NCBI GenBank assembly: GCA_009746045.1 | Contig: RPFO01000667.1 | Location: forward strand, 4,653,924 to 4,717,923 | Length of the DNA: 64,000 nucleotides | Origin: Mesostigma viride | Taxonomy: Eukaryota > Streptophyta > Mesostigmatophyceae > Mesostigmatales > Mesostigmataceae | Direction: 5' to 3' | Shown here: piece after piece, positions 1 through 64,000 of the stretch | How the letters are laid out: every line of letters starts with the position of its first letter | Numbering within the stretch: the stretch's first letter is position 1 | Translations under genes and position numbers: made by a program | The notes under the pieces: model-generated | Told to the model about the DNA's origin: nothing | Seen by the model: the letters and a program-made list of their open reading frames with translations, nothing else | Database searches by the model: none

Positions 1-250
1 CTTTTTTCCCCCCTTCCCCCCCTTTCCCCCCTTTCCCCCCCTTTCCCCCCCTTTCCCCCCCCCCCCCTTTCCCCCCCTTTTCCCCCCCTTTCCCCTTCCC
101 CCCTTTCCCCCCCTTTCCCCCTTTCCCCCCCTTTCCCCCCCTTTCCCCCCCCTTTCCCCCCCTTTCCCCCCTTTCCCCCCCTTTCCCTCCCCTTTCCCCC
201 CTTTCCCCCCCTTTCCCCCTCCCCCCTTTCCCCCCCTTTCCCCCCAACCC
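1..250. repeat. C/T-rich low-complexity tract (C5-7T3 units)
   Basis: About 250 bases of irregular CCCCCCTTT units, ending just before a splice acceptor at 292-293. It is probably the 3' part of an intron of the channel gene that follows. Unit length varies from copy to copy, so it is not a telomere array. Confidence 0.85.
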
Positions 251-293
251 TGACAAAGTCCCCCTCCCCCCCACGTGCTTGGTTTCTTCCCAG

Positions 294-3200
294 ATGGGTG
301 TCAAGTGGGCGCATGATTTCAAGTCCTACTGGCGCTCCCGCTGGAACATCTTCGACTTCCTTCTTGTCGCAGGGTCCCTCCTTGGCGCCGCGCTTTCCTC
401 CCTTTCCAGCGGACCTGTGCTCCAAGTCCTGCGCGTGCTGCGTGCGCTGCGTGTGCTGCGCTCCATCCACCTGCTGGCTGGGTTGCGCACAGTGGTGGAC
501 ACCATCCTCGTCTCTGTCGCCGACATGTCGAACATCCTTATCCTACTGGTTATTATGATGTTCATCTGGTCAGTCATCGGTGTCTCACTGTTTGGCCACG
601 CGGTGCCGCAGCACTTTGGCAACCTGGGCGTGGCCATGTACACGTTGTTTGTGTACCTCACGCAGGACGGGTGGGTGCGCATCTTCCACGACCTGGATGT
701 GAGTGAATTATGATAGATCAAGGAAACTTATTTTTTAGCCTTTATGAGTACGATCCTAGCCCTAATCTTTTCGCCAAGTAACGGATGAAAAACCTTGTTA
801 GGGGACGGTTAGCTTGACAGGGAATCATCTTGCCTGTCAGGGCATGACTGGCCTGATAGAGAAAATTCGAGCTGCGTGATAAAGGAATGATGTGCGTGGT
901 AGGGATTAATGCTTCATAATGGGGATGATTAGCCTTGTAGGGGCTATGCACCTGTTTGTACCAACATGGAATCGTGGATGAATAAGCACGTAAGTTAGAA
1001 TGATAGAGACTACGCTACTTTGCTTGTTTCAGGTACCCAACTTTATTCACAGTTCTGTGTTTAGTTAATACGTTTGTTTCTCCTTGTAGCAACATGAAGC
1101 CTAGGTGGACCAATGAATGTAGATGCGATAGGGATGTTGGTGTGTGCTTTGTTTTGAGCATGCGGTTACTAAACTTGGTGGATGGGAATGTCAAGGAATT
1201 TGATTTTCACACAGGTATGGCAGAATATGTTTGGTGAAAACCATAATGTACATAGTCTGCGTTGGGATGATCACCAGCAGCCAGCATTAGGACCTCTGTA
1301 GTTTTACATTGAAGTTTGTTTGGCATCTACTATTTTCATTCGTTTTCTGAGGCCAGTGTCCGTGGCTGCATCCACAAGCATGTAGCAGGTGTACATAGCT
1401 CGTACATTCTGGGTTGGGCAATTGTTGGCCTGTCAAATGATGTTAACAGCCTCATTCAGTAGGGAGTTTTGGTTAGGCTTCCTCCCATCACCCCCTTTCG
1501 TGCTTCACTCCATTTCCATAGGTCCTCAGCATTCATCTCGTTAACCAGACTTAGCAGAGAGTGCCCTGGTGCGCTACATCTATCTATCGCCCAATGTGGC
1601 ATAAAAATACAAGTTTTGCTACCCCTATGCTCAATAAAATACAGGCTGCTAGGTCTCTCTTACTGAGTACAGACCTGGTGGCAGTGCGAAGGATAAAGGG
1701 TGGCATTGTGTCGGGCGGTGACTTAGTGGATCTGTGCAGGAGCAAGAAATGTATCAATGGTTTGAATTTCTCCGCTGACATCACGACATCATTGGGTCTT
1801 AACCACTTTTTTGTCTCCGTAAAAGTTTATGGCCCGAAGGTGGCATAACATTCACCGTCTTTTGCCATGTTCTGATTTATATGACATCTGAAATCCTCTT
1901 CGCACTAAGACGTCACATATTCTGATTTCACATCACATTATGATATGCTGCCACCTTATGCCCACACCCTTACTAGACAGACGGATTGCATTTTAATGGT
2001 TTATTCTCATTTATTCCCATCCTAATTGTGAAACATAATTTCTAGCAACTGGCTTTTTCCTCCCCTTCTCACAAATATTCCTCTTTTGGTCCCTTTCTCC
2101 CTCCCCTGCCCCTTTCCCCCCTCTGCAAAGATAACAGTAGAAATTGAGTAAACCCGTCTTCCACTCGCCATCTAGACACAAACATTGCTTTTATTTGCCC
2201 TTGTTATAATAGTTCACCTGCCTTCCCCTTTGCCTGCCTACACACATGCCCCTCCCCGAACGCCTCCCGGCATGCCCACAGGTGCAGCATATGTTTGCGA
2301 GTGGCTTCATTTACTCAGTCTCCTTCATCATCATCGGCCCGTTCATTTTCATGAACCTGCTGGTGGGTATCATCGTAACCAACCTGCAAGAGGCCTACCG
2401 CGGCATGAAGGTGGTGGCGCGCATGCAGCAGGAACGTGCACGCTCACTGGCGCTGTCCAAGAAATCCACCAGCTCTGTCACTGCTGCTGCCATGGAAGAG
2501 AAATGGTCCTCCGCGGCCGCCCCAGCTCAGCCAGTTGCCTCAATGGCACCCCCAGCAGCACCATCCCTGCCAGTTGGCATCAATCTCTCCTTTGAGCAGC
2601 GCAGTACTGGCTCTGCCTCTTCTTCTGGCCCCACCGCTGGCCCTGCCCCTGCCTCAGCCCTGCTGTCAGCTGCCCCTACGCCAGCTCATGTGCTGCTGAG
2701 AGATGCATACACCATACCCCCGGCATATGCAGCATATAGGTCTGCGACCACCACCTCATGGCAGCCATCGCGAATGTCAACATATCGAGATGTTGCTACA
2801 GTACCTGGCACTGTCCTACCGCCGTTCCTTCATGGAATGCCGCCAGCCAACGGCATCCCTGTCAAGAGCATGTTGGGAACTCCCAGGGGCTCCCCCGCCA
2901 TGGCCTCATGGCTGGCCCATGTAACCCCGGCAGCGGTGGAGAATCTTGCACTCGCCTTCGCAGCGGTGAAGTCGAACTTGGGCAAGTTGGAGACGCTGCG
3001 TACAACGGTGGCAGATATCATCATGGAGGTGGGCGAGCTGAATCAGCCCCAGGGCGTCGACGAGCTGTCTGTCGGATGCCACATCGAGGATGACTTTGAG
3101 TGGTCCTCGGAGGACGAGGATGAGCTGGTCACTGACCAGGACGGGTCCGATGGAGACTTGAATTCCGGGAGCCCGACGATGAGGGACAATGCTGGCAAAA

Positions 3201-3673
3201 AGAAGAGTTTGTACAGGACAGCTGACAGGGAGCTGTATGGAGGTGACGGCGCCGGTGGGAACTTTTATAGGAATGGCAGTATGGATGACGATGAAGGTGA
3301 TCGAGACGGGAAGAGTACCAGTGGTAGCTGGAAGAGGCAGGTTCATGATGATGACCTGGACGGGGATGTCCTATCCCAGATGATCATGCTTGCAAAGGAC
3401 CGAAAGAAGAGCGAGAATAATGCCGCGGGCCCTTCTCTTGGTGGCCATCGGGGCTCCATGACTAGCAGTGCTGCACTCTACCATGACTCAGGAGGGGCCC
3501 GGCGAAGGACCCTGAGAAATTCGGGGAGCCACAAGGGTAGCATCCTCTTCCAGGGTGCTGTGAACGATGACCAATGCGACAGCAACCATGCCGGGCCGTT
3601 TACCCGTAGCTCATTCCTCCGCGGCTCTTTTGTTCATGGGCCTGCCGGGCGAAGCATGCCCGCAAGTCCCTGA
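294..3673 (+). CDS. CatSper-like voltage-gated cation channel, last two exons (5' part outside window)
   Basis: Two exons are visible. Exon 294-698 starts after the acceptor TTCTTCCCAG and ends at the donor GTGAGT. Exon 2282-3673 starts after CCCACAG, and both junctions are phase 0. The first exon carries S3 (NIFDFLLVAGSLLGA), an arginine-rich S4 (VLRVLRALRVLRS), S5 and the pore loop with TQDGW, which fits the TxDxW selectivity-filter signature of CatSper channels. The second begins with S6 (FIFMNLLVGIIVTNLQEA) and continues as a roughly 400-residue cytoplasmic tail rich in Ser, Pro, Ala and acidic stretches, ending at TGA. The family conducts Ca2+ in flagellar membranes; a flagellar role here is inference. 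S1-S2 and the start codon lie upstream of the window. It could also be the last repeat of a four-domain channel. Confidence 0.8.
699..2281 (+). other. intron of the CatSper-like gene
   Basis: A 1583-base GT-AG intron (GTGAGT...CCCACAG). Its 3' part is pyrimidine-rich (about 2050-2130). I see no gene or recognisable repeat in it. Confidence 0.75.
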
Positions 3674-4228
3674 ACTTCAACCGGGCTTACAGTCTACTGA
3701 CATTTATCAGGCACAAATTTTGTAGACAGCAGTGTGTTTTGGAAGGGTTAGATTATCATGGACTGTCCTTGACTTGCTATTTGCACTAGAGCAGCATACG
3801 CATGAAGATAAGCTGAGGTCCGGTTGCCATGACAGTACCTCCAGTGACATCGAGGATTTTTAAGTGACACGACTTTTTATTTATCCTCACGTGGTGCAGT
3901 CGTGCTCTCACCAACGATTAGTTCTCGCATGAAGACATGCCATTTTGTTGTGCTACCTAGTTGATTCATTTTATTTTATTGATGGATGGATTATTTGATT
4001 TATTAATTGATGGCACGCTGAACAAGTGAGACAACTATTTCTGGACGCTTGGCGATCCAACGTCGTGGAAGAAGGACTAGGGTAGTTGTCTGAGAGGAAA
4101 GACACGAAGACCGCGGGAGCCGCGTGGCTATCTGTAGAAAGACCTGCATGAAGGGAGACAGATGGTAACAAACAATAAAAAGGTTTATAGAATAAACCTT
4201 ATTATGGGTTAACTAAATAATTAATGTA
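3674..4228 (+). other. 3' UTR and downstream spacer of the channel gene
   Basis: AT-richer sequence after the TGA. An AATAAA-type hexamer occurs near 4174. No coding region is supported here. Confidence 0.4.
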
Positions 4229-4397
4229 CACGTGACGTACTGCGTCACGTGAGCATAAGTCCTGAGTGGGAGCGGAACATGGGATGGACTGTGGATGATG
4301 CTAGTTATCTAGTTCCTACCCCCAAGTCTGTGGGGGCTCCGCGTGTGACCACGTATGGCATTCATAGCGATTCGGGCCGCGGTGCCCACACCCCCCG
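4229..4397 (+). repeat. left copy of an inverted repeat pair (blocks A then B)
   Basis: Block A (4229-4318) starts with CACGTGAC and contains GTCACGTGAGCATAAGTCC. Block B (4319-4397) contains TGGCATTCATAGCGATTC. Both recur in reverse complement at 5728-5935, on the far side of a decayed hAT transposase. The right copy keeps the plus-strand order A' then B' instead of mirroring it, so this is not a simple pair of terminal inverted repeats. Confidence 0.65.
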
Positions 4398-4858
4398 GGT
4401 TGGTCTGTACGCCGTACGGATGCGAAAAAATGCGGGATAAAGCATATTTTAGGCCTCCGCGTATTATACGCGTACTTTACTTCAGACTCCGCGGTTTGGA
4501 CTTAGAATTTTTCGGGGGTACCAGCGGGCAGCGGGCACTGGCGCGGTGCCCAGGTTGTGGGCGCGGCGCGCTCACTGCACATTTGAGATTTTTACTACTA
4601 GAAGTAGATGCGTACAGTTCTTTTCATAAAGCGCAAGCCTTGCAAAATGTTTGGCCGGTAGGAGACAGCTAGGACTAGGTACATAACGCATAATAACATA
4701 TTAATAATAACATATGCATAATAACATATATTTCATATGGTTAGATAACAGTGTGCCAGCAAATGCCAGCTGTGCTACTGACGGTGTAATGCAATATAGC
4801 GACGACGAGGCCAGTGCGACTGTGCGACAGTGTGCACAGCCATTTTCGATTTGCAGCC

Positions 4859-5383
4859 ATGAAGAAGAAAGGGCCTGAATGGGATTTCGTTCTCGAGAAG
4901 AAAGAAGCAGTCACAGATGCCAGTGTTAGTAACAAAACGCAGTTTGTGTCGAATAAGTTCTTCTCATTTTGCAACAAGAAGTTCTCATACGGGGCGGGGG
5001 CAATCAGCGTATTCCGAGTCCGTGCACACTTTGCCGGAATCGCAGGGGTAGGGATGTTACCCTGCGACAAAATTCCACCGAATATCCGGAGCAGGTTTCT
5101 CAGGATTGCTAACAACAAGTTGCAGAAGTCAGACGCCAAGAAGCAGCACAATTTGAACAGGGTAATGGCGGAGATGGGAGGGGCTGCGCCGGCTGACTTG
5201 TCGTCGGTTCCCAGCAAAGGCCAGCTGAGCATCACCAAATGGCTGGTTCCCGTCGACGAGAAAGGTGTCCAGCTGCTGGCTGCCGAATTTTTTATCGAGA
5301 ACGGCATTGCCTTCAATGCGGTTGTGGGATCCTTGAGAGCATGGTCCGTAGTTGTGTCTTATGTCCTCTCATGCATTATATAG
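4859..5383 (+). pseudogene. hAT transposase N-terminal fragment with degenerate BED zinc finger
   Basis: The reading frame from ATG 4859 begins with the pattern of plant-type hAT transposases: PEWDFV, then FFSFCNKKFSYG, RAHFAGIAGVGMLPC and a later FFIENGIAFNAV. BED fingers normally carry CxxC; here the first Cys is replaced by Ser (SFCNKKF), so zinc binding is doubtful. Only about 175 residues remain; the DDE catalytic core and the C-terminal dimerisation domain are absent. It lies between inverted repeats and close to a hAT-like end at 5725 (CAGGGGTG on the minus strand). It is a relic unless introns hide the rest. Confidence 0.6.
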
Positions 5384-5619
5384 TGGATGGCTTTCCTTAC
5401 AATTAATTAATTAATTAATTGATTCCTTACAATGCAATTCCCGTTGCAGCATGCTTCCCCCTGCATTTAACAAATCATAATAAGATAGGATTGCAGGGCA
5501 TAAATGGAAGATGTTAATAAATAAGCATATACTACACCAAATTTCAGTTGCAATAACTGCATGACCATCATCAAGGAGCGTGCTAATTGGGTGACTGACA
5601 ATTGGACCACAAAAACTGT

Positions 5620-5725
5620 CGCGTATTTTACCGCCGCGTATTTTACACCCCCCACGTATAATACGCGTATTTGAAGTCCACGTATTATACCCCGCACACG
5701 TATTTGCCAAACCGACACACCCCTG
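5620..5725 (-). mobile_element. probable right end of a hAT element
   Basis: Read on the minus strand from 5725, the sequence starts CAGGGGTGTGTCGG, like hAT ends. It is followed by several subterminal copies of ACGTATTATAC / GCGTATTTTAC. A similar GCGTATTATACGCG lies at 4461-4475 near the presumed other end, which is too degraded to fix. The 8 bases outside the right end (TAACTAGG) have no matching copy on the left. Confidence 0.45.
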
Positions 5726-5727
5726 TA

Positions 5728-5935
5728 ACTAGGACCTAGATAGCTTACACCATCCATTCCATCCCATGTTCCCCTCCCACTGAGGACTTATGCTCACGTG
5801 ACGCAGTCACGTGTCTATTAATTAATTAATCTAGTTCCTAGTGATACAGGGTTGTGGGCACCACGGCCTGAATCGCTGTGTATGAATGCCAAACTGGGCC
5901 ACACGTGGAGCCCCCACTGACTTGGGGTGGTCTCC
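5728..5935 (-). repeat. right copy of the A/B inverted repeat
   Basis: Reverse complement of blocks A (5728-5812) and B (about 5850-5935) of the repeat at 4229-4397. The blocks are separated by an ATTAATTAATTAA stretch. Confidence 0.65.
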
Positions 5936-5944
5936 TTCATCACT

Positions 5945-6298
5945 ACTTGCCACCTATCCTTGCGAGCCATCTGCCTCCATGCTACAGACAAACCAGGAGG
6001 CTGCCTGGGCGTGAGCCCGTCCCGTCTAGGTTAGCACATGTCCATGCCTAGCCTATCACGGAAAGTCCACGCCTCCACGGATGGCGGCCCGGCCGTGCGC
6101 GACCGTCCTGGTGCACGCCATGTGAGAGGACAAAACGCCCGGGCTGTGCGGGCTTGGAGTGCCAGCTAGTCTCTCTGATGTGTCTACCTGATCTGTGCGG
6201 GCCAGGTGCCCGGCTAGGCCCACCGGCGCTTGTGCCTAAGAATGTGGGAAACATATGGCAGATCAGCGTACAAATCAGTCCTCATTGCTAATGTGCAA
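5945..6298 (-). pseudogene. LINE 3' end (non-LTR reverse transcriptase C-terminus), decayed
   Basis: About 340 bases are similar over their whole length to 34402-34744, where they directly follow a LINE reverse transcriptase tail on the minus strand. In one minus frame the motif TFRDRLGMDMC can be read, then PPGLSVAWRQMARK, matching the end of the LINE ORF. Frame changes and an internal stop show decay. The copy is cut at 6298, where a short GTAA repeat (6298-6317) begins. Confidence 0.6.
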
Positions 6299-6366
6299 GT
6301 AAGTAAGTAAGTACTTGCGTGTCATGCGCATGGGCATGCCACTGATGGAGTACTACGCTATGTAAT

Positions 6367-6960
6367 TGTTGCGTGCAGGCCCTTTTGAACGGACGCAACA
6401 ATGGAATAAATTACTAAGGCCGTTGGCCTGTTGTTCTAGTTTGTATGGACTTTGGTAGTCGTGTGAATTGGACTAGTTAATTTGGTCCTAGGTTGACCTT
6501 CTAGGGGCCGGTGCAGTCGCGCCGCGCCAGTTCTGGACTTGTCTGTAGTTCTATGCGTAGATCCTGTAGTTGAGGGTCGATGTCGGCCCGGGGATCCTAC
6601 GTGGAATGCATGATTTGGAATGTCCTAGAGGATCGGCGTTGTATCTGCGCCGCTACAGGCCTAGGTTAAATTGGTCCAAGGACGAGAGTCTCGTCCTCTT
6701 GGTTTGATGAATGTTAAGTGCGAAGACGCCTTCACACTAAACCTGGGGCAACTATCCATTTGTAATTGGTATTGCTAGCCAATATAAGTGTGTAACAATT
6801 AGCTTGGCATCAAATCAAGCCGCGGTGCCAGATATCTCACGACTCACGTCGTGAAGCGCAGTCTGCATTAATTAGGCTACCTTGATTATTCCTAATTCCG
6901 GCATGGGGGATCTTTCGCTACGTAATAACTCAGGCTAGGAGTCTGGGTTGGCACGTAACA
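6367..6960 (+). mobile_element. probable LTR (5' LTR of an element interrupted downstream)
   Basis: A 594-base block begins TGTTGCGTGC and ends GCACGTAACA, a near-perfect 10-bp inverted terminus of TG...CA type. Five bases after it is TGGTTATCGGAGG, which resembles an initiator-Met primer binding site (TGGTATCAGAG) with one extra base. Flanking pentamers differ (GTAAT and CTAGC), as expected if this is one LTR of a full element and not a solo LTR. No second copy is visible in the window. Confidence 0.45.
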
Positions 6961-7415
6961 CTAGCTGGTTATCGGAGGGAAAATGTGCTGGAGAGGTTAG
7001 CTAATTCTCGCGGAGAGGGTTAGTGAGGCCAATTAGGATACCAAGGCGGTGCTTGGTGTAGATAGAGGTTCCGGAATTCAACGATTGCTGACAGGTCGGC
7101 GACCGGCCCGTAAGGGATTCAACGACGATCTAGAAAGCAAGCGGCCAGTCTGGGATACTCGGCGGGGTCAGCCATGGCCCTGTGGTTCAAGGTGCTATCG
7201 ACAGTAGCGGCCATTACTGTTTTCAACGACACCTAGTGGCGGCCAGGGCTCTGCCTTCAACGACACCAGGTGGCGGCCAGCTCAGGGGTTATCAACGATA
7301 TTGATGATGGTAGGTCCCCTAGTTTAGATTTAATATTCTTTCATGAGCTATGCCTGCGGAAGGCTAGCTTGCGCGCTCGCCTTCTTTCCGGGACCGCACG
7401 CGTAAGGGGTTTATG
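6961..7415 (+). other. leader after the putative LTR, with repeated TTCAACGA
   Basis: No ORF. It holds about five copies of a short motif, TTCAACGA or TCAACGA, several followed by CACC(T/A)GGTGGCGGCCAG-like sequence (roughly 7077-7300). It is cut at a TTAA by element T1 and probably resumes at 11942. Confidence 0.4.
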
Positions 7416-7953
7416 TTAAGGGGAGGTGGCACCCCAAAACCCAAAAAATCTGACATATGCTAATATCACTTGAAATTCATTTGCACAATGCTGAACTATG
7501 ATTGGGGGCACTAAATAACATCTCTAGTGAGTTGTCCATGCACTCGTTGGGGGTTACTACCCCCATATATACGCCAATAATGCGCTATAAATAGCAAAAG
7601 ACGCTAATTAGGGCTGGGTATGCCCCAGCCAATGCACTTATTTGTTGGCTGCCAAAAATCAAGGTCATATAGTTCCCTGAGTTTGTAGCTTGCTGAGCTA
7701 TTTACATCATGGAAATGGCAAAACCTTGAGCAGTTATTAATTTTCCCGCAAAACAGGTCATTTTTTACCGGACTTTGGGAATAAACATATGATAAACACT
7801 TCCGATAAGGCCACAAAATCAACAAAAATTCCGGCTAACAGGGGGACAGCAGTGTTCCAAGTCCCGGCAGGTCATTCCGACAAGTCTAGCTCAAGTTATT
7901 GCGTCAGACGTGTTTTCATAAAAATGCCCGCTAAAACAGAAAATGTCACTATA

Positions 7954-8070
7954 TCAGCCCTTGTAAGCATCCTGCACAAGGCAGGCAGGGCAAAACCAAT
8001 CCCCCTTGGGCTCCTTAGTCAACGGGGGGTCAGCGCAGCACCCATGCAGTCCTCCCTTAATTGCACCCGA
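7954..8070 (-). pseudogene. PHD-finger-like fragment inside T1
   Basis: The minus frame reads CCADPPLTKEPKGDWFCPAC, which matches the second half of a canonical PHD finger (Cys, then DPPL..P.G.W.CP.C). The first zinc ligands upstream are only partly recognisable, and no longer ORF surrounds it. PHD fingers read histone tails and occur in some transposon proteins; piggyBac transposases end in a related cross-brace zinc module. Probably a captured or decayed exon. Confidence 0.4.
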
Positions 8071-8837
8071 ATGTGCTGCACAGCAGGAAAGGGACACCGT
8101 CAATTTCATCCGGGGACGCACATGCAAGGCAAGGAATATCATCAACATCATTCTCACCATCACTACTACCTTCCCCATCGTCCCCCTGCCCCTCCCTTTG
8201 CATCACGTCGTGGCAGCCACCCTTAACACAGGTCATTCCGACAAGTCTAGCTCAAGTAATAAGGTTATGCGTGCTAAAACCTGAACATAAGCTTAAGGGG
8301 GGGGTTCTTTGTATATGGCCACTTAGGCATGCTGTTTTCCATCCAAAAAGCCAGAAAGCATGCCCCACTTGATCACAAAACATAAGCAAACGGCTAGGCA
8401 CCACATCTGCCCTCACCTGCCCTCGGCATGGCCAACCTTGCCAGCGCAAGCATAGCGACACGATCGCTAGGGCGCTAGTAGGCATACATGCCAAGAGAGC
8501 ATACACTATACTCTATACCCAAGGTTACCTTGTAAACTTCATGCCAAGAACTCAGCAAATCTATGATCAAAAGCACATATAATTAACTCTAGCACACTGA
8601 TGACGACACATGCTCAAGGTTGGGGGTCACTGTGGCACGCACTGATGGGTTTCCTAGACGACCACTCACTACCTGACAAGGCGCTAAGGACCACTCAGAA
8701 AGCAAGTAAACACAATCACACTTTACATGCCATCAACATGGATCAAATCCATGCTGCATATGTTGTGAAGTACAAAGGGGTGGCCACGCACCTGATACTC
8801 CTCCACCGTCCCTCAAGCCAGTGTTTCTGCTAACGCA

Positions 8838-9035
8838 CCGGTACCGGTAATTCTCCGGTAATTACCGGTGCCCCCCCGGCCGACCGGTAAGCCCCCCCCG
8901 GCCGACCGGTATGCTATATGCCAAGCAGGAAACCCCCCCCGACCGACCGGTATGCTATATGTCAAGCAGGACCCCCCCCCGACCGACCGGTATGCTGTGT
9001 TCAGAGCAGGAACCCCCCCCGGCCGACCGGACTAA
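8838..9035 (+). repeat. GC-rich minisatellite (ACCGGTATGC...C8 units)
   Basis: Three to four imperfect units of about 40 bases: GACCGACCGGTATGC, then TATATGCCAAGCAGGA and a run of eight or nine C. They are preceded by palindromic ACCGGTACCGGTAATT. These are subterminal repeats of hAT-2 and may be binding or hairpin sites. Confidence 0.7.
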
Positions 9036-9190
9036 GCCATCCCCGGGCTGACCTGGTCGACCGGGAAGCAAATAATGCCGGCCGGGGTTCCCCGGTTTCC
9101 CCGTCAGACAAACCCGGTACTTATATACTGACTATTACAAAATATCAATTTCGATTACTATGTGTTACTATTCCCGGCACTTACAAATAG

Positions 9191-9923
9191 TTTGCACATT
9201 GCTGCCATGCTAACACCTCCACCGAATGTAAATTCCGACACAGCAGAGCCCTGCTGAATGCCCGACGAAAACCAGTGCGTCAGGGCATGGAATCTCGCGA
9301 CGGTCCTATCGTAGCTACAGTACAAGATACCTTACTGATGAGGTTAAAATAGTAGTGCGTGACCCTCAGATGCAGTATTAAAAAAATAATCATGGGCAAC
9401 GGCTCGTCAAGGCTATAGGCGAATTTGCACAAACATTGCTCGCTTGCGACTTCAGTTGTCGTTGTTGTAGCCCACTTTTATTACCGGTGTGAGCAAGGTG
9501 TGAGCTTGACCAGCACAAATCTCGTTGTTGTTGATGTCGAGTTGAGTTGAGTTGTTGGACGTGCTAACAACTACTGTTGCATGATAGAGGAGGGGCTAAA
9601 GTTTCAACTTCAATTTGTGAGCAAATAGATTATCCGTACCCAAGTAACAAAAGGCGTGGCGCGGTGCAGATCTGACCCTATAACGAATGGGTCAGCACTC
9701 AGCACTTGGCAGCCGGCAATGTCTGTCAAGTGCGTAGACTTGAGCGGGTAACAAATGCGCTGCAGCGTGCCTGCAGTGCAGTAGTAGGTACGCAACACGA
9801 TGTAAAGGTGCTGAGCCGCTAGACGATGCATAAAGTTCACGGCAATCGAGCCAGCTGACTTTGTTTTGCGTGTTTTCTAATCCTACATTTATAATTTTCG
9901 ATAGTGCGCTAGAGAAGTGAATC
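9191..9923. other. hAT-2 interior without recognisable gene
   Basis: About 730 bases of hAT-2 with no ORF I can support and no clear repeat. Confidence 0.5.
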
Positions 9924-10286
9924 ATGACGAAGAAGAAAGAGCCCCCGATTCCCCTGGGCTACAAGTTCAAGGACCATTTCACACGAGGTGGTGGCGTTTT
10001 GACCTTGGCTGGCAGTACGAGCGGTCGCCGGGCTTTGGGCACGGTTGTTACGCACCAGGCGCAGGCAGGCAACGAGTTAGAAGGGGACGACACTGATAAG
10101 ACGAATGGGGATGAGGGTGCCGTAGAGCAGGGCGATGCAGGTGGCTCAGCGCACCCACAGCGCGAAATTCATGGCGGTGATGTTCCGGAGCAGGCCATGT
10201 CAGAGCAGGTTGTTTCGACTCTGGCCTATGGGTGTATATGGTGCATGCAAACCCTAAGGCGGCATCGTGTGAGGTCACGCCAATAG
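9924..10286 (+). CDS. hypothetical ORF inside hAT-2 (120 residues)
   Basis: Starts at ATG (MTKKKEPPIPLGYKFKDHF) and ends at TAG. It has a basic N-terminus and an acidic middle (NELEGDDTDKTNGDEG). No family is recognised. It may be the remnant of the first exon of a hAT protein, since it is the only sizeable ATG-initiated ORF between the hAT ends. Confidence 0.3.
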   Translation: MTKKKEPPIPLGYKFKDHFTRGGGVLTLAGSTSGRRALGTVVTHQAQAGNELEGDDTDKTNGDEGAVEQGDAGGSAHPQREIHGGDVPEQAMSEQVVSTLAYGCIWCMQTLRRHRVRSRQ

Positions 10287-11941
10287 TGTATGGGTGAGCT
10301 AATGTGAGCTACATAGCCTACAAGTGATGACAACTATGTTTTGTAACCTCCTATTGTGACTAGGCATGCTTGTATGCATGCTAAGTTATCATTTTCGTAT
10401 GTTTTATTAGGGAGCCCTGCGTATGCCAAGGCTATGTGAATCAGGATTCAGGGCACAAGCAGCCCACTAAGGCAAGGCTTCACAGTTTAGGATAAATTAT
10501 ATAACTGTATAAGAAATCCTATTGGGTTTTTATTTTTCAAAAAAAAAATTCGCCAACATCCGGGGGGGCTCCGCCCCCCCGGACCCCCCCCCGGCCTCGG
10601 CCGGACCCCCCTTACCGGAGTTACCGGAACCCCCCCCCCCCCTTAGCAGAAACACTGCCTCAAGCATGGCCAGACTCATAAGTACGTGAATAGCAATAAT
10701 GATTATGGCACTAACATGCATTACCAGCATTTTCTATGTTTCTCCCAGGTTAGATTGTAAGGGTTATGCCAACCAAGCTTACCAACACAGCAAAAACTCC
10801 TTTACTGCCCTACCCGACAAGGGCAACAAACTGGAACTATGGAGCGCAAGGAGCCAAGGAGATCATGGCATACAAAGCTTGTATGCAGTCAACCATGTCA
10901 ACCATGGTTGGCTCAGCAACATTGCTGTCTTGTCACATCATCATAACAAGGAAAGCTCAAATAAACCAATGATGGCAGCTATCTACATGCAGTCACACAA
11001 ATGCAATATCTCCAACATGATCGTCGATTTAAAAAATTCCTTCCCTGCACGATATTAAATGCAAAGAAACCAGTGGCAGCCGTTCAGCTTCTGACCGCTG
11101 TGATGCCGCTGCGAGGAAAGGGTGCGTCACTATCACACAACAAGAAGCGTCCATACGCACAACATGATTCCTTGCCAGAGCACGTGCTATGAAATCCCTT
11201 ACGCCTTCCCTAGGATCTATCGGCTGAGACTGAAGCGGATTTGATCAAGACATCAACGAAAACAAGCTAAAGCTGCCAGGTATTCATCAACACGACGGCA
11301 AGCAACGGAGAGTTAACTTGCGGAAACTGACCAAAACGAACGCAAAAAACTTCGAACGATGAGCTCTTCGAAGAAAGAACTGATAGTAGATAGCAGTCGC
11401 CACAAATCTATACCTTGCCCTCGTAGATCCCTCGCCCAGGCGCGCAACAACGGCCGTTCTTCCATGTGGAAGGTTCCGACATGCACTGCGCAGGCCTGAA
11501 AAAATACTTACCAAGAATGGCCGAAAATGTAGCAAAAAGCACCCGTTCGGTTTAGAATTCGATGCTACCGATATGAATGCACCCTTACGGTAAAAAAGAC
11601 CCCCAAAACTACGAATTTACTGCCGCAATCACGAATTCTATTTTATTCCGCGCGACCAAAAAATGCAGATTACCCCCCATGCATGCCGATGGCAGTAAAA
11701 GAAAGCAGCGATATTGTAAACCAGCCACTTGCCGCCGCAATCCAACATCATTAAATCATCGTCTTCAACATCCAAGAATTTTTTTTGCATTTCTCTAGCC
11801 CTACATTGCTAGTTTCGCCTAAACGCAGTCGCCATGGCCACTTCCGAAGTGGTGCGCGCACGGAGCACCCACTTTTCACGGTACGGCCGGTGCCGCGAAT
11901 TTTTTCGCGCGGAAAATATTCGGCGCGCCACGTCCCCTTAA

Positions 11942-12276
11942 ATGTCGTGCTCTCTGTAGGCGTTTCCATGTCGTTTGTGCCAATCGCCGTCGCGGAGACG
12001 CCCATCGTTGTTTGACCTGCAACGGGTCTTGGGGTGGATACCGTCTGGCTGTTGCCGACTATGTTGACGGTGTCAGTTTACCTCTGTGTGCCCCGCGTAG
12101 GGGAGTAGCGTAATGTGCCCTTGCTTCGCGGAGAGCTCGGGCGTGTGCTGTGATAGACTCTGTTCTTCTTCCTCGTTTCGTTTTTGGTAAAGGTCACTGC
12201 ACTTAAGAGGTATCCCTGGGAATCCCTTTTCTCCTGCTTGCAAGCTTCTGCTAGCCTAGTATAGTAACTATGTAGT
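11942..12276 (+). other. spacer, probable continuation of the element split by T1
   Basis: No ORF supported. By position it is the sequence once joined to 7415 at the TTAA target. Confidence 0.35.
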
Positions 12277-12560
12277 ATGCCCAGACGAAGAATAAACAAG
12301 GGTGGTCAATCTGGGTTTCCATACTATGCAGTGGCCCATGACGGGGGTGAGGGTAGACCAGCCATATTTTATAGTTGGAAGGCATGTGAAGAACATATCA
12401 AGGATAAGGTAATGTCTAGGGGCTCTAGTGCTATAAGTGGAAGGGGTTTGTTGATAACATCATAGATGCTGATAGGTTTGTTAGGGAGCATATGCCATTG
12501 CCTGAGGGTCTGCACACCACTCGTGAATGTTCTCAGACACCCACGCACAGCAAGGGACTG
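12277..12560 (+). pseudogene. RNase H1-type hybrid-binding (viroplasmin-like) domain fragment
   Basis: From ATG 12277 the frame reads PYYAVAHDGGEGRPAIFYSW, then KACEEHIKD, close to the N-terminal RNA/DNA hybrid-binding domain of RNase H1 (YYAV..GR..GIY.SW..C). A frame change near 12425 is needed to reach KWKGFVDNIIDADRFVREH, the expected end of the domain (F.....A..F). Such domains occur in cellular RNase H1 and in some retroelements. Because it follows the sequence that T1 interrupted, it may belong to the LTR element beginning at 6367. No RNase H catalytic domain is seen before the LINE copies. Confidence 0.5.
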
Positions 12561-12663
12561 ACAGCAGTCAGGAGGTGGGGACAGCAGTTACAGTTACCTT
12601 CTCCCAGCTGACCATTGGCTCTAGCAGACAATAGAGGGGATGACCACTAGGGTACTTAGTACT

Positions 12664-13352
12664 AGGTCCTATATATATTAATAATATAATTACTTACAGC
12701 AGAGTGAAATCACTCAAACCAAAGCAAACGCCCAGCTATAAACCTCTATACAGAGCCATGTCAAATCTCTATACTACGATAAGACCAATGGAAACTCCTA
12801 ACGGGAGGAACCTAATAGCCCTGCTGCACCGCAAAATCAGCCCGCGTACGGCGGAGCATGATGTCAGCCATGGCCCGAATCAGCGCCACCGACAAGCGCT
12901 GACGCCAATATGACGTCCAGGTCCGCGCCGACCATGAGGCCCGCTGGCCCTCCAGGTCCAGCCGGTCCTCCCGGAGCCGGTAACACTCCTTGAAGAAGGC
13001 GGAGGTCAGGGGCCCCATGGCCCCAAACTCCTCCAGGACAAAGGGCACCACACGATGGTGCCCGACGTCGCCGTAGGCCAGGAGCTTGGCCCGCTCCGCC
13101 CGGTCCGCCGTGTAACCTGCCGTGAGGGAGGCCCCAGCCACGTGGCTAAGAGCCAAGGGCCGCGCCACCGAAACGTCGATAAGCAGATGCCGGCCACCCC
13201 CCTCAAAGTCCAGCACCACGATGTCAGGCCGGTGGTTGGGGGAATAGAAGGCAGCGCCATCCGCATCCTCGGACCGGATGTTCGCGTGGGGGAAAACCGA
13301 CCGAATCATGGCGAGCACCACCGTCAGGAGGACAGTGTGCAAATACAAAATG
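12664..13352 (-). pseudogene. LINE 3' end with restriction-like endonuclease, left tandem copy
   Basis: A 689-base block nearly identical to 13353-14041. The minus-strand ORF (12812-13348) is the C-terminus of a non-LTR retrotransposon protein: HRPDIVVLDFEGGGRHLLID fits the PD-(D/E)xK pattern of a restriction-like endonuclease, followed by DVSVARPL and a conserved Trp-rich tail ending at a stop at 12812. An AT-rich 3' tail (TATATATTAATAATATAATTA on the plus side) follows. The copy is 5' truncated and has lost the Cys-His motif and all of the reverse transcriptase. Confidence 0.6.
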
Positions 13353-14243
13353 CAGGTCCTATATATATTTATTAATAATATAATTACTTACAGCAGAGTG
13401 AAATCACTCAAACCAAAGCAAACGCCCAGCTATAAACCTCTATACAGAGCCATGTCAAATCTCTATACTACGATAAGACCAATGGAAACGCCTAACGGGA
13501 GGAACCTAATAGCCCTGCTGCACCGCAAAATCAGCCCGCGTACGGCGGAGCATGATGTCAGCCATGGCCCGAGTCAGCGCCACCGACAAGCGCTGACGCC
13601 AATATGACGTCCAGGTCCGCGCCGACCATGGGGCCCGCTGGCCCTCCAGGTCCAGCCGGTCCTCCCGGAGCCGGCAACACTCCTTGAAGAAGGCGGAGGT
13701 CAGGGGCCCCATGGCCCCAAACTCCTCCAGGTCAAAGGGCACCACACGATGGTGCCCGACGTCGCCGTAGGCCAGGAGCTTGGCCCGCTCCGCCCGGTCC
13801 GCCGTGTAACCTGCCGTGAGGGAGGCCCCAGCCACGTGGCTAAGAGCCAAGGGCCGCGCCACCGAAACGTCGATAAGCAGATGCCGGCCACCCCCCTCAA
13901 AGTCCAGCACCACGATGTCAGGCCGGTGGTTGGGGGAATAGAAGGCAGCGCCATCCGCATCCTCGGACCGGATGTTCGCGTGGGGGAAAACCGACCGAAT
14001 CATGGCGAGCACCACCGTCAGGAGGACAGTGTGCAAATACAAATACCAATTCTGATTCTGTTGGCCCCCCATGCAGGCAAGGTAGTGAGTCCCCGTGGGA
14101 TCCAGCGGCTGCCCACAGCTACCACAAGGCCGCCCGGCCGGAACAAGAGGCTGCGGGGCAAATAGCTGGTGCCGGAGCGCCACCGAGTAGTGGCTGGGAG
14201 CCAAGGCGAATGGGGGGGCCATGGGAAGAGCACGAAGGTATAT
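13353..14243 (-). pseudogene. LINE 3' end with restriction-like endonuclease, right tandem copy
   Basis: Longer sister of the left copy. The minus ORF 14222-13506 (238 residues) adds an upstream zinc motif CGSCGQPLDPTGTHYLAC (CxxC...HxxxC) and RH residues before the RPD...D endonuclease motif. This order, a CCHC motif followed by a restriction-like endonuclease, is that of R2-like LINEs. It is 5' truncated near 14243. TAGTAC occurs on both outer sides of the pair (about 12654 and 14254) and may be the target duplication. Confidence 0.6.
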
Positions 14244-14275
14244 ATAGATCTCTAGTACGTGGTTGCTCTCTCTCT

Positions 14276-14924
14276 AGTTAGCATTTTGGGCAACCAATAT
14301 GCTAAGTGGATGCAGTTTGGAAAGACCTTTCCAACGCCGTGCTGACCGCCTGAAACAGACAAGGGACAAGAAAGATATGAGGTCCCGAAGTCCTAGCCGT
14401 CCGTGGCCGACTGAGGTACAGTCCTCTGGTGTAGTGGACAGGACACGTGGCAGGCCGTGCCTGCGCAGGCTTAGCCTGACTATCACGTGACTGTGGTCCA
14501 CGTAGACCAGAAGAGCAGCAGCCTGTGACTGGTGGACTACAGGAACTGGCACAGGTCTGCAAGGATACTAGGCCTTGCAGGCTTGTGACAGGTCCTGTAC
14601 TTCCTAGGTTGCAGAGTCTAGGCAAATCCAGTTCGTCCTGGCTCTGCACTGATGCCAGTGGACGTTGAGGATTTGCTTGCCTGCCTGCACGTGCCTCGTC
14701 ACGCCGATGGGAACGAGGAACAACGCAAAGGATATAGCTTGGTCATGGGGGATGACCAGCTATCTTGGCAAGCACGAACCGAGGCTCCCACATTGGACGT
14801 GGAACCGCTCACCGTGGTCGTGGCTTGGTGCACGGGTTAAAAGGTTGCTGCCTTTGCAACTTTGGCTCATCCCGTTGTGTGGCGCGAGAGACCAGGAACT
14901 CACAGTTCTGGCTGTTCGCTAACT
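14276..14924 (+). repeat. C1 5' LTR
   Basis: Begins AGTTAGC and ends GCTAACT, a 7-bp inverted terminus without the usual TG...CA. It matches 22086-22734 over its full length with about three substitutions. Confidence 0.9.
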
Positions 14925-15080
14925 CGTACTATTGCATTTCTGTTGTGCAAGGTTTTTCATGTCGGCCGAGGCTCGGGTCGAGACACCTGAGTCATCCCCG
15001 GGCACGAAGCAGCTCCCGAGGCGCCAGCGCGCGAGAACGCGTTTTTCCCCTATTCCCACCCATCCAACGCTTCTACGTTT

Positions 15081-16061
15081 GTGCAGGCCGCCTACGTTGC
15101 GAGGGGTCTTGCGGAAGGAGGTTGGGTTGCTGTGTTTGGAAACGCAGCAGGGCCGTCGGCAAACGACCCAGTGGTGATGAGGATAAGGGCGACGACGTCG
15201 CCAGGGGAGACGGGTCGGGTCTGCACGGAGCGGCTTGTCGCTATTCGCGACGAAATAGCTTCGTTGATCTACAGTTTGGAGGTCGCGTACCAGGGCGGGC
15301 ACGTCACCATTCAGGCGCTGGACTTAGCGCGTGAAACGCTGGGCCAGCTGGTGGCCATTTGTTTAGGTGGTACCAGATTGTACAACCACTGGGTGGCGAC
15401 AAGCTCGCTGGGGGAGGGGACCGACGCGTCACATATTATACGGGACGCGCAGACGCGTGAAGCCGACAGTCCGTGGGATTCGGCTGAAGTGGTGGCTCAG
15501 ACGTGTGAGCACCTGGTCAATATCTTGACCCAAGAGGCGCGTGGTCACGCCGATCACTGGGTGATCACGACACGACCAGCCGGCATTTGGTCGACCTTGG
15601 ATACACCGAGGTTGCAAAGCAGGCCGGGGGCGTGTGGGCCAACGGTGACAGTCATCACCGGTCGGGACGTCACCGACGAGGATTTTCACAGCGAGTTCGT
15701 GGATCGCCCCACGGGCATCATAGCTCGTTCGTCACAGCAGATTGACGAAGGGGACGGCACAAACGAGGGCTACTCAGCTCGGCGTAGGGCGGAGTTGCAT
15801 ATCCCGTTTGAGCCAGAACACGACTTCGCTGAGATTGGTCGGGGGTCACGGAACGACAGGCGGGGTGGTGGCAGTCGGTGGGTCAGGAACCTGCAGTGGT
15901 ATCGCCGTGGTAGTGCGCCTAGGCTGCCGGTGGAGCAGACACCAGCCGGGAGGCCGGTGAGCCGGGTATTAGGTCCTTACAACGCGGAGGAGGTCCGCTC
16001 AGTTCCGCGCGTGGGACACCGGTGGCGCGCACAGCGCAGGAGCGTGAGGAGGAGGCCATAG
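15081..16061 (+). CDS. C1 extra ORF upstream of gag, unknown function
   Basis: An open frame of about 326 codons lies between the 5' LTR and gag. It has no ATG at its 5' limit; an ATG at 14959 opens a different frame, so the true start is unclear. It looks helical in the middle (RLVAIRDEIASLIYSLEVAY, ARETLGQLVAICLGG) and Arg-rich at the end (WRAQRRSVRRRP). No family recognised. C2 has an ORF in the same place (31957-32517) that is also helix-rich but not obviously similar. It could be an accessory protein or an extended Gag N-terminus. Confidence 0.45.
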   Translation: MQAAYVARGLAEGGWVAVFGNAAGPSANDPVVMRIRATTSPGETGRVCTERLVAIRDEIASLIYSLEVAYQGGHVTIQALDLARETLGQLVAICLGGTRLYNHWVATSSLGEGTDASHIIRDAQTREADSPWDSAEVVAQTCEHLVNILTQEARGHADHWVITTRPAGIWSTLDTPRLQSRPGACGPTVTVITGRDVTDEDFHSEFVDRPTGIIARSSQQIDEGDGTNEGYSARRRAELHIPFEPEHDFAEIGRGSRNDRRGGGSRWVRNLQWYRRGSAPRLPVEQTPAGRPVSRVLGPYNAEEVRSVPRVGHRWRAQRRSVRRRP

Positions 16062-16155
16062 CTGAGGAGCGCCAGCGGCTTCTTCGGCAGCACCAGCGCT
16101 TGAGCCTGTTTTCCTTGTCTATCGCCTGTTTTGTTTTGCCATCCCACTGTATATA

Positions 16156-16554
16156 ATGCCTCGTGGCAAACCGGGAGACGGCGACAAGGGCGAGATGGAG
16201 GCACCGGCTGGAGCAAGCCAGGAGCCTCGGCAAGACAAGGAGCAGCTGGTGGGGGAGGCGATCCCAGCCAGCGAGGGCGATGGGGGAAAGAGACCAGGCA
16301 GCAAGAGACGGCACGAAGACTCGGTGGAGGAGGCGCGCAAGGCGCGGGCGCTAGGAGCATCTGATGCAATAACGGTGGCGAATGGGCAACCTGCCGTGGA
16401 GAAGCGTAAGAGGGACACCTCCGCTGACGGCAATGGTAAGAGGCCTCACGTGGATGTGCTCTCCCCTGTGCTTGCTGGCCCAAGTGGCGTTGTTACTGTG
16501 ACACCCACTGTGGTGGAGCCGGTGAAGCGCTGCCAGGGTCGAGACCTCACATGA
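16156..16554 (+). CDS. C1 small basic ORF overlapping gag
   Basis: Starts ATG (MPRGKPGDGDKGEMEAPAG) and stops at TGA 16552-16554, which overlaps the gag ATG as ATGA. It is hydrophilic and charged with basic patches (KRRHEDSVEEARKAR, VEKRKRDTS) and reads like a disordered Gag N-terminal region. Two readings are possible: a separate ORF with stop-restart at ATGA, or the original Gag N-terminus split by a frameshift. Confidence 0.45.
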   Translation: MPRGKPGDGDKGEMEAPAGASQEPRQDKEQLVGEAIPASEGDGGKRPGSKRRHEDSVEEARKARALGASDAITVANGQPAVEKRKRDTSADGNGKRPHVDVLSPVLAGPSGVVTVTPTVVEPVKRCQGRDLT

Positions 16555-17513
16555 GTGCAGTCACGCTTATGAATGGACAAAAGCCTCTTAACCCACCACT
16601 AGCACAGGAAGCTCTAGACAAGTGGCTAGAGGACATGGAGCTGGTTGTGCTCTCCGTGGACCCCACTGTCAACCTAGTGCAAGTGTTTCACTCGTCCACG
16701 TGCAACAGGGACTCGTCAGAGCGTGTCAGGGAAAAGGCTAGGACTGGTGTCAAGGATAAGCTAACCTGGGCACAGTTCCTGGATGGGTTGAGGGAGGAGT
16801 TCTCTGACAAGGTTCTCAACCTCACCAACTACTATAAACATCAGTATGACACCTTTGAGATAGTGGGCCCTGTGGCAGAGGAATGGGCTAGGCTCAACCG
16901 TATCAGAGACAAGGGGGCCAAGTATGGCTTCCTGGTCACAGATAGGGCCTTGGCAGACTATTTCCTGGACCGTATGGGTTTGAGTGTGGATGGGAGGAAC
17001 AGTGCCCGCATGTTTCTTAACCAGACTGATGGCTCCTTGCGTGCTCTGGAGCTTGTAATCCTCAGCATAAGGAAGCCAGATCCTGCCTGCAAAGCTATCC
17101 AGTCCCATGGCAGCAATGCCACCTCCGCTGTGCAGGGCCAAGGTGATGTCCCCGGGTACCCAGCCCGTGATGGGGCAAGGCCCAACAAGCGTAAGCGCTT
17201 CAGGCGCCAGAGGCAGGGGGCTCAGGGTGGCAAGGGTGCAGGTTCCCAAGGAGGGGTTGGGAGCCAGCAAGCTGGTGGTCAGCAGGGTAAGGGTGGCCAA
17301 GGGCAAGGCAAGGGCCAAGCTCAAGGCAACCAGGGCAAGCAGGGTGGACAGTCTCAGGGAGGCCAGGGAAGCCTGGCAAGGGTGGGGCTGGGTCTGGGAA
17401 GAAGGGTGGAGCATGCTTTGTGTGTGGCAAGGAAGGTCACTGGCGTCGTGAGTGTCCTGACAGGAAGGCCAAGCCTGCTGGGGCAGGGGGCCAGTCGGGG
17501 CAGCAGTGACTAG
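16551..17513 (+). pseudogene. C1 gag, nucleocapsid frame displaced
   Basis: Gag-type capsid region (ALDKWLEDMELVVLSVDP, LTWAQFLDGLREEFSDKV, KYGFLVTDRALADYFL), then a Gly/Gln-rich linker. The frame from ATG 16551 loses the zinc knuckle. In another frame at about 17410-17465 the sequence reads CFVCGKEGHWRREC, a canonical CCHC knuckle, followed by an in-frame TGA CTA at 17508-17513. A frameshift near 17365-17400 therefore separates capsid from nucleocapsid. Capsid similarity to C2 gag is visible (EDMxL; GFxVxDR). Confidence 0.75.
17508..17513 (+). promoter_or_regulatory. gag-pol UGA CUA readthrough-type stop context (C1)
   Basis: In the nucleocapsid frame gag ends ...CAG CAG TGA CTA GCT, and the same frame stays open for about 115 codons beyond. 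UGA-CUA is a well-known leaky stop context in several RNA viruses. C2 has an in-frame TGA CTT at the equivalent place. Confidence 0.5.
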
Positions 17514-17546
17514 CTACATCATCCCCTGTAAATAGTCAATCACCCC

Positions 17547-20112
17547 TTGGGGAAGGTGTGTTGGATGTACATAAGGATGGGGGTGTGCCCCTTGTGCAGC
17601 ACCAAGGGTGTAAAGATGTTGTTCTTCCACTGGATTGCAATAACAATGCTGCAGCTGAATTCCCTATGCCTCATGCAGGTGGTGGGTCTCCAGCAGGTGC
17701 TGGCCTGGAGGGCCAAGGACCTTGCTGGAAGGGCCTGGAGCGGTCCAGGGAGCAGGACCTGGCTTGGGGAGTCAGGATGGCCTGCAGGAAGCCCTGGAAC
17801 CTCAGGAGTGGATCATGTGTCCCCACACACGGTTCAGACGTCTCGCCAGGTCAGTACTGACAGAGTGCTGAGCTATGCTGAGGCTGGCCATAGATTGCAT
17901 CATATGTTTGGGCATTCTGGGCAGGCAGCAATGTTTGCTTGGAAGCTAGGTAGGGAGCCTTTGTGGGAGGCATGCCAGGCTGCTGCTGAGAACTGTGGTT
18001 GCCAGGAGAATGCTGTTCACCCACCTCAGTCCCATGCTAGGGAGCCTGCTAGGGAGCGTGGCGACATCCAGATGGATATCCAGCATATCAGGGGCTTGTA
18101 TATATTGGTGGCAGTGGACAGGTTCAGCAGATATAGGCTGATAGACGTTCTGCCTGGTATGCAGGAGCACCACTTGTTGTTGGGTATGAAGGCCCTGATC
18201 CCAGGCTTTGGGGTGTGCAAGAGTGTGCAGGCAGACTTGCAGTTTGACTGTTTGCTCAAGCATCAGGACCAGCTGCCTTGTAAGCTGGTAGTAGTCCCCA
18301 GGGAGAGTCATGGGCAGCAAGGGGCTGTAGAGAGATCCATACGTGAAGTGAAGACAGTGGTGCTAGCAGCAGAGTCAGTGCCACTTGTGGCATCTGCCTT
18401 AGAGAGGGCAGCCTGGTGTAAGGGGATAGAAGAGCAGCTGAACCACAGGGTTAACTATTACTTTGATGGTGTGGCTGTCTCTCCCCTGGCCCTGCAGTAT
18501 AGCTTGTTACCTGAGAACGTGGTGCAGGCCAGTCTTAGGAAGGCAGATAGGTTATTTGCCCAGCTGAGACGTAAGGACAAGAACTGGAATGTGCTGAGGC
18601 CTCAGGTGGGGCTGAAGGTCAGGATGTGGAAGGAACCATCTATTCCAGGCAAGCGGGGGAAGTGGCAGGATGGGGTTGTCACTCGTGTGGAAGAAGCTAA
18701 CAGATCTTGCCTGGTGGCTTTGGAAAAGGATCCAAGGCACGTGTACAGGTTGTCCTGGGCTCATGTCAAGGAAAGAAGGCCACATGCAATCTGGCCTGCA
18801 GACGGGCCAGGCCCTCCCAGCTGGGTTGAGGAGCCAGGCCAGAGCCAGGCAGCAGCAGCTAACAATCCTCTGGTGGTGGATGATGGTCTGTCCCTGCTGG
18901 AAGATGACGAGCAGGAGGAGGCTGCTGAAGCAACTGTCACAAGGCCAGAGGGGACGGGGCAGCCACCTAAGGCCCGGGGGCCTCTCATGGCGGACGTCAT
19001 CCGAGCACTCATGCGCAGCAAACATGATCCCAAGGTATCCAAGCTCACGGGGTGGGGGTCGTGCTGGGCAGCTACAATGGAGGTAGATACCAACTCACAG
19101 GTGTCTGTCATCAGGGAAGAGGATGCTGTAGGCTTACAGATGTCCCATCCCAGTTGCCTTGCTGTGTCTGATTTCTCAGGAAAGGTGTCCATGAAGATCC
19201 TTGGGGAAGTGAGTGTGCCTATCTTAGGGGTGCCCACCACGTTCTGTGTGGTAGAGGGCTATAAGGGGCCTGCCATTCTGGGACAGAACTTCTTGTGCAT
19301 GCCAGGGGTTACTTTGACCTCTGATGAGTTGGCACTAGAAGGCAGGGGCAGCCTCCCCCTTGAAAGATATCACTATTCCCAGGGTCTTGCAGTGGCGGTG
19401 AAGGCTGTTAGGAGTCAGCCAGCTGAGGGTCCTCAGAGTCAGGAGCCCATAGCTGAGGACTTGTTGATAATCCCAACCACCTTTGATCCAAGGCAGTTAG
19501 GGGTAAACAGGTACCAGATAGCTGCTCACAGTCCTATTCCCTGGCGCCAGCTAGTCGAGATGATGCAGAGCCCCAAGATGGCTAAGGCATGGACTCTTGG
19601 CTTTGTTGCTTCTGGGCATGAGTGGATAGTTTCCAACTGTGCAGAACCTGTGGATGAGCTGCCAGAAGTTCACCAGCTGCTCAGATTGATGTTTGTCCTC
19701 AAGCTCAAGGAGGTTGATGGTGTCCAGGTGCCACATGTCAGACCAGTTGTAACCGAGTATCATGGCACTGGCCAGTTGTTAGATGAGGAGCTCTATACTC
19801 CAGGGATGCTGCATGACACGTGGAGGATTCTGCTGTGTATATTTCTGTCTTTTCTGGTTAAGGGTGTGCCCTATAGCTCTGTGCTGATTGATTTCAAGAG
19901 GGCTTTTCTCAAGGGTGACCAAGATCAGGCTAGGCAGACTTGGAGAGATATCCCTCCTTTCTTTGTGACTGTACCTGCTGTATGGAGAGCAGAGATAAAG
20001 GCCAGGTACCTGAGAATTCTGAAAGGGTTGGAAGGTCTCAGGTCCAGTCCCATTATCTGGAGAAAGAGCCTAGAGAAATTCTTGAAGAATACTTGTGGGT
20101 TCTGTGTCTCCA
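17547..20112 (+). pseudogene. C1 pol part 1: integrase, protease-like domain, first half of reverse transcriptase
   Basis: Domains in order: a pre-integrase region (LHHMFGH...CQAAAENCGC); integrase core with D in IQMDIQHIRG and VAVDRFSRY, D in VQADLQFDC and E in HGQQGAVERSIREVK; an integrase C-terminal region (VRMWKEPSIPGKRGKWQDG); a retropepsin-like domain with MEVDTNSQVSVI and AILGQNFL; and RT motif A (IDFKRAFLKG). Placing the protease-like domain after integrase is not the Copia norm (gag-PR-IN-RT-RH), and DTN replaces DTG. A frame change in 17600-17850 and an apparent 2-base loss near 20112 break the ORF. Confidence 0.8.
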
Positions 20113-21078
20113 GTGGATCCCTGTTTGTTCCAAGGGTCCTACAATGGCCTTCCTGTCTTTGCCTCACTGCATGGTGATGACCTGCATCTCATAGGTCCAC
20201 CAGACTGGGTTGAGGCTGTCTTGGCTAAGATCCAGAAGCGGTTTGAGCTGGGTAAGATACAGCACATGGTGGAGAATGAGCCTATGGTCTTCTGTGGCAT
20301 GCAGGCTACGTTGTTCCAAGCCAAGGGCTCGTGGTTCATCAGGATGGAGGGTGGTAAGGACTACCCACAGCAGATTGTAGATGCATTGCAGGAGCCCATC
20401 ACGCAGGCTAGGTGTGCTACCATCAGGGGCATGCTGGCATGGCTTGCAAGTATATGTGCCCCTGACTTGCTGGTTCTGAGTCGACTTACTGATTCCCAGC
20501 TGGTTGAGGTGGGTGCTGAGAGTGTGGTGCAGGCTGTCATGATGTCTCCCCCTCTCATACTGGGTCCTGTGGATTTGTACAAGCCCCTTGACATGGTTCT
20601 CTATGTAGACAGTTCTATGGACAATAGGAAGGTCACAGAGGTCAGGGGCCGGGCAGCAGCATTAGTTACCCTGGAGCAAGATCACACCTCACTTGTTACC
20701 TGGTACAGTCGGTTGCAGAACAGGGTTACACCCAGCAGTGATATTGCTGAGTGCAGGGCAATCTGTGAAGGGCTGCATACTGCTCTTTACTTGAGGGAGC
20801 TCTTCTACCAGCTATGTCAAGTGGCTTCCTGTAGGTTGCAGCTGCACACACTGGTGAGGACTGATAGCATGGGCATGGTGCAATTTGTGCACAGGCAGCT
20901 GGCCAGGAGCAGGGACCTTGACTACTTGTTGCTCAAGGAGATGTCCTACCTAGCTCACATTGAACATGTGCCTGGTGTGGACAACCCTGCAGATGCCCTC
21001 ACCAAGCTGGAGGAGAAGGCGGAGAGGCAGTACCCCCTGCTCCGTGGGCTCATGGACCCCTTACACGGGCGGCCATAG
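20113..21078 (+). pseudogene. C1 pol part 2: RT palm/thumb and RNase H
   Basis: Continues pol in another frame: PVDPCLFQG, then FASLHGDDLHLIG, the polymerase catalytic loop with HGDD where Copia elements usually have YVDD. RNase H follows, with YVDSSMDNRKV, SDIAECRAICEGL, RTDSMGMVQFVH and HVPGVDNPADALTK. It ends at TAG 21076-21078. Comparison with C2 (VSSVDPCLL) places the frameshift near 20105-20115. About 1 kb of untranslated sequence with AATAAA near 21396 separates it from the 3' LTR. Confidence 0.8.
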
Positions 21079-22085
21079 AGACCAGGCCTTGCTTCAGCTT
21101 GGGTGCCCCCAGTGGGCTGCTTGACCAAAGTACCAAGTGGTGACTGGTGCTTACTGGTTGACAGCCGGTCCTTCAGGGTTAGGTACACCCTCCTGGACAG
21201 GAGTTGGTGTGGAATGTCACTCCTACCAGCTGAGAATCATGCCTGGCCCTCCCCATGGGGTTCAGAAGAGTCGCCAGGACTTAAGTCGACGCCTTTGGCC
21301 TCAAACAGTTAGGCCATGCAAGGGCAACCCGAATGTTGGTTCTTACAGGTTGCTGTATATATGTTTTCTAGTGCTTGTATCCAACCTGTTGCTAATAAAG
21401 AACCTGGTTGTGTGACCATGTGGAACATGGTTGCCAGGGGGCCACATTCTGGGTTATATAATGCTTGAATAAAACATAATCATGTCATGTCATTCTCATG
21501 TTGTACCATGGTTGTACTGTTTCTCTTGTGTAAAGTTCCAGGTCACCTATAAACCTGGAGGTTGGGGTGGGGTTCAATTCCCCAGCAGAGCCACAGCCTG
21601 GCATGAGTGATTCCTGGGCTTAACACCCAGTGAAGACATGGGCTCCCCAAGGAGGCAGCATTTGCCTAGGTGCTACCTGTGTTCTTTGAGCAGAAGGGAA
21701 AGGTTGGCCAAGGCGGGCGCCATAAGAACGGGCGCCTGTGATAACTGTGAAAGATCAGGAACTCACAATAGTACGTTCTTGGCATCCTGTAATCCCAGCC
21801 ATTGGACTAGGTAATGTGCCTTGACTTTAATCCAGCACCAAGTTCCCAAGGAAAGGTTGGGAGCTGACCAAGGGGTCAGGGGATAACCTGGGGTGACCTC
21901 TGATTCACTGGCCAGTACACCTAGCCTGGTCCAAGGGCAGATATGTTGTTACCCAAAGGAGGCAGGAACCTGGGCCCTCAAAGGTCTGATCAACCTCAAG
22001 GGACCAAGCGGTCTGTGGCTGAGTGGGCACAAGCAAGGTTAGGTTTATTTCAAGCTGGTCCAGCTCCAAAAGAAGAAAGGGTTGG

Positions 22086-22839
<754 letters not shown>

Positions 22840-22881
22840 GGGGAGGTGTTGCCTACAGTGTAAGGTACTGGCACGAGCACC

Positions 22882-24061
<1,180 letters not shown>

Positions 24062-24080
24062 CCAATCCTTTCTTTTCTTG
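24062..24080 (-). promoter_or_regulatory. C2 polypurine tract
   Basis: Minus strand AAGAAAAGAAAGGATTGG directly before the 3' LTR, the plus-strand DNA primer of an LTR element. C1 has the near-identical AAAAGAAGAAAGGGTTGG at 22068-22085. Confidence 0.7.
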
Positions 24081-24786
24081 AGCTGTAGCAGCTCACACAA
24101 GTCTACATACAAACACACACAATGGGTACTGGATATCCTCCCCGACTACAAGTCACAACCCGCTGGGCATGACAGTCAGCTTGGATTCCTTATTATATGT
24201 ACATAGCACCCATACTGGCTCAGGAGCACAAACAAATTACAATGAGTCCCTATCCCTTCACGGGAGGCTCGTTGTGTTACCCATGTACAAGAGGTTGGCC
24301 AACTGTGGCAGCCCATAGGTGTTCAGCTAAGAACTTGAGAAGTATGTACAACCTTCAGGACCTTAGGCGAAACCCCACAGATCACCCACAACAGCTCATC
24401 AGAAAACATTGCTGACCCCCAGACGGGAGTCGGCGCCGGTCTGCTGCCCCTTATCGAACCAGACACAACATCTACGCGAAGCACATGCAAAACACAAGCT
24501 CCCATACTCGTTCCAACCGTGGAAAATCAGGGGACCTGTCGCCACCTCACCAGCATGGTGGATGGGTCAGCCAGTCCGTGAAACTCCGCCTTAAGACGGC
24601 ACCAGGGAATCGAACCCCGCCCACAAACCACAGATCTGGGGAAACCTCAGACTGAGATGAAAACCCCAGATCGACATCTCTCCATCAGAGACAATGTCAG
24701 ACATTCCCACACCAGAGACATGTCTCACCCCTCAAGGTGTGGTCAGGATTATGTACAATCAAGCTCCCAGCCTGATATCCAGAGAC
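24081..24786 (-). other. C2 3' untranslated region between PPT and T2
   Basis: About 700 bases without a supported ORF. It is part of C2, because the sequence beyond T2 continues from the same TTAA. Confidence 0.5.
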
Positions 24787-24790
24787 TTAA

Positions 24791-26696
24791 GGGGACTCGC
24801 ACGTCCAAAAGCCTGAAAAACAGACTTTAGTGAGTATCAGTTCCAATGCACATGGGAACCATCTAGTGATGATTGGGTACCATAAATATGATGTTTGGAC
24901 ATTCATACCACCACTTGTTGGGGGTACTACCCCCAACCACGCACCGGTGGCGAGCTAAAAATAGAAAAAGACGCTATTTATGAGATATTTTGCCCAAGAC
25001 AAACCACTTGTCTAAATGACCTGCCCATACATTTCTGCAAAGTTCCCCCACTTTTTTAAAAGCTGGGCTATTTACATGGCCAAAATGGTCACATTTGTTT
25101 GAGTTATTAATTTTCCCGCAAAATGGGTACTTTTTTTAGCAAAAAAAAATAAATCAAATCATTAACACATCAGATTGGGTCATCCATACATTTTAAATTC
25201 CACTGAGTGGGGGAAACACACTGCCAAAATTTGAGCTCATTCTGACAAGCGTAGCTCAAGTTATTGATTTTCCTGTGATGCCACCTGGGTAGACGCTAAA
25301 AGAGAATTGAGCTAGTGCTGAGCCAAAATGACATCTGTTTTGCTACCCTAGACACCCAAAAACATGCCCACTTTGATCACGGAGTGTGAGGAGGATGTCC
25401 GGAGCGTCATACGCCCCACCCCTCCATCGGCACAGCCAGCCTTGTGAGTCTACCCTTATCAACAAGGCTGGTAGGACGACACGCCTGAGCAGCATATGTC
25501 ATGCCTATCTCAGGCTAATAATGTGCGATTTTGTGCCAACAACCAAGTTGTTCCACCCAACAACACATTAAAAACCCTGTTCCAAAATGCCCAACAAGCC
25601 GGACATGTGGAGGACCACACATGCAGTATATAAAGAGAAAATAAGCTGACTTTTTATCCAGCCAACCTGTGGCTAGCTGCTCTGGTTAGCATGACAAAGG
25701 CTATCATTTACTCAGTGGGAAAGGTGAAGAGACCATTGGAACAACCTACCTGACGCATGTGCCACCAAAGCATTGTGTCCCGCAAAATGCACACTGCCTC
25801 CTTTCTAACAAGGACGAGCCACTTTCTTTAGGAGACAGGTGCCAGCTCGTCAGTGTCTGGGGAAAATGATGCCGCTGCTTAGGAAGACCGCGTGAATTTC
25901 CTCGAACACAACTGTCTATAAAGCAAAAGAAATTTCAGAGAAGCATGTAAATAAAAGCATTACACCTTCCCGACAGGTTGTGGGCCACGCGCTGCAGCAA
26001 GCCAGCCACGTCACAGACGAACTTGCTAAAAAACATCCAGGAATCTAGCGATGCAGCGCCAGGACCCGCAAGTTCATGGCTGCATCTGGCCGGAAAGAAG
26101 GCAAAAAGCTTACGCTCAACGAGCTAAGAAAGCAGGAAAGCGCTATCTTAGGACGTTTAATACAAGAACGTACCATAACGGGCATTTATTCGTGCCCAGG
26201 CGCACAAGAAAGGCCACCCTTTCATGGAGAGGTCGGGCGCGCATCGCGCAGGCCTAATGTTATCTTACCGCAAAATGACGGGAAAGGTAAGGATAGCAGC
26301 GGGAATTTTTACGGCTTTAGAAACATCATTAAACTAGCTTCCATTAGGACCATCAAAACTGGCAACAATCGACAATCACACCTGCAGGCATCCATTATAC
26401 TTTATTCATCCCGACAGAAATTCAGGCCGGACCCCCCCTGCCGATGGTAAAGAAAAAAAGCCCACGACATTATAGATCGCAACCATCCCACCATAAAGTA
26501 GAATCAGTAACTAATTTTCTCCAACAATCGAGCATTTTTTCTGCTTTCCGCGAGCCAGATTTGTCACGTTTCGTCTAAAAGCAGTCGCCATGGCCACTTC
26601 CGCAAGGGGTGCGCGCACCGTGCACCCACTTTTCACGGTACGGAGGGTACCGCGGAATTTTTTTGGCGCGGAAAAAATTCGCCGCGCCGAGTCCCC
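24791..26696 (+). mobile_element. T2: TTAA-flanked non-autonomous DNA element nested in C2
   Basis: Flanked by TTAA at 24787-24790 and 26697-26700, with ends GGGGACT...AGTCCCC. It shares terminal blocks with T1 (7420-11937), including GTTGGGGG(T)TACTACCCCC near the left end and the CATGGCCACTTCCG / CACTTTTCACGGTACGG block near the right. A possible ORF at 26076-26450 (MAASGRKEGKKLTLNELRK) has no recognised family. No transposase is seen. Confidence 0.7.
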
Positions 26697-26718
26697 TTAA
26701 GCACCCAGCTCTCAGCTT

Positions 26719-29700
26719 TTAGACAGATAGACCGACTTGACAGTCAGCATTCATGAGCTTCCTCAGTACATTGTACTGGGCTGGGGCCTTGTGTGGCAGC
26801 TTTGTCAATGCATCAGCAGGGTTCTCCTCGCCAGGGATATGCTTCAAGTCAACCAAACTGGCCAACTCCTTCAGCAACAAATAATCCAGGTCCCGGCTCC
26901 TGGCCAGCTGCTTGTGAACAAACTGGACCATACCCATGCTATCTGTTAGCAACAACGTCTCCATCTGCAAGGTCCAAGGGGTAACTGAAGCCAGCTCCAG
27001 CATTAACTCCTTTATGTACAGGCTGGACTGGATCCCCTCGCATATGGCCCTGCATTCTGCCACATCTGAACTGATACAGACCCTCTTCTGCAGTCTGCTG
27101 TACCAGCTGAACAAACTTGCCCTGCTCTGATAAAAAGCAAACAGAGCAGCAGATCTCCCCCTGACCTTGGTAACCTGGCGAGCATCCATGGAACTGTCAA
27201 CAAAGATCTCCAAGGTGATAGGCTGGGCAAAGTCAATCCCAGACAAAATCAGATCAGGGGTACTCTCCACCAACCGGGCTATGACTCGAGGCTTCTCATC
27301 CTCAAGCACCTCATCAGGCATTCTGCTATGGACCATCAAAGACGGACCACAGATGCTGGCAAACCAGGCCCACATGCCTCTCAACTCAGGTCCTGCAGCC
27401 TGGGTGATCTTCTCTGGCAAGGCCTTCACAATGGTCTGTTTATAATCTCCTCCAGCCTGAAGCCTGATACTCCACTCCCCGTCCCTCCTGAACAGGGTAG
27501 CCTGCATTCCACAGAACACTACAGGCTTGTTGGGCTCCTGCCACAGCTCCTTGCCCAGTGAAAACTTGCCACTGATGACAGGAATAAACTTCTTCAGCCA
27601 GGTCGTGGGGGCTAGCAAATGCAGATCATCTCCATGCAAACTAGCATACACTGGCAGACCCTCCCATTGGGCCAGCAGCAAACAGGGATCAACTGAAGAC
27701 ACTCTCAAGCCACACTCACTGATCAGAGCTTCCTGCAGCGTGAGTCTCCAGATGATTGGGCTCGACCTGAGTCCTTCCAGGCCCTTCAGAATAACCAGGA
27801 ATTGTTGATGCAGCTCCAGCTTCCAGATGGCAGGCACCTCAACACAGTAAGGCTCATCCTGCTTCCACACCCTCCTGGCCACTTCTGGATCAGATTTTAA
27901 AAATGCCCTCTTGAAGTCCAGCAGCACTGATGACATAGCTGCTCCCCTGTTCAGCAACCCCACGTAGAGACATAGCAAAATTCTCCATGTGTCGTGTAGC
28001 ATCCCTGGCGTGTATAGCTCCTCTCCTGGCAGACTCCCCGTGCCGTGATACTCATTCAGGACAGGCCTGACATGGGGCACTGATACCTCATCCACAACCT
28101 TCCTCTTCAGCACAAATCTCAAAGCAAGCTTCCTTGATGCTGGGGGACGTCTGTCTGTTGGTGCAGCACACTCAAACTGCAACCACTCCTCCAATGCCTT
28201 GGAGAAGGCGAGCTTCCAAGCCTCAAACAAAGTAGGCGAGCTCATCTCTTGGACCAGCTGGTCATATGTCAAAGGAGAGTGTGCAGCAAGGCTCCTGTGA
28301 GTTATGCCAATACTGCTGGGGTGCAACACAGCTGGAATCACCAAACTGGCCGCTGGGGGCACCTCCCCTTCATCCCATTTTACACCCTTGACCGGCTTGG
28401 CCCTGCACCTGACTGGAAATGTTGTCCTGAAATTTTCTAGGGGAATCATCCCCCAGCCATCTCTTCTCAGAGCTGTAGCTCTGATAGAAATCCCAGGATT
28501 GCCCAGAAAATTCTGACCCAAAATCACAGGGCCATCATAGTCCTCTAGGACAAGGAAGGTCACATCCACACCCATGACAGGGGCAGTAACCTCTCCCAAC
28601 ACCCTTAGATGCGTCCTACCACTGAAATCAGACACCCAGGGGCAACTTGGTTCTCCGACCAGCAGTTCTCCTGTATGCTGAGGTCCCATGACAGAAACCT
28701 GTGCATTGGTATCTATCTCCATGGCAGCTACCTCAGGTTCATCCAACTGGACAAGCTTGGACACCTTAGGCTCCTTCTTGGCTCTTTGCAAAGCCTGTAC
28801 AATATCTGATAGACGCACACCCCTAGGCCTGGTGTCGGGCCGTTCCGGAGGTGCAGCCTGTCCGCCTGCTTGCCCAACCACCGTATGTGAAGGTACCCCA
28901 GGGGCCGGGCCAGGGTCACCCTGAGGGCTCGATACAGCTGTAGCACCCTGATCAGGAAGCTCCACGTCACCCCCGCCTTGTACACCAGCGGGCACCTGGA
29001 AGAGGTCTCCTTGATTACCTCCCCGGGGACGGATCTTTGACCAGGACAGACGGTGCACTGCTTGGGAGCCATCAATGGCCACCCAGCACTTATGGCCAGC
29101 GGCTTCTACTCGGGTCACCACCCCATCATGCCAGCTGCCACGTTTCCCTGGAAAGCTTGGTTCCTTCCACACAACAACCTGTTGTCCAACGTTAGGTTCT
29201 AGGACACTCCAGCCCTTGTCTTTCTGCCTCAGCTTGAGGAACTTGGCCTCTAGCTTCTCCTTCCATGCCTGCTCAGCATCAGCTGGCAGCATCCTGGTAT
29301 GCAGCATAAGAGGATTGATGGCAATGTCACCAAAGAACATGGGAGTCCTCAGGTTCAGCCTGTCCTCCACAGAACGTAGCCATGCAGATGTCACAATGGC
29401 AGATGACGTCCTTGGAATCCTCTCCACCAGCAGCACAGTCTTGATCTCTTGGATGGCTCTCTCCACCACCCCTTGCTGGCCGTGGCTCTCCCTGGGTGTA
29501 ATCAGCAACTCTGGAAACTCTGGCAGGTTCTCACAGCACTCAAACTGAATGTCACACTGCAACAACTCCAACCCAGGGTACCTGCTCCTTGTCAACTTCA
29601 GAGCAGCAATCAATGTAGGCTTCTCCATGTCAGGCAGGATCTCTAGGGTCTTGTACTTGGTATATCTGTCCACTGCCACCAGCAGCTTCAAACCCCTGAT

Positions 29701-30309
29701 TCTCTGAATATCTACCTGCACATGGCCTGGCTGCAAAATAGGAGTCCTGGCATGAGACTGCTTGGGCTTTCTAGCAACTAGCCTGCACTTGCAAGCTTGA
29801 GCAACCTGTTGGCAGATGGAGTACAACTCACTTCCTCCCAGCCGTCTAGCAACTTGCAAAGACTGAGCTGCATGGCCAAACATGGTATGCAACCTTGAGG
29901 CAATGTCATACAAGAGAGAAAACCTTTTATTGTCATTATTAGCACTCAAGGTATGTACAGATCCCTTATGTACAGGAGGCACCAGGGTCGTGCCTGTCAG
30001 ACTGTCTCCAGCCCTATCCTCATCCTGACCATCCTGTGCCAGTCCTGCACGGTCAGAATGCTTCTGAGATCCACCTGGGTCCACATCACCAGGTCCTACC
30101 TCAGGCTCAGCACCGCCATGGCGGGCACGTTGGCGAGTAACCACTGCAGCTACAGCTGGCATACTCTCTGTGGTAACCAAGCTTGCCCCATCGTGTCCAA
30201 TAGGCTCTTTCACTAGAGCATGGGGCTGCCCCTCACTGCTGTCACTAGCAGCTTCATTACACACCCCTGGGGGCACCCTCCAGGGTTCAGGGATGTGTGC
30301 AGGCTCAAG
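26719..30309 (-). CDS. C2 pol polyprotein: integrase, protease-like, reverse transcriptase, RNase H
   Basis: About 1,196 codons open from just after the gag TGA (30310-30312) to the stop at 26719. There is no ATG at the start, so expression by readthrough is likely. Approximate order: variable N-terminus (1-130); pre-integrase HTMFGH (about 140); integrase core (180-320) with D in HVQVDIQRIRG, D in LLQCDIQFEC and E in QQGVVERAIQEIK; retropepsin-like domain (about 530-610) with AMEIDTNAQVSVM and VILGQNFLGNPG; RT (about 710-960) with LDFKRAFLKS and YASLHGDDLHLL; RNase H (about 1030-1170) with FVDSSMDARQV, SDVAECRAICEG and HIPGEENPADALTK. IN-PR-RT order and DTN are shared with C1. No frameshift seen, so possibly active. 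Confidence 0.88.
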   Translation of the reverse strand, partial: LEPAHIPEPWRVPPGVCNEAASDSSEGQPHALVKEPIGHDGASLVTTESMPAVAAVVTRQRARHGGAEPEVGPGDVDPGGSQKHSDRAGLAQDGQDEDRAGDSLTGTTLVPPVHKGSVHTLSANNDNKRFSLLYDIASRLHTMFGHAAQSLQVARRLGGSELYSICQQVAQACKCRLVARKPKQSHARTPILQPGHVQVDIQRIRGLKLLVAVDRYTKYKTLEILPDMEKPTLIAALKLTRSRYPGLELLQCDIQFECCENLPEFPELLITPRESHGQQGVVERAIQEIKTVLLVERIPRTSSAIVTSAWLRSVEDRLNLRTPMFFGDIAINPLMLHTRMLPADAEQAWKEKLEAKFLKLRQKDKGWSVLEPNVGQQVVVWKEPSFPGKRGSWHDGVVTRVEAAGHKCWVAIDGSQAVHRLSWSKIRPRGGNQGDLFQVPAGVQGGGDVELPDQGATAVSSPQGDPGPAPGVPSHTVVGQAGGQAAPPERPDTRPRGVRLSDIVQALQRAKKEPKVSKLVQLDEPEVAAMEIDTNAQVSVMGPQHTGELLVGEPSCPWVSDFSGRTHLRVLGEVTAPVMGVDVTFLVLEDYDGPVILGQNFLGNPGISIRATALRRDGWGMIPLENFRTTFPVRCRAKPVKGVKWDEGEVPPAASLVIPAVLHPSSIGITHRSLAAHSPLTYDQLVQEMSSPTLFEAWKLAFSKALEEWLQFECAAPTDRRPPASRKLALRFVLKRKVVDEVSVPHVRPVLNEYHGTGSLPGEELYTPGMLHDTWRILLCLYVGLLNRGAAMSSVLLDFKRAFLKSDPEVARRVWKQDEPYCVEVPAIWKLELHQQFLVILKGLEGLRSSPIIWRLTLQEALISECGLRVSSVDPCLLLAQWEGLPVYASLHGDDLHLLAPTTWLKKFIPVISGKFSLGKELWQEPNKPVVFCGMQATLFRRDGEWSIRLQAGGDYKQTIVKALPEKITQAAGPELRGMWAWFASICGPSLMVHSRMPDEVLEDEKPRVIARLVESTPDLILSGIDFAQPITLEIFVDSSMDARQVTKVRGRSAALFAFYQSRASLFSWYSRLQKRVCISSDVAECRAICEGIQSSLYIKELMLELASVTPWTLQMETLLLTDSMGMVQFVHKQLARSRDLDYLLLKELASLVDLKHIPGEENPADALTKLPHKAPAQYNVLRKLMNADCQVGLSV

Positions 30310-30312
30310 TCA
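30307..30312 (-). promoter_or_regulatory. in-frame gag-pol UGA (C2)
   Basis: Gag ends GAT CAT TGA CTT GAG, and the same frame continues without another stop through the whole of pol. A single in-frame UGA followed by C between gag and pol fits stop-codon readthrough. Confidence 0.55.
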
Positions 30313-31497
30313 ATGATCAGCAGCCTTGCCCTTGCCCTTGTCCTGGGATGGACCAGCCTTGTCCTTGCTGCCACCCTGAGCTGGCTTGCTCTGACCTTCC
30401 TGCCTCAGGTACGAGGGACACTCATTCCTGAAGTGACCCTTCCCCTGGCAGAAATAACATTCCACCTGACTGATGTCCCGTGAGGTCCCACTGCTGGGCC
30501 CAGCCTTGGGAGGACCACCCACCCTCTTGAAGTCAAACTGGGACTGTGGATGTCCCGACTTCGGCGGGGTCCCCCGTCCAGCCCTTCTGTCACGCCCCCT
30601 CCTGGACCTTCCTCGACCCCTTGAAGAGGTCTCAGGCCCTCTCGAGGGCGCTGGGCCCCCGTGGCCCGATCCCCTCATGGACTTAACCGTGGGTTCAGTG
30701 GCCTCCTCATCACCCTGACGAGGGCGCTTACCACCCACGTACTTGCCGCTGAAACACTCATACAACTGGTCCGTCATGGCTGCCCAGCCATGGACCTGTC
30801 GCATGTGGATGGTCACATTATCCATGGTGACCGGATCCAGCTGCAGCGACTTGAGAAAGTCGCCCATGGCCATCCGATCTGCGACGAAGAAGCCCTTGGC
30901 CATGGCGTCCTCCCTCAGCTTGACGAAGTCTTCAAAGGCGTGGACCACTAGCTGCCCCTTGATGGGCTTGTAGTCCAGGTATTCTTGCTTCAGGTGGGAC
31001 CCATCTATGGTCCTCTTGTCACTCAGGAACGACCTGAGTCGCGTCATAAACGCCGTCCAGGTGTCCCCCGCCGCGTGTCGCTCCCGAACAAACTTGAACA
31101 GCCGCCTCGCCGACTGCCGTATGTAGGCACTAGACGCCAGGATGCGAAGCTTGTCACCGTTGTATATCTCCGTGTACAAGTTCATGTCCTCTAACATCCT
31201 CTCAGCATCCCGGGGCTGCCAATTGTCCTTGATGGACTGAAACTGGCCTAGCACCGCGTACCCCTCAGCAACGGTTGGTCGCTTAGGCGCCGCTTGATCT
31301 GCGGCTGGCGCGTGCTGCCCGCCCTGCGATCCTTGGCTCTGATTATCTGGCACCTCAGCCTGGTCTCCCAGCGCCTGGCCGTCCCCGCGTCCATCGCGTC
31401 CACCGCGTCCATCGCGTCCATCTCGTCCATCCAGCCCAGCGCCGCGCCGCGCGAAGCCCATAAAGCCCGCTTGTTGGTTGATAGCTCCATCCTCCAT
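30310..31497 (-). CDS. C2 gag
   Basis: Begins at ATG 31497 (MEDGAINQQAGFMGFARR) and ends at TGA 30310, 395 codons. It has a Gly/Asp/Arg-rich low-complexity N-terminus, a Copia-type capsid region (ERMLEDMNLYTEIYNGDKL, GDTWTAFMTRLRSFLSDK, KGFFVADRMAMGDFLKSL), an Arg/Ser/Gly-rich linker and one CCHC zinc knuckle (CYFCQGKGHFRNEC), then a Lys-rich tail. It encapsidates element RNA in virus-like particles. The stop is in frame with pol. Confidence 0.85.
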   Translation of the reverse strand: MEDGAINQQAGFMGFARRGAGLDGRDGRDGRGGRDGRGDGQALGDQAEVPDNQSQGSQGGQHAPAADQAAPKRPTVAEGYAVLGQFQSIKDNWQPRDAERMLEDMNLYTEIYNGDKLRILASSAYIRQSARRLFKFVRERHAAGDTWTAFMTRLRSFLSDKRTIDGSHLKQEYLDYKPIKGQLVVHAFEDFVKLREDAMAKGFFVADRMAMGDFLKSLQLDPVTMDNVTIHMRQVHGWAAMTDQLYECFSGKYVGGKRPRQGDEEATEPTVKSMRGSGHGGPAPSRGPETSSRGRGRSRRGRDRRAGRGTPPKSGHPQSQFDFKRVGGPPKAGPSSGTSRDISQVECYFCQGKGHFRNECPSYLRQEGQSKPAQGGSKDKAGPSQDKGKGKAADH

Positions 31498-31956
31498 GAT
31501 GGCCTCTGTTCAGATCTGCTACAGCCAGCCAAGTGGCCAAGCAGCAATTAAAGCAATATAAGCTACTGAACAAGAAAGGAAAGTGCCAAGTGTTACCACT
31601 CAGGCAAGACCACCACGGCTGGCCCCAGGCGCGTCCTGGTTCTCCTTGTCGCTGTCGTCGTCGCTGTCGCTCACCACAATCAGCTCTGGTACCCTGCTAC
31701 CTGCTGCGCCGTCGTCGACCCGCTGTCGGCCCGCGATGACTGAATCGTCACCGTTGGTAAAGTAGACAGGTGACAACCCGTCGTTGGCCCTCGCGGATTG
31801 TACGTTGGCACCTCGTGGTCGCCAAGTGTCTCGTCGCCTAGCCCAGCGACACCCCCTGCTCCTACCTCAAGGTCACTATCGTACCCAAGAGGTGCAAACT
31901 CTCCCAACGCGTCACACGAACGCGAAGGGGCGGGGGCAGCTCCTGAAAAGGAACTC

Positions 31957-32517
31957 TTACTCGCTCTGGAAACCTGCCGACTCTTGTCGCGCGCTGTCCT
32001 CCGGCGATGGCTTCCGCTGTCGCCCCGACCTCTGCAAGCCGCCTGTGATGCTCCGCTCCGCGTCGTTCACGCCTAACTGGCCCGCTGCAACACCCTCGTC
32101 GCCGATGCCGCCTGCGAAAGCACGTGGTACTCCCGCGCCCGCTACTGTCGGTACAAACTCGTGTCGCCCTGCGCCAGCTGCTTCCGCAACCTCGCCTCGC
32201 CTTGCCGCCAACTCCGTCCGCACTCGCTCTGCTACTGCAGTAATCACCGTCTGGATGCCGACCAACCCGTGAAGCTCCTGCTCAAGGTCGTCGATGCTCC
32301 GGTGCTCCGGAATGACGATGGTTTGTACGTGTCGCAGAATTCGCTCCCAATCTTCGACCTGGTCGTCGACGAATTGCACGAAGCTGCGATTTACAGGCGG
32401 ACGATCTGCAAGCAATAAAGATAGATCCCGAACGACACGACGTAATTCAGGAGAAATCGAACCCCCAGCAGACTGCCGAAACCGGAAATCCTGCTGCCGT
32501 TGTTCCTCCTGCACCAT
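31957..32517 (-). CDS. C2 extra ORF upstream of gag, unknown function
   Basis: 186 codons, no clear ATG at its 5' limit. It looks helical (VRDLSLLLADRPPVNRSFVQ, WERILRHVQTIVIPEH, ITAVAERVRTELAARRGE). It occupies the same position between 5' LTR and gag as 15081-16061 in C1, but I see no clear sequence match. Not recognised. Confidence 0.35.
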   Translation of the reverse strand: MVQEEQRQQDFRFRQSAGGSISPELRRVVRDLSLLLADRPPVNRSFVQFVDDQVEDWERILRHVQTIVIPEHRSIDDLEQELHGLVGIQTVITAVAERVRTELAARRGEVAEAAGAGRHEFVPTVAGAGVPRAFAGGIGDEGVAAGQLGVNDAERSITGGLQRSGRQRKPSPEDSARQESAGFQSE

Positions 32518-32608
32518 TCACCACCAGACGAGCTCCTCGTCGTCAACGCTGCACACCGCAACCGGCAACGACCCTCCTGGCCGTTCCGCTGAGACTGGTT
32601 GTAATTTG

Positions 32609-33307
32609 AGTTAACGTTCTTATCACACGCAATGTGAAGGATATGGTTGCAATGCAGCAATGTGTGAATATGGTTGGAAACGGAGCTTTGTTAAAATCGG
32701 ATAATGTTACAGCGCTCACACACTTGAGGCTTGTACACGCGCTTGCCAAGTCAATGCACAACACGTGAGGCGGGCTCGCAAGAGATGCCCATTTGGCACT
32801 GGCCTATTGTTTATATACTTGTGCACTGTGCTTGCTAGTCCTGAGCAGCCTAGGAGGCCTGCTCAGTAATAACACCCCCGGTACAGTATTCACTACCTGT
32901 ACAGCGCCCACTCCTATACAGTAGGTCTGCCATACAGGCACAGTGACCACAGAGCACAGTCCACAGTGACTATTGCATCTGCACCTAGAAGTCCAGGACT
33001 AAGCCTGCGGTACCAACAGACCACAGGTTAAGGTTCCTATTTCCGGCCTGCGTACGACGTATCAATCCAATACCGTCGTAGGTACAGCAACTAATTCCTG
33101 TCAGCCCAGGAATTACTGTCGACCCCATATGTCGTCGGCAAATATTCACGTCCGACTTAGAAGAACAGCCGGCTCGCGCTCGCGCGCGACCGGGAAGTCG
33201 GAACGCCATAACTTTCTTGATACTTGTCGGAATGAACTCGTTCCGGTGCCGCTGGAATCGCAGAGATATGCCGAATCAGGATCACGCCAATGCGCTTGGC
33301 GTTAACT
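32609..33307 (-). repeat. C2 5' LTR
   Basis: AGTTAACG...CGTTAACT. The outer edge abuts GCAGC and the CAG/GGC array. Confidence 0.9.
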
Positions 33308-33840
<533 letters not shown>

Positions 33841-34285
33841 GCAACAACTCCCGCCGCCGGAGAAGAGGGCGTATTGCTAAAGGTGGGGGCGGCGCGGAGT
33901 TTGAGGATGGAGTCGAAATTGTATGTGCGCCTCTCGAAAGCATCGAAGAGGCGACCCTGGTGGAAGAGCTGCTTGCACAGTTCCGTATAAGCGAGGCGTG
34001 CGATCCAAAAAACACGCAGGCCAGGATGCGATCGTGGTTGAGCTTGTCAAAAAACCCGGGCTGGCTGTCGTCAAAGTCGTACTCATCACAGTTCGGCTCG
34101 GCAGGGCGACTGCGCTTGGGCTCAGGCGACGCTGCGGGCGAGGCAAGCCCGGGAGGCTGGACGATCACAAGGTCTTGGCTAGTGGCGCCACTGCCTTCTG
34201 GGCCGGAGGGTGAAGCTGCAGACGTATTTTCAGAGCTGAGCGCAACCGCCAGGCTGCGTTGTGCGGAGGAGCGTTTGCTCGCCAT
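33841..34285 (-). CDS. hypothetical gene 5' part, running into the trinucleotide array
   Basis: Starts at ATG 34285 (MASKRSSAQRSLAVALSSEN) with a Ser/Pro/Ala-rich head and a basic patch (PEPKRSRPAEPN), then YDFDDSQPGFFDKLNHDRIL. Near 34015 a T6 run appears to shift the frame; beyond it another frame reads IARLAYTELCKQLFHQGRLF, then DAFERRTYNFDSILKLRA, which looks like real protein. The gene then enters the GCN array as poly-Ala or poly-Leu. The FDKLNHDRIL stretch loosely recalls an F-box start but the remainder does not support it. Function unknown. Confidence 0.45.
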
Positions 34286-34401
34286 ACATTTCGTAATAGC
34301 TTCGGAATATTAAATCAGCGTGTGCGTCTTAGAAAGACGAAGCGATTGTGATATTCACGGCCGAATTTGGTGCCCAAACGTGAAAGTTATAAGCTCCGCC
34401 A

Positions 34402-35045
34402 TCAGCCATGGCTACCTCGTGGCTCGTTGCGTACCATCTGCCTCCATATTACAGACGAACCAGGAGGCTGCCCGGGTGTGAGCCCATCACATCTAGGGTA
34501 GCACATGTCCATGCCGAATCTATCACAGAAAGTCCACGGGTGGCGGCCCTGCCGTGCGCGGCCTGGGGCACGCCAGGTGAGGACATAACGCCCAGGCTGG
34601 GCGGGCTTGGTCCAGCTAGTCTATCTATTGTGTCTGTCCATGATCTGTGCGGGCCAGGTGCCCGGCTAGGCCCAGGCGCCTGTGCCTAACAATGTGGGAA
34701 ACATAGGGCAAATCAGCTTACAAATCCTCATTACTAATGTGCAAACCAAAGGGGATGTTAAGGGCCTTCCGCAGCATCTTGGTGATGTTGCCGTCGAGTC
34801 GTTGCTCCAGCTCCTGCGTCAGTGTCCAGGTCTCGGCGCCGTAGGTCAGGATCGTCAGAATGACGACCTTGAAGAGGTCACGCTTGACGATCCGGGGTAG
34901 GGCGGGGTCGCTCCACTGGTCAGCGGCGGTGGTCATGGAGTTGCGCCCACGCCATGCCGCTCTGTCGTCAGGTCGTCCTCGCAGTCGGGAAGCCAGCTGC
35001 CGAGCAGCTTGAAGCGGCCTGAAGTAGGGTAGTTGACCTCGGTGT
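34402..35045 (-). pseudogene. LINE reverse transcriptase C-terminus and 3' end
   Basis: Minus strand, in order: FKLLGSWLPDCEDDLTTERH (RT thumb), a frame change, then LFKVVILTILTYGAETWTLT and ITKMLRKALNIPFGLHISNE, typical of LINE ORFs; further changes, then GRHPWTFCDRFGMDMC and PPGSSVIWRQMVRNEPRG to a stop at 34402. At least two frameshifts; 5' truncated. The last 340 bases match 5945-6298. This family differs from the restriction-like-endonuclease LINE at 12.7-14.2 kb. Confidence 0.7.
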
Positions 35046-36131
35046 CGTCTAAGAGGCGGAGTGTGGGAGGGGAACATGCACGATGTTAAACAGTAATGCG
35101 CATGCAACTACTTAACAAGCAAATGCCGTCGCCCGGGTGCAGCCTCAAAAAGGGACCGCTGGCATTTACAAAAGAATGCACAATATGCATCGACATCATC
35201 ATGGCCATGCGATCGTCACAGTCACCGCTAGTATTGCCGATGGTGCAGATTGTAGATGGCTGGGGGCTGGTCACACAGTGACATGAATTGGTCGGCGCAC
35301 ACGTCAGGGACCCATGCAAGCCCTCCTGGACTCATCTCATGGAAAAACATGCAGTGCTGACATTAATATCATTCGTCCAAGAATAGTTTCCTCACTTAAA
35401 ATTAGGTTCGGCATCGTCAAAACCTCGGCAATGGCAAAAAAAGAGGGGGTCATTGTGAGAATGGCCATACCTAAATGTAGTACAAAGTGGGGTACAAGGG
35501 CACATCAGAGTAGCGGGCTTTGCAGGCTTGTTCGCACCGGCAAGATATGATCGCGGCCAATGCAGGTCTCGGCACCTTGGATATGGACTATTCACTGAAT
35601 GTCATGCCAACGACTTTAAAGGCGCAAGGGCCACGGTGGCATGAGAGGCCGCCAGAGAAGGGAACCTGGGGCCGAAATTGAAGTCAGCGCCATCAAACCA
35701 TAGAGGGCTCCAGCTGACATGTGCTGTTGGATGCACGGTTAATAGGCGAGTTGGTCAGAAGCTGGGGCTATTGTCACAGCGAGGGCGAAGCAGGTAGCCA
35801 GGTACTGCCAGCGGGGCTTGATCAAGGTCACCGTGGCAGCGGAAGAGTCAGCGACGGCGGCACCGGCAGGAACAGCCACCCTTGTGTAGAGTGCAGGTTG
35901 GCGCATGCATGGGAACTGGGAAGTCCAGGTTGCTGGGGTCAAAGTCGGTACAGCCGTCCCAATTACTCGGCCCCGGCCCTATAGGTGCACCAAGGCAACA
36001 CTGTGGAAGCGCGACTGGTGGCGGACGTTCTATGAACACAAGTTGTCCTCCAGGTCGTGTCTGCAAGGTAGCACAGCATAATGCTGGCTGTCTGGGGAAC
36101 TGCCATCTTGTCTGTTTGATTTGGGAGTAGC
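35046..36131. other. intergenic spacer between LINE fragment and Gypsy LTR
   Basis: I see no supported gene or clear repeat. It is the native left flank of the Gypsy insertion, ending in the target duplication TCCCC. Confidence 0.5.
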
Positions 36132-36136
36132 TCCCC

Positions 36137-36878
36137 TTTAACACGTATGGCTATTTAGAATAGCGCCTTAATGATTGAGAATGAATGCGAAAGACCTTTG
36201 ACTTCCTATGCGTCACAGCGCACGATGGTGGCTTAAGAATACTTGTCACACAATACGAATAAGCTCATATTAAACCCGGAAAACCGGTTTCGTATATTAC
36301 AATGTTACCACACAGATTAAAACACTCAATGCGGGAAGACTGACACCCAGTAGGCGAGGGAATCACACTCGAGCCCACAGGAGGATTACACTCCAGGATT
36401 AAGCGATGGTAAATAATCTGTAGAGCAACGTGGTAAATTACGATACAAGGTCCGGATTGCTGGCATAGCTCGTGCCTTCCTATTTTGTCCCTTCGTCCCC
36501 GTTGGTGGCTGCGCCTGGCGCTGCCAACCATGCATGACGTGAGGTCCGCGCGGGGACGGGCTTCTCGAACCGTCTAGAACACATTAAAGACCAGTACGGC
36601 TAGAGGCCTCTCCTGAAAATATCCAAATGTCCATAGGTACCATCATAACGCATGTGCAGTGCCACTTGGCTGTCCCGTAACTCCCGTTCAGGCGCTAGGT
36701 CTGCCTACGGCGCAAAGGCCAAGTTCGTCAGCAAAACTTCTACACTTACTTCCACACGGATTGCCTCGGCTGCCAACTATACTATGGCCTCGGCACTGGC
36801 GCCGGATTACGGTCGGCGCCGATCGACCGGGACGGATATAATTTGATACCACAAATGGCATGTTGCATCCGTGCAACA
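36137..36878 (-). repeat. Gypsy 3' LTR
   Basis: Minus strand begins TGTTGCACGGATGCAACATG and ends GTGTTAAA. It matches 56784-57517 with scattered small indels and substitutions, for example a 5-base difference near 36270. Confidence 0.92.
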
Positions 36879-36896
36879 CACCTCCCCCCCCCAACA
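36879..36896 (-). promoter_or_regulatory. Gypsy polypurine tract
   Basis: Minus TTGGGGGGGGGGAGGTG ending at the 3' LTR, the plus-strand synthesis primer. Confidence 0.75.
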
Positions 36897-37009
36897 AAAG
36901 AGGCGGCTACTCCTGTAGCCGGGACTTATAAATGACTGTATACATGGTCACTGTTCCCTTCCAGGGCACGCATCGATCGTGCCAATTGTCACCGTCCGTT
37001 GGCGATGGT

Positions 37010-37526
37010 TTACGGCGCCGGGCGGTAAGGGCTCGGGCGGTGACCCCCACGAGTGGAGCCCCCACGGCCATGCCCGCGCAGAGGTGCGGCCGGGCGTTGA
37101 CGCCGGTGGACGCGCTCAGCCGGCGCGGCCTCAGCCGGCTCGGGAAGAGGCAGGCCATTGGCCTGGACCACTACCAGGATCTGAGCATTGCCCGCCTTGG
37201 TCTCTGGCAAGGGCCCAATGAAATCCATCATCACCGAGTCCCAAGGGAACATGGGGTCTGGAATTTGAATCCTTTGGAACGCCCTGTTTGCCCGTATTCC
37301 GTGGCTTCATGTGCTGGCAGCTGTCACAGGTACTGACATACTCCCGCACATCACGAGCCATCTTAGGCCAATAGTAGGACCTCCGGGCCCTCGCTAACAG
37401 CCTATCCTGGCCTTGGTGTCCCCCCAAGACGGAGTCATGTAACTCAAATAATACCTCGGCGCGGCATATTTGGGGGACATACAAGCGCCATGAGTACGTC
37501 TTGACGGGCCGCCTGGCCACTGACAT
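37010..37526 (-). pseudogene. Gypsy integrase, zinc domain plus truncated core
   Basis: The HHCC zinc-binding domain is clear (ELHDSVLGGHQGQDRLLARA, RSYYWPKM, CDSCQHMK). A frame change leads to MFPWDSVMMDFIGPLPETK, which contains the first catalytic Asp (MDFIGPLP). About 20 residues later the similarity stops. The second Asp, the Glu and the C-terminal region are missing, and only about 110 bases remain before the polypurine tract. A deletion removed most of the core. Confidence 0.8.
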
Positions 37527-38086
37527 TCGATCACGTAAAGGAACCCGTTTTGAAACTTGGCTGGGTAGCCGTCCATGCTCTGGGGGCGGGCAGCTATGGC
37601 TTCATTTGCCTTGTCCTCAGTGACCGTGAAGCGCGAGATGAGGCGCTCTAGGTCCGAGCTGATGACGATCGTTGTTGCAGTATTTGCCAACGTGAATGCC
37701 TCCCCAGCGGGCTGCATTGGAGGGTAAACTCCTGTCGCCGGCACCACATGGCTGTACGGGGCCGAAGTCCTTCCCCCCCCTGCGGCTGCGCACGTGCCCT
37801 CACGTGCAGGGGTGCTGCCGGCGAGGCGCACGGAATGGTCAACAGTGTCAACCTCCGCGGTTGTGGCGCCACAGAAGAGGAAGGGGCTCATAGAGTCGCT
37901 CAAGCGCTCGCCAAAGGGGGCGACGGGACCATGGGAGGGGATCAACGTCGTGGCCAAAACGTCAAGATCCTCATAAAACCAATAGTCGGGGCGACGCGAC
38001 AGGGCGTCAGGGACCGTGTTGTCAAGGCCCTTGACATATTCGATCTTGAACGGACCGAACTGTGCCAAATATTCAAGCCAACGGGC
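37394..38086 (-). pseudogene. Gypsy RNase H end and linker to integrase
   Basis: Starts at the right edge of the target duplication with ARWLEYLAQFGPFKIEYVKG and DNTVPDALSRRPDY, the conserved C-terminus of Gypsy RNase H, followed by a non-conserved linker and a frameshift into the integrase frame near 37500. It continues directly from 52282 on the other side of the 14.2-kb element; the frame is continuous when the insert and one TTG copy are ignored. Confidence 0.85.
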
Positions 38087-38089
38087 TTG

Positions 38090-38114
38090 CCCCATGCACA
38101 CCTGGATTTGTACT
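38090..38114 (+). repeat. left terminal inverted repeat
   Basis: 25 bases starting CCCCATGCACACC, perfect match to the right end. Confidence 0.9.
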
Positions 38115-38210
38115 CCACCACTATAGTACAAATTGACTTTTTTTCAACTTTGTTATTTTGTACCTCTCTTAGGTCCAAAGGTAGGAGGTAAGTGTCTCAT
38201 CATGTTTTGA

Positions 38211-38430
38211 CACCGTTGCACCGTTGCACCGTTGCACCGTTGCACCGTTGCACCATAAAACTACCATTTTATGATTTTGTATGGTGTCACGAGGTAACCT
38301 AACGTCCAATACTAATGTTATAATGTCCACAAGCACTGCCTAAAGTGGGGTGCCACTGTGCCACCGTTGCACCGTTGCACCGTTGCACCGTTGCACCGTT
38401 GCACCGTTGCACCGTTGCACCGTTGCACCA
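38211..38430 (+). repeat. left subterminal octamer arrays 1 and 2 (GTTGCACC)n
   Basis: Array 38211-38254 (about 5 units) and 38362-38430 (about 8 units), separated by a 107-base spacer that recurs at 40436-40538 before array 3. The octamer period is exact (ACCGTTGC ACCGTTGC). Confidence 0.9.
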
Positions 38431-38434
38431 TAAA

Positions 38435-40432
38435 TCGGATTTCTTTGAAAAGAGTTTCTCGAAGTGAGGCGGGGAATAAGGCCGCTCACGGGAGCCGCCT
38501 GGATGGTCGGCTGAACCGGGCGGGTTTGGCAGATGTAACCGGATTTGGCTAATGGCTGGCGACCTGGAATTGTTAGTAGGGGCAGTGGCCCTATTGTGCT
38601 ACAATCTCGAAACAATCTTATGCTTAAAGTTTGACAGGGCCGGGTTTGTTGAACCGGTTTGTTGAATGATAATTAGAACCTTTCGGAAAGGGTATTTGAT
38701 TGGTTGTTGTTTTTGTGGTACGGTAGGTGTCGCTACATTCTCAGGTTGGCGTGTTAAGTTAAGCTCGGTTGCTGATGTCAGCCCCGTGCTAGGGCAGTTT
38801 GACTACTTTGGCGGCGTAGTGACATTGTTGTGGTCTTTTTTCTTGTAAACGTTGGCTGAGCGCCGACGGCTGAGGCTATGGCGGTACAAGAAGTGCCTCA
38901 CCAGCCTTGCGCTCAGCATGGGTGCGGGGCTAAAATTTGTTAACCAAATTTCCGGCATCCATGATCCCTGGCTGCTTAAGGCGGTTGGGATTCATGGCTG
39001 CCACTGGCCCGGAATTAATGTCCGGGTGATCGGGGTTTAAATGCGAAGCGGGGGCTGATGCATTATTTAATGGCTGGTTTGTTTGAAAGAAACGGCCAGC
39101 TGGCCGGGTTGGGCAAGGGCTAGCTTGCTTGATGGTTCCGTACCTGGGGATGCTTGCGCCTCGGGTTGGGCTGTCGGCAGGCTGGCCTGCCTTTGAGTTG
39201 TCTCGTACCTGGAAATGCTTGCATTCCGGGTTGGGCTTGGCTTGAGGGCCGCCGCGGCTCGGGGGGATAAAAAATTTAAGTCACCGTTGTGGGACACGGA
39301 GCCTCGGCGCAGGAGGCAAGGGCTGAAAGCCAACTTGATTTCGTAATCAGTGGTATTTCCACTTTTTTGTACGGAAGGAGTGTTTATGTGCTCGGCACTA
39401 CCTAGGTTGGTTGCTCTTCAAAAAAGTTGTAAACTGGGCGTCGGCTGGAATCAGCGGCGCCAGTCAGCAGCTTTTGCTTTGACTTTGTGTTCCGCGACAG
39501 CACCCCTTAGCGGACCAGAGAAGAGGTCGGCAACGAGGTCAGCGGGGGCCCCCGAGTGGGGTCAAAAATGCGAGCTGTGTCGATTGACAGTGCATGAATT
39601 TTTGTGCATTCACAGTCGCTGGGAATTAAATCTGTTTTCTGGCAACGGAGAGCGCCCATCGCGACAGGACAGCTTTTGACGGGAAAGGAAATGGTGCTTC
39701 TTTAGCGGACCGGAGGGCCAGGAAGGGGAGGTTGGGTAATCGCGAGCCATGCCTAAGGAGTTCTTAATAGCGGTTCTGTAACCGCTACCTGTCTGTATGC
39801 ATCTACTTATTGTTTTAACAAAGATGCTGGTGACTATGGTGAGCAAACGGGTGTATGAATCGGATTTCTTTGAAAAGAGTTTCTCGAAGTGAGGCGGGGA
39901 ATAAGGCCGCTCACGGGAGCCGCCTGGATGGTCGGCTGAACCGGGCGGGTTTGGCAGATGTAACCGGATTTGGCTAATGGCTGGCGACCTGGAATTGTTA
40001 GTAGGGGCAGTGGCCCTATTGTGCTACAATCTCGAAACAATCTTATGCTTAAAGTTTGACAGGGCCGGGTTTGTTGAACCGGTTTGTTGAATGATAATTA
40101 GAACCTTTCGGAAAGGGTATTTGATTGGTTGTTGTTTTTGTGGTACGGTAGGTGTCGCTACATTCTCAGGTTGGCGTGTTAAGTTAAGCTCGGTTGCTGA
40201 TGTCAGCCCCGTGCTAGGGCAGTTTGACTACTTTGGCGGCGTAGTGACATTGTTGTGGTCTTTTTTCTTGTCCCACCCACCCACCCTCTTTGGTGGCCTG
40301 GTCTGCGCGGGTAATCGCGAGCCATGCCTAAGGAGTTCTTAATAGCGGTTCTGTAACCGCTACCTGTCTGTATGCATCTACTTATTGTTTTAACAAAGAT
40401 GCTGGTGACTATGGTGAGCAAACGGGTGTATG
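38435..40432 (+). mobile_element. SDR-1: split-direct-repeat element (TOC/PAT/DIRS-like, non-autonomous)
   Basis: Structure A1-I-B1-A2-B2: A1 38435-38846 and A2 39860-40271 (both 412 bases, near-identical), internal 38847-39734, B1 39735-39857, B2 40309-40432, with 37 unshared bases between A2 and B2. Both B copies end GTGTATG and both A copies begin TCGGATTTC, with AA at every junction. The empty target sequence survives in a neighbouring repeat copy at about 38253 (CCATAAAACTACC), which places the insertion at AA. No ORF for RT or tyrosine recombinase. This repeat order is diagnostic of tyrosine-recombinase retroelements such as TOC1/PAT. Confidence 0.7.
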
Positions 40433-40536
40433 AAACTACCATTTTATGATGCTGTATGGTGTCACGAGGTAACATAACGTCCAATACTAATGTTATATTG
40501 CCCACAAGCACTGCCCAACGTGGGGTGCCACTGTGC

Positions 40537-40646
40537 CACCGTTGCACCGTTGCACCGTTGCACCGTTGCACCGTTGCACCGTTGCACCGTTGCACCGTTG
40601 CACCGTTGCACCGTTGCACCGTTGCACCGTTGCACCGTGCCACCGT
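40537..40646 (+). repeat. left subterminal octamer array 3 (GTTGCACC)n
   Basis: About 12 units plus two variant units (CCGTGCCACCGTG) at the right end. It belongs to the same array-spacer series as 38211-38430, from which SDR-1 separates it. Confidence 0.9.
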
Positions 40647-40902
40647 GACATGTCTTGACACATCATTTTTTGACTTTTCCTACGCAAGTAATGCAAGCAC
40701 ATGGCAAAATAAAATATTGATGATTACTTGAGACAAATATTAATTGATTATCAGCATTGTCTCCAATGTCTCCTACATGTAACATATGGAGAAGCAAGTA
40801 CTACGTGATCGCAACCACAATTCCTTTGTTCGCCAACTAATACATCACAGCATGAAAAAGCTGAATAAATGGCTGAAAACTGACAAAGAGGTGCAAACAC
40901 GA
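40647..40902. other. spacer inside the 14.2-kb element
   Basis: AT-rich, downstream of the minus-strand partner gene. Nothing recognised. Confidence 0.4.
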
Positions 40903-42502
40903 TCAATATGAACATGAACCATAATAAACTGGTTCCCCTCGCTCATTTGCATCTTGCGAGTACGGCTGATGCCTTTTCCGCGATGGAGGGGCGGGGGGCG
41001 GGGGGCGGGGGGCGCTGCGAGCACGCATGCGTTCATCATCAAAGTTGCTGTGAGTCGTGAGACGAGTATACTGAGTTGCTGCATAATGTCCCTCAGCATA
41101 ATGTGGCCTATCTGGCTCCCTCATGGCGGCAGAACGGTAAGCGCCCTGCAAGGGCTCACCGTGGGCCATATAATAGGAGTCATAAGGCTCGTACAGGCCA
41201 TGCGATTCATCTTGCCAATCCAGCTTCCTTGCCTCATCGATCGCGGGTGCGCGCGTGCGCGGCTCTGGCTCATCTTGCCAATCCAGCTTCCTTGCCCCAT
41301 CGATCGCGGGTGCGCGCTTGCGCGGCTCTGGCTCACGGCGTGCCGGCTGCCATTCTGCCCCCTGCATGCCGGTGAAGCCTTCACGTTGCCGCAATGTGGG
41401 AGGCGCAGCAGGAATGGTCGGCCGGTGAATCTCCGTGCCGCGGCTTGAGGTTGGAGCACATTCAACAGGCGTGCATGGCACTCGTTCCCTTTCCAAAGCA
41501 TCAACCCTCTCCGTCAGGGATTTGACCTGTTCCTTCAGCTTCGCAGTCGCGGGGTTCTCTGGGGCGGCAGCCGGCTTTGCACGCGCTGCCAATGATGATT
41601 GGCACTTGGAAACCTTTGCATTCAAATCAGCGATCTGCATAGCCACAGACGGCGGCGCCTTCTTCCTCCCTTGCTTCGCTTGAAACCCCACCCAGTCCTT
41701 CAGCTCTGGGATTGCTGCCTGTGCTGCTTGCAACCCCTGAGTAAGGGGCGCTAGCCACTTTGCCGGGGGAGCTGCCGGGGGAGCTGCCGGGGGAGCTGCT
41801 GGCATCGCACTCTCGGACGGTGCTGACTTTGCTGCGCGAGGCGGCAGTGCCTTCCCGCCCTGGTATTCAAGCTGGCGTGCAGGGCGCAAGCTCCGCTGGC
41901 CCCCCCCCCCGCCGCCGTCGAGGCGCGCTTCTTGGGCTTGACGGGTGATGTTTGTTCCTCGCTGCCATCGTCACCCCCCCTTCCCCATCATTGTGCTCCT
42001 CCTCCACCTCCTCTTCATCCTCCAGGTCATAGCTGGCATCGCCCCCGCTTTCATCTTCATCTTCATCTTCATCGGATGGAGCAGGCGGGACGACAGCGAG
42101 CACCTGAATTGTAAACATGCACGCATACAGAGATTGACATTTTACATCAACAATAATTAATGTTTTATGGTGCTTACAAATAGAGTGCTCCTGATGGTGT
42201 CTTCTAGTATGCACATTGATCATATGCGCCAGTGTGGTTTGCGCTCGGCTGCGGTTGGATTGCGCATGGCATGTTCTAGCATATGAATGTCAACAATGCA
42301 AAACCGATCTGAGATACTTACAAGATAGCCCTGCCCGGTGGTCTTGTTGGTCGCGCTCCTTAACTGGTTGATGCGCGACTCCTGGCGGGTAAACACTGAC
42401 GTGATGTCCGCCATGGCATCCGCCAAGGTAGTACTCGAATGGCAATGCAATTCGGCGGTGGCGGCAGGGTCAACCGTCAAGTTATATGGTCGGCACCACG
42501 CT
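40903..42502 (-). pseudogene. partner gene of the 14.2-kb element, C-terminal two thirds
   Basis: Continues from 43810 across a hAT insertion. Exon part 42502-42322 (LADAMADITSVFTRQESRIN) ends at donor GTAAGT. The next exon starts at 42103 after TTACAATTCAG and opens with an acidic stretch (DEDEDEDESGGDASYDLEDE), then a basic PKKRAS patch, a Pro/Ala linker, a coiled coil (LKEQVKSLTERVDALERERV), a duplicated Arg/Asp-rich unit (RAPAIDGARKLDWQDEPEPR) and a Tyr-rich tail to TAA at 40903. Two frame changes fall exactly at G/C homopolymers (about 41980 and 41898-41908), which may be sequencing errors. No known family; it could bind the octamer arrays. Confidence 0.6.
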
Positions 42503-43809
42503 CAGTGTACAGCCATACGCAATACGCAACCATACGGGGCCCATGGGTATGGTGTATAATACGCCATACGGGGTATAATACGCAAATCATACGGGGACTC
42601 TTGAAAATGCTGTTTTTTGCATGGTTCAGGGGGTTCTTCAACATTCTGACCAATCAGGCATGTTTTTTGTGTGTTCTTGCAACACCACTTGCCTTTATTT
42701 AACACATCATCACATAATATTGCCGTTGCCGTCGCTGCATGCCTACAAATACAAGCATTGTACATCTGTTGTTACTAATAATGTCTGTAAATAGCACACG
42801 GTCAGTCGGCCAACTTGCCAAAAGTAATAAAACATCGTGCCAGAAACAGACATCTTGCCTACTCGTGGTAGGCCACCATGCAATATTGATCTACATGAAG
42901 CAAGAATCCATACGGGCTGCCAACAATGTGGCTAGCGTGCAGGATACCATGCATGCCAGCAACCCGACCCAGCTTCCCTAAACCATTAACACATATGGTA
43001 CGGTGGCTGGCTAGCAGCAGCCTGCATGGCTAAATAAGGCATTTATGTGCATCGCGAGTCACACCAAATACCCCGCAGCCTGCGACGTAATGCCTCCGGC
43101 GGCCTCTTGCACTCGCTCACTCTTGCCTCCTTCGCGTACGTAGCGCCCATGATATGGCGGGTGCTAGCCTTGCTCGGGTGGTAGAACCCGAGAATTCTGC
43201 ATCCAAAAGTGTGCACGTCACTTAGCTTGTAGTTACCTGTCGGCTGCCCTTTCTTGTTGAGAGTCTGTTCTTTCACGATGTGTGTCCAGACAGTCTCGAA
43301 TACGGCCTGCATCTCGTCGGCCCAGTCATCATCGTGTTCCATAGACCCACACCATCACCGTCGCTAGCCATGGTGCCTGGATGTCAATTGTGCTACGATT
43401 AAATGTTAGGTGCCAGATGCGCGCCCTTGTTGGCAGACAACATAACTTCGTCACCTAATTTCCTCGTCCTTCGTCTCCTAGACCCTAGTCCGACACGCAG
43501 CAATCTGCAGCAATGCACGTACAGTCGTACATGCACGGCCAGCTTGGCACCTGCATGTCGTTTATTTGTCGCGGAGTTCCAGGTCGCCTAGATACAGTCT
43601 AGTTCCGGCTCCACTGCCGTCCAAAATGATGCCAGAAGCTACTTCGAACGCGGTTCATACGCAAAAAATACGCAAAAAATACGCAATACGCAAAAAATAC
43701 GCAAAAAATACGCAGTGCGTATTTTTTTCCCCATTTCCATACGGAAATCTTGCGTATGGCGTATAATACGCGCCATACGGCGTATTATACGCCGTATGGC
43801 TGTTCACTG
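42503..43809. mobile_element. hAT-3: non-autonomous hAT nested in the partner gene
   Basis: Terminal repeats CAGTGTACAGCCATACG (42503 on) and, at the right, CGTATGGCTGTTCACTG (to 43809), one mismatch in 17. Exact 8-bp target duplication ACCACGCT at 42495-42502 and 43810-43817. Subterminal regions hold many GCGTATTATACGC / ATACGCAAAAA motifs, like the hAT end at 5.7 kb. Without it the minus-strand partner gene frame is continuous. Confidence 0.92.
43043..43342 (-). CDS. hypothetical ORF inside hAT-3 (99 residues)
   Basis: Starts ATG (MEHDDDWADEMQAVFETVWT) and ends at TAG. It includes YKLSDVHTFGCRILGFYHPS and a basic C-terminus (KRPPEALRRRLRGIW). No hAT catalytic or BED motif. Possibly a remnant or a captured fragment. 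Confidence 0.35.
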   Translation of the reverse strand: MEHDDDWADEMQAVFETVWTHIVKEQTLNKKGQPTGNYKLSDVHTFGCRILGFYHPSKASTRHIMGATYAKEARVSECKRPPEALRRRLRGIWCDSRCT

Positions 43810-44966
43810 ACCACGCTACACGGATTTCACCGGAGGCGAATGAGGTAACCGTCCATTCTCCTTCCCCGCAGCTGTAAATGGGACGCACCAACGCCACAAA
43901 GGACTGGTACTCATGGCCAGTGCTGGCTGCCCTCACACAAGCGAGTCCGAGGATGACAAGCCGCACAACGGTGTTGCCCGTGGGAGTGGCACGCAGGTCA
44001 CGCATTAGCTCAGGATCCGCATGACTGCAGATGTCACCGATGGAGAACGACGTCACCTTGGCGGTGCTACGAGAGCCAGCCTTTTTGCACGAAACATACA
44101 GCGGAGGCCAGTCACTCTTGGTGTCTAGTTGGGCCAGGGAATCCTTTTCATCAGACAGCGTGTAGAAGTTGTGAGCTCGTGTGATGTTGTGCTCTGGAAC
44201 GGTTATCTGAGGAATACCGTTGATGAACCTGCTGTTGGTTGGAAAACCCTTGCCCACGTCGAGCATGTGAAGCACAACTGGCTTGGCCGCAGTAGCACCC
44301 CGGGATGCAATCGAGAGGCTGCCGGCTCCCTTCACGAGCACCCCCAAATATCCCAGATACTTGACGAGGCACTTGTGCGCAACTGGGTCCTGCGATGCTG
44401 CCTGTTGCAATTCAACAGCAATTGCACAAGCAATGTCATGATTCCAAACGCCAAGAACTGCACTTAGTAATATTCCTTTGGTAAAATGCAATTCAAGAGC
44501 AATAGCACAAGCAATGTCATGATTCCAAACGCCAAGAACTGCACTTATTGTAATATTCCTTTGGTAAAATGCAATTCAAGAGCAATAGCACAAGCAATGT
44601 CATGATTCCAAACGCCAAGAACTGCACTTATTGTAATATTCCTTTGGTAAAATAACAACCGGATTTCCCCTGTCATAAATTTACCTGAGATTTCCCATCC
44701 GTTTTGGCTGTTTGCTCGGTTTCCTCATCCGAAGCACCGGAGGCATTCATTCTATGAAGTTCATTGACTGCTCCCCTGACGTACACGTTTGATGCCCTTT
44801 GCTTCTGTACTTCATCACCTACAGCGCCCACTGATACAGGGCCTGTATCCATTGTGTTCTCTTGCCCCGGTGGTGCTACTGCGTCCTGTTCACTGGCATG
44901 CTCCACATGTCCGGCATCCCCGCCATTGTTTTCAATACCTGCCTGCGGCTGCACGCCGCTAGCCAT
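43810..44966 (-). pseudogene. partner gene of the 14.2-kb element, N-terminal part
   Basis: Starts at ATG 44966 (MASGVQPQAGIENNGGDAGH), acidic/polar, with a donor (CAG|GTAAAT) near 44684. The next exon begins near 44458-44470 after TGCAG and reads GVWNHDIACAIAVELQQAAS, LVKYLGYLGVLVKGAGSLSI, HNFYTLSDEKDSLAQLDTKS and VVRLVILGLACVRAAST. It reaches the hAT-3 target duplication in the codons GEIRVAW; the frame continues on the far side at 42502. The intron holds a triplicated 83-base unit that contains the acceptor. Junction phase is not settled. Function unknown. Confidence 0.55.
44404..44651 (-). repeat. 83-bp tandem triplication covering a splice acceptor
   Basis: Three near-identical units (starts near 44404, 44487, 44569), each with GCAATGTCATGATTCCAAAC and a minus-strand AAGTGCAG acceptor. 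The inner unit includes the first codons of the exon; the other two lie in the intron. Confidence 0.85.
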
Positions 44967-45122
44967 TCTCAGCTATCCGGATTTCCGAACTACGCCAATA
45001 CCTGGCCAGAATGGCTGAAAATTTCCACGAAATGCATCCAAGTGCACGAATTATTGAGTCGGTGGTGGCACCATGGCACGGAGTACAAATGGGTGGTGGC
45101 ACGCCGTGCCACCGGTGGTGGT

Positions 45123-45356
45123 GGCACGGTGCAACGGTGCAACGGTGCAACGGTGCAACGGTGCAACGGTGCAACGGCCAGTGATTGGCCCGTAGTTGAT
45201 TTTGTGATATGCGCCTAGTAAAAATTGGCCGCAAATCTTGTGCCCACGTACGACCGGACGAATTTGCGGCCAATTTTTACTAGGCTGCATGTCAGCAAAT
45301 CAAGAACGGGCCAATCACTGGCCGTTGCACCGTTGCACCGTTGCACCGTTGCACCA
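45123..45356. repeat. central palindrome carrying octamer arrays
   Basis: Left arm: (GGTGCAAC)n then GGCCAGTGATTGGCCCG and CCTAGTAAAAATTGGCCGCA. Right arm: the inverse (TGCGGCCAATTTTTACTAGG, CGGGCCAATCACTGGCC) then (GTTGCACC)n. Arms of about 100 bases surround a short centre (about 45237-45260). It lies between two divergent genes and could be a shared promoter or a binding hub. Confidence 0.85.
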
Positions 45357-45580
45357 CCAAATTTTACTCCAGAATGCCCTGTCTTTGCATGTAAAGGATA
45401 ATTATGATAATGAACCAGCGATGGAAGCAAGGGGATAATGAACCAGCGATGGAAGCAAGGGGATAATGAACCAGCGATGGAAGCACCAGCGATGGAAGCG
45501 ATGGAAGCTGGAGGGGGAGGGGGAGGGGAGGGGAGGGGAGGGGAGGGGGAGGGGAGGGGAGGGGGAGGGGGAGGGGGGGG

Positions 45581-45582
<2 letters not shown>

Positions 45583-45629
<47 letters not shown>

Positions 45630-45630
45630 C
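45583..45630 (+). repeat. G-rich run (poly-G)
   Basis: About 48 bases, almost all G, preceded by GGGGA repeats (45511-45582). It lies just upstream of the transposase-like gene and could form a G-quadruplex. Confidence 0.9.
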
Positions 45631-45661
45631 GGCCGTATAATATTACGCAGTTCCTAAAGCC

Positions 45662-48391
45662 ATGTATTATTACGCAGTTCCTAAAGCCATGAAGGGCCTG
45701 GGCATTATGGAGCCCGATGCGGGGGCGCAGGTTTTTGGAATGCTATTCTCGCTGCTTGTCCTGGTGGTCGTGTTGCTCGTCATGGCGAGACGAGGGCTCC
45801 GTCTTAGCGCTGCCGCCGTCTTAGCAAAATGCACCACGGATGCGTCCTGTGCTGCGGCACTTAGCAGGGACTGGGACTGTGGGTGTGGCCGCCACTGTTT
45901 GCGAAGCGTGCATTTCGAGGAGATAAGAGCGATGAGGACCGACATGTGGTCTAAGAAGCCTGCGGATCGGAAAGAGTTTATAAAGAACCAGCTTTTTCAG
46001 GCCGGCCAGCGAGAAACTGAAATTCCGGGGAGCTTGCGTCACAAACGCAGTCGAGACGAGGGCTTCCTTTTCGCAGTGGATGGCTACGTTACTTACCCAG
46101 CTGACAGGCATCAGCCAGAGTCGGCAACCCCGTTTCTGCATCGCATATGTGTGAAGCCGCTTTCCGCCGTGCTTTGTATATCAACCCCAATATGTGGCAC
46201 GCGGCTGTCAAGGAGACAACCCGCCCTCGACCTTTGCCTGGCGATCGTGATTTGGAGTCCGGCTTGGGTAGCACTGCTGGACGGCGCATTGGGGTATCCC
46301 GGTCATTGTCTGCCAAGATTGGGGAGGCCAAGGCGCTTTGTGAGCTGTGGATTCGGCGTTGGTTCTGCCCAGCAGTTGAGAAGGATCCCCGGGATGGCGC
46401 CAGCATCATTGAGCAACCGTGCAAGAAGACTTTATACTCGGACTACACTGCAGAGCAGCAGGACTACGGAACACCTGTAGTTAGCATTTCGCTTTTCAGG
46501 ACAATTTTTGAAGCAGTGAGAGTAAGCATGCGAGTCCGGATTGAGAAATATCGCACGAAAATTATGGGTGAGTGCTCCCGCTGCCGGAAGTTAAAGGATG
46601 CCATCTTGTCTTATCGGACCACTGACCGGACCCGGTGGGAGGCTTTCAAAGAGAAGTTAGCTGATCACACCGACTTCTTTAATGGGGAACGGATGGCTTA
46701 CCTGCAACGAAGGTTTGAGGGCGCCAAGCACTATTTTGTTTCCATAGTCATCGATGGTCTGGCGAAAATGAAGACGGCGGTTCCAACCAGGGGCAGCGCC
46801 TCGAAAGAGTGGCTTAGCAGCCGCAAGCTACATATACCCTACCAGCTGGTTTGCTCGATTTTGCACGGAGTGAGGACGTACTTCTGGGTGATTATGCCTT
46901 GGGTAGCCAATTCTGAGGTTTCTGGTAATTCAGGGCGTGTCACTGCGACGCTGCTCACACACCAATTGTTGGAAGTGGTGGTTGAGCGACCATGGGAAAG
47001 GTCCCGCAATCCTGAGATCCGCGAGTTTGGCCTTGCCACGACACTCGTCCTTCAAGTGGACGGGGGTGGGGACAACATGAATAGCGAGCTATTGGGCTTT
47101 CTAGCGGTTCTCATTAACCGCCGTCTCTTTTCTCTCATCAGGGTGTGCCGCCTGCCCCCGGGGCACCCCCATAATGACGCTGATCAGAGATTTGGTTGGT
47201 TTATCCGGTGGTACAACGGGATGAAGAACCGCGTGTCAGATCTCGCACCGACCGGTGCTCATGCTGACATTTCAAGATGTGTTGCAAGGGCTGACGCGTG
47301 CCTTTGCACACTATACTACGAGCAAGGCCCATTCGGGAGCATGGCGACAATAAACCCACTGCCGCCATCTGCCAAGGTTGGTTTTCTTAAAATACTATGA
47401 ATTTCTTCCGGGTTCTTCTTCTTTTCCATATGTAGCATGCCATAGTTAACCAATAATCACCTTGCTTACTCGCCTCTTATTGCAACTGCTTGTTCTATGC
47501 TTGTTGCTTGCAGCTCGTCAATGCAGCGCTGGACTTCACAACGTGGCTTCGAGGCTGCATAGACCCAGATCTTGGGCGTTGGGTCAAGTCTGCTGACGTG
47601 GTTATGGACGCGTCAACCAACCAACCTGTGGTGGAGCATCAGCCGGTCAGCAAGATATTTGATATCGAGCTATTCGGCCATCACGATGAAGGTGCAGGGG
47701 CGGACGTTGGTGATGACTGCTTTTTGCGCTACCGACTTGCCACGGCAGAGGCGTTAGCTGATGTGCCCGCCAACTGTTGGAGGCCTCTTGGGCCGAACGA
47801 GGAGCCATGCGACATGGTTACTGTCTCTTCGAAGCGTGTGAGTGATGGCAAAGAGCTCCGCGGCGTGCTAGTCATGGAGGCGACCGAGGCGCCCAAGGGC
47901 AGCCCAGGTGTTGCCGCGTTTGCGGATTGGGATGGCGATCGCGCAATCCGCCGTCATTGCTCTAAACTCAACCGAGTGTTTCCAGACATCATGACGGATG
48001 CAAAGCAAGCAGAGCTCAACGAGGAGATCCGCGGCTTCCCCGCTGAGCCGGAGCAAGTGGAAGAAGAAGCGTCGGTGTTTGACCGCATGATCCAAGCTCT
48101 GACGGAGTGCAGGGAGCAGCAAAAACACAAGCCCCTCCCTTTTTGCCTCCACAGTGCAGGGGATCAGGCGGTGATGCGGGCTGCCCGTGCTTTGGAAGCG
48201 CCGCTGCACCCAATTATCAGCCATGCAGGCAACCGCCGGCACGAGGTGCAAACTGCCATTCACCGGGCGCGACGCGAGGCTGAGCGCCTGCCGGCCGCAT
48301 CTGCCACGCCTGCCACGCTTGCCTCCAATCCTCCTACTGGAGTTGCCTCCAATTCTCCTGCGGATGCCACCGGTGGTGCACGGACCATTGC
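45662..48391 (+). pseudogene. putative DDE-type transposase of the 14.2-kb element, N-terminus and core
   Basis: Segment 45662-46146: a hydrophobic helix (FSLLVLVVVLLVMA), then a Cys/His-rich region (DWDCGCGRHCLRSVHFEEIR). An unresolved frame change or short intron near 46090-46146 leads to CEAAFRRALYINPNMWHAA; the core follows with ECSRCRKLKDAIL, YFVSIVIDGLAKMK (Asp), TTLVLQVDGGGDNMNSELLG (Asp) and PPGHPHNDADQRFGWF (GHxHxDxD). These are the landmarks of an uncharacterised DDE-like family found in many eukaryotes (I believe DUF7869-related). Intron 47377-47513 is phase 0; the next exon runs to the SDR-2 insertion at 48391. Interrupted, so probably inactive here. Confidence 0.6.
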
Positions 48392-50542
48392 TGTCGCGTC
48401 CGTGATCTATCACGTCCGCAATTCAGATTTTAGCGTAATTCTGACGTCCGCAGCCTTGTGCGGGTTGCTATACCGCGGCCCGGTACTGACGCCGCGGATC
48501 TCAATTGTACTCACGCGCCAAGTCCGCTGAATTTGCTGACGGAACTTTTGGGCGGACCTGAATTTCACTGACATTCGTCACAAGGGCAGTTTGCCGAATG
48601 CTGGTACGCAGCAAGCCGGCGAGGCACTGAGCAGATGTGCAATTTCAGGATTTCAACGTGGGACACCAGACACAAATGCAAGGAAGCCCCAGGCGGTGCC
48701 TGGCATAGCCAATAGATTTGCCCTTGTATATTTGTGTTCGCTTGACAGATAAAGCTTGAAGTTTAGCTTGTCGGAAATTAGACAATGTTATGATTGGCTG
48801 ATGTCTAGAGTGGCGCTAGTGGCGCCAGCCGCCAGGCTTGAGCTTTGAGCAGTATAGAAGGATGAGCAACGAACCATGGTGGTCGTTGTTCGTCCGTTTC
48901 TCTCCCTCACAACTGGTTTGTTGTCTTCATGGGGTGAAATAGTTCGAGCAGCCCGGAGCAGCCCCCGTGAGTGGTTGCATGCAGTCAGTTGCCATGAGGA
49001 TGGACTGACGGATACGACAATGTATTGGTTTTGTTAAGAATGTGTGTAAGACTGAGAACGAGACAAGGGGCAGGGCCTTCGGGCACCCTGGTCGTCGTTG
49101 GCATGCATGCCAGTAGGAACTAGGTCGGGAACACACGCGCACTGCCGCCACAAGGGGCCTGCAGTGGCGTCAACCAAGGGACCTCACAGCTGCTCTTATA
49201 ACTACAACATTACAACTCGACACTCTTTGTAATTCGTCATGTATCTCATTGGAATTGAAATGTCTTTTGGTTGCTTTAATGATAAAGCATGGTCTCAAGA
49301 ATCGGCTGGTTGGGCCGGATTGCCTGTCATGAAGGTGGCGGTGCCATAAAGGACCGCACCTTTCATTCTCATTTTAAACGGACGAACAACCCATGATGGG
49401 TTCAGTCCGGCCAGCCTGGATGTTCCTCCTGCTTCACCCAGGGAAGCACAAGGAAAAGGTTATTGCTTAGCCTTCAAAAGCATCTGAAGAGGTTAGGCTT
49501 TTCCCGGTAAAAAGCCATCGAAGGGGTTATTGCTAAGCCTTTAAAAGCATGCATGTTAAGGTTGTTGCTGATCCTGGAAAAGCATCTTGGAGCAGCTGGA
49601 TTTTTTTTTTCTTTTTGCTGCTGCCTGGAATGACGCCCTCTTTGGGCTTCCTTCTTTAGTGTGAGATGCCTTTCTTTCACTTTTTGCTCTCACGTTGTTG
49701 TGAGCTAAATAGTGGGGGGGAGGTGGCATATCGCACACATGATTACTGCTGATAGTGGATGCATTCCAAGTAGCGGTAATGACCAGTCCAGGATGATATG
49801 GCACGCAAACGCGACAGCTGTCGCGTCCGTGATCTATCACGTCCGCAATTCAGATTTTAGCGTAATTCTGACGTCCGCAGCCTTGTGCGGGTTGCTATAC
49901 CGCGGCCCGGTACTGACGCCGCGGATCTCAATTGTACTCACGCGCCAAGTCCGCTGAATTTGCTGACGGAACTTTTGGGCGGACCTGAATTTCACTGACA
50001 TTCGTCACAAGGGCAGTTTGCCGAATGCTGGTACGCAGCAAGCCGGCGAGGCACTGAGCAGATGTGCAATTTCAGGATTTCAACGTGGGACACCAGACAC
50101 AAATGCAAGGAAGCCCCAGGCGGTGCCTGGCATAGCCAATAGATTTGCCCTTGTATATTTGTGTTCGCTTGACAGATAAAGCTTGAAGTTTAGCTTGTCG
50201 GAAATTAGACAATGTTATGATTCGCTGATGTCTAGAGTGGCGCTAGTGGCGCCAGCCGCCAGGCTTGAGCTTTGAGCAGTATAGAAGGATGAGCAACGAA
50301 CCATGGTGGTCGTTGTTCGTCCGTTTCTCTCCCTCACAACTGGTTTGTTGTCTTCATGGGGTGAAATAGTTCGAGCAGCCCGGAGCAGCCCCCGTGAGTG
50401 GTTGCATGCAGTCAGTTGCCATGAGGATGGACTGACGGATACGACAATGTGGCATATCGCACACATGATTACTGCTGATAGTGGATGCATTCCAAGTAGC
50501 GGTAATGACCAGTCCAGGATGATATGGCACGCAAACGCGACA
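48392..50542 (+). mobile_element. SDR-2: split-direct-repeat element nested in the transposase gene
   Basis: A1 48392-49023 and A2 49819-50450 (both 632 bases); internal 49024-49723; B1 49724-49816; B2 50450-50542. Order A1-I-B1-A2-B2, as in SDR-1. A starts TGTCGCGT and B ends ACGCGACA (perfect 8-bp inverse); B1 and A2 are joined by GC. TTGC flanks the whole insertion (48388-48391, 50543-50546). The internal part holds repeated AAAAGCAT(C/G)-type motifs and a purine run but no ORF. Confidence 0.72.
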
Positions 50543-51339
50543 TTGCGACTGCGGATCATATTTTTTCCGTAAATCCCGGCATTATCTCCCGCGGAGACTT
50601 TCTCATCATCAAGAGACCTGCGGTGACGTGCGGGGAAGGCATGCCCTGGCCAGAGGAGCTCTTGGTGAAGGTCGTGGATGCGTCTACTGTTCGTTCACGC
50701 GGGACTCTGACTGTTTCCCTGTTTTACTCACCCTCCTGGGAAGGGCAGTTTAACAAGCTCTCGCTCGCAGGCGGTGGGCCGGGCCTGACGGTGTCGGCAT
50801 CGGAAATCATCGTTCAACACTGGACAGTTGGTGCATCAGGGCAGGCTGTCCACACTCCGTCGCTGACAGCAGCACGTAAGCTATCTCGTGCAACCCTCCA
50901 GGCCTTAGATGACCATCCACACGTGCACTTTGCTGGTTTTCAAACACAGCAAGCTGCTGCAGCGACGTCAAAAGCTGCATGTGCGGCACACTTTGTTGAG
51001 CACGGGCTGCACGCGCTGAAAGGGAGAAGGCTGTGCGCCTTGTGGGGTGCTGCCAAGACCCGTTTTCACGGGTGGGTCACAGAAGTACATGAGAATGGCG
51101 GGGCTTTGAAGATCGAGACGGTTTGGTCCGACGGCAAGGGAGCGACGTACACCACGTTGGAGGAAGTCTTAAAGTTCATCTGCGGGTGCCCTCATGCGGC
51201 TAATGCCTTTGGCCGCGAAAAGTTTTTTCAGGATGGTGCCGCGGCCGACGCTGAGACGGGGGCGGAAGAGCCCCAACTTTCTTTTGTTTGTGAGAGTAGC
51301 GAGAGTAGCGATGATGAGGAGGAGGAAGCATGGGAATGA
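50543..51339 (+). pseudogene. putative transposase of the 14.2-kb element, C-terminal part
   Basis: Resumes the exon cut at 48391, in frame when SDR-2 and one TTGC are ignored (ATADHIFSVNPGIISRGDFL). It contains WPEELLVKVVDAS, SLFYSPSWEGQFNKLSL and KGRRLCALWGAAKTRFHGWV, and a strongly acidic end (ESSESSDDEEEEAWE) before TGA. No known domain is assigned; the acidic tail could be a protein-interaction surface. Confidence 0.6.
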
Positions 51340-51626
51340 TGGGGAATGTGTGAAAGCTTCGATAGGAGTAAAGGCGTCTCTTTGTCCTGTCAAGCATGCT
51401 AGTCTTGTTGCAAGAATGAAGCCCAACATGCCAACTGTCCATGCATGGTCATGTTGCATAATGGTGGGCATAAGATACATGTGTTTGCTAGTGGCCATGT
51501 TTTACACGGAAATGGATTTACGTTCAGTATGTGATTCAATGACATGTGATTATTTTGGTTGATGCATGCAATATACCCCATGATAACCAATGCACGTGCA
51601 AAGATGTGTGTTTATATGCAATTTAA

Positions 51627-52160
51627 GGTGCAACGGTGCAACGGTGCAACGGTGCAACGGTGCAACGGTGTCATGAGCATCTAGGTAACCCTTGCATGAC
51701 CCATCCACCTACATAAAACCCATGGATAACAATTGCATGTGCAAAGGTGTGTGTTTATATGCAATTTGAGGTGCAACGGTGCAACGGTGCAACGGTGCAA
51801 CGGTGCAACGGTGCCACGGTGCCAAGGTGGCACGGTGGCACGATGCCACGATGCAACGGTGTCATGAGCATGTCTAGTTAACCCTTGCATGACCCATTAC
51901 CCTAGATAGATCCCAATGGATAACCATTGTATGTGCAAAGGTGTGTGTTTATATGCAATTTGAGGTGCAACGGTGCAACGGTGCAACGGTGCAACGGCGC
52001 CACGGTGGCACGGTGTCATGAGCATGTCTAGTTAACCCTTGCATGACCCATCCACCTACATAAATCCCATGGATAACCATTGCATGTGCAAACGTGTGTG
52101 CATATATGCAATTTGAGGTGCAACGGTGCAACGGTGCAACGGTGCAACGGTGCAACGGCC
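51627..52160 (-). repeat. right subterminal octamer arrays (GGTGCAAC)n, four blocks
   Basis: Blocks at 51627-51670, 51770-51862, 51964-52015 and 52117-52160, separated by spacers of about 100 bases that are near-copies of each other (TCATGAGCATGTCTAGTTAACC, CCATGGATAACCATTGCATG). The motif is the reverse complement of the left arrays. Confidence 0.9.
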
Positions 52161-52253
52161 GCCGACGAACTTTTTTTTCCTCAAAGACTTTAGTTGACCC
52201 TTTAAATGCATGAAAATGCAACTTTCAAAACTGAAGTACAATTTGAAAAATGT

Positions 52254-52278
52254 AGTACAAATCCAGGTGTGCATGGGG
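52254..52278 (-). repeat. right terminal inverted repeat
   Basis: Reverse complement of the left terminus, ending GGTGTGCATGGGG. Confidence 0.9.
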
Positions 52279-52281
52279 TTG

Positions 52282-52713
52282 GCGTGGCGTAAGCGTGGGC
52301 TGCGTCAACAAGTGCGTGAGGGGCCGATGGTCGGTCTGGATGATCAAGCGGTATGGGTCCGCAGGGTCGGGTTCGGCCATAGCCACGTTGAACTGAGCAC
52401 CCAGAAGATGGTGCCGCCAAGTATGGCAACAGTACACCACGGCCAACAACTCTTGCTGATGGACCGGGTAATTTCTTTCGGCCGGGATCATCGTCCGGGA
52501 GATATACTCGACCGGTTGGAGACCGAGACCATGGTCTTGGAGCAGCACACCGCCAATAGCAACCTTGCTAGAATCGCTATTGACCACGAATGGCTTGGTG
52601 GGATCCGGAAGGATGAGGACAGGCGCAGTGGCGAGCCTGGCCTTCAGCAGGTCAAAGGCCTGTTGACACAGGCCTGACCATTCCCACGGTACGTCCTTCT
52701 TGAGGAGGTGAGT
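52282..52713 (-). pseudogene. Gypsy RNase H N-terminal part
   Basis: Follows an in-frame TAA (52714-52716) at the end of the RT ORF. Reads KKDVPWEWSGLCQQAFDLLK, PVLILPDPTKPFVVNSD, LQPVEYISRTMIPAERNYPV and IIQTDHRPLTHLLTQPTL, the usual connection-RNase H sequence. It ends where the 14.2-kb element is inserted. Confidence 0.85.
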
Positions 52714-54096
52714 TTAAGCAATAAGCGGGGCCGCAATGGTCGCGAAACGCGGGATGAAGCGGCGATAATACGATACCAAGCCCAAGAAGCTGCGCAAGGC
52801 GCGAACATTCGCGGGAACAGGCCACTGTTGGACGGCGGCGACCTTATCGGGGTCCGTGGACACGCCCTTGTCCGAGAGAATGTGGCCTAGAAAGGGGACG
52901 CTGCGGCCTGATTCTACCTTGCTGCGGCGGGCGGACAGTTTATTATCCGCCATGATCTGCAGAGCCGCGGCAACATCCTCCAAGTGCTCCTCGAACGTGC
53001 GAGAGAAAACGAGGATGTCATCCAAGTAGATGGCCACGCAGGTGCGTTTGTACGGCTGCGTCCCCGGGTCCCACGGGATAGTCGGGTCGCGCAGGTCTGC
53101 CGAGACCTGGGGCAGCCGACTAGTGCCCATCACCGACCTAAAGAGGTGGTTCATGAGCATCTGAAAAGAGGCAGGGCTGTTACACAAGCCCATGGCCGCC
53201 ACGCGGAATTGGTAATGGCCAAAAGGCGTGGCAAAGGCTGTTTTATGGCAATCTTCGGGGGCGATCCGAAGTTGCCAAAAACCGTCTGCACAATCGAGCA
53301 CCGTAAAGTACTTTGCGCCCTCCACCTTATTAAATATATCATCGATGCGGGGGAGGGGATACTTGGACTTCACGGTGATCGCATTGAGTTTGCGATAATC
53401 CGTAACCAGACGCCACTTCCCATTGGGTTTGGGCACCAGCAACACGCCCGCGCTGTAAGGGCTATTGCTGGGCTCGATCAAGCCGGCCTCCAACAAGCCG
53501 ACCAAGATCTTCTTGAGCTCTGCCAACTCCACGGGCCCCATGCGAAAAATGGGTGAGGTGGTAGGTGGGTGCCCCTCCTGCAAATGAATGCGGTGGAGCA
53601 CCGGTCTGGCCGGGGGAAACGTAGGTGTTTTCTCCTCAAACACGGCTGAATACTGATCGAGCACTGCGTTGAGTCGTTTCACCTCGTCTTCCGACAAGTC
53701 CATGCCAAGCGAGTTTAACGAAACTCCAGCCTGTGCATGCTGGGCGCTGGGCCCGCGCGCGTGGGCAAGGGCGTCCAGACGAATGGAGTAAACGGGAGGA
53801 GGCTGCCGGGCTCTCATCATCCGCTTGAACTCCCTTTTGGACATGAGAATGTCCGCAAGGCGACGACGGTCACTCTTGAGGGCAGGCGTGTCATCGGTGA
53901 TGGTCATGCCGTTGGCCGCATACTGCCGCTCAGGTAACCAGAATGACCCATCTGGGAAGTGGGTAACCATGGTACCAAAAGAGACGGTCACCTTGGATAT
54001 GTGCAGCCAGTCAATCCCTAGGATGATATCAGCCGCTTGTAAGGGAATGACCGTGGCGCGAATGGGCACGCTGGTGCCTTGTACGATAGGGGCCAA
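52714..54096 (-). pseudogene. Gypsy protease end and reverse transcriptase
   Basis: Begins with the retropepsin C-terminus (AADIILGIDWLHISKVTVSF). RT runs from about VLHRIHLQEGHPPTTSPIFR with LVTDYRKLNAITVKSKYPLP, TVLDCADGFWQLRIAPED (catalytic Asp), FGLCNSP-like MGLCNSPASFQ and AIYLDDILVFS (YLDD, catalytic), to VPFLGHILSDKGVS and LRSFLGLVSYYRRFIPRFA. A premature TAA at 52714-52716 cuts it from RNase H in the same frame. 'Asp-Cys-Ala-Asp-Gly' where 'Asp-Leu-Ala-Ser-Gly' is usual is a small variant. Confidence 0.88.
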
Positions 54097-54374
54097 GTCG
54101 CATAGCCCGGGGATGGCTGAGTGTAGCCATCCGAGTATCGCACGCGCCGAGCAATGGTATGGGGAGTCGGGGTTACTCCCAGGCGCTGCACTATGGCCTC
54201 ACTGACGAAGGTGGTAGCCGCACCACTGTCAATGAGGACCTTGATGCCCTCCAAACAACGCCCAGAGCCCTGGGGGTCTGGTAGGCTTCCAGTGAAGAGG
54301 AGTAGTTGCCGCGGGCCTTCGCTAGGCTCCGCTTGCCATTCCTGGGTCTCTGTCACCACATTACATGGTAACAA
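54018..54374 (-). pseudogene. Gypsy aspartic protease N-terminal part
   Basis: Contains KVLIDSGAATTFVSEAIVQR, with the active-site Asp-Ser-Gly of a retropepsin. The frame then differs from that of 52714-54096, which carries the ILGIDWL end, so a frameshift near 54090-54110 splits the protease. Confidence 0.75.
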
Positions 54375-54433
54375 AACTTGGGCGACTTGTTCATGGCCGG
54401 GTAAGGTGTCGCCCGGAGTGCCCTCCCGGCCTC

Positions 54434-56299
54434 TCAGTCCAACGCCTCTCCTGCAGGCCCCTCGTCCACCGGTGTGCCTCGCAGGTGGCCGGATGCGGCC
54501 GCGGAAGAGCCATCATCAGGCTCGGCCGCGTCTGCGGCATCCAGTTGGTTGAGGGCATGCCCAGCTTGCTGGTAGGCGCTTGGGGGCGCCTTGGGTTGTT
54601 GGTACAGCCGGGGCTGTTGGCGCGCTTGTTGCAAGCGTCGGGCACGCTCACCCGCACTGGGAGCTGTGCGCATATTTCGCGCCGGTGGTGGCCTCGAGGC
54701 CATTTGCGGGGAGGCCGCTTGGAAGTTGTTGCGTTGCACAGGCGGGGCCTGGTCCAGCGGAGGGAGATCAGGGCACTCACGTTTGATGTGCCCCACGCGG
54801 TTGCAGTGGTAGCACTGAATCCGGGAAGTGTCCAAGGCATTAATGTCCAGGACCTCGCACTGTAGCTCATCCACCCACACGGGGGCGAATCCCAGCTCAT
54901 TGAGTTCCAGTGCATTCACGCGGGGTTTTGGGGTCCGCTGCACCAAGGGAGCTATCTCCGCTAGGTAGGTCTTGATGTCCTGCAGGTTCCATTGAGCCCA
55001 GGAGAGGTGGGCGAATTTCCGCTTCACCTCATCCCGGAATTCGGGTTGCAAGCCCTCATAGAACCTTGCCAAGGCTTCTGGGCCCATCAGGTCATCAACC
55101 CGCCCAGCTAGAAGCTCGAACTTGGTCATATATTCCCGATAGCTCAGGTTCCCCTGCTTGAACGCCCCAAAAGCCTCCCGGTCCAGCTTGTCTTGGTCGG
55201 GTGGCAGGTACTTGGCCCGTGCTCGCCGAAATAATTCAGCCAAGCTGCTGGGGAAGCCATTGGCCAGGGCGCTTTCGCAATGGAGAGCTTGTCTCACATC
55301 GGGAGCCAGTGCCTCGCTGGACACCAGCTTGACCTTGATATCCTCGTCCAAGAGCTTGCGATTGTATGTCTCCCAGATGTCGATCTTCTGAGACACTGCA
55401 ATCTCCCAAGCCTCAAACTCTTGGTACGAGCAGTCGGGTTTAAACTTGGGAATATCCGACAGCTTGGGCAACGGTGGTAGTCGCCCTGCATTGTGAGTAT
55501 CATCGTCATGATGGCCCATGATACTCGCGGGTCTCCCGGGCCCGGCCACACCTTGCGAGGTGTGCCCACGCGGGTAACCTGCCGGGGGGCTGCACTCATC
55601 CTCACCCGGGTGCTCATACCCATGTGGGTAGTGGGCGCGGCTTGCATAATGATGGGCGGCGGTGGCCGCTGGGTGCTGCGCTCGTGGGTCACCCGGAGCC
55701 AGGCGGTCGTATGCTGAGTTGGGGAGGGGAATCGCCTCCCCTGCGACCCCGAAGGAAGACCGACCGGTCCGTGCGGTGCCCTGGCCCTGCCCAGCCATAT
55801 TTGGCGAGGCATGGCCGAAGGGGCTAGCCCCAAGGGGTCCAGGCGCATGATAGGACGCCCGATTCGCAGCGCGGCGAGACCGCGATCGGCTATCATACAA
55901 GGGTGGCGCCGGGGCGCTGCTGGGCCAAGTGGCCAATGTAGGTTGCGGCAGCACCGTAGGCAAGGCCCCACTCCTACCGTAGTGCAGGGTAACATTATTC
56001 CCCTGCGCCCCCGCGCCGGCTCCTACACCAAGGGCCGGACCCGCCGACAATCCCGCGATGGATGTTCCACTTGGTGGTCCATTAAGGGGATTGACTACAG
56101 GGCTATCAGGTGGTGCACCGGCAGCCGCCGAGGAATTCCCTCCCAAACGTGGGGTTTGTGCTGGGGATGACCCCCTAGAGCCACGCTCACTACTCGGGCG
56201 TGAGTGATTTTGGGTAGCTCTCTCGATCTGCCGCCTCGAGTGCTGCCACGAGGGAAGGGGCAGGAGAGAAGCGATGGGCCTCTCGTCGCCCTCGCTCAA
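54434..56299 (-). CDS. Gypsy gag
   Basis: About 621 codons. A long Pro/Ser/Gly-rich disordered N-terminal half, then a Gypsy-type capsid (FEAWEIAVSQKIDIWETYN, SSLAELFRRARAKYLPPDQD, YREYMTKFELLAGRVDDL, RFYEGLQPEFRDEVKRKF) and one CCHC knuckle (CYHCNRVGHIKREC), then a Gln/Ala-rich tail. The first codon of the open frame is TTG; an ATG about 15 bases upstream is in another frame, so the true start or an early frameshift is unresolved. Confidence 0.8.
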   Translation of the reverse strand: MSEGDERPIASLLPLPSWQHSRRQIERATQNHSRPSSERGSRGSSPAQTPRLGGNSSAAAGAPPDSPVVNPLNGPPSGTSIAGLSAGPALGVGAGAGAQGNNVTLHYGRSGALPTVLPQPTLATWPSSAPAPPLYDSRSRSRRAANRASYHAPGPLGASPFGHASPNMAGQGQGTARTGRSSFGVAGEAIPLPNSAYDRLAPGDPRAQHPAATAAHHYASRAHYPHGYEHPGEDECSPPAGYPRGHTSQGVAGPGRPASIMGHHDDDTHNAGRLPPLPKLSDIPKFKPDCSYQEFEAWEIAVSQKIDIWETYNRKLLDEDIKVKLVSSEALAPDVRQALHCESALANGFPSSLAELFRRARAKYLPPDQDKLDREAFGAFKQGNLSYREYMTKFELLAGRVDDLMGPEALARFYEGLQPEFRDEVKRKFAHLSWAQWNLQDIKTYLAEIAPLVQRTPKPRVNALELNELGFAPVWVDELQCEVLDINALDTSRIQCYHCNRVGHIKRECPDLPPLDQAPPVQRNNFQAASPQMASRPPPARNMRTAPSAGERARRLQQARQQPRLYQQPKAPPSAYQQAGHALNQLDAADAAEPDDGSSAAASGHLRGTPVDEGPAGEALD

Positions 56300-56783
56300 T
56301 ACCGTCAGCCATCGCGTGGTGGCTGGTAAAGTGTGAACAATGTGCCTCTAGTCACCTTGGCGGGATGACAAATTAAGCACAAAAAATACGTCAATTAAAG
56401 GACGTGAGATATTACTGCAGCTTGCCGGAGCTGACAGTATGTATCCCAGATATAGGGTGTGAGGCAATGGCCAAGACGCCAACTAATGCGTGAAATTGCA
56501 ACCCACAAAGCGTTTCCGTTTAAAGCACGCAATATAAGGAGATTCGTTTCCGGACGAATCCCTTAGGTCAACCGGACAAGGCCAGGTTGGGGCATGCAAG
56601 AACCGCAATATGGGTAACGGGTATGGACAGTTAGGATTGTGGGGATCCGACCCCCACAATGAATTACTGCAAGCGGAATTAGTAAGGGTTCCGGCCCTTA
56701 TATAATTCCGTTGCTGATCCGGATCAGATTACAGAAAAACGGGACGGGATAGAGGCCACTAGGAAAGTTTCCTCCGAGTCCAG

Positions 56784-57517
56784 TTTAACACGTATGGCTA
56801 TTTAAATAGCGCCTTAATGATTGAGAATGAATGCGAAAGACCTTTGACTTCCTATGCGTCACAGCGCACGATGGTGGCTTAAGAATACTTGTCACACAAT
56901 ACGAATAAGCTCAAACCCGGAAAACCGGTTTCGTATATTACAATGTTACCACACAGATTAAAACACTCAATGCGGGAAGACTTACACCCAGTAGGCGAGG
57001 GATTCACACTCGAGCCCACAGGAGATTTACACTCCAGGATTAAGCGATGGTAAATAATCTGTAGAGCAACGTGGTAAATTACGATACAAGGTCCGGATTG
57101 CTGGCATAGCTCGTGCCTTCCTATTTTGTCCCTTCGTCCCCGTTGGTGGCTGCGCCTGGCGCTGCCAACCAGGCATGACGTGAGGTCCGCGGGGACGGGC
57201 TTCTCGAACCGTCTAGAACACATTAAAGACCAGTACGGCTAGAGGCCTCTCCTGAAAATATCCAAATGTCCGTAGGTACCATCATAACGCATGTGCAGTG
57301 CCACTTGGCTGTCCCGTAACTCCCGTTCAGGCGCTAGGTCTGCCTACGGCGCAAAGGCCAAGTTCGTCAGCAAAACTTCTACACTTACTTCCACACGGAT
57401 TGCCTCGGCTGCCAACTATACTATGGCCTCGGCACTGCCGCCGGATTACGGTCGGCGCCGATCGACCGGGACGGATATAATTTGATACCACAAATGGCAT
57501 GTTGCATCCGTGCAACA
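56784..57517 (-). repeat. Gypsy 5' LTR
   Basis: Partner of 36137-36878. On the minus strand, CTGGACTCGGAGG follows at its 3' end as the likely tRNA primer site. Outside is TCCCC. Confidence 0.92.
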
Positions 57518-57522
57518 TCCCC

Positions 57523-58921
57523 AATGGTGAGTATCGCTTAGGAGGAAAACCCTTACCCGTTTGTTTTGTACAAGGGCAAGGAGCGCCAATAAGGTGAAAA
57601 GGTCACAACAAGGGACCCTCCAATAGCCAACACTAACACGCCTAGCATGCAGGGCTTACCATATGCAAGGTTCCTTCGCCGCAATGCAAGGCACATGCAA
57701 ATATAGTCTCTCAACCCATGCAATCTACTTGCATTTGTAAAACGTCCTTCTCAGAATAAGCATGCACACGTCAACAAGGAGAGACATTACAGGAGGATAC
57801 TGCAACCTGGCAGCGCATCTGCGTCTTGGAATTGTGTTGAGGCTGCATTTTCACCCTCATCCACAGAAGATGGCTGCCACATATGTTTGTTGATATGGCT
57901 TGCAGCAGATGCAGCAATGCCATCATCAGGCCCTGCGCGGACCCACAGAAGTGACGTAGTCACCGTGGGCCGTGCCCTACTCCAAACAGCCTGCAGCCTT
58001 AAACTGCCACCGCTGCGACGTTCAGTTCATAGGAAGATCATTGCAGTTTGGGGGGCGCTCATTATTGTGAGGTGTTCAAAGATGGTAAGGTCGTTTTCAC
58101 TCACTTCACAAAAGTCAGAAACATTCTATTAGAAGGCGCCCCGCGCACGGTTATCACCCGTTCGCTCCCAAGGGGAAGCACCGCATTAGACAAGCTATAG
58201 GGTGAAGAGTCGGCGACTTATCCACTAAAAGAAAACAGCTTATAGGCTAGTTCGCGCAGAACTGCATTTCAAGGAAGCCAAAAAGAAGACGGCAAGGATG
58301 GACTGCAGCCGAAAAGGAGCCTGTAACATACCAACGCGCCTACTTTGACATGCAAATCACTTCGTGGTGACGGTCAGTGTTGATGCAACCCCCTTCTTAT
58401 CCGTCGCCATAGCCCGAGCCACGGCATGGGATATACGATTGCGTGGCTAGTCGTATCACGATTATGTGAGGGGTGAACGATCCCATTGAGTATTATCCGT
58501 GACCTTCCAATCAAGTACACACGTTTTCTATTAGATGAGCACCGGCATCTAGGATCTGAAGTAATCATATACTAATGTGTGAGGGTTCAAAGACCCACAC
58601 GGTATGGTAATATATTCCGTGACCTCCAGCTGAGCATATAACAAAATTACTTTACTTTACGTTGTTACATCAAGCATCCAAAGACTGGAAAATCTGAGCG
58701 CCATACTGTATCTTCTACATCAAATGGCGTGATGGCTGCCAGGACTTCAAAGTTTTCTGCGTACTGTTGCCGGATTCTGGGAGGTCGTCGGCACTTTACG
58801 TGCAGTTTGATTTACGCGCCCATGAGCGCACGGGCGCATCACCTGGCCGGCGCGGCCCGCACATTGGTACAGCGCCTGGTCGGCGCAGCCCACTGAGCCC
58901 GGCTGTTCTCAGGACCGTTAT
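57523..58921. other. intergenic region right of the Gypsy element
   Basis: No supported gene. Two similar blocks with TCCGTGACCT(T/C)CA occur near 58496 and 58617. Short ORFs here look like chance. Confidence 0.45.
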
Positions 58922-58923
58922 TA

Positions 58924-59209
58924 CCGTAGTGGCCCCAATATCTGTACGCGTAATTATGTACGAATCGACCTCGTACAGGCCCAAAAAAACCCTCTTCCGG
59001 GCCTCGTACACCTCAAAATTAGGTACCACCAGCGTTCAGTCAAACTGAACTGAACTACCTACTACTCGCGCACCCTTGAATATACCCTGACATTATACGT
59101 ACGTACAGTAAAAATAATTCCCAAAAGTTCTCGTACACGTAACAAAAATTCCTAAAAGTATTCGTACGATAATTACGCGTACAGACTACAGATATTGGGG
59201 CCACTACGG
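58924..59209. mobile_element. TA-flanked MITE with long inverted repeats
   Basis: Ends CCGTAGTGGCCCCAATATCT at 58924 and its exact reverse complement ending at 59209, flanked by TA on each side (58922-58923, 59210-59211). The inverted repeats extend about 45 bases, with a 7-base insertion in the right arm. 286 bp, no ORF. The TA target suggests the Tc1/mariner superfamily. Confidence 0.8.
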
Positions 59210-59211
59210 TA

Positions 59212-60136
59212 TTACGAACGTGTGCTGGCCAGCACCGGGTGCCAAATTCCAACCCCCCTTCCGGCTTCTTCGGGCAGACTTCCGGAGTCTTTTGGGAGCC
59301 AGTGCGCTATGCTGACAGATAACGGTTAAAGAGGTTTAATCATAAAACGGCCATCAGACTAAGCGCTCAAAGTCTGCGCTCTGGAAGGGCGGAGGGCCGG
59401 GCCGCGCTACAGTACAGTAGTCTTTTTGCCATTCTATGGTAGGGAATCTGCGCTTGACGCTACGGCGATATACGAATGCGGCCGTTTTCATTTTGTGACC
59501 GTAGCGCGATGGAAGGGCAAGAGTCTCCCGAAGCTCTCGATTCCACATTACGATTCCGTGAGAGGTCAGTTATCAAGTGATTAGAGGAATATTCCCTCGC
59601 CTCAGTCGCCGTGACTCGCTTGATGCCGGTGATCGATAGCAAAAACCTGCAAAAATCAAAACGGGGCTGCGACGGGAATGACAGAGTGTTACGAAACGGA
59701 CCATGATTTTTTTTTCGGGGAAATCTTGGGGAAAATTAATGGGTATATTTTCGTGCAACATAGCGTGTAGCTGCGATGGCATTTGTTGTGACGTTTCGTA
59801 ATTCACAATCGACTGTGAACATTCTTGTAAGAACATGGTTGAAGGGTAACCCTGAGTACCCCTTCAGGGTGACGTTTCGAACTGTAGTGAAACCATCTCT
59901 AGGCTAAAAATGGTTTTATGGACTGCAGTTTTCCACTAGATGTACGTCAAGGTTGGGTAGCTGATGTCTGTAAAGTGACACGTCATCCTGACAAGAAAAA
60001 TGTTACACTGACCGAGCATTTGCAGGGCCAATTGTGTCCAACAGCCGGGCTGTGCTCGGACCCGGATTTGAACTTTAAACATAACGACCGTGCGTTACAC
60101 TGCGGTTTGGCGCGTTTCGTTCCCCCTCCAACTCAG
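59212..60136. other. upstream region of the MYB-related gene
   Basis: An ORF from ATG 59918 (MDCSFPLDVRQGWVADVCK) may be a first exon, but no convincing donor was fixed. A short hairpin (ACCCTGAG...CTTCAGGGT) lies near 59850. Otherwise nothing recognised. Confidence 0.35.
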
Positions 60137-63100
60137 CTGACCTGGACCATGTAAAACGGGTTCCGCTTGCGAATTTGGCGCTGTCACGTGGTGTGCAGTA
60201 CTTCCGGCTGGAGCCCAGCGACCGCAACTGCTACCTAATCTGCGACATTCACAAGGAAGAAAACAGGAGTGCATTCCATGTTCCAGAATCACGCCAACAC
60301 CGTGCAATGCTTTGCCTGAAGTCCGCCAAGCATTGTCAGTCGTGCCGCTTGCCACCGGGTCATAGCTCAACTCTGCTTCTCAATGAACGCGTAACCATGG
60401 ACATCCATCGGATTTCAGCTTCGACTGCGCGTCACAGTGCCGATGGCAATTCGTACATCTACAGGGTAAAGCGAGCTGGTAAGCAGGTGGCAGTGCCCTC
60501 TTCGCGCGTTCCAGCTTCGCAAGACCTTACCGCCGCGATCACGGCGCGTACCAATGAATTGAGTACTGCAATCTCGAGCACGCAATGCGATGGAGCGCCG
60601 GAAGTCGAGTTCACCGTGTTTGGCACGACGGATTCGACGTGTCTCCAAGCTACCCAAGAATCACACGACAACGTTGATGCCGTCAACCCCCCTTGGGGAG
60701 CTTCCAGCTTCACCGACGCCGTGATGTTCTCCGATGCACGCGAACTCGTTGAGAACGTCGTAGTGCTCGCCGCTCATGACCACACGATTCAGCAGAATTT
60801 TGAACCCTACAACTCTGCGAGCTTAGACGAGCAAGGCCTGAGCGTTGAGATTGCCAGTGACAATGGTGCACCTCTGGAGTTTGATTCCGCGTGTCTGCCC
60901 TTTTTCGACGAGAATATCTGCACTGCGATGGCAGTCCCAATCATCCTTGAAGATCCGGTCTCTTCAGATCACTCCACAACAAACATGCACGACGACGACT
61001 TCGCTCAAACCAGCACGGATGCTGAAAATGACTTCGAGATATTCCACACGTCCGAAGCTGATTGCAATCTTCAGCAATTTGCTGATGTCTCCAGCAACCC
61101 CGAATTCGCAAAGAAGCAGGACAGCGCGTCTTTTTGCAACGAGCTTCTTCTTCGAGTCAGCCAGCAGGACAAGCAGGTCAGCCCAGCTACTTTGTGACTT
61201 CTTTAACGAAGTAATTTCAATCCTGAACGAAGCAATTTCTTCGTCTTGATAAGTTGGGTTGGCTGCAGATGTACCTGCAAGCTGATTCTTTCTTGGAAAA
61301 ATAAGGTCGTGTTTGCCTTCCGTCTCTCATCTCTATCTCTATCTCTATCTCTATCTCTATCTCTATCTCTATCTCTATCTCTATCTCTATCTCTATCTCT
61401 ATCTCTATCTCTATCTCTATCTCTATCTCTATCTTGCCCCCTCCCCCCCCTCCCCCTATCTCTCTTGCCCTCTTTCCCTCCATCTCGTTGCCTCTCCCAC
61501 TCTTTCCCTTCCCCCCCCAAACCCTAGCTCCCCCCCCTCTCCCTCTGCCCCCCCGTCCTCTCCCTCCCCTCCCTCTCCCTCTGCCCCCCTGTCCTCTCCC
61601 TCCCTCCTCTCTTCCTCACCCCACCCACCCTTCTTCCCCATTCTCTCTGGCCTTCCCATATTACCCCCACAATGTGTGTGTGGTCATGGGCACGTCGCTG
61701 CTCAGGCATGCCTACATGCGTCTAATGCATTATGCCCTGCACGTGTGTTCACTTACGTCCGTCTGACTTTGTATGCATGTTGTTACTGTTATCCTTAATA
61801 ACTTTCGAGCCACCGTCAGATTTTGAAGCTTCAGCAGGATCTCAAGGAAAAGACCATGGCTGTGCAACAACAATTCCGCCGAGAGCGCCGCCTGAAGCAA
61901 AAGCAAAAGCATTTGCTGCGGGTGGGGGGCATCGGTCCAGCAATGCACTGTGAGGGTTTTGAGGAGCCCAAACCAGCCAGCAGAATAAGGAAGTTCAAGG
62001 TGAAAAGCAAAAGCGCTGAACCTGGTGTAAACCCTCAGCAGCAAGTCCATCTCCAACGGATTTCATGCAGGAAGGAGTCTTTGATCCAAGGCAGAAAGCG
62101 GAAGTCCAGCAGTGACGATGGCCATGGGCAGCATAAGCTACAGTGCTCCAACACAACAAAGCGCGAAAATCTCCAGAAGACGACGCGATATTGGACAACG
62201 GAAGAACATGACAAGTTCATGGAAGGAAAAGAAAAGTAGGTGCTAACGGCTTGCTTTGAGAATTTCTGCGTTAAAATTGCATCCGGTTATAAATTGCATC
62301 CCCATACTACCTCTACTATGTGTTTTACATTACCTAACAATAGCTTTGTCATTGTTTGTTTGCATTGTCCGTTAAACAGATACGGTCTGGATTATGAGGC
62401 GCTTTCTGCATTCATCGGCACAAGAACACCCACCCAAGTCCGCACACATTGCCAAAAATTTACCCTGAAAGTGGTACGTAAAATTCATCATTTCCTATCG
62501 TCATCATCATCCCCGCTGTTATTGTTGTTGCCACTGCTATTGTTGTACTAAATTGGTCTGTATCTTAACATATCAACACAAGAAAATGGAAATTCGAAAC
62601 TGCAGATCCTTGTTATTCTTTTAGCTGAGAATGACTGATTTTGCTGCGTCCTTAATGTCACCATTGTTGTAGCACAGATATTTGTAATACCTCGGCATGT
62701 AAAGCATGCCTCCCAGGTATTCATATTTCACATGCTAATCCTATCCACAATCCATACAATCTGTGCGCTGCTTTGGCAATCTCCCCCTTGAAACAGGTGC
62801 GAGATAATACGCCAGCACAGGGGAGCTGCAGCAAGGCCAATGCGGTGCTTGAAGGAGCCCTGGCAGAGGGCGCCAGCCTTTCTCGGTTGGCAGATGGCAC
62901 TGCCAGTGTGGAGATGAGCGATACATGCCTGCATGGCCCTTGCAGACTACTGCAGCCCTCCGCAACCCATCCACCTGCATTGATCAACGAGGGCTGCGAC
63001 GCCAATCCTGCAAGCGAAGAACACGAAGATAGCACAGATTCCCCTCGAGCTGGTAGAAGCCACCATGCTCCCGTCCGTGCACATGGGTGTCTGGCTCCCA

Positions 63101-64000
63101 GTTTGTTGTCATCCAGCAATCTGCAGTCGCTACTAGTGGCAGACAAGCCCAGCATGCATGCTCCTGTGCTGAATGGACTGGTGAAGCAAACGACAGCGGA
63201 GGATGACAATTCTCTTTCCGCTCCTGTGCCGTCGCCTTCTGACCGGCAGTTGCAAGCAAGGCCCGTTGCTGAGCAGGGGGCGGTGTACCCGCATGGCGCA
63301 GTGACATGCAACAATAACTTGAGGAACATTGGAAGCTTCGCTGATGTGGATGCGGCCTGCATCTTGGAGGTCATGGGCCTTCCCCAGTATGAGCAGCTGA
63401 AAAGGACGCTGAGTTCATGGAGCCCAATCATCCACCGAGCTTGCCAGGTATGTACCATATGCCATGTCGCACATAGGCACCACCAATAAATTTGTGGTTC
63501 ACCAGGAAAGCTGTAATGACTTATCTTAGGTCACTACACTGATGAGATTATTTCTCAAACTAGCTGGTTTCTTTCGTTTGATGCTGTGCTCTTTCATTTC
63601 TGTCGTCCAGGATGGGAGCAACCAGCAGTCGCTCAGCATCGAGGAAGGGCCCCAGGCAACATGCAGAAGCTCCTCGTTCTTGGTGGCACGACCATGCGAG
63701 GCACCTGAGCTGCCAACACCCAGCATATCTCCTTGCATTGGCCATTCCACCTCTACCAGGGACCAAAGCGGTGCCTTCTGCGGACGTGACATGGTGCCCG
63801 GGACTGTGGATGAGTTCAATCGCCTCAATTACAGTTACACCATGCCTCTTGCTGACGATGTCCACGGCTATCCCACCAATTTAGAAGGTGGTCATGGTAA
63901 TGACGAGCAATTTAAGGATTTTCTCGAAGATGAATCTTCTCTGGCATGGGCTCTATCCTGTTTTCCAAACCTGCACGAACTTGACGGGGAGAGCCTTGAG
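60137..64000 (+). CDS. MYB-related (SHAQKYF-like SANT) transcription factor, 3' end outside window
   Basis: Exons inferred: 60137-61176, 61820-62235, 62380-62473, 62797-63447 and 63611->64000, all with GT-AG junctions that keep the frame. The first visible exon is a variable region with Cys/His residues (CLKSAKHCQSCRLPPGH). Its end (LLLRVSQQDKQ) and the next exon (ILKLQQDLKEKTMAVQQQFR) join as a coiled coil. The SANT repeat spans the next junction: TTRYWTTEEHDKFMEGKEK, then YGLDYEALSAFIGTRTPTQV and RTHCQKF, close to plant REVEILLE/CCA1-type repeats but with THCQKF for SHAQKYF. Later exons are Ser/Pro/acidic and remain open at the window edge. Likely nuclear DNA-binding. An upstream first exon is unresolved. 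Confidence 0.75.
61177..61819 (+). other. intron of the MYB-related gene with hexanucleotide repeat
   Basis: GTCAGC...CCGTCAG. Holds (TCTATC)n from about 61327 to 61434, then about 200 bases of C/T-rich sequence. Confidence 0.65.
61327..61434 (+). repeat. (TATCTC)n hexanucleotide microsatellite
   Basis: About 18 near-perfect hexamers; antisense frames read as (EI)n or (RD)n, which are artefacts. Confidence 0.95.

Follow-up and report, generated by a model that had tools for sequence, protein, structure and literature searches.

A damaged member of an apparently young family of probable DDE-type transposons with a DUF7869 protein and a central palindrome in Mesostigma viride

The window, a 64,000-nucleotide stretch of contig RPFO01000667.1 from Mesostigma viride, contains an insert (38090-52278). 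Very probably, it is a damaged copy from a two-gene family, active until recently, of cut-and-paste DDE-type transposons of approximately 8.6 kb with terminal inverted repeats (TIRs). The 25-bp TIRs of the insert, CCCCATGCACACCTGGATTTGTACT on the plus strand at 38090-38114 and its counterpart on the minus strand at 52254-52278, are identical at 25 of 25 positions, and the end search with up to three mismatches finds no match to the pattern in 100 shuffled sequences. The trinucleotide TTG, read from the sequence, is duplicated at 38087-38089 and 52279-52281. Rejoining the flanks with a single TTG produces an open frame of 375 amino acids over the join, which reads TDHRPLTHLLTQPTLTPR followed directly by QARWLEYLAQF and which we take to be a Gypsy RNase H. 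The adjoining frame on the minus strand (52717-54198) encodes a reverse transcriptase (Pfam RVT_1, E 4.9e-30). The insert splits the Gypsy frame, which closes when the flanks are rejoined; the perfect TIRs, the TTG duplication, and the continuity of the Gypsy frame had all been described in an earlier note on this DNA. Because the Gypsy frame is precisely interrupted, the insert is neither a host gene cluster nor a part of the Gypsy element. A chance repeat is ruled out by the shuffles, the genome-wide matches to the ends, and the 3-bp duplications.

The 25-bp ends occur at 190 places in the 440-Mb genome when up to three mismatches are allowed, and the control with the reversed pattern gives zero. 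All of the 100 ends listed, out of the 190, start with CCCC or CCCT, some of them with CCCTA, and are not of the CACTA type, as the earlier note had stated for the insert. Its suggestion could have been refuted by the lack of a second copy, and a search for further copies with the same ends was set beforehand as a test; this refutation fails because 35 further end pairs were found. The set examined comprises 36 pairs including the window copy, without three listed pairs with ends 27-48 kb apart. An exact 3-bp duplication of varied sequence, belonging to 15 trinucleotide classes up to strand, flanks 31 of the 36 pairs, against a chance expectation of about 0.6 (our own estimate, 36/64). A clean 3-bp duplication is absent at five of the 36 pairs, and in copies L024 and L040 the flanks around the 3-bp match are repetitive and match also at 9 and 11 bp. 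TIRs combined with fixed-length duplications at several sites, which characterize class II TIR elements, are found here with 31 of the 36 pairs.

Four dispersed coding copies (L009-L012) have lengths of 8558-8673 bp and are 99.65-99.94% identical over 8.5 kb. The element's own unit is therefore approximately 8.6 kb, and the 14.2 kb proposed earlier as the size of the element has been dropped. The frames of the putative transposase, 580 and 575 amino acids long from stop to stop, are open in all four copies. Most likely, the family has been recently active and is apparently young, and the window copy is a damaged member of it. The window copy is 14.2 kb long because other repeats inserted into the element, and both of its genes are broken. 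Its left side contains an extra stretch of about 1.8 kb (38430-40271) between 417-bp direct repeats (38430-38846 and 39855-40271), which has no match in coding copy L009. A nested insert of about 1.3 kb (42503-43809) is hAT-like, judging from its CAGTG-type inverted ends and 8-bp duplication ACCACGCT. Another nested insert, of about 2.15 kb (48392-50540), contains two 634-bp direct repeats; read by eye, its ends are TGTCGCG..CGCGACA and its duplication is TTGC.

The putative transposase gene is on the plus strand. Its first exon (45641-47376), the frame of which is damaged in the window copy, corresponds to the 580-residue frame of the coding copies and is followed by a GT-AG intron (47377-47513) read from the sequence. 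The second exon (47514-51339), split by the insert at 48392-50540, lies inside the 575-residue frame. By our own reading of the splice sites, the predicted protein has about 1,100 residues. Relatives of the protein with identities down to 46% are encoded in the same genome, and a genome search with the transposase gave 26 partial matches covering residues 207-555. In the 46% relative, exon 1 ends at the same place as that of the window gene, with GT, and exon 2 is 37% identical over a 235-column alignment (E 1e-34).

Three divergent members of the family, with mutual identities of 43-63%, match the Pfam domain DUF7869 (PF25273) with E values of 4e-11, 2e-14, and 4e-13; the scores of 43.2, 49.7, and 54.0 bits are above the curated cut-off of 26 bits, with 59-74 of the 192 profile positions aligned. 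The DUF7869 core, positioned in the window copy by reading against L009, spans 47029-47202 and contains the motifs DGGGDN and GHxHxDxDQRFG. Residues D371, D473, D512, and D514 are invariant in four aligned sequences, in which the second and third candidate acids are 39-41 residues apart; however, the third catalytic acid could instead be located in exon 2. Transposases of class II TIR elements have an RNase H fold with an acidic triad, for which these residues are candidates. AF2 models, which are weak with mean pLDDT values of 39.8 and 41.8, contain a strand-helix-strand-helix run near the candidate acids. The DUF7869 protein is most likely the transposase, with a presumed catalytic function. 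The earlier note had called for a comparison of the core protein with profiles of known transposases: the exons match only DUF7869 in Pfam-A at E values up to 10, and no CMC, KDZ, or PIF model. Sequences from the PDB gave no match to single exons and a best E value of 0.82 to the alignment (a BAR protein). The viral and prokaryote contigs searched contained no relative, nor did a protein-database search in which 7994 candidates were scored. The only match in PHROGs at E values up to 1 was between an accessory frame and a family of unknown function (E 0.31).

The second gene, on the minus strand, has several exons within the approximate limits 40903-44966 and is broken by the insert at 42503-43809. 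Its product has, by eye, acidic and coiled-coil-like stretches, and its frames have only sub-cut-off matches in Pfam (FlxA 0.007, CSN5_C 0.22). Its long frame is uninterrupted in two coding copies, L010 and L011, but different in L009 and split in L012, although L012 is 99.94% identical to L011; therefore, the second gene is not intact in all four coding copies. The 62% match of the accessory frame in L012 was rejected as a sign of divergence, since the frame is merely split. Sequence alone cannot prove which of the two proteins cuts, and the gene-free copies described below lack both. Nevertheless, it is very improbable that the second protein is the true transposase and the DUF7869 protein its cargo, because the DUF7869 frames are open in four of four coding copies and that protein is conserved across a long divergence, whereas the second protein has a split frame in L012, its acidic and coiled-coil-like composition, and no Pfam match above cut-off.

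The two genes diverge, as previously noted, from either side of a near-perfect central palindrome of 148 bp (45176-45323). A palindrome of 148-149 bp is present in all 32 whole elements examined. The palindrome is bordered by arrays of 8-bp units on the plus strand, with CAACGGTG on its left shoulder (45126-45177) and CACCGTTG on its right shoulder (45322-45355). The subterminal arrays reported in the earlier note consist of the same units: CACCGTTG on the left (38211-38429, with arrays at 38211-38254 and 38362-38429), including a part displaced by the extra stretch (40537-40646), and CAACGGTG on the right (51627-52158), inside higher-order repeats of about 150 bp, all on the plus strand.

Twenty-seven of the 32 whole elements encode neither gene. 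Their lengths of 7.4-9.4 kb, about that of the coding copies, rule out that they are short derivatives formed by internal deletion. At the thresholds of the search, all 27 have no more than three blocks in common with L009, namely the two ends and the central palindrome, with one gene relic in addition in L027. The gene-free copies closely resemble one another and are probably descended from few founders; therefore, they do not represent 27 independent retentions. This descent, together with the start of both genes on either side of the palindrome, fits an explanation with slightly less than an even chance of being correct, namely that the palindrome is just a bidirectional promoter region passively kept in gene-free copies. 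However, both arms flanking the palindrome have been replaced in these copies while the palindrome was kept. Furthermore, the 149 bases of the palindrome show 100% identity among the representatives L013, L026, and L027, whereas the first 117-118 bases of these elements are 93-95% and the last 130 bases 96-98% identical, and its base pairing is better in gene-free L013 than in coding L009. It can be proposed tentatively that DUF7869 is responsible for catalysis in a eukaryotic DDE superfamily that has not been named and is characterized by CCC ends and 3-bp duplications. The elements of this superfamily would need a third cis site in their middle, the palindrome of about 150 bp flanked by end-type 8-bp arrays. 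Such an element might be viewed, equally tentatively, as two head-to-head half-transposons, each with CACCGTTG on its left and CAACGGTG on its right.

In the proposed mechanism, the DUF7869 protein would recognize the 25-bp ends and the subterminal, perhaps also the central, 8-bp arrays, and the divergently transcribed second protein may assist it. The transposase would excise the element, presumably by a cut-and-paste route, and the element would be joined to staggered cuts in a target with little sequence preference, resulting in the 3-bp duplication. The transposase may also act in trans on gene-free copies that keep the left end, the palindrome, and the right end.

The family most likely belongs to a lineage of DDE-type TIR transposons that has no name yet and would work like En/Spm while lacking several of its defining features. 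Pfam profiles, the length and target of the duplication, and published descriptions were used to set it apart from CMC, KDZ, and PIF elements. Pfam includes models of CMC transposases, and subterminal arrays are also a trait of En/Spm. It is unlikely, but conceivable, that the family is a far-diverged branch of the CACTA/CMC clade, with the same mechanism and descent and an eroded sequence: the presence of TIRs and of two ORFs, together with the 3-bp duplication, matches the description of CACTA elements in PMC4158355, and the duplication falls within the 2-5 bp given for the CMC clade (PMC12730594). However, the same source describes ends that read CACTA or, "in most cases", CA..TG, and a signature made up of C(2)C plus H(3-4)H that lies between the second D and the last E, whereas the listed ends here are CCCC or CCCT and no CMC model matches. 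C(2)C occurs just once, at residue 311 or the equivalent positions, upstream of the candidate catalytic acids. None follows DGGGDN in exons 1 and 2 of L009 or in the relatives P0001 and P0002, with the second exons of relatives covered in part; exon 2 of L009 contains histidines spaced as H(3)H and as H(4)H, but without C(2)C. The earlier claim of a transposase unlike that of En/Spm agrees with these results.

The 3-bp duplications also differ from those of KDZ elements, which are 8 bp in Zisupton and Dileera and 7 bp in Kyakuja (PMC12730594), and the targets TNA and ANT described for Harbinger elements (PMC12477816) account for none and one, respectively, of the 31 duplications. It is possible, if doubtful, that the transposases with DUF7869 already have another name in Repbase, in which case the family would be an addition to a superfamily described before; DUF7869 was placed in Pfam from other proteins, and Repbase contains 24 DNA superfamilies (PMC12730594). 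By contrast, a full-text search across 5.39 million papers found no mention of DUF7869, and neither Zisupton, Dileera, and Kyakuja nor Harbinger fits, as described in PMC12730594 and PMC12477816.

DUF7869 gains a likely function as the catalytic core of a transposase, together with a natural, apparently young family. The full-length gene-free elements point to the smallest set of cis sequences that is needed. If the central palindrome is indeed required, it would be an unusual third site for a cut-and-paste transposon, and other eukaryotic DUF7869 proteins could then be recognized as transposases or domesticated ones.

Subterminal repeat arrays are shared with En/Spm (CACTA, CMC). Further common features, as described in PMC4158355, are TIRs, a 3-bp duplication, cut-and-paste movement, and two genes, the second of which supports transposition. 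Unlike En/Spm, the family has ends that start with CCCC or CCCT, two genes that run outward from a palindrome in the middle, and gene-free copies about as long as the coding ones, and it lacks both the CMC signature and a match to CMC models in Pfam. The domain DUF7869, matched above cut-off in three divergent members, carries no assigned function. Jordan of Volvox carteri is an algal element with CCCTA-type ends and 3-bp duplications but is far smaller; some ends here also start with CCCTA, and kinship is not claimed. Giant algal KDZ elements differ in their 7-8 bp duplications (PMC12730594), and no KDZ model of Pfam matches here; however, giant algal KDZ and EnSpm elements, as described in PMC12477816, are likewise long, contain nested insertions, and include copies thought to be mobilized in trans.

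The insert at positions 38090–52278 is bounded by perfect 25-bp terminal inverted repeats (38090–38114 and 52254–52278), with no occurrences in 100 shuffles, and is flanked on both sides by the target duplication TTG. Removal of the insert together with one TTG closes a minus-strand frame of 375 amino acids, which reads TDHRPL...LTPR on one side of the join and QARWLEYL on the other. We take this frame to be a Gypsy RNase H; the adjoining frame matches reverse transcriptase in Pfam. Introns and Gypsy elements mark the genome as that of a eukaryote. The inverted ends, the duplication, and the RNase H frame continuous without the insert had all been described in the earlier note, whose observation is real and stronger than was visible from the sequence alone. 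Two other features of the window are a weak Ion_trans (ion transport domain) frame at 2213–3670 (E 1e-5; score 25.3 bits, cut-off 25) and, at 26722–31509 on the minus strand, a pair of adjoining frames that are possibly another retroelement: one of 1196 residues without a Pfam match at E 0.001 and one of 399 residues with a zinc knuckle.

The similarity of the window copy to the reference coding copy L009 is broken into separate pieces. The minus-strand gene is interrupted at 42503–43809 by a hAT-like insert, which has CAGTG-type ends and an 8-bp duplication, ACCACGCT. Transposase exon 2 also contains an insert (48392–50540), which carries a pair of 634-bp direct repeats and terminates in the short inverted sequences TGTCGCG..CGCGACA. 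On its left side the copy has a further stretch with a 417-bp direct repeat at each boundary, and its exon-1 frame is disrupted. In view of these features, the window copy very likely no longer functions and is a host for other repeats. The two genes of the proposed 14.2-kb transposon are borne out, but not its length: coding copies measure 8558–8673 bp, and the window copy is swollen by repeats.

The four coding copies, L009–L012, have pairwise identities of 99.65–99.94%; since they are near-identical at unrelated sites, their sequences imply recent movement of the family. Each encodes the probable transposase on a single strand in frames of 580 and 575 amino acids (stop to stop); by our reading of the sequence, a GT-AG intron lies between the two. 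The opposite-strand gene, with several exons and acidic and coiled-coil-like stretches, begins across the central palindrome from the transposase gene, which is the divergent layout reported for the window copy. The long frame of this gene, 367 codons, is uninterrupted in L010 and L011, different in L009, and split in L012.

The 25-bp end, with up to three mismatches, occurs 100 times in forward and 90 times in reverse orientation in the 440 Mb (2243 contigs) of the genome, whereas the same pattern read backwards does not occur. Pairing of the 100 listed of these 190 matches yielded at least 36 neighboring plus-then-minus pairs 7.4–17.4 kb apart, and at least three pairs 27–48 kb apart, among the matches listed. 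Further copies, for which the earlier note had proposed a search, are thus present, and the family is a young transposon family. All 36 pairs were inspected, 32 as whole elements and four at their ends only. An exact 3-bp duplication flanks 31 of the 36; for L024 and L040, the flanks around it are repetitive and give matches at 9 and 11 bp as well. A single insertion is represented twice, as L016 and L017, on two contigs and in opposite orientations; therefore, the independent sites number at most 35. The assembly probably contains both haplotypes in part, which may allow allelic empty sites to be detected. The 31 duplicated triplets form 15 classes up to strand; among the 31, TNA is absent and ANT occurs once. 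The exceptions are five pairs. The shared sequence is 5 bp in L011 and 2 bp in L026, and in the other three (L023, L030, and L046/L047) the flanking triplets are not direct duplications but mutually reverse-complementary (TAA/TTA, TGA/TCA, and TGA/TCA), perhaps as a result of rearrangement via alternative transposition.

Transposase exon 1 matches DUF7869 at residues 463–520 (E 4.2e-11) and nothing else in Pfam at E up to 10. This comparison of the core protein with named transposase profiles, suggested in the earlier note, returned DUF7869 alone, and by its sequence the transposase matches no named superfamily in Pfam. A full-text literature search for the term DUF7869 found no paper among 5.39 million. 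At the same Pfam threshold (E up to 10), no match was obtained for exon 2 or for one accessory frame; the second accessory frame, L009:7007–8128, has hits to FlxA and CSN5_C only, all below the cut-off. Exon 1 has at least 78 matches in the genome, with identities of 100% at the top and 62, 61, and 46% at the bottom, these counts being lower bounds because 75 of 948 candidates were scored. Two of the relatives, at 62 and 46% identity, likewise match DUF7869. The more distant of the two has a GT after exon 1 at the corresponding position, and its exon 2 continues in another frame, with 37% identity over a 235-column alignment; exons 1 and 2 therefore form one conserved gene. Across four aligned sequences, of which two are 99% alike, the candidate catalytic residues D371, D473 (in DGGGDN), D512, and D514 (in GHTHxDxDQRFG) are conserved, the second and third candidate acids being 39–41 residues apart. 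An AF2 model from four sequences (mean pLDDT 41.8) predicts strand, helix, strand, and helix in this region, an arrangement suggestive of the closing part of an RNase H core. Separately, at least 26 places in the genome match residues 207–555 only, at about 87% identity; 23 of them, with equal score, contain an open 397-residue frame (for example, C887:4624749–4625795). They are a separate high-copy derivative.

No similarity to any of six query proteins was detected in 27 of the 32 whole elements (tblastn E < 1). These gene-free elements, 7.4–9.4 kb long, share with L009 only positions 1 to about 490, about 3640–3892, and 7865–8586 (blastn E 1e-8, stretches longer than 60 bases); L027 alone has an additional stretch matching the 5' part of the minus-strand gene. 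The two that were read frame by frame, L013 and L027, contain long low-complexity repeats. The central palindrome of 148–149 bp is present in all 32 whole elements and is thus retained in the gene-free copies. For L009 its DNA folding energy is about -64 kcal/mol, and for L013 about -74 kcal/mol. It is flanked by CAACGGTG and CACCGTTG arrays, as are the element ends, except that one shoulder in L027 lacks an array of two exact units. The palindrome is 100% identical among five gene-free representatives (L013, L021, L022, L026, and L027) and 95% identical to that of L009. Since only a small set of founders probably gave rise to the gene-free copies, the independent retentions of the palindrome are few.

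En/Spm divides the work between two proteins: cutting and joining fall to the first, and binding to repeated subterminal sites falls to the second. By analogy, roles can be proposed for the observed anatomy and duplications of the present family. The DUF7869 protein would cut at the CCC ends and integrate the element with a 3-bp stagger. The 8-bp arrays, which flank the palindrome as well, are obvious candidate binding sites, and the second protein may bridge them. The central arrays and palindrome might either help to bring the ends together or act as a divergent promoter.

Giant algal KDZ and EnSpm elements have been described, in a source that gives Harbinger targets as TNA/ANT (PMC12477816), and Zisupton and Kyakuja have been reported in Chlamydomonas (PMC8226300). 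The duplications given for Zisupton and a Dileera element are 8 bp, and those for Kyakuja 7 bp (PMC12730594). The CMC clade is described as having CA..TG ends in most cases, duplications of 2–5 bp, and a signature of C(2)C and H(3-4)H between the second D and the last E (PMC12730594). CACTA elements have terminal inverted repeats around a transposase and a second open reading frame, 3-bp duplications, and CACTA ends (PMC4158355). As characterized in these sources, CACTA elements share their layout and duplication length with the present family; by contrast, the CACTA/CMC ends, signature, and profile are absent from it, in agreement with the En/Spm-like architecture with different ends and transposase initially noted. 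The family would work like En/Spm without being filed as a member of it.
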